64,000 nt of DNA from Candidatus Sulfopaludibacter sp. SbA3. Lineage in GTDB: Bacteria > Acidobacteriota > Terriglobia > Bryobacterales > Bryobacteraceae. Every line of letters starts with the position of its first letter. Positions within the stretch are counted from its first letter, which is position 1. Below are positions 1 through 64,000 of this stretch, one piece after another. The stretch lies in the NCBI GenBank assembly GCA_945890485.1, contig CAMDCN010000010.1, forward strand, positions 215,126 through 279,125, in the 5' to 3' direction. The position numbers and the translations under genes were made by a program. The notes below the pieces were generated by a model. The model was not told where the DNA came from and searched no databases. It worked only from the letters and a program-made list of their open reading frames with translations.

Positions 1-85
1 CGCCAAGTGGGGCATCATCAAGAAGAACACTGCCGCCCGCTACAAGTCCCGCGTTTCGGCTCACGTTAAGAAATTAGCGGCGTAG
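1..85 (+). CDS. rpsT: 30S ribosomal protein S20 (C-terminal end)
   Basis: Only the last 27 codons are in the window, ending at a TAG at 83-85. The visible peptide contains GIIKKNTAARYKSR followed by SAHVKKLAA, which matches the conserved lysine- and arginine-rich C-terminal helix of bacterial S20, a protein that binds 16S rRNA in the small subunit. The start lies outside the window. Confidence 0.85.
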   Translation, partial: AKWGIIKKNTAARYKSRVSAHVKKLAA

Positions 86-126
86 GCCGGTCATCGACCT
101 GCTAAAAAATTAGCTTTACTTGTTTG

Positions 127-158
127 CATGCCTGTGCTAAAAAATTAGCACAGGCATG
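127..158. promoter_or_regulatory. BlaI-type operator palindrome
   Basis: A perfect inverted repeat with 14-bp arms and a 4-bp centre spans 127-158. Its core, GCTAAAAAATTAGC (136-149), occurs again at 101-114. Both copies lie directly before the BlaI-like gene at 156, and the long palindrome includes its ATG. BlaI/MecI repressors bind AT-rich dyads upstream of their own operons, so autorepression through these two sites is the likely reading. There is no T-run after the hairpin, so an rpsT terminator is less likely. Confidence 0.7.
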
Positions 159-548
159 TTGCATTCTCACCCCTCCTTAAGCCGCCGCGAACGTCAGATA
201 TTGGACGTTTTGTATCGTCTGGGTCAGGCCACCGCCCAACAGGTTCTTGCTGCACTGCCGGATTCGCCGAGCTACTCGGCGGTTCGTACCCATCTCCGCA
301 TATTAGAGGAGAAAGGGCACATCCGGCATTCCGAGGACGGGCCGCGGTATCTGTTCCATCCCGCCGTCGAGCCGGAAACGGCGCGGCGCTCTGCGTTGAC
401 GCATCTCCTCAATACGTTTTTCGATGGATCGCCCGCCCGGGCGGCCGCCGCGTTGCTTGACGACGGGGCGGCGAAGCTATCCACCGAAGAACTCGACCGT
501 CTCCAAGCCCTCATCAACAAAGCCCGCCAGGAAGGACCTTCCCAATGA
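156..548 (+). CDS. BlaI/MecI-family transcriptional repressor
   Basis: The 130-residue product has the size and layout of BlaI/MecI/CopY repressors. The N-terminal winged helix includes SRRERQILDVLYRLGQATAQ (residues 9-28) and the recognition region YSAVRTHLRILEEKGHI. The C-terminal part holds the dimerisation and cleavage region. In this family the partner M56 sensor leads to cleavage of the repressor and release of the operator. The stop overlaps the next start (ATGA, 545-548), so the two are translationally coupled. The ATG at 156 lies inside the operator palindrome. No beta-lactamase gene is nearby, so the signal and targets are unknown. Confidence 0.85.
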   Translation: MLHSHPSLSRRERQILDVLYRLGQATAQQVLAALPDSPSYSAVRTHLRILEEKGHIRHSEDGPRYLFHPAVEPETARRSALTHLLNTFFDGSPARAAAALLDDGAAKLSTEELDRLQALINKARQEGPSQ

Positions 549-1891
549 AACTTCTCTATCTCTCCGCTTTGGCGGCGACCGCGCCTTTGGCTTTGGCCGC
601 CCTACTGCATCTCCTGATTCAGCGAGCCGCGATTCGGCACGCGATCTGGACCGTGGCGCTGGCCGCCACCTTGATCTTGCCGGTGTGGCTACGTTGGCGC
701 CCAGCGGCTGTGCCAACGGTCGCGGCGCTGCCAACCGCCGTGGTGACGACTCCAGAGACGACGATCACCGTGCGTCCGGACGCCCCGATGGACTGGCTTC
801 CGATGGCCTATGGTCTCGGTGTGGCGCTGGTCTTGCTACGTCAGGGGATGAGTCTGCTGACGTTGCGTCGGTTGCGCCGGAACGGGCGGCAGATCGCGGC
901 GGGTGTCTTCGCCAGCGCCGAGGTGACGATCCCGCTGACGTACGGTTTCGCCCGGCCGGTAATTCTCGTGCCGGAAGGGCCGGTAAGTACCCGCGTTTTG
1001 GCGCATGAGCGGTGCCATGTTGAGCGGGGCGACCTTTGGGCGAGCGCCGTGGGAACTGTAGCGACTGCGGTCTATTGGTTTCATCCGCTGGTTTGGTGGT
1101 CGGCGGCGCAGCAGCGGCGAGAGGCGGAATTTGCCGTGGACGACGCGATGGTGCTTGAAGGCAATGCTCCGGAGTACGCACAAGAGTTGTTGTCCGTGGC
1201 GCGGAGGACGTCGACTTCCCATAGCGCGGCACTGGGAGCGGGAAGCGATCTGGAACCGCGGGTGCGGGCAATTCTCGATTCGTCGCGGGATCGCCGGCCG
1301 GCTCGTCGGCGGGTGTGGGTTTCGTTAGCGTTGCTGTTCGCGGCGCCGCTCCTGTTGGTGGCCCAAGCGCCGGTGCTGAGCGGCACCGTGTTCAATGCGG
1401 CTTATGCCGAGATCAAGCTGATGCAGGGAAGTGAGGAGCGAGCGCGGACCAGCGCCGGCGGCGATGGCGAATACTCGTTTCGCGGTTTGACGGCCGGGGA
1501 GTACAGCGTGGTCGTGAACGGGCGACGCCTGTTTGATGTAACGCTGGGCGATTCGCCGCAGGTGTTGGATGTGCACTACCGGGAAGACGCCGCAGGGCCG
1601 GGGATCAAAGTGGGAGGAAACCTGATGAGCTCGAAGCTGCTGAAGAAAGTCCCGCCCGTGTATCCCCAGTCGATGAAGGCGCAGCGCATACAAGGCTCCG
1701 TACAGTTACAGGTGCAGGTCGATAAACTCGGCAACGTTGCTTCCGCCGACGTGATTGCGACGCCCCATGCCGACCTGACTGAATCCGCGCTCACCGCCGT
1801 AAGGCAGTGGGTGTATCAGCCGACATTGCTGAACGGAAATCCGGTGGAGGTGCGGACGGTGGTGCGGGTGAACTACACGCTCATGCCGTAA
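545..1891 (+). CDS. BlaR1-like M56 metallopeptidase with TonB C-terminal domain
   Basis: The 448-residue protein starts with hydrophobic segments (about residues 5-50 and 85-100) and has the M56 zinc motif HERCH near residue 154, followed by a membrane segment near 260. A short beta-rich carboxypeptidase-like stretch follows, then a TonB C-terminal domain (about 370-448) with PVYPQSMKAQRIQGSVQLQV and the late motif RQWVYQPTLLNG. This differs from classical BlaR1, which ends in a penicillin-binding domain. The M56-TonB form is common in Acidobacteria. It is coupled to the BlaI-like gene. Its 3' end overlaps the convergent holA end by 11 bp. Confidence 0.8.
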   Translation: MKLLYLSALAATAPLALAALLHLLIQRAAIRHAIWTVALAATLILPVWLRWRPAAVPTVAALPTAVVTTPETTITVRPDAPMDWLPMAYGLGVALVLLRQGMSLLTLRRLRRNGRQIAAGVFASAEVTIPLTYGFARPVILVPEGPVSTRVLAHERCHVERGDLWASAVGTVATAVYWFHPLVWWSAAQQRREAEFAVDDAMVLEGNAPEYAQELLSVARRTSTSHSAALGAGSDLEPRVRAILDSSRDRRPARRRVWVSLALLFAAPLLLVAQAPVLSGTVFNAAYAEIKLMQGSEERARTSAGGDGEYSFRGLTAGEYSVVVNGRRLFDVTLGDSPQVLDVHYREDAAGPGIKVGGNLMSSKLLKKVPPVYPQSMKAQRIQGSVQLQVQVDKLGNVASADVIATPHADLTESALTAVRQWVYQPTLLNGNPVEVRTVVRVNYTLMP

Positions 1892-2927
1892 GGGAGAGGA
1901 TCAACTGTTCCATGATGATCCGGTCATCCGGGCGGATGTCGCGAAGACCGCGATCCGCCCGGAACAGCCCCTGGACGGCGGTCCGCATCTGGGGCAGCGT
2001 AAACGCCTGAGCCGTTTGCGCCACTTGTTCGGCGCGCGCCTTCCACATGGGGACGCCCTGGCGGGAGAAGTACTGCTGGATCTGAGCAGCCCCGGCGAGG
2101 CGCGCCTCCTTGGCCGTAATCGCCATCCGGAACTGCCCGGCGAGAAAGCTCAACGCAAGCGGGAGATACTCGCCTTCGCGGACGAGGGTATCGAGTACTT
2201 CGAGGGCAGCCCGACGGTCGCGGCGCCCCATCGCGGCAACGAGCGCAAAGATCGTTGATTCCCGGGCGTCGGGCACCATCTTCTGGATCTGATCGACGCT
2301 GATGGGGCCGCCCTCCCCGGTGAGCAGGCCCAGCTTCTCAATTTCGATGGCAATGCGCGTCGAGTTGTTGCCGGTGGCTTCGACGAGAAGTTCCATGGCA
2401 TCCGATGTGAGGCGGAGCCCAGCGTCGCGAGCGAGGAGTTGGGCGAGGGCTCTGGCCTCGAGAGGACTGGGGTGGGGGAACTCGACCTGACCGCCGAGGC
2501 AGCCGTAGTACTTTTGAACGCGTTCGATTTTGGCCTTGTCGTCGCCATCGAACTCAAAGCGGCCGCACTGCAGGATGACGATGACGCCGGGCGGCGGATT
2601 CTTCAGATAGCGGGCAACGGGGGTCGCGCCGCCTTCAGTGTCCTTTCCGCGGGGCAGGGCGACTTCCGCCGAGGTGATCCATACGACGCGTTTTGTGGCG
2701 AACAAGGAGTAGGAGCAGGCATCGTCCATGGCGTCCGAGAGCGAGGTCTCGTCGAGGTCGAGCCGGGTGAGCCCTTGCTCCCGCTCTTCGCCCTCGGCCA
2801 GCCAATACTCGACCAGAGCGCGGCGACACTGGTCCCGGCGGTAGGCATCCGGGCCTATGAAGAGGTAGGCTGGCAGCAGGCGGCCGAGCTTGATCTGCGT
2901 GAGAAACTGATCCGGGGTCAGTGCCAT
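1881..2927 (-). CDS. holA: DNA polymerase III delta subunit
   Basis: The 348-residue product matches HolA in length and layout. The N-terminal part carries LPAYLFIGPDAYRRDQCRRA, the clamp-loader delta start, then a RecA-like fold (VWITSAEVALP) and the helical C-terminal collar region. HolA opens the beta sliding clamp inside the gamma complex. It sits 15 bp downstream of an lptE-like gene; holA next to lptE is a familiar bacterial arrangement. It converges on the M56 gene with an 11-bp overlap. Confidence 0.88.
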   Translation of the reverse strand: MALTPDQFLTQIKLGRLLPAYLFIGPDAYRRDQCRRALVEYWLAEGEEREQGLTRLDLDETSLSDAMDDACSYSLFATKRVVWITSAEVALPRGKDTEGGATPVARYLKNPPPGVIVILQCGRFEFDGDDKAKIERVQKYYGCLGGQVEFPHPSPLEARALAQLLARDAGLRLTSDAMELLVEATGNNSTRIAIEIEKLGLLTGEGGPISVDQIQKMVPDARESTIFALVAAMGRRDRRAALEVLDTLVREGEYLPLALSFLAGQFRMAITAKEARLAGAAQIQQYFSRQGVPMWKARAEQVAQTAQAFTLPQMRTAVQGLFRADRGLRDIRPDDRIIMEQLILSLTA

Positions 2928-2942
2928 TTAGAATCCTGCCAT

Positions 2943-3452
2943 TTAGAACCCGGAAAGCACCGCACTGACGACCGAACGGGCCACGTCGCGACTCAGGCGT
3001 TCAAGAGCGGTTTCGGACTCTTCAAAATATTGGGCCTGGTCAATGGAGATTTCATAGCGCTCACGAACCTCCATATTGGGGCGGGTGAAGAGCAGCTTGC
3101 CGGAGGCGCGATCCGTCATGTTTAACTGCAGCATGACGGAGATCTGCACGCCGGCGGCGCGGCCGGTGACCTGGTCGACGACGGTGGGATAGGCGGTGTA
3201 GTTCAACACGGATCCGCTGAGGGTGGCGTCGGCATCATTGGGATCGGCAACGATCTGATACCGGGTACGGGTGAGGAACTCGCGACTGATGGCGCTGCCG
3301 AGGCGGTCGGAGATTTTGTAGCGGGTGGTGAGATTGCCGAACGTCGGAATCGCGATAGTCTTGACGGTCTTCGGCAGCAGGTCGGCTTTGCCCCCGACGT
3401 GGTAGCCACATCCGGCAAGTCCAAGTGCGCTGAGCAGGGCGCGCCGCTTCAC
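2943..3452 (-). CDS. lptE: LPS-assembly lipoprotein LptE-like
   Basis: The 169-residue product begins with MKRRALLSALGLAGCGYHVG, a lipoprotein signal with lipobox LAGC and the GYH start typical of LptE. The body (KTIAIPTFGN, later REFLTRTRY) matches the LptE/RlpB fold that plugs LptD in the outer membrane. The ATG overlaps the stop of the Asd-like gene by 4 bp, so it is part of the leftward operon ending in holA. Confidence 0.78.
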   Translation of the reverse strand: MKRRALLSALGLAGCGYHVGGKADLLPKTVKTIAIPTFGNLTTRYKISDRLGSAISREFLTRTRYQIVADPNDADATLSGSVLNYTAYPTVVDQVTGRAAGVQISVMLQLNMTDRASGKLLFTRPNMEVRERYEISIDQAQYFEESETALERLSRDVARSVVSAVLSGF

Positions 3453-4456
3453 AATAACTCCCGGACAACGTCCACGGCGAGCTCGGCCGAAAGTTGGTGG
3501 TTATCGGCGGCGAGCCAGAACCAGCAGGCGCGGCTGTCATTGTGGTCCACCTCGACGGCACCGACCGCATAGCCGGACTGGCCGGCCATATTGACGTTGT
3601 TGGGCGGATCGAGGTCCTCGGTGCGAAGGTCCGCGCCCTCTTCCTTCAGGTGATCGAGCAAAGTGGCGAGCTTGACGCTGGTCGCGAACTCGACCCACAA
3701 CGAGATGGCGTAGCCATGGAACACCGGGGCCTGCACCAGGCGGAGCGAGGGCATCGGCACGGCGCCATCGATGGCGAGGAGCGAGGCCAGATCGCGCTCG
3801 ATGCGCTTCTCACGCCCGGCCCAGCCGATGGTGGATTCTTCGCCGGGCCGGGCGATGAGATTGAAGGCCACCTGCTCGCCGAAGACATCCTTTGGAAGCG
3901 GCTTGAAGGTGAAGAGGCCGATGGCTTGCCGTTGCAGTTCGTTGATGGCCCGCAGACCGCTCATGCTGGCGGGTTCAAAAACAGTCGCGACGGCGCGGCG
4001 GACCGGTTGACCCTGGTGGAGTTGCGTAAGAAAGTGGGCGAGGAGGTACGAAGCGGGGTGGGGAATGGAGTGGACGACCCCGGCCTCCGGTGGCTTCGTT
4101 TCGAAAAACGGGGCACGCACGCGGGACTCGGGCTGAGTGGCGAGTTCGCCGGTGAGATCGACGACGGCGGCGCGGCCCTGATGCTTTTGCACTAGGGTGA
4201 ACGCAGCGCGCGCTTCTTCTGAGCCGCCACTGAGCACGATGACTTTGGCGGAGGCGATCTGGTCGCCGTCGAGCGCCTGGATCACTTCGGGTTCGTCGTC
4301 GTCGTCGCTGGCGGGCGCGGCGATGATCGCGCTAACCCCTTCGCCGGCCGCGGTTAGCGTCAGGTGGGCCTTCAGCTTCGCGTCTTCGAAACGAGCCTGG
4401 AAGTCCTTGCCGACCAGTGACTCGCCGCCGAGCAGGAGAACGATAGGCTTAACCAA
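3449..4456 (-). CDS. Aspartate-semialdehyde-dehydrogenase-like protein, catalytic Cys absent
   Basis: I place the start at TTG 4456, preceded by GGAG seven bases upstream and overlapping the pssA stop by 8 bp. Longer readings would overlap pssA in full. The product begins LVKPIVLLLGGESLVGKDF, a nucleotide-binding start like Asd. Further along, STIGWAGREKRI and FGEQVAFNLIA resemble the Asd/USG-1 dimerisation half. At the position where Asd has PNC(S/T)T this protein has PHPAS, so the catalytic cysteine is replaced by proline. It is probably a non-enzymatic USG-1-like paralogue; its function is unknown. It lies in a phospholipid and LPS operon. Confidence 0.6.
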   Translation of the reverse strand: MVKPIVLLLGGESLVGKDFQARFEDAKLKAHLTLTAAGEGVSAIIAAPASDDDDEPEVIQALDGDQIASAKVIVLSGGSEEARAAFTLVQKHQGRAAVVDLTGELATQPESRVRAPFFETKPPEAGVVHSIPHPASYLLAHFLTQLHQGQPVRRAVATVFEPASMSGLRAINELQRQAIGLFTFKPLPKDVFGEQVAFNLIARPGEESTIGWAGREKRIERDLASLLAIDGAVPMPSLRLVQAPVFHGYAISLWVEFATSVKLATLLDHLKEEGADLRTEDLDPPNNVNMAGQSGYAVGAVEVDHNDSRACWFWLAADNHQLSAELAVDVVRELL

Positions 4457-5354
4457 TTTGGTGCTCCGGGGTGGGGCTGGCCGCGTGGGGTTTGCGCTGC
4501 AGCAGACCGCCGATGCGGACAACGATGCCGCTGCCGGTATAGGCGATGCCCATGGCAAGCAATACCTGTTGCGAGAAGTTGAAGATCAGGAAAATCATGG
4601 CGCCGAGCGTGATGACACTCCGGAAGGAGCGGGGGCTCATCAGGTTGAAGTCCTTAAAGCTCCGATAGCGCCATGTGCTGACCATGAGAAAAGAGAGCAG
4701 GCCGATGAGGGTCATCCAGGCCACCGCCGCCACCCAGTGGCGAAGCGGATAGGAGTTGGCGGCATAGACCACGGCGGCCAACATTCCGGCGGCGGCCGGG
4801 ATGGGAAGTCCGACGAAGTACTTCCGATCCGGGCGGCCCGGGTTCTTGGGGACCGGGTTCACCTGCACGTTGAAGCGGGCGAGGCGCGAAGCTCCGCAAA
4901 GGAGGAAGACAAAGGTGAAGAAATAGCCGGCTCGTTCGAGGGGCACGCGCATATCGATATCCGGCAGCAGGGACCAATCGATGAAGAGAATGCCCCACGT
5001 GAAGGCGAGAACTCCGGGTGCGAGGCCGAAGGAGATGACATCGGCGAGCGAATCCATCTCGCGGCCAAAATCGCTGACGGTGTTGGTCATGCGGGCGATG
5101 CGGCCGTCGAGTCCGTCGACAAATACGGAGATGCCGATCATGATGGCGGCGAGTTCAAAGTGGTCACGGGCTGCTTCGGAGGCGCCCATGGCGGTATCGA
5201 TAGCGCCGCGGAACGACTCCATAATGGCGAGGAAGCCGAGGAGCAGGTTGCCCGCGGTGAACATCGTAGGGAGCGCATACGCCGCCCGGCGCGGACGACG
5301 GTCCGGTGATTTCGGATCAATCAAACGCTCAGATAAATTCAACCGGGGCATCAT
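4449..5354 (-). CDS. pssA: CDP-diacylglycerol-serine O-phosphatidyltransferase
   Basis: The 301-residue integral membrane protein carries the CDP-alcohol phosphotransferase signature: DGLDGRIAR, then FGREMDSLAD, giving the DG-x2-AR-x8-G-x3-D-x3-D spacing near residues 95-120. Several hydrophobic helices flank it. It makes phosphatidylserine from CDP-diacylglycerol and serine. Its start overlaps the stop of psd by 4 bp, so the two steps of phosphatidylethanolamine synthesis are encoded together. The C-terminus is longer than in short PssA proteins. Confidence 0.88.
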   Translation of the reverse strand: MMPRLNLSERLIDPKSPDRRPRRAAYALPTMFTAGNLLLGFLAIMESFRGAIDTAMGASEAARDHFELAAIMIGISVFVDGLDGRIARMTNTVSDFGREMDSLADVISFGLAPGVLAFTWGILFIDWSLLPDIDMRVPLERAGYFFTFVFLLCGASRLARFNVQVNPVPKNPGRPDRKYFVGLPIPAAAGMLAAVVYAANSYPLRHWVAAVAWMTLIGLLSFLMVSTWRYRSFKDFNLMSPRSFRSVITLGAMIFLIFNFSQQVLLAMGIAYTGSGIVVRIGGLLQRKPHAASPTPEHQIG

Positions 5355-5950
5355 TTCCTTCTCGCGATGATGGACGACGCGGCAGAGACGCGCTCACCCA
5401 CCTTTACTGTAAGCTCCCACTCGGGACCGAACCACACGTCCACGCGCGAGCCGAACTTGATGTAGCCCATTCGTTCGCCAGCGGAAAGCACGTCGCCTGG
5501 CTTTTTGTAGCAAATGATGCGGCGGGCGATGAGGCCGGCGATCTGGCTGAAGGAGACGCGGACGCCATCGGGCGCCTCGACAACCATGGTGTTCATCTCG
5601 TTGTCGGTGGACGCTTCGTCCTTGCTGGCCACGAGGAACTTGCCGGTTTGATACTTCACATCGACCACCTTGCCGGCGATCGGGGTGCGGTTGACGTGGA
5701 CGTCGAAGACATTCAAGAAGATGCTGAGGCGAGTCTTGCCGTTAATCTGCTTGATCAGCGTGACCTTGCCATCGGCAGGGGAGACAGCGACGGGTCCCGT
5801 AGGCACCTCGCGTTCCGGGTCGCGGAAGAACCACAGGCAAAACATCGCCAGAATGACGAAGGGAATCGCCATCCAGGGGCGGGTAAGGTAGCCAGCCAAC
5901 GCTCCGCCGGCGAGCAGACCGAGCGCATAGTAAATTCCGTCAATGACCAT
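5351..5950 (-). CDS. psd: Phosphatidylserine decarboxylase, short form
   Basis: The start is ATG 5950, which begins MVIDGIYYALGLLAGG, a membrane anchor. Upstream extension would run into the divergent M28 gene. The 199-residue size fits the short Psd class. The core has VSPADGKV and the C-terminal motif KFGSRVDVW, in which the Gly-Ser bond is cleaved to give the pyruvoyl group on the alpha chain. It decarboxylates phosphatidylserine to phosphatidylethanolamine and overlaps pssA downstream. Only 33 bp separate it from the divergent gene at 5984. Confidence 0.88.
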   Translation of the reverse strand: MVIDGIYYALGLLAGGALAGYLTRPWMAIPFVILAMFCLWFFRDPEREVPTGPVAVSPADGKVTLIKQINGKTRLSIFLNVFDVHVNRTPIAGKVVDVKYQTGKFLVASKDEASTDNEMNTMVVEAPDGVRVSFSQIAGLIARRIICYKKPGDVLSAGERMGYIKFGSRVDVWFGPEWELTVKVGERVSAASSIIARRK

Positions 5951-5983
5951 AGTGTCTAATCTGCTATTTTCGCAGATAACGCC

Positions 5984-7324
5984 ATGCGTCTCTATCTCCC
6001 ACTTTTTCTTGCCTTGTCGCTGCACGCGCAAGCGCCGCTGAAATCACTGAATCCTAAAGTGGAAAAGATCGTTTCGGGGGTTTCCACGGAAAGGATCGCG
6101 GCCACCTTGCAGCGTCTGGAAGCATTCGGCACACGGAATATCTTCTCGTCCCAAGAGCATCCGACTCGCGGCGTGGGGGCGGCGTACCGGTGGATCGCCG
6201 AAGAGATGAAGAGCTATAGCCCTCGGCTGCAGGTATCTCTCGACGAGCACGAGTTGAAGAAAGCAGCGCGCGTGTTCCGCGATGTGAAGATCGTGAACGT
6301 GGTGGCCGTGCTTCCGGGAACGACGCAAAAGGACCGGCACATCATCATCAGCGGCCACTACGATTCGCTGCATATCGTGCGGAAGAAAGTGGGGGAACTG
6401 GAGCAGATGGACCAGGAGGCAACGGTGGCGGCTGATGCGCCGGGCGTGTCCGACGACGGGTCCGGAACGGCGGCGGTGATGGAGTTGGCCCGGGTGATGA
6501 GCCAGTTCGAGTTTGAAAAAACCATCGTGTTCATCGCGTTTGCCGGAGAGGAGTATGGCTTGTTGGGGGCCAATCAGTACGCCAAGCGGGCCAAGGAACA
6601 GAAGATGGTAATTGATGCCGTTCTAAATAACGACATTATCGGCAATGATATGGCCGGCAATGGAAGGGCGGCGAACTCGTCAGTGCGGCTGTTTTCGGAG
6701 GATCCGATTGATTCGCCTTCGCGCACGCTCGCCCGCTACGTGAAAGAGGTGGGTGAGCGGTATGTGCCGTCGATGACAGTGAACACGGTGTTTCGCGCCG
6801 ACCGGTTTGGCCGGGGTGGCGACCATACGCCGTTCGACCGGATCGGATATCCAGCGGTCCGGTTCACGACGCCCAGCGAGTTTTACGCCAATCAGCACAC
6901 GGGTTCGGATACGTTCGCCAACGCGTCGCCCGCGTATGCGGCGCGGGTGACCCAGGTGAATGGCGCGGTGGCGGCGGCCCTGGCGTGGGCGCCACCGGCC
7001 CCGGATGTGATGACGAAGACCCGGTCCGTGACGAGTGGAGAAGAGATTGAGGGGCCGAACCTCAGCCGCGGCAAGAGCGGCTACGACGCTTTTCTGAAAT
7101 GGAAAGAGGTGGGCGACGTCACCGACCTGGCGGGCTTCTCGATTGTACGGCGCGATTCGACGGCGCCCTACTGGGAGAAGGAGCAGTTCATTGGCATCGG
7201 CAAGGAGTTCCGGTTGGTGGATGTGTCGGTGGACGATATCGTGCTGGGAGTGAAGGCGGTGGACCGGGAAGGGAACGAGAGCCCGGTTTCGGTTTACCGG
7301 ATTGTGCCGCGCAAGTTACCCTAG
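5984..7324 (+). CDS. M28-family zinc aminopeptidase, secreted
   Basis: The 446-residue product starts with a signal peptide, MRLYLPLFLALSLHAQA. The M28 metal ligands are all visible: ISGHYDS, GVSDDGSGTAA, FAGEEYGLLGA, then NDIIGND and GGDHTPFDR with the last histidine. M28 enzymes remove N-terminal residues from peptides using two zinc ions. About 100 residues follow the catalytic domain (from about 345) and resemble a fibronectin-like domain, often seen in Acidobacterial exo-enzymes. It is transcribed divergently from psd. Confidence 0.85.
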   Translation: MRLYLPLFLALSLHAQAPLKSLNPKVEKIVSGVSTERIAATLQRLEAFGTRNIFSSQEHPTRGVGAAYRWIAEEMKSYSPRLQVSLDEHELKKAARVFRDVKIVNVVAVLPGTTQKDRHIIISGHYDSLHIVRKKVGELEQMDQEATVAADAPGVSDDGSGTAAVMELARVMSQFEFEKTIVFIAFAGEEYGLLGANQYAKRAKEQKMVIDAVLNNDIIGNDMAGNGRAANSSVRLFSEDPIDSPSRTLARYVKEVGERYVPSMTVNTVFRADRFGRGGDHTPFDRIGYPAVRFTTPSEFYANQHTGSDTFANASPAYAARVTQVNGAVAAALAWAPPAPDVMTKTRSVTSGEEIEGPNLSRGKSGYDAFLKWKEVGDVTDLAGFSIVRRDSTAPYWEKEQFIGIGKEFRLVDVSVDDIVLGVKAVDREGNESPVSVYRIVPRKLP

Positions 7325-7331
7325 GCGTATC

Positions 7332-7874
7332 ATGCTTTCTCGCCGGGATTTCGCGACGGTAGCGGCGGCGCTGTGGGCGGAGGCGGTGGCCTCGGCGCAG
7401 CAGCATCACCATGAGTTGGCCCCGCAGGTGGCGGCGGCTACGCCCGCTTTCTTTACGGTGAAAGAGCGGGAGATCCTATACCGGCTGACGGACTTGATCG
7501 TGCCGGCCGATGAGCGCAGCGGCGGAGCGGTGGCGGCCAACGTGTCGCAGTACATCGAGACCGTCGTGTTCCACGCTCAGAAACCATTGCAGACCGCTTG
7601 GCGGACCGGCTTGCGTCCATACGTTGGCGCGGCCGATCCGCTGGCGCTCTTGACGGCTGCGTCAAAAAATGAGTTCCGGCCGCGGACGTCGGCGGAACGG
7701 TTCTTCGTGATGCTGAAAGACGCGTGTGTCGATGGGTTTTATACTTCGCGGGAGGGGATCGTGAAGGAGCTTGGATACAAGGGGTACACGTTCCTGCGGG
7801 AGTTCCCCGGCGCCGAGCCAGCGGACCTGCAGGCCCCAGCGGGCTACCAACCGCTGCTGCGGCAGAGGAGCTAG
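7332..7874 (+). CDS. Gluconate 2-dehydrogenase subunit 3-like protein
   Basis: I choose ATG 7332, which gives MLSRRDFATVAAALWAEAVA, a twin-arginine-like signal; the in-frame ATG 30 bp upstream overlaps the previous gene. The 180-residue product has the family pattern FFTVKEREILYRLTDLIVPA and later SAERFFVMLKDACVDGFYTS, as in the small subunit of periplasmic GMC dehydrogenases. It is followed by the GMC subunit 4 bp later, so they probably form one complex, with export through the Tat path. Confidence 0.8.
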   Translation: MLSRRDFATVAAALWAEAVASAQQHHHELAPQVAAATPAFFTVKEREILYRLTDLIVPADERSGGAVAANVSQYIETVVFHAQKPLQTAWRTGLRPYVGAADPLALLTAASKNEFRPRTSAERFFVMLKDACVDGFYTSREGIVKELGYKGYTFLREFPGAEPADLQAPAGYQPLLRQRS

Positions 7875-7878
7875 GACG

Positions 7879-9498
7879 ATGGCGAAAACCTACGACGTGT
7901 GCATCATCGGCTCCGGCGCTGCCGGCGGCATGACCGCGCACGTGTTGACGCAGGCGGGCCTGGACGTGGCGATGCTGGAGGCGGGTCCGCGGCGCGATCC
8001 GGCGGAATTGCCGGTGCATCGGGTCCGGCGCTGGAACCTGCCGAAGCGGGGCATCCGGGGCGACTACTTTCAGGAGTATCTCGAAGAGACGAAGTTCCTG
8101 ATTGATGACAAGAAGGAGCCGTACGGGTGGGCTGGGGATGACTATTTTCAGTTCGTGCGCGTGCGTGCGGTCGGCGGAAAGAGCCTGTTCTGGGCGGGGG
8201 TGACGCCGCGCTTGGGGGTCGAAGAGTTTCAGCCGTTGGACGATCACGATACGCGGTGGCCAATTACATATGAAGAAGTGGCGCCGTGGTACGACAAGGT
8301 GGAAGCGCTGATTGGTGTTTCGTCGTCGGGGAAGCCGCTAGGAGCATTTCCGCTGAACAATGGCTTGCCGTCGCTGAAGCCAAAGGCGGCGGAGTTGGAG
8401 TTTGCCAAAGTGGCGGGGAAGTTGGGGAAGGGGTTGGAGATGATCCCGATCCCGAAAGCGATCTTGACGAAGGACCACAATGGGCGGCCGGCTTGCCACT
8501 ATTGCGGGCCGTGCTGGGTAGGGTGCGACAGCGGGTCGAAGTTCGACTCGTTGCGAGTGTTTGTGAACGCGGCGGAGAAGACGGGCAAGTTGACGCTCTT
8601 GCCGGGTTCGAGGGTCCGTTCGATTGAACTCGACAAAGAAGGACGGGCCAGTAAGGCGCACTACTACGACGTTGCCAACAAGACGTGGAAGGAATTGCAG
8701 GCGAAGCAATTCGTGATGGCGGCCGGGTGTGTGGAGTCGGCGCATATTCTGTTGAACTCGAAGATTGCGAACTCGTCGGGGCTGGTGGGGCGGTACTTAT
8801 CGGAGCACATGTATGCGTCGATTGGCGGTCACTTGCCGCAGTTGATGGGGCGCGCGGTGACGAACGAGGACGGCAACGGGGCACACAGCTTTATTCCGGA
8901 TCTGACGAAGAACTGGCGGGGGAAGAAGTTCGTGCGGGGGTATCAGATCTTCCCCGGCGGCGGCACGGGCGAAACGACGTTTGTGGGGAAGTCGCTACCG
9001 GGGTTCGGCCAGCAGTGGAAGAAAAACATTCGGGACTACTACACGGCGGGTGCGTCGGTGTTGTTTCAGGGTGAGGTGTTGCCGTATCGGGACAACCGGA
9101 TTGAAGTGGATGAGACGTTGCAGGACGACGCGGGGATTCCGGGTGTCCGCTTCCACTTCAGCTACCGGGAGAACGAGAAGGCGATGTTTGCGGACATGAT
9201 GGAGACGGGTGAGCAGTTGATGAAGGCGGCGGGGGCGGAGTATTTTCCGCCGAAGAACCCGAAGTGGATGCCGTATGGGCATTCGATCCACTACGTAGGG
9301 ACGGCGCGGATGGGGAAGGACCCGAAGGCGTCGGTGACGGACCCGTTTGGGCAGTCGCACGATGTGCCGAATCTGTTCGTGCATGACGCCGGGATCTTCG
9401 TGACGGCGGGGAATCAGAATCCTACGTTGACGATTCTGGCGCTGGCCATGCGAGGAAGTGAGCGGATAGTGGAGCGGTGGAAGCGGCGGGAAGTTTAG
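7879..9498 (+). CDS. GMC-family FAD oxidoreductase
   Basis: ATG 7879 is chosen because it gives MAKTYDVCIIGSGAAGG, the FAD-binding Rossmann start. The 539-residue protein has a cysteine cluster CHYCGPCWVGC near residue 204, the C-terminal active-site histidine region HSIHYVGTARMG, and the FAD-closing motif HDAGIFVTAGNQNPTLTI. Related proteins oxidise sugars or alcohols and pass electrons to a cytochrome. No cytochrome subunit is adjacent. It probably works with the subunit 3-like protein just upstream. Confidence 0.85.
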   Translation: MAKTYDVCIIGSGAAGGMTAHVLTQAGLDVAMLEAGPRRDPAELPVHRVRRWNLPKRGIRGDYFQEYLEETKFLIDDKKEPYGWAGDDYFQFVRVRAVGGKSLFWAGVTPRLGVEEFQPLDDHDTRWPITYEEVAPWYDKVEALIGVSSSGKPLGAFPLNNGLPSLKPKAAELEFAKVAGKLGKGLEMIPIPKAILTKDHNGRPACHYCGPCWVGCDSGSKFDSLRVFVNAAEKTGKLTLLPGSRVRSIELDKEGRASKAHYYDVANKTWKELQAKQFVMAAGCVESAHILLNSKIANSSGLVGRYLSEHMYASIGGHLPQLMGRAVTNEDGNGAHSFIPDLTKNWRGKKFVRGYQIFPGGGTGETTFVGKSLPGFGQQWKKNIRDYYTAGASVLFQGEVLPYRDNRIEVDETLQDDAGIPGVRFHFSYRENEKAMFADMMETGEQLMKAAGAEYFPPKNPKWMPYGHSIHYVGTARMGKDPKASVTDPFGQSHDVPNLFVHDAGIFVTAGNQNPTLTILALAMRGSERIVERWKRREV

Positions 9499-10289
9499 TG
9501 CGTAAACTCCTCCCGACCATAAAATACTTGCTCGAAGTGGAAGTCCACGTCTACGCCTTTTCGATTGCCGCGAACGTGCTGCTGTCTCTCTTCCCGTTTC
9601 TGCTCGTGCTGATCTGGTGTACGCGCTTGGTCGGCTGGGTTGCGGCCGAAGAGTCCGTCTTTGTCGCGATGAGCGACCTGTTTGGCCCGGAGGTGGAAAA
9701 GCAACTCCGCGTCGGAATCGGCTGGATCCCCAACCGATTTTCGAACTTCAGCTACACCTCTATTCTTCTTCTCCTTTTCACCGCGAACGGAATATTCGAG
9801 CCGTTGGAGGTCGCGTTGAACCGCGCGTGGGGCATCACGGAAAATCGCAGCTACTTCAAGAATCAACTGATCTCGATGGGCCTGATTTTCGCGTGCGGGT
9901 CCCTGGCGATCCTCTCCATCGCGCTCTCGGCTCTCAATCGCGAATACTACGCCTCGGCAGGGGCGCTCGCGGGGGTCCTCGCCCCAATCTATGGCAAGCT
10001 CGCCGCAGTACCGGTTACGATGGCGAGCCTCTTCCTGGTCTACTGGATCCTGCCGAATCGGAAGATCCCGGCTTCGCGCGTTGTGCCGACAGCGATCACA
10101 ATCGGCTTGGCCCTCGAAGCGTTGAAGTATACGCTGAAGTACATCTGGCCTTGGTTTTTGCGAAAGCTGCAAATTGAATACGGTCCCTTCTATTGGGCCG
10201 TCATCATAGTACTTGTAAGTTTTTTGGCGAGTATGATCGTTTTGGCAGGCGCCGAGTGGTCGGCGCGTTCGCGCGAAGAGAACAGTTGA
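9498..10289 (+). CDS. YihY/BrkB-family inner membrane protein
   Basis: GTG 9498 shares one base with the GMC stop codon and follows a purine-rich GCGGGAAG; an upstream GTG at 9477 is also possible. The protein of about 263 residues has five to six membrane helices and the family pattern LFTANGIFEPLEVALNRAWG and YWILPNRKIP. YihY/BrkB proteins are widely conserved; earlier claims of RNase BN activity were withdrawn, and the role remains unclear. The C-terminus is short and charged. Confidence 0.8.
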   Translation: MRKLLPTIKYLLEVEVHVYAFSIAANVLLSLFPFLLVLIWCTRLVGWVAAEESVFVAMSDLFGPEVEKQLRVGIGWIPNRFSNFSYTSILLLLFTANGIFEPLEVALNRAWGITENRSYFKNQLISMGLIFACGSLAILSIALSALNREYYASAGALAGVLAPIYGKLAAVPVTMASLFLVYWILPNRKIPASRVVPTAITIGLALEALKYTLKYIWPWFLRKLQIEYGPFYWAVIIVLVSFLASMIVLAGAEWSARSREENS

Positions 10290-10296
10290 ATATAAT
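10268..10296 (+). promoter_or_regulatory. Putative sigma-70 promoter
   Basis: A perfect TATAAT at 10291-10296 is preceded 17 bp upstream by a weak -35 (TTCGCG). It lies 26 bp before the ATG of the oxidoreductase gene, with an AGAGGTG ribosome-binding site between. The -35 is poor, so this rests mainly on the -10 box. Confidence 0.4.
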
Positions 10297-10321
10297 GGTG
10301 AGTTCGTAGAGAGGTGATTCC

Positions 10322-11740
10322 ATGGCTGATGGCAACGAACAGAAGAACGAGATTTCGCGTCGCGACGCGGTGAAGACGGCTGCAGCAGGGGCTGCCGTGG
10401 CGGCTGGCATGATTACCGGCGCGCCCTGGATTCAGAAGGTGAAGGCGGCGAACGACCAGATTCAACTCGGGATCATCGGTACTGGCGGCCGCGGCTACTA
10501 CCACATCACCCACCTCAACAAGCTCGATGGCGCGAAGCTCGTCGCGGCCTGTGACATCTTTCAGCCGAACCTCGACAAGGCCGTCAATGGATCGAAGGAC
10601 AAGCCCAAGGGCTACAAGGACTACCGCGAAGTCCTGTCGAACAAAGACGTCGACGCGGTAATCGTTTCGACTCCACTCTACATGCACTTCCCCGTGACGC
10701 GCGACGCGCTGTTGGCGGGAAAGCACGTGTTCTGCGAGAAGTCGCTGGTGCATTCGGCGGAAGAGGTCCATGCGCTGCGGAAGATGGTCAACGAACGGCC
10801 GAAGCAAGTGCTGCAGGTTGGTTTGCAGCGCCGGTACAGCCGCTTCTACCAGACGGCGAAACAGATGGTGGAGAAAGGGCTCATCGGCGACGTGACCAAC
10901 GTCTATGCCCAGTGGCATCGGAACCTGATCAACGTCCCCAGCGCGACCTGGACGATGAAGAAGAACGACCCGCGCGGCGAGGACGCCAACTGGAGATTGC
11001 TGCGGAAGTACTCCGGCGGCTTGGTAGCGGAACTGGGTTCGCACCAGATGGACATCGCCGACTGGATGTTCGGATCGCACTTTGAGTTCGTGAGCGGCGT
11101 AGGCGGCATCGACTACTTCAAAGACGGCCGCGACGTTTATGACTCGGTTCAGTTGATCTTCCGGTATCCGAAGGGCCAACGGCTGATGGCCAGCTATATC
11201 TCGACGAATCAACATTGCGCCTTGTTCGGTGGTCAGCGCGCGCAGTTCGGCGAGTGCATTATGGGAACGCAGGGCACGATTCACATCACGGTGGGCACGG
11301 ACGATGAGCCCGCGTTGGGAATGTGGTACCGCGAGCCGGCGAAGAAGGTTCCGGATCCGGGGACCGCGAAGGCGGCTGTCGCCAGCGCCTCGCTCGCTTC
11401 GACGGGCAAGGGTTCGCGCCCCCTGCCGATTTTGCTGAGCAAGGACGAGATCACCGAGCAGGACAGCTTCATGACACGCGAATTGAAGTTCGCCAAGCGC
11501 TGGCTGTATGCCAAGGGCGTCATGGTTCCGGAAGAAGACCGGAATCCCGTGGACCAGCAGTTTATCGAGTTCTTCGAATGTTGCCGGACTCTGGCAAAGC
11601 CGAAGGCGGATCTGGAGATTGGGCTGAACGACTCCTCGGCCGTGATTCTCTCGAATCTGGCGATGGACGAGAGCCGGCGAGTCTACGCATCCGAGCTCGA
11701 CAAGATGGGCACTGGCGAGGCCGCGAAGAAGAAGGCTTAA
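10322..11740 (+). CDS. Gfo/Idh/MocA-family oxidoreductase with Tat signal
   Basis: The 472-residue product begins with a Tat signal containing SRRDAVKTAAAGAAVAAGMI. After processing, the Rossmann motif GIIGTGGRGYYH follows, then the HVFCEKSL segment that holds the family lysine. The C-terminal half is the alpha/beta dimerisation domain (EDANWRLLRKYSGG, ELGSHQMDIADW with a conserved histidine). Such exported members act on sugars or glycosides; the substrate cannot be told here. An AGAGGTG ribosome-binding site lies six bases before the ATG. Confidence 0.85.
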   Translation: MADGNEQKNEISRRDAVKTAAAGAAVAAGMITGAPWIQKVKAANDQIQLGIIGTGGRGYYHITHLNKLDGAKLVAACDIFQPNLDKAVNGSKDKPKGYKDYREVLSNKDVDAVIVSTPLYMHFPVTRDALLAGKHVFCEKSLVHSAEEVHALRKMVNERPKQVLQVGLQRRYSRFYQTAKQMVEKGLIGDVTNVYAQWHRNLINVPSATWTMKKNDPRGEDANWRLLRKYSGGLVAELGSHQMDIADWMFGSHFEFVSGVGGIDYFKDGRDVYDSVQLIFRYPKGQRLMASYISTNQHCALFGGQRAQFGECIMGTQGTIHITVGTDDEPALGMWYREPAKKVPDPGTAKAAVASASLASTGKGSRPLPILLSKDEITEQDSFMTRELKFAKRWLYAKGVMVPEEDRNPVDQQFIEFFECCRTLAKPKADLEIGLNDSSAVILSNLAMDESRRVYASELDKMGTGEAAKKKA

Positions 11741-11782
11741 CAAAGCACGGCTGTGGGCGGCGCCGTCCATCGCGTTACAATA

Positions 11783-12637
11783 ATGACGGTGCCCCCAGAA
11801 GAAGACTCCATCGGCGTCGAGGCAGGAACAGCGCCTCACGCCCCCACTTGGCAACGCGTGCAACTGGCGCGCCATCCGAAGCGCCCGCATACGCTGGATT
11901 ACATCGAGCGTTTGATTACCGGCTTCCAGGAAATCCACGGCGATCGCTCGTTCGGCGACGATGCGGCAATCGTTTGCGGATACGGGTTCTTTGAAGGGTC
12001 ACCGATTATGGTGATTGGTCACCAGAAGGGCCGGGATACCAAGCAGAAGCTGAAGCGCAATTTTGCCATGCCAAAGCCAGAAGGTTACCGGAAGGCGTTG
12101 CGCTGCATGGAGCTGGCTGCCAAGTTCAATCGACCGATCGTTTGCCTCCTTGACACCCCGGGTGCCTACCCGGGAATTGATGCCGAAGAGCGCGGGCAGG
12201 CCGAGGCGATTGCCGTGAACTTGCGGGAGATGACCCGGTTGGGCGTACCGGTCATCTCAATTGTTATTGGTGAGGGTGGCTCCGGAGGAGCGCTGGCGCT
12301 GGGCGTCGCGAACCGGGTCTACATGTTGGAAAATTCGATCTACAGCGTGATCAGCCCCGAATCGTGCGCCGCGATTATTTGGCGGGATGCGGGAAAGGCC
12401 GAATTGGCCGCTGCGGCGCTGCGTCTGACCTCACGGGACTTATTGGACTTAAAGTTGATTGACGGGGTGATTCCGGAACCTCCCGGCGGGGCGCAGGAGA
12501 ATTGGGACTTGTCCGCGGAGTTCCTGGCCACTACGTTGCGGTCAGCCCTGGCGGATTTGCAGAAGCTGAGTTCCTCCGAGTTGATGGACCATCGATATGA
12601 GAAATTCCGCCAGATGGCGAATTTCTTCGAGGAATAG
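11783..12637 (+). CDS. accA: Acetyl-CoA carboxylase carboxyltransferase subunit alpha
   Basis: ATG 11783 is preferred over a GTG 30 bp upstream, as the extra residues are not family-like. The 284-residue product has [29 protein letters not shown], and the crotonase-like core [20 protein letters not shown]. AccA with AccD transfers the carboxyl group from biotin to acetyl-CoA. accD is not in the window. The stop shares one base with the GTG of the next small gene. Confidence 0.9.
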
Positions 12638-12912
12638 TGAAAAACCGCACCGGATTAATTATTGCGGGCGTGGCGATTGCCGTGATTGGATTGATGATTT
12701 ATTCATCGATGGACTTGGCTGGGTATCGGGTGGAAGTTTGTAAGGAGTTTCAGGGCCGTACCGCGTGCCGTACCGCATCTGGAGCAAATCGTGAGGCGGC
12801 GTTGCGTACGGCCTCCGATAACGCCTGTGCTTTGATCAGTTCGGGGATGACGGATTCGATCGCTTGCCAGGGAACCAATCCAACTTCTGTTAAGTGGCTG
12901 AAAGGTAACTAA
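12637..12912 (+). CDS. Small membrane-anchored protein of unknown function
   Basis: The 91-residue product starts at GTG 12637, overlapping the accA stop by one base. Residues 5-25 form a single membrane segment (GLIIAGVAIAVIGLMIY); the rest is a short soluble domain with four cysteines (VCKEF, TACRT, NACAL, SIACQ). A signal anchor with cysteines suggests an exported, perhaps disulfide-bonded domain. I do not recognise the family. A dyad GGTAACT/AGTTACC follows at 12904-12926 without a T-run. Confidence 0.6.
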   Translation: MKNRTGLIIAGVAIAVIGLMIYSSMDLAGYRVEVCKEFQGRTACRTASGANREAALRTASDNACALISSGMTDSIACQGTNPTSVKWLKGN

Positions 12913-13014
12913 CAAATCCAGTTACCTCAGAGCTCGCCGGAACGTCTTCTTCAGTGAAAAACTTGAACTTTCCGGCCTGCTCCTCCGTCTGATTCTCTCA
13001 GGAGCCTTTTACAC

Positions 13015-14436
13015 GTGAAAAAATGGAAGATAGCCGTCGGGGTTGGCCTGCTGCTAGCCATCTCCGGCGGCATCTACGCGAGTTTGCAGTGGAGCAAGAA
13101 AGGGATTGTAACGGTCCAGACCGGGCGCGTTGTGCGACAGGATCTGACTTCGTTGGTGACTGCCTCAGGGGAAGTGAAACCCCGGAACTATATCAATATT
13201 GGCAGTAACGCGCAAGGGCCGGCTCGGATCACCGACATCCTCGTGAAGGAGGGCGATCGCGTCCGAAAAGGGCAGGCATTGGCAAAATTGGAGAGCGTGC
13301 AGCCGGAAGCTGACGTGGCCGCCCAGCGTGCGACGGTCACCTCAACGCAGGCCGATTCGGCCGCTGCGGAAGCGAGCTTGAAAGCGCAGGACAGCAATCT
13401 GCGGACGCTGGAAGCCTCGATTGAGCGGTCGAAGGCTGACCTGACGCGTGCGAAGCTTGATTTCGATCGGGCGCAGCTTTTGCTCAAAGAGGGGTTGGTT
13501 TCCCGGCAGGATTTTGACACGCGGCGAGCGGCAGTGCAGTCAGGTGAGGCCACAGTGCGTGAGTCGGAAGCGCGGTTGGCGCAGGCGAAGGCGCAGATTG
13601 AGCAGTTTCGCGCGAGCCTGTCGGCCGCGCAACGGCGGATTACGGTGAGCGAAGCGAATTTGCGCCGGGCGACCGACGTGCTGAACCGGACGCAGTCGAC
13701 GTCGCCGATTGATGGCGTGGTGACCAATCTGCCTGTACGAGTTGGCGAGACCGTGGTGCCGGGTATTCAGAACTCGTCAGCTTCACTGATCATGACCATC
13801 GCCGACATGTCGATCATCACTGCCGAAGTGAAGGTTGACGAGACGGACATTGTGAACGTAAAGCTGGATCAACTGGCCGACGTGACAGTGGACGCGATGC
13901 CGGGCCGCTCGTTTAAGGGTCATGTGATCGAGATTGGCAATACGGCGATTTTGCGGTCCACTGGTTTGGCCGCATCGCAGTCGGCGATTTCGAGTCAGGA
14001 AGCGAAAGATTTTAAGGTGGTGATCGCGCTCGATAACCCTCCGGATGAGATGCGTCCCGGGCTGAGTTGCACGGCGAAGATCATCACGGCTACCCGTCAG
14101 AAACCTGTAACGATCCCGATTCAGGCTCTGACGGTTCGGCAAAAGGGTGACCTGGAAGCGAGGAAAGAAGGCGAGAAGGAGCCCGAACTGCCGACGGATC
14201 CCGCCGCGCTGCGAGCCCGCAAGGAAGAGATTCAGGGTGTTTTCGTCGTTCAAGGCGAGAAGGCCGTCTTCAAGAAAGTCGAAACCGGGATTACCGGCAT
14301 CACCGATATTGAGGTCCTCGGTGGTCTAAACGAGGGCGAAGAAATCATCACTGGCAGCTACAAGGTCATCCGGACGCTGCGCAACGAAGCCAAGATCAAG
14401 GTGGACAACAAGTCCCCCGTCAAGGCAGAATCATAA
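13015..14436 (+). CDS. HlyD/MacA-like periplasmic adaptor
   Basis: GTG 13015 starts a 473-residue protein: a membrane anchor (residues 4-24), a lipoyl half ([19 protein letters not shown]), a long alpha-helical hairpin (about 95-220, heavy in Ala, Glu, Arg and Ser), the second lipoyl half ([19 protein letters not shown]), and beta-barrel and membrane-proximal domains. This is the MacA type that links an inner-membrane ABC transporter with an outer-membrane channel. An ATPase gene follows 20 bp later. No permease or TolC gene is present. Confidence 0.85.
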
Positions 14437-14455
14437 GGAAGTTTCATTTATACCC

Positions 14456-15199
14456 ATGGCACAAGCAGCGGAAGCATCGGCTCAGGCGCGCGGCGAACAA
14501 CTGCGGCGCGACGGCGTCATCATTCGGACTTACGGTCTCTGGAAGACCTACCAGATGGGCGACCAGACCATCAACGCCGTTTCTGGCGTTGATATGGAGA
14601 TCCGTAAAGGTGAATACGTCGCCATCATGGGACCTTCCGGGTCGGGCAAGTCGACGTTGATGAATCTGATCGGGTGCCTGGATACGCCGAGTACGGGCGA
14701 TTATTTCATCAACGGATCGCTTGTTAGCTCGATGAACGACGACCAGTTGGCGCACATTCGCAACAAGGAAGTGGGCTTCGTCTTCCAGACGTTCAACCTG
14801 CTATCGCGTGCTACCGCGCTGCACAACGTCGAGTTGCCCCTGATTTATGCTGGCGTTCCCGCGGACCAGCGTATCGAGCGCGCCAAGCTGGCCCTCCGGC
14901 AGGTGGACCTCGAGAAGCGCATGTACCATAAGCCGAACGAACTGTCCGGCGGTCAGCGCCAGCGTGTGGCAATCGCTCGCGCTCTGGTTACGAATCCTTC
15001 CATCCTGCTGGCGGACGAGCCGACGGGTGCATTGGACTCGGCGACCGGTGTGGAAATCATGGCGCTATTCGAGCGCCTGTATCAGCAGGGCAACACGATC
15101 GTACTCGTCACGCACGAACACGACATTGCGATGCATGCTCACCGGATCATTTTTCTCCGTGACGGCAAGATTGAACGGGACGAGCCCGTTAAGCACTAG
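14456..15199 (+). CDS. MacB/LolD-type ABC transporter ATP-binding protein
   Basis: The 247-residue product has Walker [10 protein letters not shown] (residues 59-67), Q-loop [20 protein letters not shown], signature [15 protein letters not shown] (about 162-176), Walker [14 protein letters not shown] and the H-loop [12 protein letters not shown]. These place it in the LolD/MacB ATPase group. The upstream HlyD protein is its likely partner. The usual FtsX-like permease is missing from this locus; the next gene is a LysR regulator. Confidence 0.87.
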
Positions 15200-15285
15200 G
15201 GCTGGGAAGCGAGGGGAGGGCCTGGATTCGCTGGCGGTGTGACTAGGGCGGAAGGCGAAGTCGTGCGGGGAGAGGTAAGCGATAG

Positions 15286-16158
15286 ATGGACTTGCAGCAA
15301 CTTCGATACTTCCTCGCGGTTGCCCGGACGGGCAGTTTCATCCGGGCTGCGGAGGAAGAGAACGTAGCGCAGCCTTCGCTGTCTCAGCAGATCAAACGTC
15401 TGGAGTCGGACTTAAAGATTCCCGTGTTTGATCGATTGGGTCGGGGGGTAAAGTTGACCCGATTTGGCGAGGCTCTGCTGCCCCGGGCCGAAGAGATTCT
15501 TCGGCAAGTGACCGAGACGGAGAAGTTGTTGGGTAGTATGCAGGAGGTCGACTGCGGGCGATTGACTGTGGGAGTGATTCCCACGGTGTTGCCGTACTCG
15601 ATGGCGCGTCCGATGGCGGATTTTCGCCGGCAGTATCCACGGGTGGAGTTGGAAGTTCGGGAGTCGACGACTGAGAAATTGATTGAGGGGTTGCGTGGTG
15701 GGCTGGTGGATCTGGCGATTGTGGCCCTGCCGATTAAGCAGCCGGAGATTGTGTGCAGCGAGTTGTTTCGCGAGCCCTTGCTGGTGGCGATACCCCGGGA
15801 TCATCCTTTGGGTGGGGGGAAGGCGTTGGCGCTGCCCCAGTTACTGGGTGAGAAGATGTTGTTGCTGCGGGAGGGCCATTGCCTGCGAGACGACGTATTG
15901 ACGGTATGCAGTCGGGCGAAGGTGCAGTTCCGTCAGATCTTTGAGAGTGACCATTTGGCGAGTATATTTTCGTTGGTGGCGAACGGATTCGGGGTGAGTA
16001 TTGTGCCGGGAATGGCGGCGTCCGAGGCGCGGGATTGCCAGTTGGTGCCGCTGGAGCCGAGGGCGGTTCGACGGATCGGCTATGCTCAGGCGCGGGGGCA
16101 TCATGTGCTGCCGGTGCAGAAACGATTCATAGAGTTCCTGCGGAGACGGGACTGGTGA
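15286..16158 (+). CDS. LysR-family transcriptional regulator
   Basis: The 290-residue product starts with the LysR winged helix (MDLQQLRYFLAVARTGSFIR, then AEEENVAQPSLSQQIKRLE) and continues with a periplasmic-binding-like effector domain (TVGVIPTVLPYSMARPMADF, VDLAIVALP). It resembles the OxyR/CynR branch, but no redox cysteine pair is obvious. GAGGTAAGCG precedes the ATG. It stands last before the tRNA and the integrated element; its target is unclear. Confidence 0.85.
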   Translation: MDLQQLRYFLAVARTGSFIRAAEEENVAQPSLSQQIKRLESDLKIPVFDRLGRGVKLTRFGEALLPRAEEILRQVTETEKLLGSMQEVDCGRLTVGVIPTVLPYSMARPMADFRRQYPRVELEVRESTTEKLIEGLRGGLVDLAIVALPIKQPEIVCSELFREPLLVAIPRDHPLGGGKALALPQLLGEKMLLLREGHCLRDDVLTVCSRAKVQFRQIFESDHLASIFSLVANGFGVSIVPGMAASEARDCQLVPLEPRAVRRIGYAQARGHHVLPVQKRFIEFLRRRDW

Positions 16159-16181
16159 GGTATCATAGAGATTGCTTCTGA

Positions 16182-16256
<75 letters not shown>

Positions 16257-16404
16257 TCTTTTCAACAACTTGGGAACATTCCTAGGAACCCTCGTTACTG
16301 CGATTACTGCTTTTTCTCTTCCCTGTCCTCTTTTGGCCGTTTAGACCCCTCACATTTGCCATAGTTTTGGAGCACGGCGGAACTTGCACGCGCCCCGGAA
16401 TCGT

Positions 16405-17505
16405 CTACTGGACGAGGTTCGTTTCCAAGCGTCGAACGGCAGCCAAGCGGTCTTCAAAACTGCTGATTGCGTATTCGTTCTCGTTAACGTTCACCGTGTT
16501 GCCCATTTGGGCGGAACGGGTGTGAGCATCGACACCTGCCTGCTTTGATAGCGTGGCAAAGGTGCGGCGCATGACTTGAAAGGTTGCCCAGTCCAACCCG
16601 ATCGCTTTCAACTTCGGCTGCATGTTGCGCAGCCAGACGTTGTTGCGCCAGATTGGCGTATTGTTCTCGGTCGAGAAAAGCCATGCTTCGGGGTTGGTGG
16701 TTCCGACCTCCTGCAGCCAGGCTGAAAGCAGAGTTAAGGTGCCCTGCGACAGCGCGACTTGCCGGTAGGAACGTTTCGTCTTTGGGGTGTCGATCAGGCC
16801 TCGGTAGAGGCGCCGCCGAACCCAGACGGAACTGCCGTCCACATCACCAACTTGCAAAGCGAGGATCTCACCCGGTCGCATTCCTTCCGAGGTAGCGAGG
16901 CGGGCGATTAGCTTCTCTCGGAGATCCAATGCTCCGATCAATTGCGCGGCTTCCTCGCTGGTCAAGACTCTGCGTGGCTGGCTAGGCTGGCATTGTCTCG
17001 GAGTGTAGAGCGCGGTCGCCGGGTTGCGGTCGACGACGCCTTCACTCATTGCGAGTTCGAAAATGGATCGGAGCCGAAACCGAAGATGCGCCACCATGCT
17101 GGTGGCGTGGGTCGTGGCCTTGGAGTCGAGGAGCTTTTGAAGGGCACCTCGGGTGATCTCTGTCATAAGGATGGACCCCAGATCGGGCACGAGGTTAGCC
17201 GTGAGCCGATTCTCCTCGGTGGCCGCAGTGGACGGTTTCCATTTGCGGCGGTAGACAGGCAGATAAATGACTTCGATGAACTGGCCGAATGTGTAGATCG
17301 GCGTCACCAGTTGTCCTGCCTGCAAGTTCTGGGGGTAAAGAATCTCGGCCAGCTTCGCCTCGGCTTCGGGTCTGCTTACCTTGCTGCAGAGTCCGAGTTC
17401 CTTGGATCGTGGCTTTCCATCCTCCCGCCATTGGGCATACCAGTAGTTCTTCCCATTCCGTTTTCGCGGCTTCAAACTGCCGCGTTGGAATCGCTTTCGA
17501 CGCAT
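16405..17505 (-). CDS. int: Tyrosine site-specific integrase
   Basis: ATG 17505 is chosen: AAGAGGA lies seven bases upstream, and longer in-frame readings overlap the excisionase gene. The 366-residue protein has an AP2-like N-terminal arm domain, an SAM-like core-binding domain (about 75-170), and a catalytic domain with the first arginine in SEGMRPGEILAL, the box FQVMRRTFATL, and the tyrosine in NENEYAIS near residue 348. The position next to tRNA-Gly and the adjacent xis fit integration into the tRNA 3' end. Confidence 0.88.
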   Translation of the reverse strand: MRRKRFQRGSLKPRKRNGKNYWYAQWREDGKPRSKELGLCSKVSRPEAEAKLAEILYPQNLQAGQLVTPIYTFGQFIEVIYLPVYRRKWKPSTAATEENRLTANLVPDLGSILMTEITRGALQKLLDSKATTHATSMVAHLRFRLRSIFELAMSEGVVDRNPATALYTPRQCQPSQPRRVLTSEEAAQLIGALDLREKLIARLATSEGMRPGEILALQVGDVDGSSVWVRRRLYRGLIDTPKTKRSYRQVALSQGTLTLLSAWLQEVGTTNPEAWLFSTENNTPIWRNNVWLRNMQPKLKAIGLDWATFQVMRRTFATLSKQAGVDAHTRSAQMGNTVNVNENEYAISSFEDRLAAVRRLETNLVQ

Positions 17506-17558
17506 AGATTGTTCCTCTTCTTGCGTCCATGGCGGAGAATCCTGACATGCCTCTGAGG

Positions 17559-17765
17559 CTAGCACCTCTCTTTGTTCGCCTCCAACCACTGGTCCAGCCA
17601 CTCCCGGCGGACCAGTTTCCTTCGGCCCATCGAGATGTGGCTGAGCCGGGGTATCCCGGGGATCTTCCCGTTGATTACGTTGGCGACGTGCGTCTTCGAA
17701 CATCGGAGGAGGGACGCCACGTCGCGGATGGTGAGTACCGCTTGAGGCTCTGGCGGGTTTTGCAT
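17559..17765 (-). CDS. xis: Excisionase-like helix-turn-helix protein
   Basis: The 68-residue product has an HTH_17/MerR-like fold: VLTIRDVASLLRCSKTHVAN followed by GRRKLVRREWLDQWLEANK. These small proteins direct integrases towards excision. It lies 53 bp upstream of int and 9 bp downstream of the traB-like gene, so transcription of the transfer operon would also express xis and int. Confidence 0.75.
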   Translation of the reverse strand: MQNPPEPQAVLTIRDVASLLRCSKTHVANVINGKIPGIPRLSHISMGRRKLVRREWLDQWLEANKERC

Positions 17766-17774
17766 TTGTGCACC

Positions 17775-18812
17775 TCATAGGTTTACGGCCGAAACATAGG
17801 GGATACCGAACAGACGGGACCATGCTTGGAGGCAGGCCTCCTGCGCGGCGGGGATGTAGGTGTCTTTGGTCCAGGTGGCATTTGAGATTCCGACGATCAG
17901 AGTTGGGCTTTCGAGGGCGGAGTGGACCATGGGCCAGACGAGCAGTTGCTCGTAGCAGATTAGGAGGGCTAGTCGATGTTGACCGACGTTGAGGGTTCCG
18001 GGGCCGGTAAGGTTTAGCGGGACGCCGTCGGCTGGCCCGAATGGCTTCCACATGCCTACTGGGATTGGGATTCGCTGATCGAATCGGTTGGCTGGGCTAG
18101 CGCCGATTAGGAGGACGGAGTTGTTGAATTCGTCGGAGCCGGGGATCGGTCGGCCGGCGCCGATGAGGACGGTCCGTTTAGCGGTCTTCAGTTGATTGAT
18201 GGTGTCGGTCCAGTAGACTTCTGTCGCTTCTGTCCAACGGCGAACCGCGCCCTCCGGGAGAATTGTGAGAGACGCGGTCGAATTGTGGACTGCTTGTCGG
18301 GAGGATTCTTCCTTCAGGAAGGTGTCCCGGGAATCGGCAGTGTTGAGGGCTTTGATCTCCTGCGGTTGGGCTGGAGGAACATATAAGAGGTTGGTGGCGA
18401 GGATTGCGGCAGCGATGGTTTTGGGGTGGACGGGCCAGATCGCTTCGGTGAGTGCGGTTGCAACTAAGCCGGCTAGACCGGTTCCTGGGTAGAGGAGTCC
18501 GGCGGCGGTTAGCGGCGAGGCCCAACCGATAATTCCGATCGGTGGAATCGCCGAGAGGAAGAGGGCTGACGGAATTCGCCAGAAGCGTTGAGCAGAGTCT
18601 TCGTTCCAGAGAACGATCCACGGTGCGGTGAGGACGGCCGATGCGGTGATCAAAAGTCCGAGGCCGGCGGCAGGGTCTTCGGTTATCCATGGGATCGGGG
18701 CGGAGGCAGCGGCGAAATACGTGAATGCGGCGACGGCGGCCCGGGTGCGAGTTCGTTGGCGGAACACGATCCACGGCATGAATGCGGAGAGTGCTATCCA
18801 CGCAGGAGCCAT
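17775..18812 (-). CDS. traB: TraB-like conjugation protein (Lnt/nitrilase type)
   Basis: The 345-residue product has an N-terminal membrane part of several helices (to about 160) and a C-terminal carbon-nitrogen hydrolase domain. The likely active-site glutamate is in LTILPEGAVRR and the cysteine in LALLICYEQ. This is the architecture of apolipoprotein N-acyltransferase and of TraB on Ti plasmids. It overlaps the stop of traF by 19 bp, matching the traF-traB order of Ti plasmids. The function in transfer is not settled. Confidence 0.72.
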   Translation of the reverse strand: MAPAWIALSAFMPWIVFRQRTRTRAAVAAFTYFAAASAPIPWITEDPAAGLGLLITASAVLTAPWIVLWNEDSAQRFWRIPSALFLSAIPPIGIIGWASPLTAAGLLYPGTGLAGLVATALTEAIWPVHPKTIAAAILATNLLYVPPAQPQEIKALNTADSRDTFLKEESSRQAVHNSTASLTILPEGAVRRWTEATEVYWTDTINQLKTAKRTVLIGAGRPIPGSDEFNNSVLLIGASPANRFDQRIPIPVGMWKPFGPADGVPLNLTGPGTLNVGQHRLALLICYEQLLVWPMVHSALESPTLIVGISNATWTKDTYIPAAQEACLQAWSRLFGIPYVSAVNL

Positions 18813-19336
18813 AGTGGGCGAAGCCTCCTGCGGATTTGGCTGGTGTGAATTGGTCCCATGTATCGCGAGTCATAGCTGCCGGCGTTATAAGTCGAGGCGA
18901 CCCAGACGGTTCCAGGTTCTACGCCGTAAAGGCCGGGCGGCCAGGGTTCGAGCGGCCTGCCGCTGGCGTCGTACGGGATTGGATACGTCTTTCGGAGGAG
19001 GTGTCCGTTGACGCTGATTCCTTCGGGGCCGACGATGACCAAGTCGCCGGGGCGGGCGACTATGGGCTTCAATAGCGGAACGGTCCCATCGGGGCACGCG
19101 AAGCCGGGGGTGCGGTAGCTTCGCGAAGCGGACTCGGAAGCGAATGGCTCGGCGGGGCAGAATTCGATGAGGTCCGCGTTGGGTTCGTTCGTCGTCACGT
19201 ACAGGCCAAGCGGGAGGCTGTAGCTGGTGTTGATGCGGATTCCGAACTGCATGGCCAGCGCGGATGCCAGGGCTACCGCGAACGCTGGCGTCCCGATGGC
19301 AAGGGCGAGCGTTTTATGACGGCCAGACGGCGGCAT
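18794..19336 (-). CDS. traF: Conjugation signal peptidase TraF (S26)
   Basis: The 180-residue product has a membrane anchor (residues 8-30), then the S26 catalytic serine region NTSYSLPLGLY and the lysine region LLKPIVARPGDLV, and the late box GSYDSRYMGPI. In RP4, TraF processes and cyclises the TrbC pilin; a trbC gene lies at 32967. It is encoded between traB and ssb, overlapping both. Confidence 0.82.
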   Translation of the reverse strand: MPPSGRHKTLALAIGTPAFAVALASALAMQFGIRINTSYSLPLGLYVTTNEPNADLIEFCPAEPFASESASRSYRTPGFACPDGTVPLLKPIVARPGDLVIVGPEGISVNGHLLRKTYPIPYDASGRPLEPWPPGLYGVEPGTVWVASTYNAGSYDSRYMGPIHTSQIRRRLRPLWLLRG

Positions 19337-19730
19337 CGCTTTCGACCTCCTTGGTGGTCTCGTCCATCTGTGGCGCGTTGTCCTCGGGGGCCTCTTTGGT
19401 TGTTCGCGGCTTGGCGATCAGGTAGACGCTGCGGGCGATGATTTCGTAGATCGTCCGCGCACTGCCGTCCTTAGGCGTGAATTTGCGGGTCTGGAGGGTG
19501 CCCTCGACGAAGACGTTCTCGCCCTTCTCGTAGGTGATGGCGATGTCGGCCAGGTCTCCGTAGAAGACGAGGTTGTGCCAGTTGGTGTGTTCCTGGGATT
19601 GGTTGTTGCGGTCGGTGTACCGGTAGCTTTCGGCCATCCGGACGTTGGCGACGGGCATCCCCGAAGGCATGTAGCGGACTTGCGGTTTGTCGGCGAGGTA
19701 GCCTGCCAATTCGATGCGGTTCTTTTGCAT
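19314..19730 (-). CDS. ssb: Single-stranded DNA-binding protein (element copy 1)
   Basis: ATG 19730 begins MQKNRIELAGYLADKPQVRY, the OB-fold start; a longer reading has no family match. The 138-residue product contains HTNWHNLVFYGDLADIA and VEGTLQTRKFTPKDG, typical of bacterial SSB. The C-terminus is acidic but lacks the usual DDDIPF tail. It lies directly after traG and may protect the transferred strand. A second SSB is encoded at 28245-28589. Confidence 0.82.
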   Translation of the reverse strand: MQKNRIELAGYLADKPQVRYMPSGMPVANVRMAESYRYTDRNNQSQEHTNWHNLVFYGDLADIAITYEKGENVFVEGTLQTRKFTPKDGSARTIYEIIARSVYLIAKPRTTKEAPEDNAPQMDETTKEVESDAAVWPS

Positions 19731-19731
19731 G

Positions 19732-21810
19732 TCAGTCCTTCCTTTCCTCCTCGTGAAGATCCATGTCGAGCTGTTCAATGAAGCCGGGCTTGGTGGGCAG
19801 TCGGCCGTTCAACTCGGTGACGAAGGCAGCTTCCATTGGCGATTGGGGAACGAACTCCGGACGGCTGATGACGTTGCGGGTTCGATCCGGGGGCAGTTGC
19901 GGTTCGATGCCGGCTTCTCCGATCGCCACAAACTTTGTCGGCGGGGGAATGGCGGCTCGTTGTTTGAGAACAGGGTCGGTGAAGTAGAGAATCTGGGTTC
20001 CGTAGATAGGGTGTTGGCCGCTGACGAAGATCAGCATGTCGCCGGGGGCGGTGATGCGCTCGGTGGCGCCTTCGCCGGACTTCAGCGGGGGCCTCAGGCG
20101 CATGACTTCGTCTGGCGTGACGAGGGGACGTTCGACCTGGTCGACGGTGGCGCTCATATGGTTGGCGATGGGCGCGAGGCGGGAGCCGGAGAAGTTGAAG
20201 GTCGCCTTCTGGATTGTCTTCGTGCCGGTCATCTTGGAAAGCAGTTCGGCGGTGTCGAACTGGTTGGGTGCGTAGGCGGCGCGGACGTGGCAATTCGAAA
20301 CGATGCTTTCGTTGGGGCCGTATTCGTCGACGATCTGGCGGATATCTTGCGTGATGAGATAGGCCTTGAGGCCATAGCCGGCCATGTAGGAGAGAGCGTC
20401 GGCGAAGATCTCCATTCGCTTGAGCGAGGGGAATTCGTCGATCATGAAGAGCAGCCGGTGGCGGTTGCGCTTCTGAGCGGCGCCTTCGAAGTCCATGCGC
20501 TCGGTGAGTCGGTTGACGATCATGGTGAAGATCAGCCGGATGAGCGGGCGCAGGCGGATTTTGTCCGATGGAGGGACGACGAGGTAGAGGGAGACGGGTC
20601 GGGTGTGGTTGACGAGGTCGTTGATGGTGAAGTCGCTGGCGGCGGTGTTCTTGGCGACGAGCGGATCACTGTACAGCGTCAATGCGGTCTTCGCGGTTGA
20701 TAGGACGCCGGAGAAGTCTTTGTCTTCTTTGTCGAGCATCTCGCGGACCTTCTCGCGGACTACAGGATGGGTAGTAGTTCGTTCTCCATCGGGCGTCATC
20801 CATTGATGGGTTCTTTGGGGATCGTGGGGAAAATTCTCCAGTTCGTTGAGGGTGTCGCGGAAGCTCTGGCCGGACTTGGTAAAGGTTGCGGCGAGGTTGC
20901 CGAGGCTGGCCTCGCGGCCTGCGGCTGCGGCGGCGTAGCAGACGTGGAGGATCATTCCGGTCGTAATCGATGCCGCGGCGTCCTGCCAGTAGCGCTCCAT
21001 CGGGCTGTCCTCGCCGGTGCGGACGATCATGTCGGCGACGTTCTGCGCGTCGGACACGTCGCGGGGTGTGCCGATGCGGACTTCGGCGAGGGGATTGAAA
21101 CGGGAGCCGTTGGCCACTTCGACGGGGGAGAACTTGAAGCAGAGGTGGCCGGCCTTGGCGCGGAACCCAGCGGTGCGGGCCCAGTTCTCGCCCTTGATGT
21201 CGTAGACGACGGCGGATTCGGACCAGGCGAGGAGAGTCGGGATGACGAGGCCGACGCCCTTGCCGCTGCGGGTTGGGGCGAAGGCGAGGACGTGTTCGGG
21301 GCCGTTGTGCCGGAGGTAGTGGAGATGGCGCGTGGTGGGATCGAGCCAGCCGCCGACGTAGACTCCCTGGTGGGCGTTGAGGAGGCCGGTAGATTGGATG
21401 TCGCCGGCACTGGCCCAGCGGGCGGAGCCGTGCAGGTCTTCGGTGTTGGCGGAGAGCCGACGGGCACGGCGGAGGTTAAGGCCGTAGACGATCAAGACTG
21501 TCACGGCGGAGCCGACGACCACGATTAACGCTCCGGCCAAGAGGGGCTGCTTCACTTGGAGGTTGGTGGTGTTGCTGTGCTGGATGAGCCAGAGGGCCCA
21601 GGCGGTGGGCTGATAGATGGCGTGGCCGGAGTGGACGAGAATGGGCTGGCCGAGTGCGGGTTGGTATCGGAATTGGTGGGCGATGAATTGCGTGGCGGCG
21701 ACGTTCACCGTTGCGAGGAGGGCGAGCCCGGTCAGCATCGCCGACCAGTTGTAGCCGCCGACGAAGCCGGGGTCGGTGGGCGTCCTGTATACCTTTGGCT
21801 CGCGTGGCAT
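19732..21810 (-). CDS. traG: Type IV coupling protein TraG/VirD4
   Basis: The 692-residue protein has two N-terminal membrane helices (about 25-45 and 85-105), Walker A FAPTRSGKGVGLVIPTLLAW near residue 185, and Walker B LLFMIDEFPSLKRME near 450. It couples the relaxosome to the mating channel. It is flanked by ardC and ssb in the leftward transfer operon. Confidence 0.92.
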   Translation of the reverse strand: MPREPKVYRTPTDPGFVGGYNWSAMLTGLALLATVNVAATQFIAHQFRYQPALGQPILVHSGHAIYQPTAWALWLIQHSNTTNLQVKQPLLAGALIVVVGSAVTVLIVYGLNLRRARRLSANTEDLHGSARWASAGDIQSTGLLNAHQGVYVGGWLDPTTRHLHYLRHNGPEHVLAFAPTRSGKGVGLVIPTLLAWSESAVVYDIKGENWARTAGFRAKAGHLCFKFSPVEVANGSRFNPLAEVRIGTPRDVSDAQNVADMIVRTGEDSPMERYWQDAAASITTGMILHVCYAAAAAGREASLGNLAATFTKSGQSFRDTLNELENFPHDPQRTHQWMTPDGERTTTHPVVREKVREMLDKEDKDFSGVLSTAKTALTLYSDPLVAKNTAASDFTINDLVNHTRPVSLYLVVPPSDKIRLRPLIRLIFTMIVNRLTERMDFEGAAQKRNRHRLLFMIDEFPSLKRMEIFADALSYMAGYGLKAYLITQDIRQIVDEYGPNESIVSNCHVRAAYAPNQFDTAELLSKMTGTKTIQKATFNFSGSRLAPIANHMSATVDQVERPLVTPDEVMRLRPPLKSGEGATERITAPGDMLIFVSGQHPIYGTQILYFTDPVLKQRAAIPPPTKFVAIGEAGIEPQLPPDRTRNVISRPEFVPQSPMEAAFVTELNGRLPTKPGFIEQLDMDLHEEERKD

Positions 21811-21820
21811 TGGTGGGTTC

Positions 21821-23218
21821 TCAGCGCGCTAGCGCGTGGGACCGTTGCCGGTCCTGGTTCGGTCTGAGTTGGGCGACTTGGTTGGAGTAGGCGACGAGCA
21901 CGTTTTGCGCCCGATTGGCTGGACCGGGCAGCAGATGCTTTTCGTGCGCCACGGCGCTTTTGGCGCTGAGCCGTTGGATGATGTGGTGGTCCGTCTCGCC
22001 AATCAGTTCGCCGCGGTACTTGCCGGAGCCGGTGTCGGCTGTGTAGGTGCGGGCCTGGTCGCCCATGATCTTGCGGGTGAGCGCTTCGGCATCGGCGAAA
22101 GATTCCTTGATGGCTTCGTCGCCGGGTGGACGGCGGCCGTCGACCTCGCCGTCGAGAATCTTCTCGGCTTGGAGCTTGGCCATGCCTCGCGAGGCTACCG
22201 GTTCGCGGCGTTCGGTGGCGGTCTCTTTCTCTGTGATGGCAACGGCGGCGTTGCCGCGTTCGAAGGCAGCTACGTGCTCGGATGTTTCGGTTCGGAGCTG
22301 TTTCCCCCGCTCGAGATCTAGCAGGTAATCCGCGGCGCGGTGAGCATCTTTGGCGGCGCGGAAGATTTCATTCTTGTCCTCGCTGAGCGCTTTGATCCAG
22401 GACTGGACGTAGGCTGCGTGCTGCTCGGGGTTGTGCGGGATGCCGCGCTCGGCGGTGAGGAAGACGCTGGTCAGTTCGGCGCGGAGTTCCTCCTTGGCGT
22501 AGTTGGGATCGCCGAAACGGTAGCTTTCGTTGAGGGTTTGGCGATTCAGGCGGTCGGGATGGCCGCTCCAGTGGGCGAGTTCGTGGAGGGCGGTTCCGTA
22601 GTAGTCGGCGGCGGTCTTGAAGGCGGCGCTTGGGGGGAGATGGATGTTGTCGGTAGATCGGCTGTAGAAGGCTCGGTCGTTCTGGTCGTGGATGATTTTC
22701 GCTCCGGAGTTGTGGAGGATCGATTCGCCGGTCTCGACGACCTCCCATTCAGTGCGCTGCTTGGGTACGTATGGGGTGATGCCATCGATTTGGTTGGCGT
22801 TGAAGACCGTAAAGACTCGGCGGAGTGGACCTCGGTAGTCGCCGCTTTTGGCTTCGGCTTCCGGACGTTCTGCGGGGGCGTCGCCCCTCTTGCCCTCTTC
22901 GCCAAATTGCCAGAACTCGATTTGAGTTCCCTTCTCGCCGGCGCGAACTTGCCAGCCGTTGGCGGCGGCCTGCTTGTAGGTCAGCCAACGTGGATCGTCG
23001 AAGCCCTTTTGCGTTCCGACGGCCATCAGGTGCAAGGCATTGCCGCCGCGGTAGTTCTTCTCGGTGGTTGGGTTGACGGGAAGTTGGAGCGAACCTGGCT
23101 CCCAGGGCTTTTGCCAGGGCGCGGTCCCCTTCTCCAACATTTCGATGATTTGATCGGTGACTTCTTTGCGGAAGTCGCGTTTTGCTGGGGCTTCGTTCTG
23201 CGTGGAGTCATCGGCCAC
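21821..23218 (-). CDS. ardC: ArdC-like antirestriction protein
   Basis: GTG 23218 is preceded by AAGGATG nine bases upstream. The 465-residue product starts with the ssDNA-binding DUF1738 domain (VTDQIIEMLEKGTAPWQKPW) and carries a zincin motif HELAHW near residue 214, with DRAFYSRSTDNIHLPP before it. ArdC proteins protect incoming ssDNA from restriction. The last 130 residues, past the metalloprotease domain, are unassigned. Position first in the transfer operon fits early expression after entry. Confidence 0.85.
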   Translation of the reverse strand: MADDSTQNEAPAKRDFRKEVTDQIIEMLEKGTAPWQKPWEPGSLQLPVNPTTEKNYRGGNALHLMAVGTQKGFDDPRWLTYKQAAANGWQVRAGEKGTQIEFWQFGEEGKRGDAPAERPEAEAKSGDYRGPLRRVFTVFNANQIDGITPYVPKQRTEWEVVETGESILHNSGAKIIHDQNDRAFYSRSTDNIHLPPSAAFKTAADYYGTALHELAHWSGHPDRLNRQTLNESYRFGDPNYAKEELRAELTSVFLTAERGIPHNPEQHAAYVQSWIKALSEDKNEIFRAAKDAHRAADYLLDLERGKQLRTETSEHVAAFERGNAAVAITEKETATERREPVASRGMAKLQAEKILDGEVDGRRPPGDEAIKESFADAEALTRKIMGDQARTYTADTGSGKYRGELIGETDHHIIQRLSAKSAVAHEKHLLPGPANRAQNVLVAYSNQVAQLRPNQDRQRSHALAR

Positions 23219-23221
23219 GGG

Positions 23222-23353
23222 TCACATCCTTTCGTCGAAGTCGGGTTCTGGTTGTTCGTCTTCGAAGCCGGAGCCGAATAGCTCCTGGGTACCGTTGTCT
23301 TGGCGTTGCTCGGGTAATGGATCAACGGCTGGCTGTTTTGTTGTCTCTTGCAT
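23222..23353 (-). CDS. Small acidic leader ORF of the ardC operon
   Basis: A 43-codon frame starts MQETTKQPAVDPLPEQRQ and ends in DFDERM just before the ardC GTG. The product is acidic and proline-rich. It begins 8 bp from the operator-like site at 23362. I do not recognise it; it could be a real small protein or an unimportant reading frame. Confidence 0.4.
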   Translation of the reverse strand: MQETTKQPAVDPLPEQRQDNGTQELFGSGFEDEQPEPDFDERM

Positions 23354-23361
23354 ATGCTGTC

Positions 23362-23377
23362 TAGCATGTACAGGCTA
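23362..23377. promoter_or_regulatory. Element-wide operator, copy a
   Basis: TAGCATGTACAGGCTA is an almost perfect dyad around TGTACA. It lies just upstream of the leftward ardC-traG-int operon. The reverse strand reads GCTAGCCTGTACATGCTA, sharing GCCTGTACA with the sites at 26076, 31858 and 41719. Confidence 0.6.
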
Positions 23378-23389
23378 GCACGAGGTTAG

Positions 23390-23865
23390 TATGGCTGCAG
23401 CTTGCGCTCTTGTCAAGATGACATTGGCGACGGTGCATACCAGGCGGGATCGGCTTTGGGGGCGAGGTACGAGAACGTTGTCGGCAACACCTTCCGCGGA
23501 TAGCGGGAAGGGGGAAAAGCAGTCCATTAGCGGGGATGAAGCGACAAACCTCAGTTGCCAACGATTCCGACTGAACGCCTGCCAATGGTCAGAATTGAAC
23601 TTCACGGACGATTAGAGTCGTTTCACCTCCCGGACAGTGGTAAAGGCTTGAACCGATGCGCACTCAGTAGACTCCCTCGATCCCGCCTCGGCGGGTATTC
23701 AGAATGGCAAGGTCGATATCGGTTGGGAAATGCCCGCTCAATGGTGCCGCGTGCAGCAGGTCCGTCGACAACTTCCAGATCGCCGACCAGCTGGACACGA
23801 TTCGTAAGCGCTGCGCCGTTTAGCGGGAGTTATTTCCAATTACACTAAAGCGACGGGCCCTTGCG
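23390..23865. other. Intergenic stretch without convincing gene
   Basis: Short rightward frames exist here, but their arginine- and serine-rich translations look like chance. I see no RNA gene or clear terminator. It probably holds the promoter region of the ardC operon at its left edge. Confidence 0.4.
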
Positions 23866-24270
23866 ATGACGCGACTACTGGACAAACTGAAATCTTGGTG
23901 GGCATCCCGGAGACCGCAGGACCTCTCCAAGCGTTTGCCCATCGAGTGGGATGACAATGTGGTTCGGGTAAAGATGATGGATTCGCTCTCCAAGGACTGG
24001 AATCAGGAGTTCTTCTGGGGCGCAGTGACGAGGGTATGCTTCAGCGACGGGGGCATATCGATGTCGGACATGGTGTTTCTTGACGTTCAAGGACGAGAGA
24101 AGCCCGCTGTTGTACCAACTGAAGCGCGGGGCGGACCAGAATTCATGGCTGAGCTCCTTAGGCGAGGTCTTCTTCCGCAAGATTTATTCAAGAAAGCGGT
24201 CAGTTCATCGGACGGCGGCACCTATTGTTGGCCCCCAGACGAAGGCAAGCGCGACCTCCGCAACAGATAG
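23866..24270 (+). CDS. Hypothetical protein, immunity-protein-like
   Basis: The 134-residue product has no signal or membrane segment. The pattern IEWDDNVVRVKMMDSLSKDW, WGAVTRVCFSDGG and MSDMVFLDVQG recalls small immunity-type domains that begin with a W-rich beta sheet and have a GPEFMAELL helix. This likeness is only by eye. It lies alone, on the strand opposite to the surrounding transfer genes, in the space where the relaxase C-terminus would be expected to continue. Confidence 0.5.
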   Translation: MTRLLDKLKSWWASRRPQDLSKRLPIEWDDNVVRVKMMDSLSKDWNQEFFWGAVTRVCFSDGGISMSDMVFLDVQGREKPAVVPTEARGGPEFMAELLRRGLLPQDLFKKAVSSSDGGTYCWPPDEGKRDLRNR

Positions 24271-24470
24271 ATCGCGCAAAGTCGCGCAGTGTTGAGCTAT
24301 TCATCCCAGGTCACGCGCGATCTGGAAGTTGGCGGGTACCAAGTCGTGTAGTGGGAAGCTGAAGTTCTGAACGGATCCTCCGGCATTCTGAAGTTGAACG
24401 GAAACGGCCTTTGGGTGAAATTCATCTATTACGGTCTAAAGTGAACGACCCCTAACTTGCATAAAGGTGT

Positions 24471-25457
24471 TCAACGACGGGATGCCGCGGTAGTGTATTG
24501 GGCGTCTCGTTGGTAGCCGCGGTGAGATTCCGACTTGTAGGCTAGGCTGCGTTGGGGAGCACTCTGAAGCTGGAGGCAGCGAAGTGTCTGGTGAAAATCT
24601 ACTGACACTGACCATCGGTTCTGTGAACGCGGTGCCGCGAGGTCCAGTTTCGCCAAGAAGTGGAGGCGCGCGGCTAGGTGATGAGCGGGAAGTTGGCGGA
24701 GGCCAGATCTGGTAGTCTGTTGGAGTTCCAGTTCGGCAGCCTCCCCGTTAGTCGGAATCATACGTTTTTGAATCTCACGGTCGAGGGAAGTCACGTGGAG
24801 AGCGTTGATTTCGCGGCGCGCTGTTTCGATGTCGTCGTTGATTGTGCGGAAGCCGAGTTGTTCGGTACAGAGGTCTTCGGCGTGGCTGCGAATGGTGTGT
24901 TTGATGACGTCGCGGGGGAGGCGGAGGTTGCCGGCGGGGGTGATGCCGCGGATGGCTACGTGGACGTGGGGATGGCCAGTGTTGAAGTGGGCGACGGCGA
25001 CCCATTCGAGGTCGGCGTTTAGGTCTTGCGATAGGCGGGTTATCAGGTCGCGGGTGTGTTTCTTCAGGTCCAGGCGCTCGCCGAACTCCGGGGAGACGAT
25101 CATCTTGAAGAGTCGTCGTTCGCCGGATCTCTGCCACCCGGCTAGCGTTGATGGGATCGCGATTTCGTCGCTGGTCATGTTGAAGCCGACGCCGTCGGCG
25201 TTGGCGCTCTCCCGCGCGATGTAGCGGCCGTGGGCGGCCCATTGGCCGCGGACGTGGTTCGGCGAATACGTTACGCGGATGGCGCAGCGCTGTTTGTAGG
25301 GCTTACGGGGACGGATGGCGGCCGGTGCGGAACTGCGGATGCTCGTCATCCGGGCGATGCGCATTAGGCCTTTAAAGGCGCTGGACCAGGATTTGCTCTC
25401 GTCGCGGACGAACTTCGGGCGCCGGGGGCGGAGTTTGATCTGCTCTTCGTCAGGCAT
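24471..25457 (-). CDS. VirD2/TraI-type relaxase, C-terminally truncated
   Basis: The 328-residue product contains the relaxase histidine triad GHPHVHVAIRG near residue 166 and upstream tyrosines around 65-80 (RVTYSPNHVRG, GRYIARESA). The region after residue 230 (LHFLAKLDLA, WSVSVDFHQTLRCLQ) matches the start of the DUF3363 C-terminal domain, then the frame runs 40 residues into unrelated sequence and stops. Relatives are about twice as long, so the C-terminus is lost. It overlaps the accessory gene at 25450 by 8 bp. The nicking domain seems whole. Confidence 0.78.
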   Translation of the reverse strand: MPDEEQIKLRPRRPKFVRDESKSWSSAFKGLMRIARMTSIRSSAPAAIRPRKPYKQRCAIRVTYSPNHVRGQWAAHGRYIARESANADGVGFNMTSDEIAIPSTLAGWQRSGERRLFKMIVSPEFGERLDLKKHTRDLITRLSQDLNADLEWVAVAHFNTGHPHVHVAIRGITPAGNLRLPRDVIKHTIRSHAEDLCTEQLGFRTINDDIETARREINALHVTSLDREIQKRMIPTNGEAAELELQQTTRSGLRQLPAHHLAARLHFLAKLDLAAPRSQNRWSVSVDFHQTLRCLQLQSAPQRSLAYKSESHRGYQRDAQYTTAASRR

Positions 25458-25872
25458 TGGGGTCTCCTTTCAGAACGTCGAGGAGGGCGGAGCGGGCGTC
25501 GCCGGTCATGTTTTGGGCTACGGAGAGCATGAATCGCTCGTAGCGGAGTTTGGCTCGGCGCTTGGTCGCGTCGAGCACTTCGGCCTGTGGCTCTGGGGTG
25601 CAGGTCAGATAGAGGCGGACCAGGCTGTCGGTTAGGGCGAAGAGGGCCTGGTTGGCGTTGTGGAGCCGGCGCATCTCTTTCGCCACGCGGTCGATGCTGC
25701 TGGCGACGGCGGTTTCCAGTTGATCGTGTTGCTGGGCGTTCCGGGTGTCCTCGTCGAGAAGGGCGCGGAAGTAGGCAGAGATCGAATCGTAGCCACGGGC
25801 TTGGGCGGCCTTGCGGGCGGCGGCGAGATGGTCGGGGCGGATCTGCAGTTCGAAACGCTGCGTCTTCGGCAT
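25450..25872 (-). CDS. Ribbon-helix-helix relaxosome accessory protein
   Basis: ATG 25872 begins MPKTQRFELQIRPDHLAAAR, a beta strand plus helix typical of RHH DNA-binding proteins, followed by ARGYDSISAYFRALLDED. The remaining 100 residues are helical. Its place directly before the relaxase, with translational coupling, fits an oriT-binding accessory protein like MobC or TraJ. An operator-like site lies 19 bp upstream. Confidence 0.65.
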   Translation of the reverse strand: MPKTQRFELQIRPDHLAAARKAAQARGYDSISAYFRALLDEDTRNAQQHDQLETAVASSIDRVAKEMRRLHNANQALFALTDSLVRLYLTCTPEPQAEVLDATKRRAKLRYERFMLSVAQNMTGDARSALLDVLKGDPNA

Positions 25873-25890
25873 ACGGGTACTTCCCGGGTA

Positions 25891-25904
25891 GCAGGCTAGC
25901 CTGC
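25891..25904. promoter_or_regulatory. Element-wide operator, copy b (diverged)
   Basis: GCAGGCTAGCCTGC is a perfect 14-bp palindrome before the leftward relaxase operon. It continues as GCCTGCACC, so it shares GCCTG.AC with the other four sites but has C in place of T. It is the weakest member of the set. Confidence 0.45.
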
Positions 25905-26029
25905 ACCGTATGGGTATAGTACGGCAAACATGTGAGATAGGCAAGAAAAACCGCCACGCGACCCGGATTCCCCTTTATGTTCCACTATCACCTGTTTTGC
26001 CGGATTTTCAGGGGTTGGGAGCGGACGGG

Positions 26030-26079
26030 TTGGAAGTTCTTGGAATTCGTTAGAAGAACTTGGAATTTCTTAGAACCTG
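26030..26079. repeat. Five tandem 10-bp repeats (TTrGAAnnnn)
   Basis: Five consecutive decamers begin TTGGAA or TTAGAA at 26030, 26040, 26050, 26060 and 26070; a sixth TTGGAA occurs at 26101. The period equals one helical turn. The array lies between the divergent relaxase and traK operons, where RP4-like elements hold oriT and its protein-binding sites. It abuts operator copy c. Confidence 0.7.
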
Positions 26080-26090
26080 TACAGGCTAGC
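26074..26090. promoter_or_regulatory. Element-wide operator, copy c
   Basis: AACCTGTACAGGCTAGC shares the core TGTACAGGCTA with copies a and d. It lies 50 bp before the traK-like gene, directly after the decamer array. Confidence 0.6.
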
Positions 26091-26139
26091 TTGTAATTGT
26101 TTGGAATCTGCTGTAAATGTTTAGACAGACGTGTCGCCG

Positions 26140-26517
26140 ATGCCGAAGACTGACGAATTGCCGCGATTGGCTGAATTGGCCGCCGAGGTCCCTGCGAGGC
26201 GGGTGGGGTTGATCCGCCATTTGTGGCCGTCGATCCGGGCTTGTCTCGATGCGGGGCATTCGGTTCGGGCGATACAGGCTCGGTTGCAGGCGGATGGCGT
26301 CGCGATCCCGTACTCGACGCTGTGTTGGGCGATTGCGAACTTGCGGAAGTCGGGGACGGCGAATGAGAGATCCGCGCCGCCGAAGGCTGGGGAAAAGATG
26401 ACGAACGGGCCGGCGGGGAGTGATCCGCTGGGCAATTTGCATCGTGCCGCGAGGAACCGGCCGGGTTTCGACTATAGCGGGACGATGTCGGACGAGGAAT
26501 TGTTTGGGAAGAAATGA
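26140..26517 (+). CDS. traK: TraK-like oriT-binding protein
   Basis: The start is ATG 26140 (GTG 26131 is also in frame; neither has a clear ribosome-binding site). The 125-residue product has RHLWPSIRACLDAGHSVRAI followed by LQADGVAIPYSTLCWAIANL, the helix-turn-helix-like pattern of RP4 TraK, which binds oriT. The C-terminus is disordered and ends in MSDEELFGKK. It leads the traK-traL-traM operon. Confidence 0.65.
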   Translation: MPKTDELPRLAELAAEVPARRVGLIRHLWPSIRACLDAGHSVRAIQARLQADGVAIPYSTLCWAIANLRKSGTANERSAPPKAGEKMTNGPAGSDPLGNLHRAARNRPGFDYSGTMSDEELFGKK

Positions 26518-26528
26518 GGAGACGAAAG

Positions 26529-27287
26529 ATGGCTGGAGCGAAAGCGAATGGGGTTGAGTTTGACGGTGAGATCCACTTCTCGCTGCAGGGGAAGGGGGGA
26601 GTCGGCAAGAGTTTGGCCGCCTCGTTGTTGGCGCAGTACTTCCGGCACCGGCGGAGCATTCCGGTGCGGTGCATTGATACGGACCCGGTGAATCAGACGT
26701 TCTCCCAGTATCGGGAACTGGGGGCGGACCGGATGGAGTTGTTGCGGGATGGCTCGGTTGACCAGCGGGCGTTCGATGGGTTGATGGAGAGCTTGTTGAC
26801 GCAGCCGGGCACATTCATCGTGGACAACGGGGCTTCGACGTTCATTCCTCTGTGGAACTACATGCTAGAGAACAATGCGATGGCGATGCTGAAGGAGTCG
26901 CGGCGGAAGCTGTATGTGCATTGCGTGATTACGGGTGGGCAGGCGCTGGCGGATACGTTGAGCGGGTTTGCCCGGCTGGCGCAGACGTCGGAGGATCAGA
27001 ACATTGTGCTGTGGATCAATGAGTATTTTGGGCGGATTGAACGGGAGGGGCGGCAGTTGCATGAGATGCCGGTGTATTTGGAGAACGCTGGGCGGGTGCT
27101 GGGGTCGGTGGTGATTCCGCGGCGGAATCAGGATACGTTTGGGCGGGACATGGAGGACGTGATCACGCGGAAGCTGACGCTGCAGGAGGCGATTGACTCG
27201 GCGGGGTTTTCGATCATGATGCGGCAACGATTGAAGGTGATGCAGCGGGAGTTGTTCGACCAGTTGGACGGGCTGTCGTTTCAATAG
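26529..27287 (+). CDS. traL: TraL-like ParA-family ATPase
   Basis: ATG 26529 follows AGGAGACGAAAG; an upstream ATG at 26514 overlaps the traK stop. The 252-residue product begins with IHFSLQGKGGVGKSLAASLL, a deviant Walker A as in ParA/MinD, and FIVDNGAST as the Walker B region. RP4 TraL has the same start and the same place between traK and traM. It may help gather the relaxosome at the membrane. Confidence 0.75.
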   Translation: MAGAKANGVEFDGEIHFSLQGKGGVGKSLAASLLAQYFRHRRSIPVRCIDTDPVNQTFSQYRELGADRMELLRDGSVDQRAFDGLMESLLTQPGTFIVDNGASTFIPLWNYMLENNAMAMLKESRRKLYVHCVITGGQALADTLSGFARLAQTSEDQNIVLWINEYFGRIEREGRQLHEMPVYLENAGRVLGSVVIPRRNQDTFGRDMEDVITRKLTLQEAIDSAGFSIMMRQRLKVMQRELFDQLDGLSFQ

Positions 27288-27290
27288 GCC

Positions 27291-27608
27291 ATGGATATCA
27301 ACCGATTGATGGCGGAGGCGGTGGCGCGGCATGGGGTGAAGCTGGACGCGCATGATCCGGCGATGGTGATTGTGACGCTGAACCGGCTGATGTTGGAGGA
27401 GGCGGTTTGCGGGGTGGCCGATGAGATCCGTAAGGCGGCGAAGGAGTTTGATGCCGCGGGCGAGCGGATGCAGAAGGGGGTTGGGGTGGCGGTGGCTCGG
27501 GAGGTTGCGCGGGCGGGGAGCGGGGTGGCTTGGCCTTCTCGCATGCTGGGCTGGCGGTGGGTTGGGTTGGCGTTTTTGTTGGGATTTGTCGCTGGGAGGT
27601 TGGTATGA
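27291..27608 (+). CDS. traM: TraM-like conjugation protein
   Basis: The 105-residue product has the TraM pattern INRLMAEAVARHGVKLDAHD, PAMVIVTLNRLM, then an amphipathic helix and a C-terminal membrane segment (LGWRWVGLAFLLGFVAGRLV). RP4 TraM has the same layout and lies directly after traL. It follows traL by 3 bp and overlaps the next small gene by 4 bp. Confidence 0.65.
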   Translation: MDINRLMAEAVARHGVKLDAHDPAMVIVTLNRLMLEEAVCGVADEIRKAAKEFDAAGERMQKGVGVAVAREVARAGSGVAWPSRMLGWRWVGLAFLLGFVAGRLV

Positions 27609-27763
27609 GATTTCGTGATTGGGTTTGTGTTTATTTGGGGATGGGTGAGTCGTTCACGGGGTGGGCGGTGTTGCTGTTTTACGGGGCGGCTTGGGTCGTT
27701 GGGGTGGTAGCGCTTGGGTTGGTGGCGGTGCTGGCATTAGCGATGGCGGTCCATCGGGGTTGA
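27605..27763 (+). CDS. Small one-to-two-helix membrane protein
   Basis: The 52-residue product MRFRDWVCVYLGMGESFTGW is followed by a long hydrophobic stretch to residue 50. It overlaps the traM stop (ATGA). It is unrecognised; its place suggests a transfer role. It converges on the sigma-factor gene. Confidence 0.45.
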   Translation: MRFRDWVCVYLGMGESFTGWAVLLFYGAAWVVGVVALGLVAVLALAMAVHRG

Positions 27764-27797
27764 GGCGGAGTGGTTGCTCCGCCTCGTTCGGAAAGCC

Positions 27798-28229
27798 TTA
27801 GGCGACTTTCCGGCGGACGGATTCCGGCAGGGTTTCGAAGGGGATGGTCTTCGACGCGCGGACCATCTGGCTCCAGTGGATGACCTTTTGTGTGGGAAGG
27901 CCGAGGAGGGTGGCGAGTTCGTCGGGCGTTGGATTTTCGGACAGCGTTGGGATGGCGTCGCAACGCTTCTGGAATTGGCGGACCGCGCGGGGAAGCGGGT
28001 CGAGTTGGCGGAGATAGTCGAGCATGGCTCCGCGGATGCGGTGCTCGGCGAGGGTCCTCAGCTTGAGGTTTCGGGCGGGGTCGAAGCGGTCGACGGCGCC
28101 GATGAGGCCGATGGTGCCGGCGGAGATGAGGTCGTCGAGTTCGACCTGCGGGCAGCGCCGATGGAGTTTGCGGGCGAGCAGTTCCACTTGGGGAAGATGA
28201 TCGAGGATGAGTTGGTCGCGGTTGGCCAT
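27798..28229 (-). CDS. FliA/WhiG-like sigma factor, regions 2-3 only
   Basis: The 143-residue product has sigma region 2 (ARKLHRRCPQVELDDLISAG, then IGLIGAVDRFDP and HRIRGAMLDYLRQLDPLPRA) and a region 3-like stretch (NPTPDELATLLGLPTQKV). The frame ends at SVRRKVA, so region 4, which binds the -35 box, is missing. FliA-type factors are about 240 residues. A truncated sigma on a conjugative element may be a remnant, or a factor acting with another activator. It lies 15 bp downstream of an SSB gene. Confidence 0.7.
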   Translation of the reverse strand: MANRDQLILDHLPQVELLARKLHRRCPQVELDDLISAGTIGLIGAVDRFDPARNLKLRTLAEHRIRGAMLDYLRQLDPLPRAVRQFQKRCDAIPTLSENPTPDELATLLGLPTQKVIHWSQMVRASKTIPFETLPESVRRKVA

Positions 28230-28244
28230 GGCAGGATCGGCCGC

Positions 28245-28589
28245 TTACGCGGCCACCTCCTGCTTGGGGGAGCGGTCCAGGCGGTTGATGCGCTGGACGC
28301 GGATCTCGGTAACGTGCTTGGTGGAGCCGTCCTTGGCGGTGTACTGGCGGGTGTTGAGTTCGCCGGTGATGTTGAGATGGGCGCCCTTGGTGAGGGTGGC
28401 GGCGTATTCAGCTAGGCGGCCGAAGACGACGAGGCGGTGCCAGGTGGTTTGCGATTGGCGTTCGCCGGATTCGCGGTCTTTCCAGGTGCGCTGGGTGGCC
28501 AGCGAGAGGGTTGTGAGAGTGGAGTCGTTGCGGGTGGTGCGGGTTTCGGCGTCGCTGCCGAGGTAACCAATTAGAGTCACGTTGTTCAT
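28245..28589 (-). CDS. Single-stranded DNA-binding protein (element copy 2)
   Basis: ATG 28589 follows AGGAGATAGCA. The 114-residue product has MNNVTLIGYLGSDAETRTTR, TTWHRLVVFGRLAEYAATL and ITGELNTRQYTAKDG, an OB-fold SSB without an acidic tail. It differs clearly from copy 1. It probably shares a transcript with the sigma-like gene. Confidence 0.78.
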   Translation of the reverse strand: MNNVTLIGYLGSDAETRTTRNDSTLTTLSLATQRTWKDRESGERQSQTTWHRLVVFGRLAEYAATLTKGAHLNITGELNTRQYTAKDGSTKHVTEIRVQRINRLDRSPKQEVAA

Positions 28590-29080
28590 TGCTATCTCCT
28601 TCTGCCTCCGTCTCTTGATCGGGGCACCCAAAAGCGAGCGGGGGCGCTCCCAAGGGAGGGGGAGTGCTTTGTTGGGGGGACCGGGCGGATTCCGGTGAGT
28701 GGTAGCGAACGGACCGGGAGGCGGAATCCGGCTGGGGGAGCCGAAAAAGCAGAACGGAGCCGAGCGCCGGGCGCGGCTAGGCGATAGCCGTTAAGCGAAG
28801 CGGTGCCCGATCAGGGGCGGGGGCGAGGAGGCAATCGGACTTGTGACCTAAGTCCTTGGAGAACTGCCGGAACTAGATGTCTCCAGCTACATGAGCCGCG
28901 GCGGCCCGGAACGGAGAGGCTGAACGCGCATCGATAACCTCGCTCCTCATTGGCAAATGGTGTGCTGCGCTTCTGATACCAGGGGAGAGGCGAAAACCGA
29001 GACTCTCCGATGAGATCTCCAGGTCCCATGTGCCATGTACACGCAATTGATCGATACAATTGGTGGAATTCGAAACCCCC
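28590..29080. other. GC-rich intergenic stretch with inverted repeat
   Basis: No convincing gene is seen. It holds CGGATTCCG (28686-28694) and its exact complement CGGAATCCG (28732-28740), separated by 37 bp. A TACAAT box lies at 29055-29060. An origin or a hairpin-forming control region is possible, but nothing decides it. Confidence 0.35.
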
Positions 29081-29947
29081 ATGATTCAGCTGCCCCCTCA
29101 ACCGCCGGTAGGGTCACAACCTCATCCATTCGCTGCATTAATGCAACGCCTGGGCGAGACCTTTACCGTGAGCGATGTTATGGTTCCGCTGGCCGAAATT
29201 GCATCGGTAAATCCGTCAGATCGGTATGCAGTTGATCGCATTGTGAGAGAGAAGAAGTACTCGGTCGTTCCCGCGTCCGTGGATTCACTACACTTCCCTT
29301 ATGTGTTTTGGACCGAGCATCACGCGAATAGCGATAGAGCGATCACGGATCGGCGGGATACGAATCTGTCCGATCACATTCCGGACTCGACGCCGCTTGC
29401 CGAGGCATTCTATCTCTTCGACTCGCGCGAGTGGTACTTTGCAATACGAGCAAATCGCGTTTCCGGGCTCATTACTTATTGGGCGTTTAACAGCCGTGAG
29501 TTTCGGGTTCAGCTCTATGCGGGATTGAGCAGAGTGGAAGAGCTCTCTCGGGATCTTCTCGCTGGAGATAAGTGTGGCGTGGATAGTGAACACGGGTTAC
29601 GCCTTTCGCCCGCAGTTATCCAGAAGGCACGCGAGCGCTTCGAATTCGTCCGACAGGAAATGGGCGGTAATCGCTTTGTCGATGAATTGCAGTTCCACCA
29701 CGTTCATGAGGCGCTACGGAAGCACCAACCGTGGTTTGAGTTTCTGCAGGCGCGGCTTGCCCCCACAATCAGCAAAGCGGACTACGAGCGTGAGTTTAAT
29801 TTCACCGAATTTCGTGACGCCGTCATGCACGGCAGGACATTGTTTCCTACTTACAGGGCATTCAAGTCTGGGACTGGCACGGTACGGAGGATAGGCGAGC
29901 TGATCGATCACCTCCATGCCTACATCGCTATTCGGAAGGCAGCATGA
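29081..29947 (+). CDS. CBS-like domain protein of unknown function
   Basis: I take ATG 29081; TTG 29060 and GTG 29063 are also in frame but overlap a TACAAT box. The N-terminus has a pattern like a CBS half-domain (FTVSDVMVPLAEIASVN, REKKYSVVPAS). The rest has LITYWAFNSREFRVQLYAGL and a helical C-terminus with NFTEFRDAVMHGRTLFP, as in some HEPN-like domains by eye. It is isolated cargo; its function is unknown. GC content seems lower than in the transfer genes. Confidence 0.6.
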   Translation: MIQLPPQPPVGSQPHPFAALMQRLGETFTVSDVMVPLAEIASVNPSDRYAVDRIVREKKYSVVPASVDSLHFPYVFWTEHHANSDRAITDRRDTNLSDHIPDSTPLAEAFYLFDSREWYFAIRANRVSGLITYWAFNSREFRVQLYAGLSRVEELSRDLLAGDKCGVDSEHGLRLSPAVIQKARERFEFVRQEMGGNRFVDELQFHHVHEALRKHQPWFEFLQARLAPTISKADYEREFNFTEFRDAVMHGRTLFPTYRAFKSGTGTVRRIGELIDHLHAYIAIRKAA

Positions 29948-30054
29948 CTTCAGCTAGGTGTGCCCGGCCCTGCGCCGAAACACCTAGGGCGAGGGGCTAA
30001 CCTGATGGCGGTGAGGACCAAGAACGGTCTCAAACGTAAGCCCACTCTCTGCGG

Positions 30055-30831
30055 TTATGCCACCAATTCCAAAAGATCTCCGATGGCCCGAATTCCGGTG
30101 TCGGATACTTCTAGAACCTCGGTTGTGAGTGGATGCGGCGCAGAACTGAATTCCTCAATTACCGTCGCTGCAACCTGACGGTCGATACCTGCCGTCTGCG
30201 CCGACCACATGAAGAGAAAGTCTCGATCCGGGATAGCTGCGTGGATTGGCCAGCCGATCTGCGCCTCCACCGCCAATCTCAGGTTCGGCGCAAACAGCAA
30301 GGGAGCCTTAAATGGAAGTGAAGTTTCAAAGTATCCGAGCCGCCCGGACTCGAGTTCCTGGAACTTTAGCGTCGACTCTTGAATGGCCGCGGCTAGATTC
30401 GCGTTGGCTGCCTCCGTGATGTCTCCAATCATCACGCCCCAGTCCGACAGCATATCTGCATCTATCCATGTAAGCGTTCCGGCAGAATCGTCGAGCAGGG
30501 CGGGCACACGATCAACCCGGTCCGTCACAGAAATTCTGAACTCCGATGGTTCAGCGAAGTCATTTAGCTCGAAGGAGTGCAAAACCTGACCTCGCGCAGT
30601 CTCCCATTGAGGACATTCCACTTGCGGTATGGATAGAACCAGATCAGCAAATCGGTCGATCCCCGCCCCGTCACCGTCTGCGATGTATTGGCGCTCTAGA
30701 TTCTCCAGCGAGACCAGCAGTGTAGATCCATTCGAGTGAATTTCAAACCGGTTTGAGGTCTGGTCGTACGCGAACGTCACGCCGCGTCGGCGTAACACAA
30801 CTTGAAAAAGCTCCGCAACGGACGTTTTCAT
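30055..30831 (-). CDS. Hypothetical protein, DUF1444-like
   Basis: ATG 30831 begins MKTSVAELFQVVLRRRGVTF. The 258-residue product is soluble, with PLLFAPNLRLAVEAQIGWPI and DFLFMWSAQ in its second half; these recall DUF1444/YtpQ-like proteins, by eye only. Base use is less GC-rich than in the neighbours. It lies between other cargo and the primase, without a partner. Confidence 0.5.
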   Translation of the reverse strand: MKTSVAELFQVVLRRRGVTFAYDQTSNRFEIHSNGSTLLVSLENLERQYIADGDGAGIDRFADLVLSIPQVECPQWETARGQVLHSFELNDFAEPSEFRISVTDRVDRVPALLDDSAGTLTWIDADMLSDWGVMIGDITEAANANLAAAIQESTLKFQELESGRLGYFETSLPFKAPLLFAPNLRLAVEAQIGWPIHAAIPDRDFLFMWSAQTAGIDRQVAATVIEEFSSAPHPLTTEVLEVSDTGIRAIGDLLELVA

Positions 30832-30936
30832 CAAGGCTAGTATTTCATGGATCTCGGGCAAGGTGGCCCCGTTGGACCAGAAGGCGATGCTACTGAGCCG
30901 ATGCGCGTGATCGTCATCAAGCCGGGCGGTCGTCCA

Positions 30937-31803
30937 TCAGCGTCTACTGATTATTCTCTCGGCTTTCGCAATTGTCCTGGTGGTGTAGTCATTTTGCCGA
31001 CTTTCAATGCCCTTCTTGGAGAGATCGCGGGACTTGATCGCCGTGGCGATGGCGTCAATGGTACCTCCGCGGGCTAAGGCATAGATGGAATAGGCAAGAT
31101 CAATTCGGTTCCCGTCACCGCCATACTCCGACCTCGCTCGAAAGTCCTCGATCGTGAGCAACGGACCACAAAGGCGTGAATCGTTGGGTGCTGAGACGCC
31201 CGCTGCAGATTTCACGTCGATTAGCGCAGCAACGATGCCGAGCAATTCCGTCCTTCGAGCAAATTGCTCACCCAGAGAGCGTTCCGTCAGATGCACGTAT
31301 GGGAAAGTTCCTCTTTCATCACGATATTTCTCCTTACGGTTTGTGAAGCCGGCCAACCTTCCGAAGTGGCGCCAGTCCGCGGCGCCTTTGTCGCCGCCGA
31401 ACTTCTCAGCGAGGGCGCGGGCGGCGAGTGTGGAAAGACGCTGCGGAAGGACCTGTCCATGGTTGAGCCAGGCCTGAAAATTACCGGGTGAGGTTTCGAC
31501 AACGAGCGCCGGCGTGTAGCCTTCGGTCTTCATTCGTTCGATGGCGTCGGCAGTGAGGTCGTCGACCATGCTGAGGTGGTGCTCGCCATTGGGGCGGATG
31601 TAGATGTTGCGGCCTTGGCTGTTTTGGTATCGGAGCCAGGGAACAGACTTCAGCAGAGTGGCGCGGTCCCAGGTGCGGGGGAGCATTTCGGGCTCGCGGG
31701 GGTCGGAGTCAGGGGTGTGTGGTTTGAAGAGGCCGATCTCGTAGACTTCGCAGCCCATGGCGGCAATTTGCTGTTCGACGGCGATTAGGGTGCGGTTCTT
31801 CAT
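30937..31803 (-). CDS. RepB-type DNA primase
   Basis: The 288-residue product has the RepB primase pattern NIYIRPNGEHHLSMVDDL, ALVVETSPGNFQAWLNHG and the helical tail with NRIDLAYSIYAL. RSF1010 RepB-prime primes the transferred strand. GGAGAAAAG precedes the ATG. It is divergent from trbB, and operator copy d lies between them. There is no helicase or RepC gene beside it, so it may serve complementary-strand synthesis after transfer. Confidence 0.72.
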   Translation of the reverse strand: MKNRTLIAVEQQIAAMGCEVYEIGLFKPHTPDSDPREPEMLPRTWDRATLLKSVPWLRYQNSQGRNIYIRPNGEHHLSMVDDLTADAIERMKTEGYTPALVVETSPGNFQAWLNHGQVLPQRLSTLAARALAEKFGGDKGAADWRHFGRLAGFTNRKEKYRDERGTFPYVHLTERSLGEQFARRTELLGIVAALIDVKSAAGVSAPNDSRLCGPLLTIEDFRARSEYGGDGNRIDLAYSIYALARGGTIDAIATAIKSRDLSKKGIESRQNDYTTRTIAKAERIISRR

Positions 31804-31853
31804 CTTTTCTCCTTGACGCCCGATGCAAGTTCGGGAATAATCGTCTGCATAGC

Positions 31854-31869
31854 TAGCTTGTACAGGCTG
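31854..31869. promoter_or_regulatory. Element-wide operator, copy d
   Basis: TAGCTTGTACAGGCTG lies in the 98-bp space between the divergent primase and trbB genes. It shares TGTACAGGCT with copies a and c. A repressor here could control both the mating-pair operon and the primase. Confidence 0.6.
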
Positions 31870-31901
31870 GCTGTGCGCTTGTCAAGGCTGGAGTTTTGAA
31901 A

Positions 31902-32945
31902 ATGTTGGTTCCCACCACTTCTCCGCTTCCGATCAACGACCGGGGACAATCTGCCCGGCTGGACGCGAAGCTGCGCCGAGAGTTGGGGGAGACGGTCCTG
32001 CGCGCATTGGCTGATGAGCGGACGGAAGACTTGGTCCTGAACCCGGACTCCCGGCTCTGGGTGAAGCGGCAGGGTGAGGGGTTCCAATGCATCGGGGAAA
32101 TGCCCGCCGCACAGGCGCAGACGGCGATGGGAACTATAGCGGCGCAGAAGGGAACGGTGATCAACCACGACCGTCCCATCTTGGAAACGGAGCTGCCAAT
32201 CGATGGCAGCCGCTTTGAAGGACTCATGCCGCCGGTGGTTAGCCGGCCGATCTTTGCAATCCGTCAACGGCCCAGGCGGATCTTCACTCTCGATGACTAT
32301 GAGCAGGCGGGAATACTCAGTGATTCGCAGGACGCTCTGAATAAGCGTCGGTGGCGGACTGGGTTTGCGGATCTGGTTCGGGGACTATCCCACGCCGAAG
32401 TGATCCGCGCCGCCATTGCGGAGAAAAAGAACATTCTCATTGTCGGCTCCACCGGCTCCGGGAAGACGACGCTGGTGAACGCGATTCTGGAGACGCTGGC
32501 GAAGCTGGCTCCGGCGGATCGGGTGATCTCGATTGAAGACACGATCGAGCTCCAATGCCCGGTCGAGAACTACGTAGACCTGAGGGCGGTTGGTAACGTG
32601 ACGATGCTCGATTGCCTGCGGGCCTGTATGCGGCTTAAGCCGACGCGTATTGTGGTTGGCGAAGTCCGCGGGGCGGAAGCCCACGTGATGCTGAAGGCGT
32701 GGAACACGGGGCACCCCGGCGGTGCAGCGACGGTTCATGCGAACGACGCGCTTAGCGGCCTGGTGCGTCTTGAAAGTCTTGTGGCGGAGGCTACGGCCGC
32801 GCCGATGCAGTCGTTGATTGCGGAGGCGGTGGACCTGGTGGTCTTCATTGACGAGGAAGCAGACCTGGCGGCTGGCCGCAAGGTTCGGCAACTGCTGCTG
32901 GTGAACGGGTACGAGAACGGACAGTACTCGGTGGAATTTCTCTAA
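31902..32945 (+). CDS. trbB: TrbB/VirB11 traffic ATPase
   Basis: ATG 31902 follows GGAG by 8 bp. The 347-residue product has Walker A GSTGSGKTTLV near residue 185, the aspartate box ISIEDTIELQC, and the His box region GHPGGAATVHANDALSGLVR. VirB11 ATPases drive pilus assembly and substrate switching. It is the first gene of the trb operon. Confidence 0.92.
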   Translation: MLVPTTSPLPINDRGQSARLDAKLRRELGETVLRALADERTEDLVLNPDSRLWVKRQGEGFQCIGEMPAAQAQTAMGTIAAQKGTVINHDRPILETELPIDGSRFEGLMPPVVSRPIFAIRQRPRRIFTLDDYEQAGILSDSQDALNKRRWRTGFADLVRGLSHAEVIRAAIAEKKNILIVGSTGSGKTTLVNAILETLAKLAPADRVISIEDTIELQCPVENYVDLRAVGNVTMLDCLRACMRLKPTRIVVGEVRGAEAHVMLKAWNTGHPGGAATVHANDALSGLVRLESLVAEATAAPMQSLIAEAVDLVVFIDEEADLAAGRKVRQLLLVNGYENGQYSVEFL

Positions 32946-32966
32946 ACCAAGGGAAGGAAGGATGCG

Positions 32967-33299
32967 ATGAGAATCTCTGATCGTGGTTGGACAAGGACTT
33001 GGCTATTGATGGGCCTGCTGTTTGTCGCGACGCAACTCGCTTGGGCGGGCGGCGGTGGCGGTGGTGGCTTGCCATGGGAGACGCCGCTGAACCGGGTGGC
33101 GCAGTCGATGACTGGCCCGGTGGCGCTTTCGATTTCCTTGATCGCGCTGATGGTGGCCGGCGGGACGCTGGTGTTTGGCGGGGAGCTGAGCGAATTCGCT
33201 CGGCGGTCCTGCGTGGCGGTGCTGGCGATTGCGTTCCTGGTGCTGGGTGCGGGCTTTATGACGACGCTGTTCGGTGTTGGCGGCGCGGTGGTCCTGTAG
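32967..33299 (+). CDS. trbC: TrbC/VirB2 pilin
   Basis: The 110-residue product has a long signal (to about residue 27, LAWA), then a glycine run and two hydrophobic helices separated by a short loop (ALMVAGGTLVFGGELSEFAR), the VirB2 fold. TraF would process it. GGAAGG precedes the ATG. Confidence 0.85.
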   Translation: MRISDRGWTRTWLLMGLLFVATQLAWAGGGGGGGLPWETPLNRVAQSMTGPVALSISLIALMVAGGTLVFGGELSEFARRSCVAVLAIAFLVLGAGFMTTLFGVGGAVVL

Positions 33300-33306
33300 G
33301 AGTTCC

Positions 33307-33618
33307 ATGGAGAAGCCGCGCGAGATCGTGATCCATCAATCCGCCAACCGCCCGCACTTGCTGATGGGCGGGGATCGGGAGCTCGTTCTGTTTGCGGCTT
33401 TGCTTTCGGCGATGTTGGTCTTTGCGTTGGTGACATGGTGGGGCGTCGTGGCGGGGATCACGCTATGGATTCTTGCTGTGGCGGTGCTTTCCCGGATGGG
33501 GCGTTCGGACCCGCTGCTACGGCAGGTTTACCTACGCCATATCCAGTACCGGCCGTTCTACTTGGCGAAGGGATCGCTGGGCCGGGAGACGGCCGCGATT
33601 CCGAGGCAGTGGAGGTAA
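33307..33618 (+). CDS. trbD: TrbD/VirB3 inner membrane protein
   Basis: ATG 33307 begins MEKPREIVIHQSANRPHLLM, and the 103-residue product has the GGDRELVLFAALL start and tandem hydrophobic helices, then RSDPLLRQVYLRHIQYRPFY. This is the TrbD pattern. It lies 7 bp after trbC and 2 bp before trbE. Confidence 0.85.
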   Translation: MEKPREIVIHQSANRPHLLMGGDRELVLFAALLSAMLVFALVTWWGVVAGITLWILAVAVLSRMGRSDPLLRQVYLRHIQYRPFYLAKGSLGRETAAIPRQWR

Positions 33619-33620
33619 GG

Positions 33621-36053
33621 ATGAAACTCGCTGAACATCGCTCGCGCGTGCAGGGGCTGGCGGATCTGCTGCTCTACGACTCGATGGTGGATGACGGGGT
33701 GTTGCTGCTGCAGGATGGGGCGATGCTGGCGGCTTGGTCGTTCCGGGGGCCGGACATGGCGTCGGCGACGCATTCGGAGATGGGGGCGTTGAGTGCGCGG
33801 TTGAATTCTGTTCTGCGGCTGGGCAGTGGATGGATGATTCAGTGCGATGCGATTCGGTCGATGGCGCCGGAGTATCCGCCGGTGGGTGCGTTTCCGGACG
33901 CTGTGACCAAGCTGATTGATGATGAGCGGCGCCAGCAGTTCACGTTCGAGGGTTCGCACTATGAGAGCGACTACTATGTCGCGCTGACCTACCTTCCGCC
34001 GGAGGAGAGCGAGGAGCGGGTGAAGGGGTGGATGTTCGATGGGCGGAAGGAGTGGAAGTCGAGCGCGTTGCGGGCGCTGGACTACTTCAAGGGGCGGGTG
34101 AGCGGTTTTGACGACATCTTTGGTTCGTTGTTTCAGGCGAAGCGATTGGCCGGTGGGCGGAATGGCGATGAGCTGTTGCGCTATGTGCACCGGTGCGTTG
34201 CGGCGGTGGACCATCCGATTCGGCTTCCGCAGGTGCCGAGCTATCTAAACGATGTGCTTTCGTCGCGGGATTTTGTGGGTGGGATGAATCCGCAGATTGG
34301 GCGGAAACACATCCGGGTGATCGCGATTGACGGCTTTCCGCGGGTGAGCTATCCCGGGATTCTGGGTGCGCTGGATGCGCTGGCGATTGAGTATCGTTGG
34401 CACACGCGCGCCATTCTGTTGGAGCCTGAGGAGGCGCGCGGGTTGCTGGATCGCACGCGGCGGAAGTGGCGGGCGAAGATTCGCGGGTGGAAGGATCAGT
34501 TGCTGCGGACGGAGACGGGACCGGTGAACCTGTTCGCGCAGGAGATGGCCGTGGACGCCGAGGAAGCAATGGGCGTGGCTAGTAGCGGCGATGTGCAGTT
34601 CTGCGTGTACAACACGGTGATCCTCTGTTTTCATGAGCGGGAAGAGTCGGTGGAAGAGTCCGCGGCGCTGGTGGTGAAGACGGTGCAGAACCTGGGGTTC
34701 TCGTGCCGCGTGGAGAGCGTGAATGCTGTGGAAGCCTGGCGGGGGAGTTTGCCGGGCGATGGATATCGGAACGTGCGGCGGGTGATTCTGCATACGCTGA
34801 ATCTGGCGGACATGATGCCGATCACGGCCGTGTGGGCGGGGGAGCGGAAGAACCCGTCGCCGCTGATGCCGGCGGAGTCGCCGTCGTTGTTCTATGCGGC
34901 TACCAGCGGGGCGACGCCGTTCCGCTTCAATCTGCATGTGGGCGACTTGGGGCACACGTTGATGATTGGGCCCCCGGGCGCGGGCAAGTCGACTTTCCTG
35001 GGGCTGACGGCGGCGCAATGGTTTCGATATCCGCGGGCGCAGGTGTTTGCGTTCGATAAAGGCTACTCGTTGCTGGTGCTGACCCGGGCGGCGGGCGGGG
35101 AGTTCTACGACATTGGCGGGGAGAAGACGGATTGGGCATTCTGTCCGCTGAAGGAGATTGACACCGCGTCCGATGTGGCGTGGGCGGTGGATTGGTTGGA
35201 GAGCTTGTGTACACTGCAGGACTTCAAGATTGGTCCGCGCGAGCGGAATGCGTTGACGGAGGCGGTACTGCTGTTGCAGAACTCGCCGACGCGGACGTTG
35301 ACGGAGCTTTGCGCGAATGTGCAGGATACCGATATCCGCGAGGCGCTGCATTACTACACGCTGGGCGGGGCGATGGGCCATCTGCTGGACGCTGAAGAGG
35401 ACATGCTGGGGGAGGGCCGGTTCCTCACCTTTGAAACTGAGCACTTGATGAGCCTAGGGGAAAAGGCGGTGGTGGCGGTGTTGCTCTATCTGTTTCGGCG
35501 GATTGAGAAGCGGCTGGACGGTTCGCCGACGCTGGTGCCTCTCGATGAGGCTTGGGTGTATTTGCGGCATCCGTTGTTCCGGGAGCGGGTCCGGGAGTGG
35601 CTGAAGACGCTGCGGAAGTTCAATGGCGTGGTGCTGCTGTCGACACAGAATCTTTCGGACATCTTCAACTCGCCTATTCGGGATGTGGTGCTGGAGTCTT
35701 GCCCGACGAAGGTGCTGCTTCCGAACGCGGAGGCGGCGAATCCGGCTTCGCGTGAGTTTTACGAGTCGATTGGCATGAATGACCGCGAGGTGGACATCAT
35801 CCAGAAGTCGATTCCGAAGCGGCACTACTATGTTGTCTCGCCGGTGGGCCGGCGGTTGATCTCGCTGGGGCTGGGGGGCGTGGGGCTTTCGTTTGTTGGG
35901 ATCAGCAGCCGCGAGGAGCGGCAGTTGGCGGAGCAGACGATGGAGCAGTTTGGGGAGGACTGGGCGGCGGAGTGGGTCCGGATGCGCGGCCTGGTGGATT
36001 GGGCGGAGTATCTGGAGCGGCAGGACGAATTCGAACGGAGGTTACTGGCATGA
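33621..36053 (+). CDS. trbE: TrbE/VirB4 ATPase
   Basis: ATG 33621 follows GGAGGTAAGG; a longer reading overlaps trbD. The 810-residue product has Walker A IGPPGAGKSTFLG near residue 452 and Walker B TLVPLDEAWVYL near 638, with a long N-terminal VirB4 domain. It energises pilus biogenesis. The stop overlaps trbJ (ATGA). Confidence 0.92.
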   Translation: MKLAEHRSRVQGLADLLLYDSMVDDGVLLLQDGAMLAAWSFRGPDMASATHSEMGALSARLNSVLRLGSGWMIQCDAIRSMAPEYPPVGAFPDAVTKLIDDERRQQFTFEGSHYESDYYVALTYLPPEESEERVKGWMFDGRKEWKSSALRALDYFKGRVSGFDDIFGSLFQAKRLAGGRNGDELLRYVHRCVAAVDHPIRLPQVPSYLNDVLSSRDFVGGMNPQIGRKHIRVIAIDGFPRVSYPGILGALDALAIEYRWHTRAILLEPEEARGLLDRTRRKWRAKIRGWKDQLLRTETGPVNLFAQEMAVDAEEAMGVASSGDVQFCVYNTVILCFHEREESVEESAALVVKTVQNLGFSCRVESVNAVEAWRGSLPGDGYRNVRRVILHTLNLADMMPITAVWAGERKNPSPLMPAESPSLFYAATSGATPFRFNLHVGDLGHTLMIGPPGAGKSTFLGLTAAQWFRYPRAQVFAFDKGYSLLVLTRAAGGEFYDIGGEKTDWAFCPLKEIDTASDVAWAVDWLESLCTLQDFKIGPRERNALTEAVLLLQNSPTRTLTELCANVQDTDIREALHYYTLGGAMGHLLDAEEDMLGEGRFLTFETEHLMSLGEKAVVAVLLYLFRRIEKRLDGSPTLVPLDEAWVYLRHPLFRERVREWLKTLRKFNGVVLLSTQNLSDIFNSPIRDVVLESCPTKVLLPNAEAANPASREFYESIGMNDREVDIIQKSIPKRHYYVVSPVGRRLISLGLGGVGLSFVGISSREERQLAEQTMEQFGEDWAAEWVRMRGLVDWAEYLERQDEFERRLLA

Positions 36054-36778
36054 GCCGAACACTTTCTCGACGGACAGCGATGCTGACGGCGGCGGCTTTC
36101 TTGACGGGCGCGCGACCGGCGCGGGCGGGAGTGCTGGCGGGCGTGGCCACGGAGTGGACGCAGCTTTCAAACAATCTGCAACTGATTACCAGCTACATTC
36201 GGCAGGGTGAGGAGCTGCGGCAGAAGATCCTGATGATGATCGACATGGCGCGGAATACGGCGGAGCTGCCGTTTCAGGTGTTCGGGCCGATCATGGCGGA
36301 CATCTCGTCGTTGGCGGGGATCGTGCAGAGTGGACGGTCGTTGGCGTACTCGATGGCGAATCTGGATGCCGAGTTTCGGAACCGTTTTCGTGGGTGGGGG
36401 TACAACGCGCGGGCGTGGTTCACCGATTACCGGAATTGGTCGCAGACCAGCTTGGATACGACGCTGGGGACGCTGCGGGCGGCGGGGTTGCAGAGCCGGC
36501 AGATGCAGAGCGAGGAAGCTGTTTTGCAGCGGTTGCGCGGGATGGCCAATTCGTCGGATGGGCGGCTGAAGGCGGTGCAGGTGGCGAATCAGATCGCGGA
36601 GCAGCAGGTGCAGCAGTTGATGAAACTGCGGCAGTTGATCCTGGCGGACTTGCAGAGCAAGCAAGCGTTTCAGGCGGCGCAGATTCAGCGGGAGGCGGCG
36701 ATCGAGGCGGCGACGGAACAGTTTTTCCGGTTCAATGTGCGCCGAGGGGATGGACGTGGCTTTCAGGCTGGCCAATGA
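36050..36778 (+). CDS. trbJ: TrbJ/VirB5 minor pilus protein
   Basis: ATG 36050 overlaps the trbE stop. The 242-residue product has a Tat-like or Sec signal (SRRTAMLTAAAFLTG, cut after ARA), then a helical body (TEWTQLSNNLQLITSYIRQ) and a C-terminal RRGDGRGFQAGQ. TrbJ sits at the pilus tip or the cell surface. Confidence 0.82.
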   Translation: MSRTLSRRTAMLTAAAFLTGARPARAGVLAGVATEWTQLSNNLQLITSYIRQGEELRQKILMMIDMARNTAELPFQVFGPIMADISSLAGIVQSGRSLAYSMANLDAEFRNRFRGWGYNARAWFTDYRNWSQTSLDTTLGTLRAAGLQSRQMQSEEAVLQRLRGMANSSDGRLKAVQVANQIAEQQVQQLMKLRQLILADLQSKQAFQAAQIQREAAIEAATEQFFRFNVRRGDGRGFQAGQ

Positions 36779-36785
36779 TGGAGGC

Positions 36786-37106
36786 ATGCGAATAGGGACA
36801 TTTGCACTGATTCTGGTTTTGGGTGGCTGCGCGAAGGAATCGTCGAGCGCCATCGTGGCGAAGGTGGAAGCGGCTGGGGCGGGCGATCTACGAAGCGCCT
36901 CGCCGCAGGCAGTGGAGAGTTGGTTTCAGCAACATCGGGACCTGGCCCTGGAAGTGAGGCAGCTTTGCCAACCGGTGCAGAAAAGCGCCCCGGCGAACTG
37001 GGCGGATTCGACCGAGGGCAAGGTTTGCGCGGCGGCTAGCGTGGCGAGTGTCTTTCGCTTTCAGGAGCGGAAGGGCGACGGCAGAGGGTTCGAAGCGGGC
37101 AAGTAG
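36786..37106 (+). CDS. TrbK-like lipoprotein (possible entry exclusion)
   Basis: ATG 36786 gives MRIGTFALILVLGGCAKES, a lipoprotein signal with lipobox LGGC. The 106-residue product has two later cysteines and ends ERKGDGRGFEAGK, a tail shared with trbJ. TrbK of RP4, which causes entry exclusion, has the same place between trbJ and trbL. Confidence 0.6.
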   Translation: MRIGTFALILVLGGCAKESSSAIVAKVEAAGAGDLRSASPQAVESWFQQHRDLALEVRQLCQPVQKSAPANWADSTEGKVCAAASVASVFRFQERKGDGRGFEAGK

Positions 37107-37149
37107 CGTGGCGACTTGAAGCGGTTGTCGCGCTGCGAAAGGAGCAGCG

Positions 37150-38553
37150 ATGACAATCCGACAGAGTTTCCGATGGGCGGCGCTTGGGTGCCTTGCTTGC
37201 GGGTTACTGAGTGATTCGGCGCTGGCGCAAACGTCACCGAGCGTGATGCTCGATCAATATCGGGCGGTGCGGGTCTCTTGGCTGACGACGGCAGCGGGTT
37301 ATGCCAACCGGTTGTTTGGAATCCTCGCGCTGATTGAGTTCGCTTGGACGGCGGCGATTCTGGTGCTGGAGAAGACCGACCTGCAGGGCTGGACGGCGGC
37401 CTTGATTCGCAAAATGATGTTCATTGGGGCGTTCTTTGCGCTGTTGAGCTTCGGCGCGGACTGGATTCCGCGGATCATCAACAGCTTTCAGATCATCGGC
37501 CAGAATGCGTCTGGGTTGCCGTCGCTGGCTCCGACGGATGTGCTGGTTCGTGGGTTGAACATTGCGGGGAATCTGCTGAGTGGGGCAGCGGCTTCGGGCT
37601 GGCTGGGGAATGTTGGTTCGGCGCTGGCGCTGGTGTTTGCAGCGTTGCTGGCGTTCTTGGCCTTTTTGGGGATGACGGTGCAGCTTGTGGTCACGCTGGT
37701 GGAAAGTTACCTGGTGGTTGGCGCGGGCTTCATCTTCTTGGGGTTCGGTGGATCGAGGTGGACGGCGCCGTATGTGGAGCGGTACATCTCGCTGGCCGTT
37801 TCGACGGGCGTGAAGGTGATGGTGCTCTATCTGTTGATGGGCGCGGGCATGTCGTTGACCGATGGATGGGTGGCGGCGGCGACGGCGGTGCCCACACGGC
37901 CGGAGCCGGCGGTGGACGCTTTGGATATTGCGGCTTCGTCCGTTCTGCTGTTGATGATCTGCTGGAATGCGCCGAAGTTCACGGCGGGGATTCTGGGCGG
38001 GACGCCGGCGTTTACAGGTGGCGATGCGGTCGGAACTGCGGGGGCGTTGGCGCAGGGTGCGTTGCTGGCGGGGACGGCGGTGGCGGGTGGTGCGGCGTTG
38101 GGCGCGAAGGCATTCGCGGCATCGGGTGCGATGTCCACTGGGCAGGCGGCTGGCATGGGTGCGGGCGGTGCTGCATCCGGCGGGGCCGGTGCTAGTGGTT
38201 CGGCACCTCGGCCTTCTTCGGGGGGCGGTGGTGGATCGCCGTCTGCGGGGTCGAGTGGCGGCCAGGCGGCCCCGCCTCCGCCTTCCTCTTCGAACGGATC
38301 AAACGGCGTTGCGGGTTCGCCGGAACCATCAGTTTCCGCGACTCCGCCACCGCCGGAGAAAGGATCGAGTCCTCCATCGTCCTCGGCGGATGAACCGAGT
38401 CGCGCGGCGCAGGTGGCGGTCAAGGGTAAGAGGGTGGCCCGGGGGCTGGCCACCACTACGGCGTTCGTTCGTGCATCGCAGGGCGCAGTCCCATCGGATC
38501 ACGCGCCGCAGGTTGCGCCGCCGCCATTGAACACTTCAGGAGACACGGAATAG
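37150..38553 (+). CDS. trbL: TrbL/VirB6 polytopic membrane protein
   Basis: The 467-residue product has a signal (residues 1-26), five to six membrane helices to about 280 (TAAGYANRLFGILALIEFAW, FIFLGFGGSRWTAPY), and a long low-complexity C-terminus rich in Ala, Gly, Pro and Ser. This is typical TrbL. AAGGAG precedes the ATG. Confidence 0.88.
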   Translation: MTIRQSFRWAALGCLACGLLSDSALAQTSPSVMLDQYRAVRVSWLTTAAGYANRLFGILALIEFAWTAAILVLEKTDLQGWTAALIRKMMFIGAFFALLSFGADWIPRIINSFQIIGQNASGLPSLAPTDVLVRGLNIAGNLLSGAAASGWLGNVGSALALVFAALLAFLAFLGMTVQLVVTLVESYLVVGAGFIFLGFGGSRWTAPYVERYISLAVSTGVKVMVLYLLMGAGMSLTDGWVAAATAVPTRPEPAVDALDIAASSVLLLMICWNAPKFTAGILGGTPAFTGGDAVGTAGALAQGALLAGTAVAGGAALGAKAFAASGAMSTGQAAGMGAGGAASGGAGASGSAPRPSSGGGGGSPSAGSSGGQAAPPPPSSSNGSNGVAGSPEPSVSATPPPPEKGSSPPSSSADEPSRAAQVAVKGKRVARGLATTTAFVRASQGAVPSDHAPQVAPPPLNTSGDTE

Positions 38554-38555
38554 CT

Positions 38556-39233
38556 ATGGAGACACCGGCGCAGGTTCATACACCGCCGCGGAACAGCCCT
38601 TATCTCGATGCGAGGAAAGAGTGGGATGAGCGGTACGGCAGTCTGATTTCGCGGGCCAACAATTGGCGGCGGGCGGCGTTTGTCGCATTGTTGATTGCGC
38701 TACTCGAAACGGGCGGGCTGATAGCGCTGGCCATGAAATCGAAGGTTGTTCCTTATGTAGTGGCGATCGACAGCCTGGGTCGGACGGTGGCGTCTGGCCC
38801 GGCCGAACAGACCACTTCGGCGGACGACAAGTTGAAGCGGGCGGCGCTGTTTCACTGGGTGAGTGACCTGCGGACGGTGACGATTGACGGGGTGGCGCAG
38901 CGCAAGGCGATTGATCGGGTTTACACGATGATCGCGAGCGGGAGCCCCGCGCAGGTCGAGGTGGGCGATTTCTATCGGCTGGCGCCGCCGCATGAGCGGG
39001 CGCAGACGCGGACGGTTGACGTTGAGGTGAAGGCGGCGTTTGCGACGAGCGAGAGGACGTATCAGGTCGAATGGACGGAGACCATTCGCGGCTTGTCGGG
39101 GCAAGTGGAGAGTGAGGAGCGGTGGAAGGGATCGTTCACGATCGCGGTGAATCCGCCAACGGATGAGCGGCTGATCCGGCTTAACCCGCTAGGCATCTAC
39201 GTGACTAACGTGAGCTGGTCGCGGGTGTTGTAG
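38556..39233 (+). CDS. trbF: TrbF/VirB8 assembly factor
   Basis: The 225-residue product has the TrbF start NSPYLDARKEWDERYG, one membrane segment (RRAAFVALLIALLETGGLIA) and a periplasmic NTF2-like domain (VVPYVVAIDSLGRTV, NPLGIYVTNVSWSRVL). VirB8 proteins nucleate the channel core. It follows trbL by 2 bp. Confidence 0.9.
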   Translation: METPAQVHTPPRNSPYLDARKEWDERYGSLISRANNWRRAAFVALLIALLETGGLIALAMKSKVVPYVVAIDSLGRTVASGPAEQTTSADDKLKRAALFHWVSDLRTVTIDGVAQRKAIDRVYTMIASGSPAQVEVGDFYRLAPPHERAQTRTVDVEVKAAFATSERTYQVEWTETIRGLSGQVESEERWKGSFTIAVNPPTDERLIRLNPLGIYVTNVSWSRVL

Positions 39234-39260
39234 CGGAAGACTTGATGACAGGGAGGGCGC

Positions 39261-40331
39261 ATGAATAGTGTACTGATGGGCACGGTGGTTGCGGCCGGTG
39301 TGCTGCTGGGGCAACCCAAGCCGGTGGAAGTGAAGCGGGTTCCCACGCCGGCCGAGGGCGTGCCGTCGCCGGAGAAGTACCCGTTTGGGAAATTGATCCA
39401 AACGCTCGAGGCGGACCCGCCGCCGCCGGTCGCTCCGCCTCGTCCGGTGGTGGCCGTGGAACCAGAGGGCCTTGCTGTCGAGAAGGACGTGCTGTTGCCG
39501 GAGAATGCGCAAGACGCGCTGGCCGTTGGCAAGGCCTGGATGAGCGAGAAGCATACGCCCGCTCCGGGGAGGGACGGCCGGGTCCTCTATACGTACGGCT
39601 CGGGTTTGCCGACCGTGGTTTGCGCGCCGCTTCGGGTGTGCGTTGTGGAGTTGGAGGCAGGCGAGCGGGTCGTCGGCGAGCCGCACATCGGCGATGCCGT
39701 GAGGTGGATCATCGCACCGGCTGGGGCAGGGCAGGGCGAGGCCGTTACGCCGATGATTGTACTGAAGCCCAAGCAGGCGGGACTCGATACGAACCTGCTG
39801 GTGACGACGGATCGTCGGGCTTACTACCTCCGGTTGATCTCGAAGCCGGAGGAGTACCTGGCAAGAGTGGCGTTCGCGTATCCGGACGACGAGGTTCGCA
39901 AGTGGCAGGTTCACTTGGCGGAAGAGGAGCAGCGTCGGAAGGCGGAGCGCGATGCCGTTCAGGTTGCTCCGGTCGAGTCGCTCGAGAGTCTGTACTTCGA
40001 CTACAGGATCGACAGTGCCGATCCGCATATTCGTCCAGTGAGGGTGGTGGATGACGGCAAGAAGACGTTCATTCAAATGACGCCCGATGCGGCCCACCGG
40101 GAGGCGCCGGTGCTGGTGGTGATCGGGCCGGATGGGCCGGAGATGGTGAACTACCGGGTGAAGGGCGACATGTACATCGTTGACCGCCTTTTCGAGCGTG
40201 GTGCGCTGCTGCTCGGCGTCGGGAAGAAGGGGCAGCGGGCAGAGATCATCCGCGGGACGTATCGAGGCAAGCTGAAGTTGAAGGGCGATCCCTACACGAC
40301 GGTGGGAGCTAAGCAGGGAGGCTTGCGATGA
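39261..40331 (+). CDS. trbG: TrbG/VirB9 outer membrane core protein
   Basis: The 356-residue product has a short signal, then the VirB9/TrbG pattern: VLYTYGSGLPTVVCAPLRVC, PKQAGLDTNLLVTTDRRAYY, and the C-terminal domain with SLYFDYRID and RVVDDGKKTFIQM. It forms the outer layer of the channel with TrbI. The stop overlaps trbI by 4 bp. Confidence 0.9.
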   Translation: MNSVLMGTVVAAGVLLGQPKPVEVKRVPTPAEGVPSPEKYPFGKLIQTLEADPPPPVAPPRPVVAVEPEGLAVEKDVLLPENAQDALAVGKAWMSEKHTPAPGRDGRVLYTYGSGLPTVVCAPLRVCVVELEAGERVVGEPHIGDAVRWIIAPAGAGQGEAVTPMIVLKPKQAGLDTNLLVTTDRRAYYLRLISKPEEYLARVAFAYPDDEVRKWQVHLAEEEQRRKAERDAVQVAPVESLESLYFDYRIDSADPHIRPVRVVDDGKKTFIQMTPDAAHREAPVLVVIGPDGPEMVNYRVKGDMYIVDRLFERGALLLGVGKKGQRAEIIRGTYRGKLKLKGDPYTTVGAKQGGLR

Positions 40332-41668
40332 AGCCGGTTCGGGATATCGAATCGCCTTCCGGTATCGATTTGAATCCGGAGCCGCCTTCGCCCGTACGGC
40401 TTAGCAAGCGGGCGGGGATCTTGGCGCTGGTGATCGTGTTCGTCGTGGTGGCCCAGATCGGGTACGGCATCTACACTCGCGGCCAGGCGCAGTACCAGGT
40501 TGGCTTTCAGCCCGATGAGACCCGCGGAGTGACCGCCGCGACGGATGCCGGCAAGCTCGTAGCCGCCCAGGTTCCGAACCGTCCGACGTTGGTTGCTGCT
40601 CCGCCTACAGAAGAAGTGACCCCGGCGGAGCCGGAGCGGCTGACTGTTCCGCGCAATCAGGCTTACTACCCGCCGCCGGTTCCGCCACCGGCCGCCGAAG
40701 TCGCCCAGCCTCGGGAACCCAGCCTGGCCGAACGGCGCATGATGGCAGCCTACGAAAGGGAAATGGAGGCGATGAATGCGGCCACTACTGCACGCGACGG
40801 CTTCCGGGCGACCGCGTCGAGCGGCGCGGGGGGGCCGTCACTTCCCACTGCGTCGGGAGACATTGGACAGATGACGAGTCTGCTGCGGGCGATGCAAGGA
40901 CCTTCGGGGCAGGCCAAGGCCACTGCCGTGCTTCCCGGCCTGTCTCTCGGCACTGGCGGCTCTTCCGATGAGGGACCGGAGGCGCAGAACATGCAGGATC
41001 GGAAGGAGGCCTTTCTTGCCCGCGCGCGCCGCACCGAGAAGAGCAACTATCTCGACTCAACGAGAACGGCTCCGATGAGCCGCTATGAGTTGAAGGCTGG
41101 CTGGGATATCCCCGCGATTCTGGAGCAGGCGCTAAACTCCGATCTTCCGGGCGAGATCAAGGCGCTGGTTCGAGAGAACGTGTACGATACGGCGACTGGA
41201 CGATACTTGCTCATCCCCCAGGGCTCCCGCTTGGTGGGTACGTACGATTCCCACGTTTCGTATGGTCAAGATGGGCTGCAAGTGGTGTGGGCGCGGCTGA
41301 TCTTTCCGGATGCCTCGTCGATTGATCTTGGTGGGATGTCGGGCCAGGACGCGAAGGGCTACACCGGACTGCGGTACGACGTCGACAACCACTATCGGCG
41401 TCTGCTTGGCTTCGGGTTGTTGACCAGCCTGTTCAGCGCCTCGTTTCAGCTTTCTCAAACTCGCCGGGGCGGGTTGCTTGGTTATCCGTCGGCCGGTGAG
41501 ATCGCCGGTAGCGCTGTCGGCCGCGAGATGTCTCAACTGGGTGCGGACGTTACCCGGCGTAATCTGAACATCCAGCCGACGATCAAGGTGCCGATCGGGT
41601 ATCGGTTCAATGTCCGCGTGAATCGGGACATCCTTTTCGACGGCCCGTATCGGCCGGTCCGGAATTGA
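40328..41668 (+). CDS. trbI: TrbI/VirB10 channel protein
   Basis: The 446-residue product has one membrane segment (about 24-42), a proline-rich linker (100-130) and the VirB10 beta-barrel domain (GWDIPAILEQALNSDLPGEI, TGRYLLIPQGSRLVGTYDS, PTIKVPIGYRFNVRVNRDI). It spans both membranes and gates export. It ends the trb operon. No trbH/virB7 or virB1-like gene is seen. Confidence 0.92.
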   Translation: MKPVRDIESPSGIDLNPEPPSPVRLSKRAGILALVIVFVVVAQIGYGIYTRGQAQYQVGFQPDETRGVTAATDAGKLVAAQVPNRPTLVAAPPTEEVTPAEPERLTVPRNQAYYPPPVPPPAAEVAQPREPSLAERRMMAAYEREMEAMNAATTARDGFRATASSGAGGPSLPTASGDIGQMTSLLRAMQGPSGQAKATAVLPGLSLGTGGSSDEGPEAQNMQDRKEAFLARARRTEKSNYLDSTRTAPMSRYELKAGWDIPAILEQALNSDLPGEIKALVRENVYDTATGRYLLIPQGSRLVGTYDSHVSYGQDGLQVVWARLIFPDASSIDLGGMSGQDAKGYTGLRYDVDNHYRRLLGFGLLTSLFSASFQLSQTRRGGLLGYPSAGEIAGSAVGREMSQLGADVTRRNLNIQPTIKVPIGYRFNVRVNRDILFDGPYRPVRN

Positions 41669-41710
41669 CGGCCGCAACGCGGGGCTGGAACAATTGCCGC
41701 AAGAGGTGGT

Positions 41711-41730
41711 ACCGTAATGCCTGTACAACC
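41711..41730. promoter_or_regulatory. Element-wide operator, copy e (half conserved)
   Basis: GCCTGTACA at 41719-41727 matches the reverse-strand core of copies a and c. It lies 28 bp before the tandem ribbon-helix-helix gene. The other half of the dyad is degenerate. If real, it points to autoregulation of that gene. Confidence 0.4.
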
Positions 41731-41754
41731 TCTTAAAGAAATCAGGCAACCGAA

Positions 41755-42144
41755 ATGCCCGACCCAGCGAAACCCATCGTTCGACTTGAGCGCCCCACCG
41801 AGGACAAGAAACAGAAGAAGAAGGCCCCCCCGGCCCAGGACCCGATCATCAAGCTGGCGATTCGGCTGAATGAGGGTGTGAATGAGGCGCTTCGTTCGCT
41901 CATTCGCTATCGCGGCGATCTTTCGGTGATGGCCATTGAGGCCCTTGAGGGTATCGATCTTGCTACGGTTGCGCTCGTTAGCGTCGAGGAAAAGATGGTT
42001 CGCGATACGACGATTTCTCTGCCGCGTCCGCTTCATAAGAAGTTGAAGAAGGTCGCCGAGGATCGCGGGACGTCGATGAATATCCTAGTGAACACCGGGC
42101 TCGCGTACTGGTTGGCGAAGAAGGGTGCGATCAGCCTGCGGTAG
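41755..42144 (+). CDS. Tandem ribbon-helix-helix protein
   Basis: The 129-residue product has two RHH-like units: IKLAIRLNEGVNEALRSLIR followed by SVMAIEALEG, and DTTISLPRPLHKKLKKVAED followed by RGTSMNILVNTGLAYWL. A single chain with two such units can bind a dyad alone. It directly follows the trb operon and has an operator-like site before it, so I infer a regulator of the element. The N-terminal 30 residues are charged and disordered. Confidence 0.6.
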   Translation: MPDPAKPIVRLERPTEDKKQKKKAPPAQDPIIKLAIRLNEGVNEALRSLIRYRGDLSVMAIEALEGIDLATVALVSVEEKMVRDTTISLPRPLHKKLKKVAEDRGTSMNILVNTGLAYWLAKKGAISLR

Positions 42145-42157
42145 TTGGTAGGCCGGG

Positions 42158-42565
42158 CTACGTCAAGGACTGCGCTTCGACGATCACCTTGGCGCGCCGG
42201 TTGCTGAGGTTCATGACCACAACCTGGTAGCAGCCCTTCCGGCTGGCGCGGAAGCGGATCCTCTTTGGCAGGCGGCCGTCATTTCGCTGGAGCGACTGGA
42301 GCTCCTGATACGGTACGGCGGCGAGGGCCCATCGTTCGAACTGGGTAAACGTCGTCAGAGCGATTGAGATAGGCCGGTTGGAGTAGGCGCCGAAGTGCAG
42401 CGGATCGCCGCGCTGCATTTCAAACGAATAGACCATGTGGGCGCCGGGCGCCAAGACGCCAACCTCGATGATCCCGTCGCCTGCGGGGAACGGCGAGGCG
42501 GGTGCGGGCCGGGCATTCGGGTGCTCCTGGTGGAAGATATCCTGCCAGTGGAGATCGTGGAACAT
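42158..42565 (-). CDS. Hypothetical protein, beta-rich
   Basis: The 135-residue product has no signal or membrane segment. It looks beta-rich (GDGIIEVGVLAPGAHMVYSF, KGCYQVVVMNLSNRRAKVIV), recalling pre-peptidase-like or carbohydrate-binding sandwiches. AGAGGG precedes the ATG. I do not recognise it. It converges on the RHH gene. Confidence 0.5.
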   Translation of the reverse strand: MFHDLHWQDIFHQEHPNARPAPASPFPAGDGIIEVGVLAPGAHMVYSFEMQRGDPLHFGAYSNRPISIALTTFTQFERWALAAVPYQELQSLQRNDGRLPKRIRFRASRKGCYQVVVMNLSNRRAKVIVEAQSLT

Positions 42566-42650
42566 GTTTTCGCCCTCTACTAGGCAAGACGCAAAAAACT
42601 ATTGAATCCTGACGGGCTGAATGAGAATATCGACTTGATCGGCCAGCCGC

Positions 42651-43277
42651 ATGAAGCAGCGGGAATCGTTACAGCCAGTGCCAATATTCGAACTTCTTGA
42701 CGAAGAGGGGCGCCCGTTTGCTTCTTCGTTGCAAGCGGTGTTTCGCCCGTTGCAGGCAAGGTTCCGTCGGCACTTCGCGAGCATTCGGGATGAGGCGATT
42801 ATTCATAACCTGCTCGACCGTGCAGCCCAGCGCTTTTCCCGCGAGGTAGAAGCTGGCGCAAGAATTGATCATCCGGAAGCGCTGGCGTGGCGAATTCTCC
42901 AGAATCTAGCGGTTTCGGAATTGCGGCGTTCGGAGGAGATTGTTTCGAACGGTTCGTTGGCCGGTATAGCCGGCGAGCGAACTCTGATGGCCGCTGAGTC
43001 GACAGTGGAGACTGCGGAGGAGATTCACGCGCGAATCCATGCCAAGCAGATCTACTCGCAGCTGAGTCAGAAGGAGCGCCTTTGCGCGGTGCTGAAAACG
43101 GCTGGATACACGAGCGCCGGCGTGGCGAAGGCACTGCGCATGACGCCAGCCGGCGTTGACAAGATGATGCAGCGGGTCCGCGATCGGATTCGAGGTGCGG
43201 CGGAAGATAGTGAAAAGTTGCGGGGAAGACTGCGGCTGTTGCGAGTGACAGCTCCCAAGTCCCCCGGCGGTGATTGA
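42651..43277 (+). CDS. ECF-type RNA polymerase sigma factor
   Basis: The 208-residue product has a sigma region 2-like part (HNLLDRAAQRF, ALAWRILQNLAVSELRR) and region 4 (IYSQLSQKERLCAVLKTAGY, then AGVAKALRMTPAGVDKMMQR). It is followed 6 bp later by an anti-sigma-like gene. No ribosome-binding site is evident. Its target promoters are unknown. Confidence 0.72.
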   Translation: MKQRESLQPVPIFELLDEEGRPFASSLQAVFRPLQARFRRHFASIRDEAIIHNLLDRAAQRFSREVEAGARIDHPEALAWRILQNLAVSELRRSEEIVSNGSLAGIAGERTLMAAESTVETAEEIHARIHAKQIYSQLSQKERLCAVLKTAGYTSAGVAKALRMTPAGVDKMMQRVRDRIRGAAEDSEKLRGRLRLLRVTAPKSPGGD

Positions 43278-43283
43278 GGCTCC

Positions 43284-43952
43284 ATGTCGCGTGACGACGA
43301 TAACAAACCCATTGAGAACATCCTGCTGCATGCAAATCCGAATCCGGAGCGATTGGGGTGCCCTGCGCGTGAGGACCTAATCAGCTTGGCGTTACGCGTT
43401 CGCGCGGCGGATGATCCGCTTTGGGCGCATGTTTCTGAATGCTCGCCCTGTTATGCGGATGTGCGGGAGCTGCAGGCGAAACACGGTGTGCGTCTTGAAG
43501 CGCAGCCCCGACCAAGGTGGCAGTGGTTGGCCGCGGCGGCTGCCCTCTTCGTTGTTGTCGGCGGAACTTCGTACTTCGTCTCTTCGCGGTCGCCGAATCC
43601 ACCCACAATCGTAGCGCAAACCTTGCCTCCGACGGTTTTGGATCTTCGCCCGTATGCCGTCTCCCGCAGTGAAGAGGCTGGGAAGCCCGTCGGCAGTTTG
43701 TCATTGCGGCGGAAGGTGCAGATGGCTGTTCTCATGCTGCCCGTTGCGTCGGCAGAGGGAGAGTATTCATTGAGGATCTTGGATGCGGACCTGAAGCCTC
43801 GGCTTTCCACCAGCGCGGTAGCTGCGCTGGTGAACGGTAATACTAGCATCACGAGGGAACTGGACTTGACGGACCTCCAGGCTGGCCGTTACACGCTTGC
43901 AATAAAGCGTGAACCGGAAGACTGGCGCCTTTTCCCGCTGGAGGTGTGGTAA
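43284..43952 (+). CDS. Zinc-binding anti-sigma-like membrane protein
   Basis: The 222-residue product has a cytoplasmic N-terminus with the ZAS-type motif HVSECSPCYADV (H-x3-C-x2-C), a membrane segment (WLAAAAALFVVVGGTSYFV, about 78-96) and an outer beta-rich domain (MLPVASAEGEYSLRI, LTDLQAGRYTLAIKREPEDW). The layout fits an anti-sigma factor that holds the preceding ECF sigma and senses an envelope signal. Such pairs often accompany CHAT proteins in related genomes, and a CHAT operon lies at 58230-62065. Confidence 0.7.
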   Translation: MSRDDDNKPIENILLHANPNPERLGCPAREDLISLALRVRAADDPLWAHVSECSPCYADVRELQAKHGVRLEAQPRPRWQWLAAAAALFVVVGGTSYFVSSRSPNPPTIVAQTLPPTVLDLRPYAVSRSEEAGKPVGSLSLRRKVQMAVLMLPVASAEGEYSLRILDADLKPRLSTSAVAALVNGNTSITRELDLTDLQAGRYTLAIKREPEDWRLFPLEVW

Positions 43953-44776
43953 CTGAGAGTTGTGCGCGGATGCACCTTTGCAAATCTCGCCTCCGTGCTG
44001 ATGAGTTACCTAGGTAGAAGCCGCAGTGGCCAGCATGGGCATATGCTGACCTCACAGATCGCTTTGCGGTAGTGTCTTGGCAACGGTCGGGAAGGGTTCA
44101 CCATGCTTTTCCGCCGAACGGCGGTTCGTCTGCCGGCGTCTGCCCGGTGAGCACCCTCCTCCGTGCAATGACCAAGAGCGCAATGGCGGAGCGGACGCAC
44201 ACCAACCGGCGGGCGCTGGATCGGTTATCGACCCCGACGAATACGGGGGCACCTCGCACGCGCTTCGAAGGGCGTAGGGGGCGGCGGGCCGGCAGCTTCG
44301 ATTTGAGTTGGTCTGACCCTGGGCGACGGACCCGCAACAGGTTACACGGCCTGGTCTTGGGCATTAGGGAGAGAAGTCCGTGATCTGAGGTGCGGCAGCA
44401 ACGACGAGAAGCCGGAGTGTTGGCTTCGATTTTGGGCGATTCTATCGGAGGGAACTGGGAATTTATGCCACTTGATGCGAAGTGTTGGCGCCGAGAAGTG
44501 GACAATTTCGGTTCGCTCGGCGGCGCGTTGCAGGGGAGGGCGGCCCGTGCCGAGGCAATTGACGCGTGGATCGTTTCCGTGGCCCGACCATCGCGCTTGT
44601 GCAGTAAGCCGGAACCGAGGGGGCGGCAGGCGCTTCGTTCCGACATAATTGAGCTAGTAGGCCGGGATGACCAATGGGACACTGGAGTAGTTCCGAATGA
44701 GGTGTTCTGATGCCCGTAACACTTCATTTTTACAAACTCACTTAATACTTGGAAAAGCTGGTACAATCGCCGGGCA
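43953..44776. other. Long intergenic region without convincing gene
   Basis: About 820 bp carry only arginine-rich, low-likelihood frames on both strands. A TACAAT box at 44762-44767 lies ten bases before the activator's ATG, which would give an almost leaderless transcript. No RNA gene was recognised. It may be decayed DNA between two modules. Confidence 0.4.
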
Positions 44777-46246
44777 ATGAAGGTTTTGATCACGTTTACC
44801 GGTTCGAACGACCCGTATTCGCGTTCACAGGTCCAAGGTGAAGAGCAAGCCGGCCCAGTTTTGTCCCTGGTAGCCGCCCGCGAATTTGATCGCGTGATCC
44901 TCCTCTCCACTCCGAAAATGGCGGGTATCACTGACGAAACGGCCGCGGCTATCACTGGTCCGGCGGTTAGCGTGCGAACCCTCGTACTCCCCGACCCTAC
45001 GGACTACCTCGCCATTCTTCGAGAGCTTCGGCGGGAGTGGAGCGAAATTCGAGAGCAGCACTTCGACGCGGAGTTTTTTGTGGCGACTGCTTCCGGCACT
45101 CCGCAAATGCATGCCTGCTGGTTTCTCTTAACAGCCAGTGGGGAGATTCCTGCCACCCTGCTTCAAGTTCGCCCGCCAAATTACGTTACGAAGGATTTGC
45201 CTGTCGTCACTGAGACAGTCCCGTCGGCTAGCGACTTTCCACGTGTCCTTCCAAACCGTATGGTTGCGGCAGAAGATGACCCGCTCTTCCTTCTTGACTC
45301 CGCACTCGAAAGCGTTGGCCTCGTGGTGCAACATGCTGCGATGCGAAGCGTCGCAGAGAGTGCAGCTCATGTTGCCCCGGTGGCCACCACCGTGCTCCTG
45401 CTGGGCGAAACGGGCACGGGGAAAGAGATGTTCGCCCAACTGATCCACACTTTGAGCAAACGCCGTGGCCGCTTCGTCGCGCTCAACTGCGGAGCGATTC
45501 CCAGCGAGTTGGTGGAGAGCACCCTTTTCGGACACGTGAAGGGCTCCTTTACGGGGGCAGTTAGCAACCAAACAGGGAAGTTTGAGCAAGCTCATGAAGG
45601 AACGCTGCTCCTCGATGAGATTGGCGAATTGCCCTTGACCGCCCAGGTCAAGCTACTCCGAGTGCTGCAGGACCAGACGATCGAACCAATCGGCGCGAAC
45701 GGAAGCCGTAAGGTGGATGTGCGCGTGATCGCCGCGACCAACAGGAATCTGCTCGAAGAGGTCAAAAACAAGCGGTTCCGGGAGGACCTCTACTATCGTC
45801 TCTGCCCGATCACGCTGAAGATCCCACCCCTCCGCGAACGCCGGTCGGAAATTACGCGCATTGCCGTCTATCTGCTGGACCGCCTGAATCGCAATTTTCG
45901 CCGGCAGCGCCGATTTTCGCCGGATGCGTTGCGTCGACTCACGACGTACCCATGGCCCGGAAACGTTCGCCAGATGGAAGGCGCTATTTCCCGGGCGGTA
46001 ATCCTCGCTGCGACGGATCTCATCCATGCCGCCGATCTCGATCTGGCGGAAGTCGAAACCTCGTCTCACCTTCCGCAGCCGCACGAGGGCTTTCAAATGG
46101 ATGCGTTCCTGTCTGAAGCGCGCGAAACTCTCATCGACCAAGCGCTGGAGCTGTCGAACGGAAACCAGAGCCAGGCGGCCAGGTTGCTTGGAACAAGCGC
46201 CCAGAACATCAGCAAGTTCCTCAAAACCCGCTCCAACGGCGGATGA
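44777..46246 (+). CDS. RtcR-like sigma-54 activator with CARF-type N-terminus
   Basis: The 489-residue protein has three parts. Residues 1-150 ([31 protein letters not shown]) match the N-terminal domain of RtcR, a CARF-type fold with a S-G-T-P ligand loop. Residues 175-410 are the AAA+ domain: Walker [15 protein letters not shown], the sigma-54 contact loop GSFTGA, Walker [11 protein letters not shown], arginine-finger region FREDLYYRL. The C-terminus is a Fis-type helix-turn-helix ([20 protein letters not shown]). It stands 126 bp before hsdR. No rtcA or rtcB is present. In family terms it should activate sigma-54 promoters when the N-terminal domain binds its ligand. Confidence 0.85.
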
Positions 46247-46254
46247 AGTCTCTA

Positions 46255-46266
46255 CAACTGGAGTTG
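46255..46266. promoter_or_regulatory. Putative activator binding site (hsdR)
   Basis: CAACTGGAGTTG is a perfect palindrome outside the central two bases. Its centre lies 73 bp upstream of the -12 element at 46333. The same arms recur upstream of yhaO at 52439-52450. Two direct repeats GGGTTGT follow at 46270 and 46283. Confidence 0.55.
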
Positions 46267-46319
46267 AAAGGGTTGTTTGTGTGGGTTGTGCAAGCTGCTC
46301 ATTTTAAATCAGTTAAGCT

Positions 46320-46335
46320 TGGTTCTGGTTTTGCT
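46320..46335 (+). promoter_or_regulatory. Putative sigma-54 promoter of hsdRMS
   Basis: TGGTTCTGGTTTTGCT has the invariant GG and GC ten bases apart, and TTTGC at the -12 element. Transcription would start near 46346, 26 bp before the hsdR ATG. The upstream gene encodes a sigma-54 activator, which supports it. Confidence 0.6.
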
Positions 46336-46371
46336 TTATTCCCCTCCAGACGGGTAGAATAGTCCTTCCTG

Positions 46372-49300
46372 ATGGAATCTCTGAACTTCGAATTCCTCCG
46401 ACCAGAATACTCGGCGCTCGCCGACCTCGGTGCCTACGCCGAGACCTATGTGTATTCTGATCCGTCGAGTGCGGGGGTCAAATTGCGCGCGTTCGCCGAA
46501 CTCCTGACCGGCGCCATCTACGAGAAATTCAAGTTGCAGCGTCCGCTGGAGGAGGAATTCGTAAAGCTCCTAACGGCTGCGGTTTTCAAGAGTGCCGTGC
46601 CCGCCGCCATCCTGAATCCGCTGCACGCGATGAGAAAAGAGGGGAATCAGGCCGCCCACGGTAGTCCACTCTCACCGGAGACGGCGCTTTACCTGCTGGA
46701 GCAGGCATTCAAACTCGCCCAGTGGTGGTCGGTCCAAGCCCTTGCCGCCGATCCTGCAACGCTTCCCACCTTCAAACAACCGCTGAAACCGGCGCAAGCT
46801 GCCGCGGCCAAACCCTCCGAGGAGGAGAAGGCCAAGCTTGCCGCGCAAGAAAAGGAACTGGACGAAAAGGTCAAAGCTCTCGAAGAACTGCAGCGGAAGT
46901 ATGACCAGGTTTTGCAGCAAGCGGAGCAACTCGCCGCCATTCAGGCCGCCGGGCAACAGACCGCCAACCTGCTCCACATTAGCGAGGAGGAGACCCGGCA
47001 ACGGCTGATCGATCGTGATTTGGCGAAATCGGGTTGGAAGGTGGGTTACAAGGGCGCGAACTCGAACGAGGTAACCCAGGAACACACCCTTAACAACGGC
47101 ACCCGCGCGGACTATGTTCTCTGGGATGACAACGGAAAGCCTCTCGCCGTGGTGGAGGCGAAGCGGACGTCCCGCGACCCCGAAGCAGGCCGGAAGCAGG
47201 CCGCGAGTTATGCGGATCAACTGGAAGCTCAGCACGGCCAGCGGCCGGTTATCTTCACCGCGAACGGGCACGACATCGTCCTCTGGGACGACGCGCAAGG
47301 TTATCCTCCCCGCCCGATCTATGGGTTCTACTCGAAGGACAGTTTGCAGTATCTGGTGTACCAGCGGGGAGCTAAGAAACCGCTCGCTGATATCACGGTC
47401 GATCCCGCGATCACGAACCGGCTCTATCAAATTGAGGCCATTCGCCGTGTTTCGGAGAAATTCACCGCCAGGCATCGAAAGGCTCTGCTCGTTCAGGCCA
47501 CCGGCACCGGCAAAACCCGCGTCGCCATCTCTGTCACCGACGTTCTCATGCGCGCCGGCTGGGTGAAGCGCGTGCTATTCCTTTGTGATCGCACGGAATT
47601 GCGCAAGCAGGCGAAAAACGCCTTCAGTGACTTCCTCAAAGAGCCCCTCACCATCCTCGACTCCGGTACTCAGCACGACCGGAATGCCCGCATCTACCTG
47701 GCTACCTATCCGGCTCTCGACAAGTTCTTCCAGAACTTCGATCCCGGCTTTTTCGATCTCGTGATCGCCGATGAATCGCACCGGAGCGTCTATAACCACT
47801 ACCGCGATCTCTTTCGCTACTTCGACTGCCTCCAGGTGGGCCTCACTGCCACTCCTGTCCAGTTCATCGCACGGAACAGCTTCCAGCTTTTCGATTGCGG
47901 CAACCAGGACCCTACCTTTAACTACGACCTCGATGAAGCCGTCGAGCAGCATTATCTGGTCCCGCACGAGGTGGCGACCCACACGACACGCTTCCTTCGG
48001 GAAGGCATCAAGTACACGCAGTTGACCGAGGAGCAGCGGCGCCAGCTTGAAGAGGACGGCGAAGACCCCACCACCTTCGACTATGACGCCGAGAGCATTG
48101 ACAAGCAGATCTTCAACAAAGACACCAACCGCGTCATTCTTCGCAACCTAATGGAGAATGGCATTCGCGACGCCACTGGCCAGCGAATCGGCAAGACAAT
48201 CATCTTCGCCAGGGGCCACAATCACGCGGTGCTGCTGCACGAACTCTTCGACGAGATGTATCCGCAATATGGCGGCAAGTTCTGCGCCGTCATCGACAAC
48301 CAGATCGATGCCCGCGAACAACTGATCGACGACTTCAAGAACTCCAATCACGACCTGACCATCGCCATCTCAGTGGACATGCTCGACACCGGAATTGACG
48401 TTCCGGAGATCGTCAATCTTGTCTTCGCCAAGCCGGTTCGCTCGCGCGTAAAGTTCTGGCAGATGATCGGCCGCGGCACGCGCCTGTGCAAAGACCTCTT
48501 CGGCGCAGGTGTGGACAAGACAAAGTTCCGCATTTTCGATCACTGGGGCAATTTCGAATATTTCGACCAGCCCCGTCCGGAGGTGCAGCCGGCACAGCCG
48601 AAGTCCTTGCTCCAGCGCCTGTTCGAAGCCAGGATCGAGCTCGCGGAAACGGCGCTGGCCAATGCCCAGCCGGAGACTTTTGCCATCGCCAGGGACTTGA
48701 TTGCCGCCCAGATTGCCACGTTGCCGGCCGAAGCCGTTTCTGTTCGCGAGAAATGGCGCGAAGTGCAAACTGTCTCGCATCCCGACGCCCTGAATCAGTT
48801 CTCGAATGAAACAGTAGCGACCCTTCGCCGCGATGTCGCGCCTCTCATGCAGTGGATCGACATCGCTGGTTCCCGCGATGCCTATGAACTGGACTTGTTG
48901 CTCGCTCGAACAGAGACGGAGTTGGCGAAAGGCTCCATGAAGGTAGCCGATCTGCAGGCTGCTCTGATCGACCGGCTCAGCGATCTCAAAATGAACCTCA
49001 ACCCGGTCAGGGAGCGCACTGCGGCGATTCAGCAGGCCCGTTCCCCTCAATTCTGGCAATCTGTGACGGTGCCTGCGCTGGAGACGCTGCGCACGGAACT
49101 CCGCGGGATCATGCAGTACCGTCAATGGGACCCACGCACCGGGCAACCGAGAATCACCGATATTGCCGAGGAGCTTGATGGAATCCAGACCGGCGAACAC
49201 AGAGGCGTCTCGGCCAGCAACAATATGGCTGTTTACCGGGAACGGGTGCTCTCTACTCTGCGGCACCTCTTCACGCATGATGCGACTCTGCAAAAGGTCA

Positions 49301-49731
49301 GGCGCGGCGAACCAGTCCAGCCTGCGGATCTGGAAGCGTTGGTCTCTCTGGTGCTCACCCAGAATCCGACCGTCGATCTCCGGACGCTGCGGGAGTTCTA
49401 CCCGGCAACCGCCGGGAGTCTGGAGGACCTGATTCGCAGCATCGTTGGCATGGAACCAGAGGCCGTCGACGGTCGCTTCGCTGCGTTCGCCGGCAAGTAT
49501 CCGTTAAGTGCTACCCAGACCCAGTTTCTTGCCATGTTGAAGCGCGAAATCGCCGAACATGGCGCCATTGCCATAGACCGTCTCTACGACTCGCCCTTTA
49601 CTGCCGTTCACAGCGACGGACTGGATGGCGTATTCGGCGACGAACGACAGATTCAGGAATTGCTGCAGATCGTCCGCACGTTTGAGCCGCAACCCGCTGG
49701 CTCCGCGGACGCAACAAGTCAAACCATATGA
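46372..49731 (+). CDS. hsdR: Type I restriction enzyme R subunit
   Basis: The 1119-residue protein has an N-terminal DUF4145-like domain (residues 20-130, ending near [20 protein letters not shown]), a coiled coil (about 145-195), the nuclease motif [19 protein letters not shown] (PD-(D/E)xK), a helicase core with Walker [23 protein letters not shown] and GLTATP, motif [11 protein letters not shown], and an EcoEI-type C-terminal domain. It cuts and translocates DNA with HsdM and HsdS. The stop overlaps hsdM by 4 bp. Confidence 0.93.
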
Positions 49732-51236
49732 TCACAGGTGACCTTCGCAACAAAATCGACAAGCTCTGGGAGGAGTTCTGGACTGGCGGCATCGCCAATC
49801 CACTGCAGGTGATTGAACAAATCACCTTCCTGCTCTTCGCCCGCATGCTCGATATGACAGAATCGCGCAACGAAAAGCGCGCCGCCCGCACGGGAAAGCC
49901 CGTCGCCAATCCCATCTTCTCGCCAGAGGACCAGGAGCTTCGCTGGTCGAATTTCAAGAATCTGGCGGCCCCCTTGCTGCTGCCCTTGGTGCGTGACCGT
50001 GCATTTCCGCACTTTCGTGAGCTCGGCGGCCAGGGGAGTCGATTCGCCGAGTATATGAAGGACGCGCAGTTGATGGTGCAGAAACCGAGTCTGCTGGTTT
50101 CCGCCATCAACATGATTGACGCCTTGCCACTCGAACGCACCGACATCAAGGGGGACCTCTACGAATACCTTCTGAGCAAGCTGAGCCAGGCCGGGGTGAA
50201 TGGCCAGTTCCGCACGCCGCGCCACATCATTCGCTTCATGGTCGAGTTGCTCGATCCGAACGCGGATGAGACCGTTGCCGATCCGTCCTGTGGCACGGCT
50301 GGCTTCCTAGTAGGCGCCGCGGAATACCTGCTCGAAAAGTACACCTCGCCAGCGGGCGTGGTGGTGGAAGAGGGCCAGAAGATTTTCTCAGGCGATCTCT
50401 TCACTGACGCCAACCGCCAGCACCGGCAGCGCGGCATGTTTCAGGGCTTCGATTTCGACGTCACGATGCTCCGCATTGCGGCCATGAATCTGGTTCTGCA
50501 CGGGATTGACGAGCCGGATATCCATTATCAGGACACCCTCAGCACCACCTTCCCGGATCGCTTCCGGGCGCTGTCGCAGGATGCATTTGATGTGGTTCTC
50601 GCCAATCCCCCCTTCAAAGGAAGTCTAGATTACAGTGATGTGCAGCCTGCGCTTCTGGCGCGGGTGAAAACGAAGAAAACGGAACTCCTCTTCGTGGCAC
50701 TGATATTGAGAATGCTGCGTCTCGGTGGCCGTTCCGCCACCATCGTCCCGGATGGGGTGCTCTTTGGCTCCAGCAATGCCCACCAGGCCCTTCGCAAGAT
50801 GCTGATTGAGGAGAACCAGTTGGATGCGGTAATCTCTTTGCCTTCGGGCGTATTTAGGCCCTACGCAGGCGTCTCAACCGCGATTCTGGTCTTCACGAAG
50901 GGCGGCCGAACGAACGAAGTGTTCTTCTATGACGTTCAAGCGGACGGCTTCTCGCTCGACGACAAACGGGATCCTGTTGCAGCGAACGACCTGCCTGACG
51001 CACTGCTGCGATGGAAGCAACGAGACCCTCGCAAGGATACAGACCGAACAGGCAAAGCGTTCTTTGTCTCAGGGAAGGAGATCGCCGACAACAAGTTTGA
51101 TCTGTCGCTGAATCGTTACAAGGAGACGGTGCACGCGGAAGAGCGGCATGACCCGCCCAAGGAAATTCTGGAGCGGATGAAGGCCCTGGAGAGGGAAATC
51201 CAGAAGGAGCTAGGAGAGTTGGAGGCGATGCTGTGA
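49728..51236 (+). CDS. hsdM: Type I restriction-modification methyltransferase
   Basis: The 502-residue protein has the HsdM N-terminal helical domain ([17 protein letters not shown]), SAM motif [20 protein letters not shown], and catalytic motif [12 protein letters not shown] for N6-adenine methylation. It overlaps hsdR and hsdS by 4 bp each, so the subunits are made together. Confidence 0.94.
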
Positions 51237-52423
51237 GCGGTGTTTTACTAAGTGAAGTTGCATCGATAAATCCTGTCGATCGAGTCGAATGTGATGCCGA
51301 AAAGAAGGTCAGCTTCCTGCCAATGTCGGCAGTTTCTGCTTCGGGACTTTTTACTCCCGAGGTTCGTCGTTACGCAGAGGTAGCGAAGGGTTTCACTCAA
51401 TTCAGAGTGGGCGATGTGCTCATCGCGAAAATCACGCCATGCTTTGAGAATGGAAAGGCTGCGTTTATCAATCGCCTGCCCTTTCCAATTGGGTTTGGCT
51501 CAACGGAATTTCACGTAGTAAGGCCAAGTCCTGCAATTCATGGTCCGTACTTGTATCGATTCGTCACGACGCAGCAATTTCGACGAAAAGGTGCTCAGCG
51601 TATGACTGGCAGCGCAGGGCAGCAGCGAGTTCCTTCAGAATTTCTTCGGCAGCTAGTCATCCCACTTCCGCCGCTCGAAGAGCAGAAGCGAATCGCCGCG
51701 ATACTGGACAATGCGGACGCAATCCGACGAAAGCGCGAGCAGGCTATCGAACTCGCCGACGAATTCCTGCGCTCGCTCTTCCTCGACATGTTCGGCGACC
51801 CGGTGACCAATCCGAAGGGCTGGCCAACCTATCAACTTTGTGAACTCCTCTCTGGAATCGAAAGTGGGTGGAGCCCAACTTGCGCCGATCGCCATGCCGA
51901 GAATAGTGAGTGGGGAGTATTAAAGTTGGGAGCCGTTACTAGCTGCGTTTTCAAGCCCGAGGAAAACAAAGCTCTACTGCCCGGAACATCCCCAAGGCCG
52001 AAAATCGAAGTTCGTGATGGCGACGTTCTCTTCGCACGCAAAAATACCTATGAACTCGTGGCTGCATGCGCACTGGCAGTTGATCCGCCGCCTCGACTGA
52101 TGATGTCTGATTTGATCTTCCGGCTGAAAATTAGTGAGGCACAGTTAGTCTTGCCCGAGTATCTCTGGCAAGCACTCGTCCAGCCTTCGCTGAGAGGCCG
52201 GATTCAAAAGCTTGCAGGTGGCTCTGCTGGGTCGATGCCAAATATTTCGAAAGAACGCCTCCTTGGCGCTGTTCTGCCTGTGCCACCAATGGACCAGCAA
52301 AGAGAATTCGTGTTGAGGTTGCGAAAGGTCCAATCGATCAAGAACTACATTGCTGAGCATCATGCGGAAGCCCAGTACGCCAGTTCTGCTCTCGCTGCAC
52401 GGGCGTTCTCAGGTGGGCTGTGA
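51233..52423 (+). CDS. hsdS: Type I restriction specificity subunit
   Basis: GTG 51233 overlaps the hsdM stop. The 396-residue protein has two target recognition domains (about 1-135 and 195-345), each ending in a conserved helix: [20 protein letters not shown] and [18 protein letters not shown]. The first TRD is short at its N-terminus (starting [11 protein letters not shown]) but seems complete. The target sequence cannot be predicted here. Confidence 0.9.
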
Positions 52424-52438
52424 CGCCAAAGTAATGTT

Positions 52439-52470
52439 CAACTATAGTTGGTGGCGCTGAAACTCAAGTT
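52439..52470. promoter_or_regulatory. Putative activator binding sites (yhaO), two copies
   Basis: CAACTATAGTTG at 52439-52450 has the same arms as the site before hsdR. A second, shorter copy, AACTCAAGTT, lies at 52461-52470, with centres 21 bp apart (two helical turns). The first centre is about 96 bp upstream of the -12 element at 52540. Confidence 0.55.
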
Positions 52471-52526
52471 GCGTTTCTGAGCTCGGCAAAGAGGCTGACG
52501 AACAATGAAATCTGCAACTTAGCTTT

Positions 52527-52542
52527 TGGTACGGAACATGCA
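52527..52542 (+). promoter_or_regulatory. Putative sigma-54 promoter of yhaON
   Basis: TGGTACGGAACATGCA differs from the consensus TGGCACG-N4-TTGCA at only two positions and keeps the GG-N10-GC spacing. Transcription would start near 52553, only four bases before the ATG at 52557, so the message would be nearly leaderless; this is a point against it. Confidence 0.6.
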
Positions 52543-52556
52543 CTAATGAGAAGAGC

Positions 52557-53759
52557 ATGTTCAAGTTCATCCACGCAGCCGACATTCACATCGACAGTCC
52601 ATTGCGCGGGCTGGCAACTTTTGAGGGCGCTCCCGTTGAGCGAATTCGATCCGCCACCCGCGAAGCCTTCCGCAATCTCGTTCAGCTTGCCGTCGCAGAA
52701 CAAGTCGCCTTCGTCCTGATCGCTGGCGATCTCTGGGATGGTGATTGGCCCGACTCCGCACCGGGGCTATTCTTCATCCAACAAGCTGCCCGGCTCGGTA
52801 AGGCTGGCATTCCGATCTTTGTCATTAAGGGGAATCACGATGCCGAGAGCAAGGTGACGAGCGCCATCCGCCATTGGCCCGAGAACGTGACGTTCTTCAA
52901 CCACAAGAAGGCGCACACGATACATCTGGAAAAATGGAACGTGGCGATCCATGGTCAGAGCTATGGCGAGCCGCAGGTCACGCAGGATCTTTCGGAAGAG
53001 TTTCCGGCTCCCGTGGCAGGTGCTTTCAACATCGGGCTTCTCCACACCTGCCTGGAGGACGGCACTACAACTTATGCTCCGGCCCGCATCGACAGATTGG
53101 CCGCGCATGGGTATGAGTATTGGGCGCTCGGGCACATCCACCAGCGCTGCGACTTCAGCCGCAATGGTGTTCACATCGCATTTCCCGGTAACTCGCAGGG
53201 AAGGTCGATTCGAGAGACAGGCGCCAAGGGATGCTCCCTGGTGACCGTGAAAGACGACCATACGGTGACTTCGCAGTTTCACGCGCTCGACGTTGTTCGC
53301 TGGCAGGAACTCTCTGTCGTTACCGACGACGCAGGGCTCGAACTCGACGTCCGCGAAGCGCTGGAACGCGCCGTCGCGAAGAGCGATGGTCGACTGCTTG
53401 CCGTGCGCCTCCAGGTGAAAGGCTTCGTTGCTGGTGGCCAGGCTCTACGGGACCGTCTTGATGCGGTTGCCATAGAAGTTGGGGACGTTTGGTTGGAAAA
53501 AATCCTAGTCATTCCACCAGCCCGCGACAGCGAATCGCCAACGGGCCATGCCCTGCCGTCACCAGTAGCAGAGGAGATCCAAAGGTTGATCGCGCTGCTG
53601 CAGGAGGATGATCCTGTCGTATCGGAATGGATGGCTGGTTTCGTCGAATTGCGCTGGCGGTTGCAAGGGGAACTCGAGGAGTCCGAGGCGGCGGTGGCAT
53701 TGAGCGCTAAGCAGGCATTTCGAAGCCTGGTAGCGAAGGTCGGAGGACAACTGTCGTGA
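52557..53759 (+). CDS. yhaO: YhaO/SbcD-like metallophosphoesterase
   Basis: The 400-residue product has the Mre11-type nuclease motifs in order: HAADIHID, IAGDLWDGDW, IKGNHDAE, LLHTC and LGHIHQR. These bind two metal ions. The C-terminal capping region matches YhaO in length. It overlaps the next gene by 4 bp, the standard nuclease and ATPase pairing. Confidence 0.88.
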   Translation: MFKFIHAADIHIDSPLRGLATFEGAPVERIRSATREAFRNLVQLAVAEQVAFVLIAGDLWDGDWPDSAPGLFFIQQAARLGKAGIPIFVIKGNHDAESKVTSAIRHWPENVTFFNHKKAHTIHLEKWNVAIHGQSYGEPQVTQDLSEEFPAPVAGAFNIGLLHTCLEDGTTTYAPARIDRLAAHGYEYWALGHIHQRCDFSRNGVHIAFPGNSQGRSIRETGAKGCSLVTVKDDHTVTSQFHALDVVRWQELSVVTDDAGLELDVREALERAVAKSDGRLLAVRLQVKGFVAGGQALRDRLDAVAIEVGDVWLEKILVIPPARDSESPTGHALPSPVAEEIQRLIALLQEDDPVVSEWMAGFVELRWRLQGELEESEAAVALSAKQAFRSLVAKVGGQLS

Positions 53760-56700
53760 GATTCATTCAAATGAACCTTCGGGCCTACGGCCCGTTCACA
53801 AACAAAGTAATCGAGTTCGGCGCCGTGGCGGCTGCTGGATCTCCCGGGCTTCACATCGTACTCGGTGCCAACGAAACCGGCAAGAGCACGGCTCTGCGGG
53901 CTCTGCGCGCTGTACTGTTCGGCATGACCGACATGAATGATGCGCACCTTCATCCCAAGGATATGTTGCGGGTGGGGCTCAAGGTGGAGACTGCGGACGG
54001 CGAAATCTTAAGTGTGGAGCGCCGCAAAGGGAGGGGCGCCAAGAGCCTGCTGTTTGTTGGCTCGGAAAAGGCGGTGCCGGTGGAGGAATGGGCGCGAGTG
54101 CTGCCGGTGGACAGCGCGGAGCTGTTCGAGCAGATGTTCGCGCTGAACTACGATCGGCTGCTGCATGGCGGAAAGCAGCTTGCCGAGTTCAGGAACGACA
54201 TCGGTCAGGCCCTCCTGGCGGCGGCGGGCGACCTCGGGAAAACAGTGACTTGTCTGCAGGAGATGATGGTCCGCGCGGAAACGATCTACAGCCCGAGGGC
54301 GACGTCGTCTCAGTTGAGGCAGGCATTGGCCGCTTATCAGGCGGCCGACAAAGCGGTTCGCGAGGAACGTTTCACCTCTCGCGAGTACAAAGCTTCTGTG
54401 ACTCGACGGGATGAGTTGGAGGAAGAACTGATACAGATCGGCTCTGACCGAATTCGCTACACCGAGGAGCTAAACAGGCTCACCCGCATACAAACGGCGG
54501 CGCCCCATGTACGCAGGCTAATCGAGGATGAGAACGCACTGGAGGCCTTCGCCAACAGCGTTCTCTTGCCTGCGGATTTCGAGCAGCGCTTTAACGACGC
54601 CCTGGCCGGGTTGAAGAGTGGCGAAGGGCGGCGCTATGAGGCAACATCCGAGTTGGATCGGTGGAACCACGAACTCGCCGCCATCCCCCGCGATCCGGTT
54701 TTGGCGGGGCTGGTTCCGGAGATCGATCGCTGGAAGGATTTATCAGGCAAGATTCTGGCTGCGCGAATTGACTATCCCAAACGTGAAGCTGAGTGGAAGA
54801 GCTTGTGCATTGCCCGAGAATCTCTGTGCGCGCGGCTTGGCATCTCGGCCGAGGCCACTCCGCGTTTGCTCGTCGAGCAGCGCAAACGCATTGAATCGTT
54901 GGCTGGGCAGAAGCTTGTACTTGACTCGAAGCTGGCAGATCTGCCGAACCGAATCTCCAACCTCGAGGTGAACCTTTCCGAAGGGGAAGCTATCTTCCAG
55001 ACACTTCCAGCCGGAGTCGACACGACCGCATTGGCCGACCTACTAGCGCAGGTGCGCGCGAGGAAGCAGCCGGAACGCGAAGCGAAGCGTCTGCGAACCG
55101 AACGGGACGATTTCGCCGGTCGACTGCGGCGCGATATCGAGGCAATTCCTATGTGGAGTGGCACTGCGGAAGAGTTGGAGACATTGCGCGTACCATTGAA
55201 CGCTTCCGTGGCGGACTTCACTGATCGGTTCGTTCGGCATCAAACTCGGTCCCAGCAGTTGACGGACGATCACCGCACCCTGACCGCTGGGGTTGAGGAC
55301 TGTGCCAGGAAGTTGGATCAGCTAGAACAACAGCAGTTGATACCAACGGAGTCTGAACTGCTCGATGCGCGTGCACAGCGCGATCTCGGCTGGACTGCCA
55401 TCAAAGACCGTTGGATGAATGGGTTGGTAGACGGCGCGGCCGAGGCCACTTTCCTCGCGGGCTCCGCAAAGCCCTTGCCGGAAGCCTATGAACAGGCGGT
55501 GGTAAGTGCGGATTCTTTGGCGGATCGGCTGCGCCTTGAGGCAGACCGCGTGGAACAGAAGCGGAGTGCGGTATTGGCGCTGGAATTGGCAAAGCAACGA
55601 CTCGCGGCCAACGCTGAGATCATCGAGCGCCACCAGAGCGAGTTCGTAAACCTTGAATCTGAATGGAAAGCCATCTGGTTAGACACACACATCACTCCTC
55701 GAACCCCGAAGGAGATGCAGGCCTGGTTGGAGAAGCGCAACAGCCTCGTCGGGCAGCTTCGAGATCTGAACCGGCTGAGTGCTCAGGTGATGGAAGCAGA
55801 AGCCGAAGTGAAGCGTTGGCAGGAATTGTTGCGTGCGGCACTGGGCGAGAGTGCGCAGCGGGACCTGGCAGACTTGGTGAATCGAGCAGAGGCCCGCGTG
55901 CGTGAGGCGGTAGAGAATCGCAAGGGGCGCGTTGAGGTTTCCGGAAGGATTCGCCAGCTCAAGTCAAACCTGGAAACGGCGCGAGGCGAGCAGCGCCGAA
56001 ATACAGCCGACCTGGATGGATGGCGGGCCTCATGGGCGGAAGCTGTGATTGGACTGCCTGTTAGCAGCGGCGCTGATCCCGCGGCGGCGCAGGAGGTGGT
56101 CAAGATCATCGATGAGGTGCACACCAAGTCTGAGGAAATGGCCGGACTGCAGTACCGTATCGAGGCCATGAAGAGAGATGAATCCGAGTACGTCGAGGCG
56201 GTTCGTGGGCTTGCCGTATCTGCTGGGCGGCACGATTTGGTCGAAGCCGATGCCTTGATCGTCATTAGCGAACTGCAGAAGTTGGCGCGGGCCGCTCAGG
56301 AGAACGAAGCGAAGGCTGCGAGTATCAGCGAAAGCCTGGCCCGGGAAAAACGAAAACAAGAGGAGGCGCAAGGGGTCATCGCACGACAGGAAGCGACCTT
56401 GGAAGAACTTCGGAACGAAGCCCAGGCGCCGACCGTGAGCTCTTTGCCGGAAGTGATTCGATCCAGTAAGGCCCGCCTTCAGCTGCAGGGCAAAATCACG
56501 GAGCACCGAGCCGCTCTGGCAGACTCATGCGGCAATATTGGGCTGGACGCGTTTATCGCGCAGGTCCAGTCCGCAGATTTGGACCTCCTGCCAACTGAGC
56601 TCCAGCAAATTCGCGATGAGCTCAGTGCGCTGGAGGATTCAAAAGCAAAGTGCGTGAGCGAGAGGGACGGCATCGACCGGGAGTTCCATTTGCGTGAGGC

Positions 56701-57295
56701 TGCTACCGCATTGAGCGAGGCGGCATGCCGGAAGTTCTCAGCCGCCGCCAGGATCGATGCCCTTGCGATGGAGTATCTCGAACTGCAGATCGGCGCGACA
56801 CTATTGACGAAAGCCATTGCGCTTTACCGGGAAAAGAACCAGGATCCGCTGCTGAAGCTCGCGGGTGATTATTTCTCCACCCTGACCTGCGGAGCGTTCT
56901 CGGCGCTTGTCATCGATGACGAGGAAGATCAGCGATCCCTTCGAGGCGTTCGCTCCTCAAACGGAGCCCATCTCGATCTGAGGGGGATGAGCGACGGGAC
57001 GCGAGACCAACTCTTCCTCGCCCTTCGCCTCGCCTACATCGAAACGCAGTGCGACAAAGAAATGCCATGCCCGCTGATTCTGGATGATGTCCTGATGGCC
57101 TTCGACGACGCTCGTACCGCCGCGGCACTTCGCGCTCTGCGAGACCTGTCTCGAAAGACTCAGGTTCTGGTCTTTACTCATCACGCACATCAGGCGGCCA
57201 TCGTAGAGCAGACCTTGGCGCCGAGCGACTACCGGTTGCACATTCTCGCACCAGCCGCCGCGAACGCCCTGCCAATCCAAGGCGCACGGGCTTGA
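53756..57295 (+). CDS. yhaN: YhaN/SbcC-like SMC-type ATPase
   Basis: GTG 53756 overlaps the yhaO stop. The 1179-residue protein has Walker A GANETGKSTALRAL near residue 40, a long coiled-coil middle, the signature LRGMSDGTRDQLFLALRLAY near 1080, and Walker B PLILDDVLMAFDD. I see no CxxC zinc hook in the middle, so it belongs to the hookless YhaN type rather than classical Rad50/SbcC. With YhaO it should form an end-processing nuclease. Confidence 0.88.
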   Translation: MRFIQMNLRAYGPFTNKVIEFGAVAAAGSPGLHIVLGANETGKSTALRALRAVLFGMTDMNDAHLHPKDMLRVGLKVETADGEILSVERRKGRGAKSLLFVGSEKAVPVEEWARVLPVDSAELFEQMFALNYDRLLHGGKQLAEFRNDIGQALLAAAGDLGKTVTCLQEMMVRAETIYSPRATSSQLRQALAAYQAADKAVREERFTSREYKASVTRRDELEEELIQIGSDRIRYTEELNRLTRIQTAAPHVRRLIEDENALEAFANSVLLPADFEQRFNDALAGLKSGEGRRYEATSELDRWNHELAAIPRDPVLAGLVPEIDRWKDLSGKILAARIDYPKREAEWKSLCIARESLCARLGISAEATPRLLVEQRKRIESLAGQKLVLDSKLADLPNRISNLEVNLSEGEAIFQTLPAGVDTTALADLLAQVRARKQPEREAKRLRTERDDFAGRLRRDIEAIPMWSGTAEELETLRVPLNASVADFTDRFVRHQTRSQQLTDDHRTLTAGVEDCARKLDQLEQQQLIPTESELLDARAQRDLGWTAIKDRWMNGLVDGAAEATFLAGSAKPLPEAYEQAVVSADSLADRLRLEADRVEQKRSAVLALELAKQRLAANAEIIERHQSEFVNLESEWKAIWLDTHITPRTPKEMQAWLEKRNSLVGQLRDLNRLSAQVMEAEAEVKRWQELLRAALGESAQRDLADLVNRAEARVREAVENRKGRVEVSGRIRQLKSNLETARGEQRRNTADLDGWRASWAEAVIGLPVSSGADPAAAQEVVKIIDEVHTKSEEMAGLQYRIEAMKRDESEYVEAVRGLAVSAGRHDLVEADALIVISELQKLARAAQENEAKAASISESLAREKRKQEEAQGVIARQEATLEELRNEAQAPTVSSLPEVIRSSKARLQLQGKITEHRAALADSCGNIGLDAFIAQVQSADLDLLPTELQQIRDELSALEDSKAKCVSERDGIDREFHLREAATALSEAACRKFSAAARIDALAMEYLELQIGATLLTKAIALYREKNQDPLLKLAGDYFSTLTCGAFSALVIDDEEDQRSLRGVRSSNGAHLDLRGMSDGTRDQLFLALRLAYIETQCDKEMPCPLILDDVLMAFDDARTAAALRALRDLSRKTQVLVFTHHAHQAAIVEQTLAPSDYRLHILAPAAANALPIQGARA

Positions 57296-58229
57296 CACAC
57301 GTCGTTCCTACGATTCGACCAGCGCGATGCCCATCAATCGCCGAGCGGGAGTCTCCTTGGCAATCCGGTGTGCATGAGGCCATTCGGCGCGTCGTCGTTT
57401 GGCTGAAGCCGAAGCTGGCCGCGCCGCGGGAGGAGGATCTGTCGAAGGGAATCTTTGAGGCTTGCATAGACCGCCATTCATTTCCAACCCGACCGCCTCG
57501 TTCAGAGGATCGAACTGGAAGGCCGCTTCTGGCTCTACGATTTCCGGCGCGTGGTACGCGAAGCTTAGCGTTGCTTAGTTTCGTTTGACCAAGGATGCGG
57601 ACGGGCTGGGCGGGCAGGCATTGCCTCGTCGTTGTGCTGCGCGATGCGATTGGCTTCGACGTTTGGCAAGAATACCCCAGGAAGCCACTGCTGTCCGCTC
57701 ACTTTTCGGCTACTCTGGGATTCCCATTCTCCTGGCTGTCGTTGCCAACGCCTGAGGGTGAGAAAGGAAACTTGACTTAGTGTGCCAATGATGGCGCAGT
57801 GAAGGTTGTTCGATCGATTCCGAAAGTTGTAGGCTTTTTCTATGAGACGCCGCGAGGGACACAGCCCGTACGGCAGCGGATCCTTGGACCTTCGGCTGCC
57901 GACCGGCGAACGGTTGTGCGTGGACAACGGCCAACACATGCTGCGAGGCGTAAGAGACTAGCCGGTAAATGGTACTGGGCGGGCGGAAAAAACCCGTTTG
58001 CTGCCGAAGCAGCCCCAGTTGATCGCCTTGCTAAGTCTTTTCCTTCCGGCTTAACTAAGACCTATCTTCGAGTTTACCGCTCTAGCGAGACGAGTGGTGT
58101 GCATCACTGCGGGTTGGAATTCAGAGCGGAACCCAGTCAGAATACGGTGAGGCCATTTGGCCCGATGGCCTCAGTGGCCCCGCCTTTCGGAACGCCTTAA
58201 GCGTCGTGGGTTGGTTTCCCGCCGTCGCA
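57296..58229. other. Decayed intergenic region with gene fragments
   Basis: About 930 bp hold no intact gene. A frame at 57385-57470 reads HEAIRRVVVWLKPKLAAPRE and a second frame at 57470-57568 reads LVQRIELEGRFWLYDFRRVV before a stop; together they look like one gene broken by a frameshift. A dyad GAGGCCA/TGGCCTC at 58149-58172 lies beyond the S41 stop and may weakly terminate it. Confidence 0.4.
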
Positions 58230-59456
58230 TCACACTATCGAAAGCGCTCGGTTCAACTGGGTGTCAATTCCTGCAGACAGGTCCTCTGGGCTGAGCACTT
58301 CAGACTCGTCGGGCTTCACGCCCCGCCCTTCAAGCTTCGTGCCATGCCAAGTGTAGTATGCACCGACTGGCAGAACCACTCGGTAGTGATGCCCTACCTT
58401 GAAAGAAGAAGCGGCAACGAGTTTGCCTGGTGTCTTCACTCCAACGAGCTGTGCCAACTTGTACTCTGAAGCGAAGCTGGCGACCATTTCTGTTGCACTC
58501 GCGGAGTGTTCGTTGATAAGCAGAACCACACGGCCGTGATGCCGCGCGGATCCAAGTCCCTCCGAAAACAAGGCGACGGACCGGCCTTGTATGCCGAACT
58601 TGGCAACCAGAGGAAGGATCCCCCACTTGCTTGCCGGGATCTTGTCGAAGGCCGGGAGGCTGTCCCTGGATGTGGCCGCCTCGATCTGCCGCCTTCCCAG
58701 GTTGTATCCGACTCCGCGCTTGTCGGCACAAAGGAAGCTCATGAGACGAAGGCATCCAATCCCGCCGCCTGTATTTCCCCGAAGGTCGATCACAAGCCGA
58801 TCCGCCGCCAAAGAGGAGATCGCCGCGCTGATGTCACGCGCTACGTCGATTCCGAGCATGCCCGGAAACATGCTGACGCGCAAATAGCCGATTCCACCAT
58901 TGAGCTTGCGGCTGGTGACAACTTGGTCCGGGATGATGAGCGGTCTTTTCTTGCTTTGGGATGCTGGCACAGAGATGGTGACGGCAATAGCATCTTCGTT
59001 GTGTCTCCGGTAAACGGCCCGATGGTCTGCGCCGAGAGCAAAGACCGGCGGGGCTGGTGGCACAACCTCTGCGCCATTTAGGGTGAGCAGTACATCGCCC
59101 GGCCGTATGCCAGCATTTGCGGCCAGCCCGCCGGGATGGACGTCCTGAAACATCCAGCGGAGGCCTTCATTCGTCTCCGCCTGCATGAAGGTGGCGGCTA
59201 TCGCGATCCGGCCCGGGCTTCGCGGGCGATCCCCATGAAAAAACCCAATGTGACTAGTCCCCAACTGCTGCAAGAGCGAATTGATCCGCCGCTCGAACTC
59301 CTCGCTGTCGGCCGCCCGGATGATCTCCTCGGTGGCGGCGGCCGATACAGTAGCCCAGTCCACGCCGTTCATGGCGGGATCGGCAAACTTGCTTGCAGTG
59401 GTTGCCACGACGGACGCGAGTATCTTCCGCCGTTGGGATTCGTTGAGCACTGGCAT
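58230..59456 (-). CDS. S41-family protease with PDZ domain
   Basis: The 408-residue product has a helical N-terminus (1-75), a PDZ domain (about 95-165, GGLAANAGIRPGDVLLTLNG), and the S41 catalytic core: IDLRGNTGGG, nucleophile region LINEHSASATEMVASFA and the lysine in GVKTPGKLVA. No signal peptide is visible, so it may stay in the cytoplasm, unusual for this family. Its ATG overlaps the CHAT stop (TGATG), so both are made together. Confidence 0.85.
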   Translation of the reverse strand: MPVLNESQRRKILASVVATTASKFADPAMNGVDWATVSAAATEEIIRAADSEEFERRINSLLQQLGTSHIGFFHGDRPRSPGRIAIAATFMQAETNEGLRWMFQDVHPGGLAANAGIRPGDVLLTLNGAEVVPPAPPVFALGADHRAVYRRHNEDAIAVTISVPASQSKKRPLIIPDQVVTSRKLNGGIGYLRVSMFPGMLGIDVARDISAAISSLAADRLVIDLRGNTGGGIGCLRLMSFLCADKRGVGYNLGRRQIEAATSRDSLPAFDKIPASKWGILPLVAKFGIQGRSVALFSEGLGSARHHGRVVLLINEHSASATEMVASFASEYKLAQLVGVKTPGKLVAASSFKVGHHYRVVLPVGAYYTWHGTKLEGRGVKPDESEVLSPEDLSAGIDTQLNRALSIV

Positions 59457-62065
59457 CAGTCAGTCTCCTGCTTCTTTGCCATCACGGATTCGGAACCTTC
59501 GCCAAACAGGAGGAACCCACTCCAGAGCTTAGGTGTCGCCGACTTGCCAAACTTCCGAATCAGGGCAAGCTTCGCTTCCTGGAGGGCCACCACCTTTGGC
59601 TTACCGATTGCGAGTTCTCGATAGAACTCCGTCATCAGGGCAAGGCTGAAGGAGTCGTCGGCTGTCCAAAGATTGGCGACAACCGCGCGCGCCCCTGACG
59701 CGAGAAAAGGCCGGACGAGACTGGAAACGCCATCCTGACCGAAGAGCCTGCCGGTGCCAGTGTTGCACGCCGACAGCGTCACGAGCGACGCGCGAAGATC
59801 CAGATTCAGAATCTCACGCGCCTGCAGGAATCCGTCCTCCTGTCCGCCTGGCCGGAGTGCGAGTGCCGAGCGCTCCGGGAATGTGCTGCTCAGCAGCCCA
59901 TGCGTGGCGAAATGCGTAACGGCGAAATTCTTTAAAGGCAGCTTCTTGAGTGCCGACTCCGTTGACTCGGCCCCCGTCAAGAGGCGGTTGGCCGGTGAAG
60001 TCATCGTCTCGACTGCCATCTGCGCCTCCGCCTTCGCGGCTGGCAGGCTTGGCAGCGCGGCGCCGTCAATATCGTAGACACCGCGGCCAACCTTGCCAAA
60101 TTCCGCGGCGCCTTGTCCAGGTTGCGCATCAGGAGACGCGGCGACGGCGAGGACGGCGTTCTGTGCTGCGGGTTGAGGCCGCCGCCGGATCAGGTAGAGC
60201 GCAGTGGCGGAAGGCGAGTAGCCGACCGCGTGCGATTCGAGAAGACGTTTGGTGGCCGGTGTCGTCAGGGCCTCGAAAGGGAGACGATTCAAATCGCCGT
60301 CGGGGACGATGATCACGCGCTTCTTCGTTTCGAGCCCTGGGATGCGGAGCAGCTCGTTGAGCGGCGAGGTCGGCGAAAGCTCGTTTCCAGCTTGAATCGC
60401 TGTCCAGGCGTCGGCGACCTGCTTCTTCAGGGCCGTCCGTGCGGGGAGCTTCACAATACTCGAACTCTCCCGTGTGCTCACAATGACGAGCGAGGCCGGA
60501 TCGTCGACCACGTACTCGAGCAGAATTTCGTCGCTCGCCAAGGATTGCCGAACGCTGCCAAGCCGCGGGATTGATCGCGCGCTGGCAGACTGGCGTCGTC
60601 GATTCGACTGAGCGGAGACGGCCACCATGTCAGCTTCCGCACGTAGAATCTGCGTCAGAATCCGATTTCGCGCAGCTGTTCCCGTGGCCGTCCAAAGCTG
60701 GGCCTGTAGGGCGGAGATTCGTCGATCTCCGGCTTGTGCCGCTGCGGATCTGGACTTTTCCCCTAAGCCGCGCCCCATCATGAGGTCGGTCACCGCTCTT
60801 CCTCGAGCCTGCTCCACAATGGCGAAGATGCGGTCAGGGCCGGCGGCGGCCTTCACTTCCAGTCGGATTCGCGCGAGGAATACTTCGTCCATGATTCCGA
60901 CGAGGCGCGATTTCACCCACGGACTCCAAACGCCGGCGAGGAGGCCCTCGGTGATCTCACTGGCCTCCTCCAGCAGTTTCCTCGCCTCGGACAGCCGGCC
61001 TTGGGATAGCTCGCTCTCGGCAAATTTCGCGAGGAGACGAGGGGAGACGAGTCTCTCGCGCATCGTCCGCGCGGCCGTGACGCCTGCGCTGAACGAGTTC
61101 GCGGCGTCGGACTTTCGGCCGAGCGCGAGTTGAAGGCGGCCGAGGTCGAGGTAGATCTCCGCCAGTATCCGGTTTGCACCCGCGCGGCGGGCGAATTCGA
61201 GGGCTTCCAGCAGCTTTGTAATCGCTTCGTTTCGCAATCCGGCGGCTTCGTCCAGGTGGGAATGCTCGCGAAGTAGTTCGGCGATGTAGCCGAGCCCATC
61301 CCGCTTGCGGGCGACGTCCAAGGTGACCGCCAGAAGTTCTCGCGCCTCCTTTGTCCGACTCAGTTTGACGAGTGCGCCAACTTTTCCGAGATTCGCCATC
61401 GCGGAGAATCGCAGCTCATCTACGCTGCTACCGGCGGCGATCGCTTGGTCGAAAAACATCAGGCCTTGTTCGGGTCTCCCAAATTGAACCAGGCCGTTGC
61501 CTAGAATGCTGAGAAAGCGGACCACGGATGCCAGATCGCCCTGCGCCTTCGCGGTCTGGATAGCGCTGCCGATGGTGAACATGGCCTCGCTCGCTCTCCC
61601 CTGCAGCCCCGCGACGATTCCGAGTTCGCCATTCGCCCGGTTCACCCACTTGGCGTCACTCAGCCGCTTCGCGATTTCCAGCGCCTCCCGCCAAGCCTGT
61701 TCGGCCAACAGCGCGTCGTAGTCCTCGTCGGTCTCGCCCTTGATGATCAGGCAGCGCAGACGGATTCTGTCGTCACTCTTTGCGAGTGGCGATTCCAGGA
61801 TCTCCCCGAGCTGTTGGGAGACTTCGGCGACGGAACGGCGGGGAAGTTCACCGCGGATGCGCCCTAATCGGGCCCAAAGAGCATTCCGGGCATCGCCGGC
61901 TTGTTCGAATTCCTTCTCGGCCTGGATGAAGAATGGTTCTGCGCGCGTCCAAGCTCGAAGTTCTGCCAAGCGGTCAGCTTCCGCCAAGGCATTCGTAGGA
62001 GGAGTATCCTGCCCCCAACACGAAATAGAGAGAATCGTCACTGCAATGCGCGAACAAACACGCAT
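59456..62065 (-). CDS. TPR-CHAT caspase-like protein
   Basis: ATG 62065 is chosen for GGAGGA six bases upstream. The 869-residue product begins MRVCSRIAVTILSISCWGQ, an export signal with a possible lipid cysteine. About 500 residues of TPR-like helices follow (residues 20-450). The C-terminal CHAT domain has the catalytic histidine in VTHFATHGLLSS and the cysteine in LVTLSACNTGTGR, then SGARAVVANLWTADD. CHAT proteins are caspase-like proteases activated through their repeats. It is coupled to an S41 protease. Confidence 0.88.
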   Translation of the reverse strand: MRVCSRIAVTILSISCWGQDTPPTNALAEADRLAELRAWTRAEPFFIQAEKEFEQAGDARNALWARLGRIRGELPRRSVAEVSQQLGEILESPLAKSDDRIRLRCLIIKGETDEDYDALLAEQAWREALEIAKRLSDAKWVNRANGELGIVAGLQGRASEAMFTIGSAIQTAKAQGDLASVVRFLSILGNGLVQFGRPEQGLMFFDQAIAAGSSVDELRFSAMANLGKVGALVKLSRTKEARELLAVTLDVARKRDGLGYIAELLREHSHLDEAAGLRNEAITKLLEALEFARRAGANRILAEIYLDLGRLQLALGRKSDAANSFSAGVTAARTMRERLVSPRLLAKFAESELSQGRLSEARKLLEEASEITEGLLAGVWSPWVKSRLVGIMDEVFLARIRLEVKAAAGPDRIFAIVEQARGRAVTDLMMGRGLGEKSRSAAAQAGDRRISALQAQLWTATGTAARNRILTQILRAEADMVAVSAQSNRRRQSASARSIPRLGSVRQSLASDEILLEYVVDDPASLVIVSTRESSSIVKLPARTALKKQVADAWTAIQAGNELSPTSPLNELLRIPGLETKKRVIIVPDGDLNRLPFEALTTPATKRLLESHAVGYSPSATALYLIRRRPQPAAQNAVLAVAASPDAQPGQGAAEFGKVGRGVYDIDGAALPSLPAAKAEAQMAVETMTSPANRLLTGAESTESALKKLPLKNFAVTHFATHGLLSSTFPERSALALRPGGQEDGFLQAREILNLDLRASLVTLSACNTGTGRLFGQDGVSSLVRPFLASGARAVVANLWTADDSFSLALMTEFYRELAIGKPKVVALQEAKLALIRKFGKSATPKLWSGFLLFGEGSESVMAKKQETD

Positions 62066-62287
62066 ATCGTTCCTCCGCACGGCATCCGCCGCGTTTCTTG
62101 ACGATGCCCCAGAATTGCCTTCTTGTCAAGAGTAGTGCAGTAAATCCGGCAACATCCCTACGGTGCCGAAGTCCCTTTTTCCCGCCCTTGGGGGCGGCGC
62201 GGTTAGCAAAAACAGTCTTCCACATTTCAACAGCGTTTCACCCACCGGCTACTGGTTTCTTCTAAAGGTTCTACAGGATAAAGATGG

Positions 62288-62399
62288 TGCACGCAGAGGC
62301 CCGTGCCCTTGCACGCAGAGGCCCGTGATTCGTGCGGCGATGTGCACGCAGAGGCCCGTGGAAAACTTCGAATTCCACCGATGCACCTAAAGTCCCGTG
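62288..62399. repeat. Four spaced 18-bp repeats
   Basis: TGCACGCAGAGGCCCGTG occurs exactly at 62288-62305, 62310-62327 and 62343-62360; a diverged copy lies at 62382-62399. Start-to-start steps are 22, 33 and 39 bp. They lie 220-330 bp upstream of the CHAT start. They are too few and unevenly spaced for a CRISPR array. Confidence 0.75.
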
Positions 62400-62523
62400 G
62401 TTTGGGAGGCAGATCCCTCCGTTGCGGATCCTGGTGCTGCAAATCGGCTGGACTTTCCGACGCCACGACAACAGTGAGTCTTGGACAAGACCCGCCGGAA
62501 TCGCCACGTAGGCTCTTCCTCGA

Positions 62524-62750
62524 CTAGACTTATTGGAGGGAGCGCTGGACGACCTTATGCGGGAGCGGGTGCGGGTGGGTTTGGCGCATGCGCGACTGTA
62601 GGGGACGCGCCTTGGGCAGCCGCCGGCGGCCGCTGGCAAAGCGGGCTCCGCTAGAGACCTTTTCTCGTAGGAATCAGCAAAGCGGAGATTGCGCGGCGAC
62701 TCGGTATGGGACGGACATCGGTACGCCGTATCCTGGCAATGCAACGATGA
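62524..62750 (+). pseudogene. Serine recombinase (resolvase) C-terminal remnant
   Basis: The first frame reads LLEGALDDLMRERVRVGLAH, then AR and a stop (TAG 62599-62601), then GTRLGQPP. A second frame from 62670 reads GISKAEIARRLGMGRTSVRR, then ILAMQR and a stop at 62748. Together these are the linker and helix-turn-helix end of a Tn3-type resolvase, broken by a stop and a frameshift. The catalytic N-terminus is absent. Confidence 0.7.
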
Positions 62751-63283
62751 AGAACCCGACCTGGACGATTGTTAAGGTGAAACTCGCAACTTTTGATCGC
62801 GCCGAATTGCTGGGGCTGGTACGGAATCTCTACGCTGCGGGCAAGGAGAATCGGACGTTTCTCCACGCCCGCTTCGGTCTAAGCGAGGACGTGCTGGAAC
62901 CATACAAGCAGACGATAGAGCGGTGGCTTTGGCCGGATGTCATTCGGAACCAGAACACGTCTGTCACCAAGGCCAAACAATCCATTGCCAGTTACAAGAA
63001 AGCTGTTGGCGAACCAGCCGGATTGGCCGAGTTAATGGTTTTCTATTGTGAACAGGCCGCTGGGTTTTGCCATGATCTCGGCAATGACGACGAAGTGTAC
63101 TTTGCGGCGCTCGTGCGAATGTTTGAGCAAGCGCTCCGCGTTGCCAGAACGCTGCCAGGCAACAACCGGGAAACCCTACTCGACCGGCTGGATCGCGTAC
63201 GAAGTATCAGCCACAACTTTGGTTACGGCGTAGGCGACGATTTGGATTCCCTCTTTGCGAGGTACTCGAAACGCGATAGCTGA
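62747..63283 (+). CDS. DUF6155-like hypothetical protein
   Basis: ATG 62747 is chosen; longer readings run into the resolvase remnant. The 178-residue product begins MKNPTWTIVKVKLATFDRAE and has LLGLVRNLYAAGKENRTF, KTIERWLWPDVI-like and ELMVFYCEQAAGFCHDLG. This pattern fits a widespread helical family of unknown function (DUF6155, from memory). It has no partner here and lies among mobile-element debris, so it is probably cargo. Confidence 0.65.
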   Translation: MKNPTWTIVKVKLATFDRAELLGLVRNLYAAGKENRTFLHARFGLSEDVLEPYKQTIERWLWPDVIRNQNTSVTKAKQSIASYKKAVGEPAGLAELMVFYCEQAAGFCHDLGNDDEVYFAALVRMFEQALRVARTLPGNNRETLLDRLDRVRSISHNFGYGVGDDLDSLFARYSKRDS

Positions 63284-63324
63284 CCGCAAATATCACTTTT
63301 TCGGCCTAGCCAAACCATCAATAT

Positions 63325-63852
63325 TCGATCTGCGCACCTTTGCCGAAAGCTCAAACTGCTCGCCGAAGTACCGCGCAAAGAATTCCAGAAGTGCGTACCC
63401 GCTGTAACGGCGATCGCTACTTGAAGGAGTTCTCCTGCTGGAAGCGGTATCTAACCCTGGCCTTCGCTCAGTTTGTTTACCGCGAGGGCCTCCGGGATGT
63501 CGAAAGTGGCCTCTACTCCATGTGCGGGAAGCTCTATCATCTGGGCATTCGCGGCTCGGTTGCCCGCTCCACTTTGGCGGATGCCACGGGGAACTGGGAC
63601 TGGCGCTTCTTTGCCGATTTCGCCCAAGCGCTGATCGCCATTGCTCGCCCTTCGCACGCCACCGACCCTATGGCCATTGATTCGGGACAGAGCCTCTATG
63701 CTCTCGACGCCACCACTACCTTTGACCTCTACCTGTCGCTGTTCCCCCTGGGCACGACTCTGGACGCCGCTCGATCTGCGCGGCAGCATTGCGGCATTTT
63801 TCTATATTTTCGATGGAACACTGCAAGAAGTTCACGTGCTCGATCATCTCTC
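63325..63852 (+). pseudogene. IS4-family (DUF4372-type) transposase, frameshifted
   Basis: Three frames join to one transposase. The first, from about 63346, reads KLKLLAEVPRKEFQKC; the second, to about 63750, reads NGDRYLKEFSCWKRYLTLAF, GSVARSTLADATGNWDWRFF and LYALDATT with the first active-site aspartate; the third reads LDLRGSIAAFFYIFDGTLQE and ends at 63852. Parts between are lost, and the remainder is cut off by the IS21 end that follows. Confidence 0.75.
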
Positions 63853-63854
63853 CT

Positions 63855-64000
63855 TGGGGGACACCCAAAACCGGCCAATGAGGGACAGCTGAAAACCGGC
63901 CAATAGCGATCGGGCAAGACAAGAATCCCGATGGGGGCGTACCCTCCATCGTCGTGAGCAATGTCTTGAGCGAAGAAAAGCGACAACAAGTCATCGCGCT
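63855..64000 (+). mobile_element. IS21-family element, left end
   Basis: Two direct repeats of 24 bp lie at 63858-63881 and 63882-63905, each starting GGGACA and ending AAAACCGGCCAAT(G/A)A-like. Multiple terminal repeats of this sort and the following istA start are typical of IS21 ends. The element interrupts the IS4 remnant and runs out of the window. Confidence 0.65.
63954..64000 (+). CDS. istA: IS21 transposase IstA (N-terminus)
   Basis: The first 15 residues, VSNVLSEEKRQQVIA, match the helix-turn-helix start of IstA. GTG 63954 is the nearest start; an upstream in-frame start is possible. The rest lies outside the window. Confidence 0.6.
   Translation, partial: MSNVLSEEKRQQVIA

Follow-up and report, generated by a model that had tools for sequence, protein, structure and literature searches.

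How can a cell survive when a restriction enzyme, its R gene first, is switched on just in an emergency? The question is posed by a block of six genes in the window, the stretch of 64,000 nucleotides analysed here, in which a CARF-type sigma-54 activator precedes a type I restriction operon and an Mre11/Rad50-like pair. The same palindrome and a sigma-54-type promoter stand before both operons, and for this reason the activator is predicted to co-induce them. We put the probability at roughly 70% that the block is an inducible defence regulon, in which the activator would start hsdRMS and yhaON together on a signal of infection or damage.

The open reading frame listing with its translations gives six intact co-directional genes at 44777-57295, all on the plus strand. 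The first (44777-46246, 489 aa) encodes a CARF-AAA-HTH sigma-54 activator of the RtcR_PspF2 type, identified by Pfam, PADLOC and predicted fold. It is followed by the type I restriction subunit gene hsdR (46372-49731; PADLOC REase_I, 918.5 bits), the methylase subunit gene hsdM (49728-51236; MTase_I, 597.6 bits) and the specificity subunit gene hsdS (51233-52423; Specificity_I, 224.4 bits), and then by a yhaO-like (Mre11-like) gene for a calcineurin-type phosphoesterase (52557-53759) and a yhaN-like (Rad50-like) gene for an AAA_27 ATPase (53756-57295), these five also being recognised by Pfam. The families and the single strand are those named in the sequence-only reading, and the ORFs, Pfam and PADLOC agree with it, PADLOC giving no match for the YhaO-like protein. 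HsdR, HsdM and HsdS are each above the Pfam cut-off, which together places them in a type I restriction-modification (R-M) system; HsdR and HsdM do not reach the NCBIfam hsdR and hsdM cut-offs. The YhaO-like protein lies below the SbcD cut-off (TIGR00619; 52.0 bits, cut-off 77.65). Membership in MADS was rejected, as HsdM scores 121.6 bits against a MAD2 cut-off of 720 bits. The overlaps hsdR/hsdM, hsdM/hsdS and yhaO/yhaN are 4 bp each, and the intergenic gaps measure 125 bp before hsdR (46247-46371) and 133 bp before yhaO (52424-52556), so that the genes 3' of the activator probably form two transcription units. Scans of 44600-57700 for sigma-70 promoters (3 versus 3.2) and terminators (12 versus 13.7) were at chance and give no evidence for or against an internal promoter of hsdM.

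The activator consists of a CARF domain (about residues 1-140), a sigma-54 interaction domain (183-347) and a Fis-type HTH (452-475). It matches the PADLOC model RtcR_PspF2 CARF_AAA_HTH (PDLC01995) with 437.9 bits over residues 1-484 (model positions 1-477 of 481) and the Pfam RtcR family with 34.4 bits (cut-off 23.1). The RtcR_PspF names reportedly go back to a CARF classification paper of 2020. The Sigma54_activat domain scores 224.2 bits (Pfam), the translation contains a Walker A motif GETGTGKE and a GSFTGA loop of the GAFTGA type, and the HTH scores 27.1 bits against HTH_8 (cut-off 22); the three motifs had been called intact from the letters alone, correctly. An RpoN domain is encoded in the same genome (195.5 bits). 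Within residues 1-140 the Pfam RtcR, Pfam Csm6-CARF and PADLOC CARF models all find matches (one covering 1-138, another 3-140). We also ran the structure prediction that had been called for: an AlphaFold2 model of residues 1-175, with 55 homologues in the alignment, has a mean pLDDT of 89.4, and all 37 PDB matches listed at E<=0.001 are CARF-type proteins (Csm6, Csx1, Cam1, Can2, Card1, a ring nuclease and Cdn1). By family models and predicted fold, then, the N-terminus is a CARF domain with the Rossmann-like fold of that superfamily, as had been proposed.

When the two gaps are compared side by side, each contains the palindrome CAACTNNAGTTG 5' of a sigma-54-like element. The operator consensus is TTCAACYNNRGTTGAA, a 16-bp site with 14 defined positions, and the sigma-54 consensus was taken as quoted in PMC2725144. 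Before hsdR, a predicted operator TACAACTGGAGTTGAA (46253-46268; motif scans and matrix) precedes a predicted sigma-54-type promoter TTGGTTCTGGTTTTGCT (46319-46335, plus strand; motif scans). A candidate distal operator, CAACGGCGGATG, overlaps the final bases of the activator gene (46234-46245); it is degenerate and weak and was recognised by eye, and relatives have a distal copy there too. Before yhaO, motif scans predict two operator copies, the distal TTCAACTATAGTTGGT (52437-52452) and the proximal TGAAACTCAAGTTGCG (52458-52473), and a sigma-54-type promoter TTGGTACGGAACATGCA (52526-52542, plus strand), at operator-promoter distances of 89 and 68 bp. From these promoters the hsdR and yhaO transcripts would be expected to begin at about 46346 and 52553.

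In the 7.1-Mb genome to which the window belongs, there are exactly two places where operator and promoter are combined in this way, one in front of hsdR and the other in front of yhaO, against none in the control. Taken by itself, the palindrome is about as frequent there as chance would have it (9 sites versus 7 for the reversed pattern), and a scan of the window for the bare sigma-54 consensus carries little information (41 matches versus 29.4 expected). We built an operator matrix from 24 distinct sites of relatives and compared the window with 40 simulated windows, whose best sites had a mean of 12.4 and a maximum of 19.4 bits. The hsdR operator is the window's best site, at 19.6 bits. 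The yhaO operator is weaker and comes third at 13.2 bits, so that the matrix alone is indecisive for yhaO. Under a loose composite test 5 of 334 overlapping pieces of the window pass, four of them covering the two cassettes and one lying on the minus strand within yhaN.

Since the shared palindrome was noticed post hoc, it was tested on relatives. Scanning genome contigs with the CARF alignment gave 56 loci, six of which were left out of the count (in five, fewer than 250 bp follow the activator; the sixth has no activator match). We defined a composite as at least 10 of the 14 positions of TTCAACYNNRGTTGAA followed by a sigma-54 element after 62-70 or 86-95 bp, thresholds that were set after the motif had been seen. 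It occurs after the activator in 35/50 loci and in none of the same 50 stretches reversed, compared with 14 of 1476 other 760-bp pieces of these loci; the loci are related, so these counts are not independent events. Stricter thresholds applied to 59 sequences gave 35 matches versus 0 reversed. The distance from operator start to promoter start is 89-93 bp in 25 of the 32 relatives with a good site, and inspection by eye shows that many relatives have a second operator, some 21-22 bp upstream of the first and overlapping the activator gene's end. Cassette-positive loci come from many phyla. At these thresholds fifteen of the 50 lack a composite, including four (L039, L044, L049 and L053) whose HsdR belongs to the window's own subfamily, the closest. 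Across 399 genomes of the class the pattern was found at 16 places in 12 genomes versus 6 control places, which indicates that many of these matches are chance; four of the 16 are accounted for by the window's block and by two further genomes, G132 and G028. The activator itself is patchy, being present in 6/101 relatives (one weak) and 11/399 class genomes (four weak). A divergent acidobacterial branch of the activator (L141, L142 and L144) stands before an ARPP-1 family gene and has an operator variant at similar distances. Near another acidobacterial activator (L067), composites lie at 4045 (minus strand) and 9587 (plus strand); one reads away from the activator toward helicase-type genes and the other is further downstream.

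From these observations a mechanism may be proposed. A signal of infection or damage, possibly an RNA end or a nucleotide, would bind the CARF domain, which may keep the AAA domain silent until then. This is what is reported for E. coli RtcR, in which the CARF domain represses the AAA domain and its removal leads to constitutive activity (PMC9650030). The activator would then assemble on the palindromic operators before hsdRMS and yhaON, and both sigma-54 promoters would fire. HsdRMS, made R first, would cut unmodified DNA, and YhaON would process the ends. The sequence-only reading had the activator switch on restriction and end-processing together, and this gains support insofar as each operon has a predicted operator of the family type and a sigma-54 promoter.

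The association with restriction is recurrent. Hsd homologues lie downstream of the activator on the same strand in 32 of the 50 loci, so the co-occurrence of activator and hsdRMS that was to be tested is frequent in other genomes. When only loci with at least 3 kb downstream of the activator are considered (n=37), 26 have Hsd genes, and hsdR comes first in all 26. HsdR relatives at E<=1e-100 are found in 11 of the 399 class genomes, the window among them. In the ten others hsdM and hsdS lie upstream of hsdR (M-S-R) six times and hsdR is followed by hsdM twice, two being undetermined; their flanks (up to 1.5 kb) contain no activator, and no cassette was found at the nine activator-free relatives with upstream sequence. 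Other activator neighbours are an AAA_15 ATPase matching the NsnB/AriA models and a CARF-PDDEXK protein. In G028 (L108, 1-17823) an RtcR_PspF2-type activator lies upstream of a full Hma set (HmaA, HmaB and HmaC, all scoring more than 1000 bits) and a dynamin-like GTPase. Some 14 kb downstream, a further operator/sigma-54 composite precedes an ORF that is truncated where the contig stops.

The block is probably the cargo of an integrative conjugative element. A tRNA-Gly at 16182 is followed by a tyrosine integrase gene (16408-18051) and by conjugation genes up to 41668, encoding a coupling protein, ArdC, a relaxase and relatives of VirB4, 6, 8, 9, 10 and 11. The genes expected of such an element are thus all present, namely an integrase beside a tRNA, a relaxase, a coupling protein and type IV secretion genes. 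As to flanking attachment repeats, none was found: no stretch of 12 bases or more of the tRNA region recurs in the window, whose end is also that of the contig. The probable element (16182-41668) carries an anti-restriction gene, that for ArdC, together with the adjacent restriction block. Beyond the block, an S41 peptidase with a PDZ domain and a TPR-CHAT protein are encoded at 58230-62080 on the minus strand.

Both the R-first order and the location next to the conjugation genes hint that restriction is held at a low level in resting cells. If R were switched on before M while the chromosome is unmodified, the cell could die, and this counts against the inducible-regulon reading. It may also be turned into a reading of its own, which we put forward tentatively and consider rather unlikely: a portable cassette of activator, tandem TTCAACYNNRGTTGAA operators and sigma-54 promoter would front unrelated defence systems across phyla and recruit operons by operator acquisition, and its type I form would be a conditional suicide weapon. 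In that form transcription would begin with R and nothing of the R-M set would be expressed at rest, so the chromosome would be unmethylated when the alarm rings; induction would cut phage and host DNA alike, with YhaON processing the ends. If this were true, the mobile element could enter unmethylated hosts without killing them.

How far yhaON belongs to the regulon can be judged from other genomes. In the 56 activator loci YhaN has no match and YhaO a single weak one. YhaO relatives occur in 36/399 class genomes (E<=1e-20) and 17/237 family genomes (E<=1e-60), and 5 of 42 YhaO loci pass the loose upstream test. Two of these five, in the window and in G132, have an operator with 11-12 of 14 positions and a second copy; the three others reach 9 of 14 and were counted as chance. 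With a convincing cassette at 2/42 YhaO loci, yhaON as a standard or general partner of the activator has to be given up; in the loci covered, it appears to have joined the regulon on a single branch. G132, a member of another genus, was found by the pattern alone. There the tandem cassette has an hsdS tail on one side (Methylase_S 25.7 bits, cut-off 22) and a yhaO-yhaN pair on the other (751 and 1840 bits), and its operators stand 88 and 68 bp from the promoter, versus 89 and 68 bp in the window. Neither an activator nor a close HsdR was found in the G132 assembly, where the contig breaks off inside hsdS, some 0.6 kb before the cassette. In both G132 and the window, transcription of yhaO is predicted to start about 4 bases 5' of the ATG, which would make the mRNA nearly leaderless. 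From the C of the -12 element to the ATG there are 15 bases in both yhaO cassettes (window 52526-52557; L109 about 9625-9660).

The activator might control hsdRMS only, yhaON being an ordinary DNA-repair pair that is a chance neighbour in a mobile element. The absence of YhaON from the other activator loci, the 40 of 42 YhaO loci that have no convincing cassette and the third rank of the yhaO operator in the matrix scan all fit such a view. We nevertheless think it unlikely in view of the two operator copies and sigma-54 element in the gap before yhaO, the absence of the composite from the genome outside this block, and the recurrence of nearly the same spacing in G132.

The inducible-regulon reading leaves room for more than one ligand. 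The CARF domain may answer a cyclic oligonucleotide that a Cas10-like enzyme of the same genome would produce, instead of RNA ends, with the wiring unchanged. Its best fold matches are Csm6 and Cam1, which bind cyclic oligoadenylates, and a Cas10-like palm protein of 450 aa, with a GGDD motif, is encoded in the genome, but the Pfam family concerned also matches an E. coli control and is thus not specific. This protein (L158:1126-2475, minus strand, on contig C8 of the genome), a possible source of a cyclic-nucleotide ligand as judged from its sequence, shows no type III genes around it in the ORF listing, and 19 kb of sequence contain no CRISPR array. CARF domains typically have a basic residue just after strand 4; in the alignment the activator has none there, and the stretch is conserved across the family; RtcR families are described as mostly lacking it (PMC4012209). 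Cyclic oligoadenylates are also reported to fail to activate E. coli RtcR (PMC9650030). These points argue against a cyclic oligonucleotide, and we regard this variant as improbable. That a different sigma-54 activator of the cell uses both promoters, the RtcR-like gene being a mere neighbour, is very unlikely: the genome does have 19 further matches to sigma-54 activator parts (one with an internal stop), but the cassette lies directly after this family's genes in 35/50 loci from many phyla and is near chance elsewhere in the class genomes.

The combination had been thought undescribed, and this does not stand for one half of it. RtcR-like proteins were linked to R-M systems in 2014, when sensing of 2',3'-cyclic-phosphate RNA or phage nucleotides was also suggested (PMC4012209). 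The association of the RtcR_PspF2 family with restriction has thus been in print since then and is not new. What appears to be new is the wiring, that is, a predicted operator and sigma-54 promoter at a near-fixed distance and a second operon, yhaON, that shares both. In the literature searched, including the relevant portions of PMC4641369, PMC2725144 and PMC3224663, neither an operator for these RtcR-like regulators nor an Mre11/Rad50-like operon controlled by such a regulator is described. With a conserved operator at an almost constant spacing from a sigma-54 promoter, the regulon can be read from the sequence and put to a direct test, and an Mre11/Rad50-like pair would have become part of a CARF/sigma-54 regulon.

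Of the systems already known, the RtcR_PspF2 regulators with restriction (PMC4012209) are shared in the family at full length, the R-M neighbourhood and, as proposed there, a ligand-gated sigma-54 logic; the passages on them name no operator or promoter, whereas here both are predicted and yhaON shares them. RtcR of E. coli and Salmonella, the regulator of rtcBA, has the CARF-AAA-HTH architecture and the sigma-54 dependence in common with our activator. Identity with RtcR proper (NF038308) was rejected, however, the activator scoring 334 bits against an equivalog cut-off of 650 and having no rtcBA linkage. No rtc genes lie in the block, as had been stated of its RNA repair genes, and no RtcB was found in the genome (97% complete). 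The upstream region of E. coli rtcBA does not have the block's operator (best 9 of 14, overlapping the rtcBA promoter). A predicted sigma-54 element upstream of a type I system has been described in Xylella (PMC3224663). In the RtcR-CoCoNuT superoperons, which include HsdRMS and for which binding to an upstream activating sequence has been proposed, an RtcR homologue likewise lies upstream of co-directional restriction genes (PMC11090510). CoCoNuT systems are built on McrB-type GTPases and HEPN nucleases (PMC11090510), whereas in our block yhaON takes the second place and none of the Pfam and PADLOC models matched by the six proteins is a HEPN domain. With YhaO-YhaN and SbcCD-type pairs the block shares a phosphoesterase and a long coiled-coil AAA ATPase encoded by overlapping genes, and it differs from them in that a type I operon and then a predicted operator/sigma-54 cassette precede its pair.
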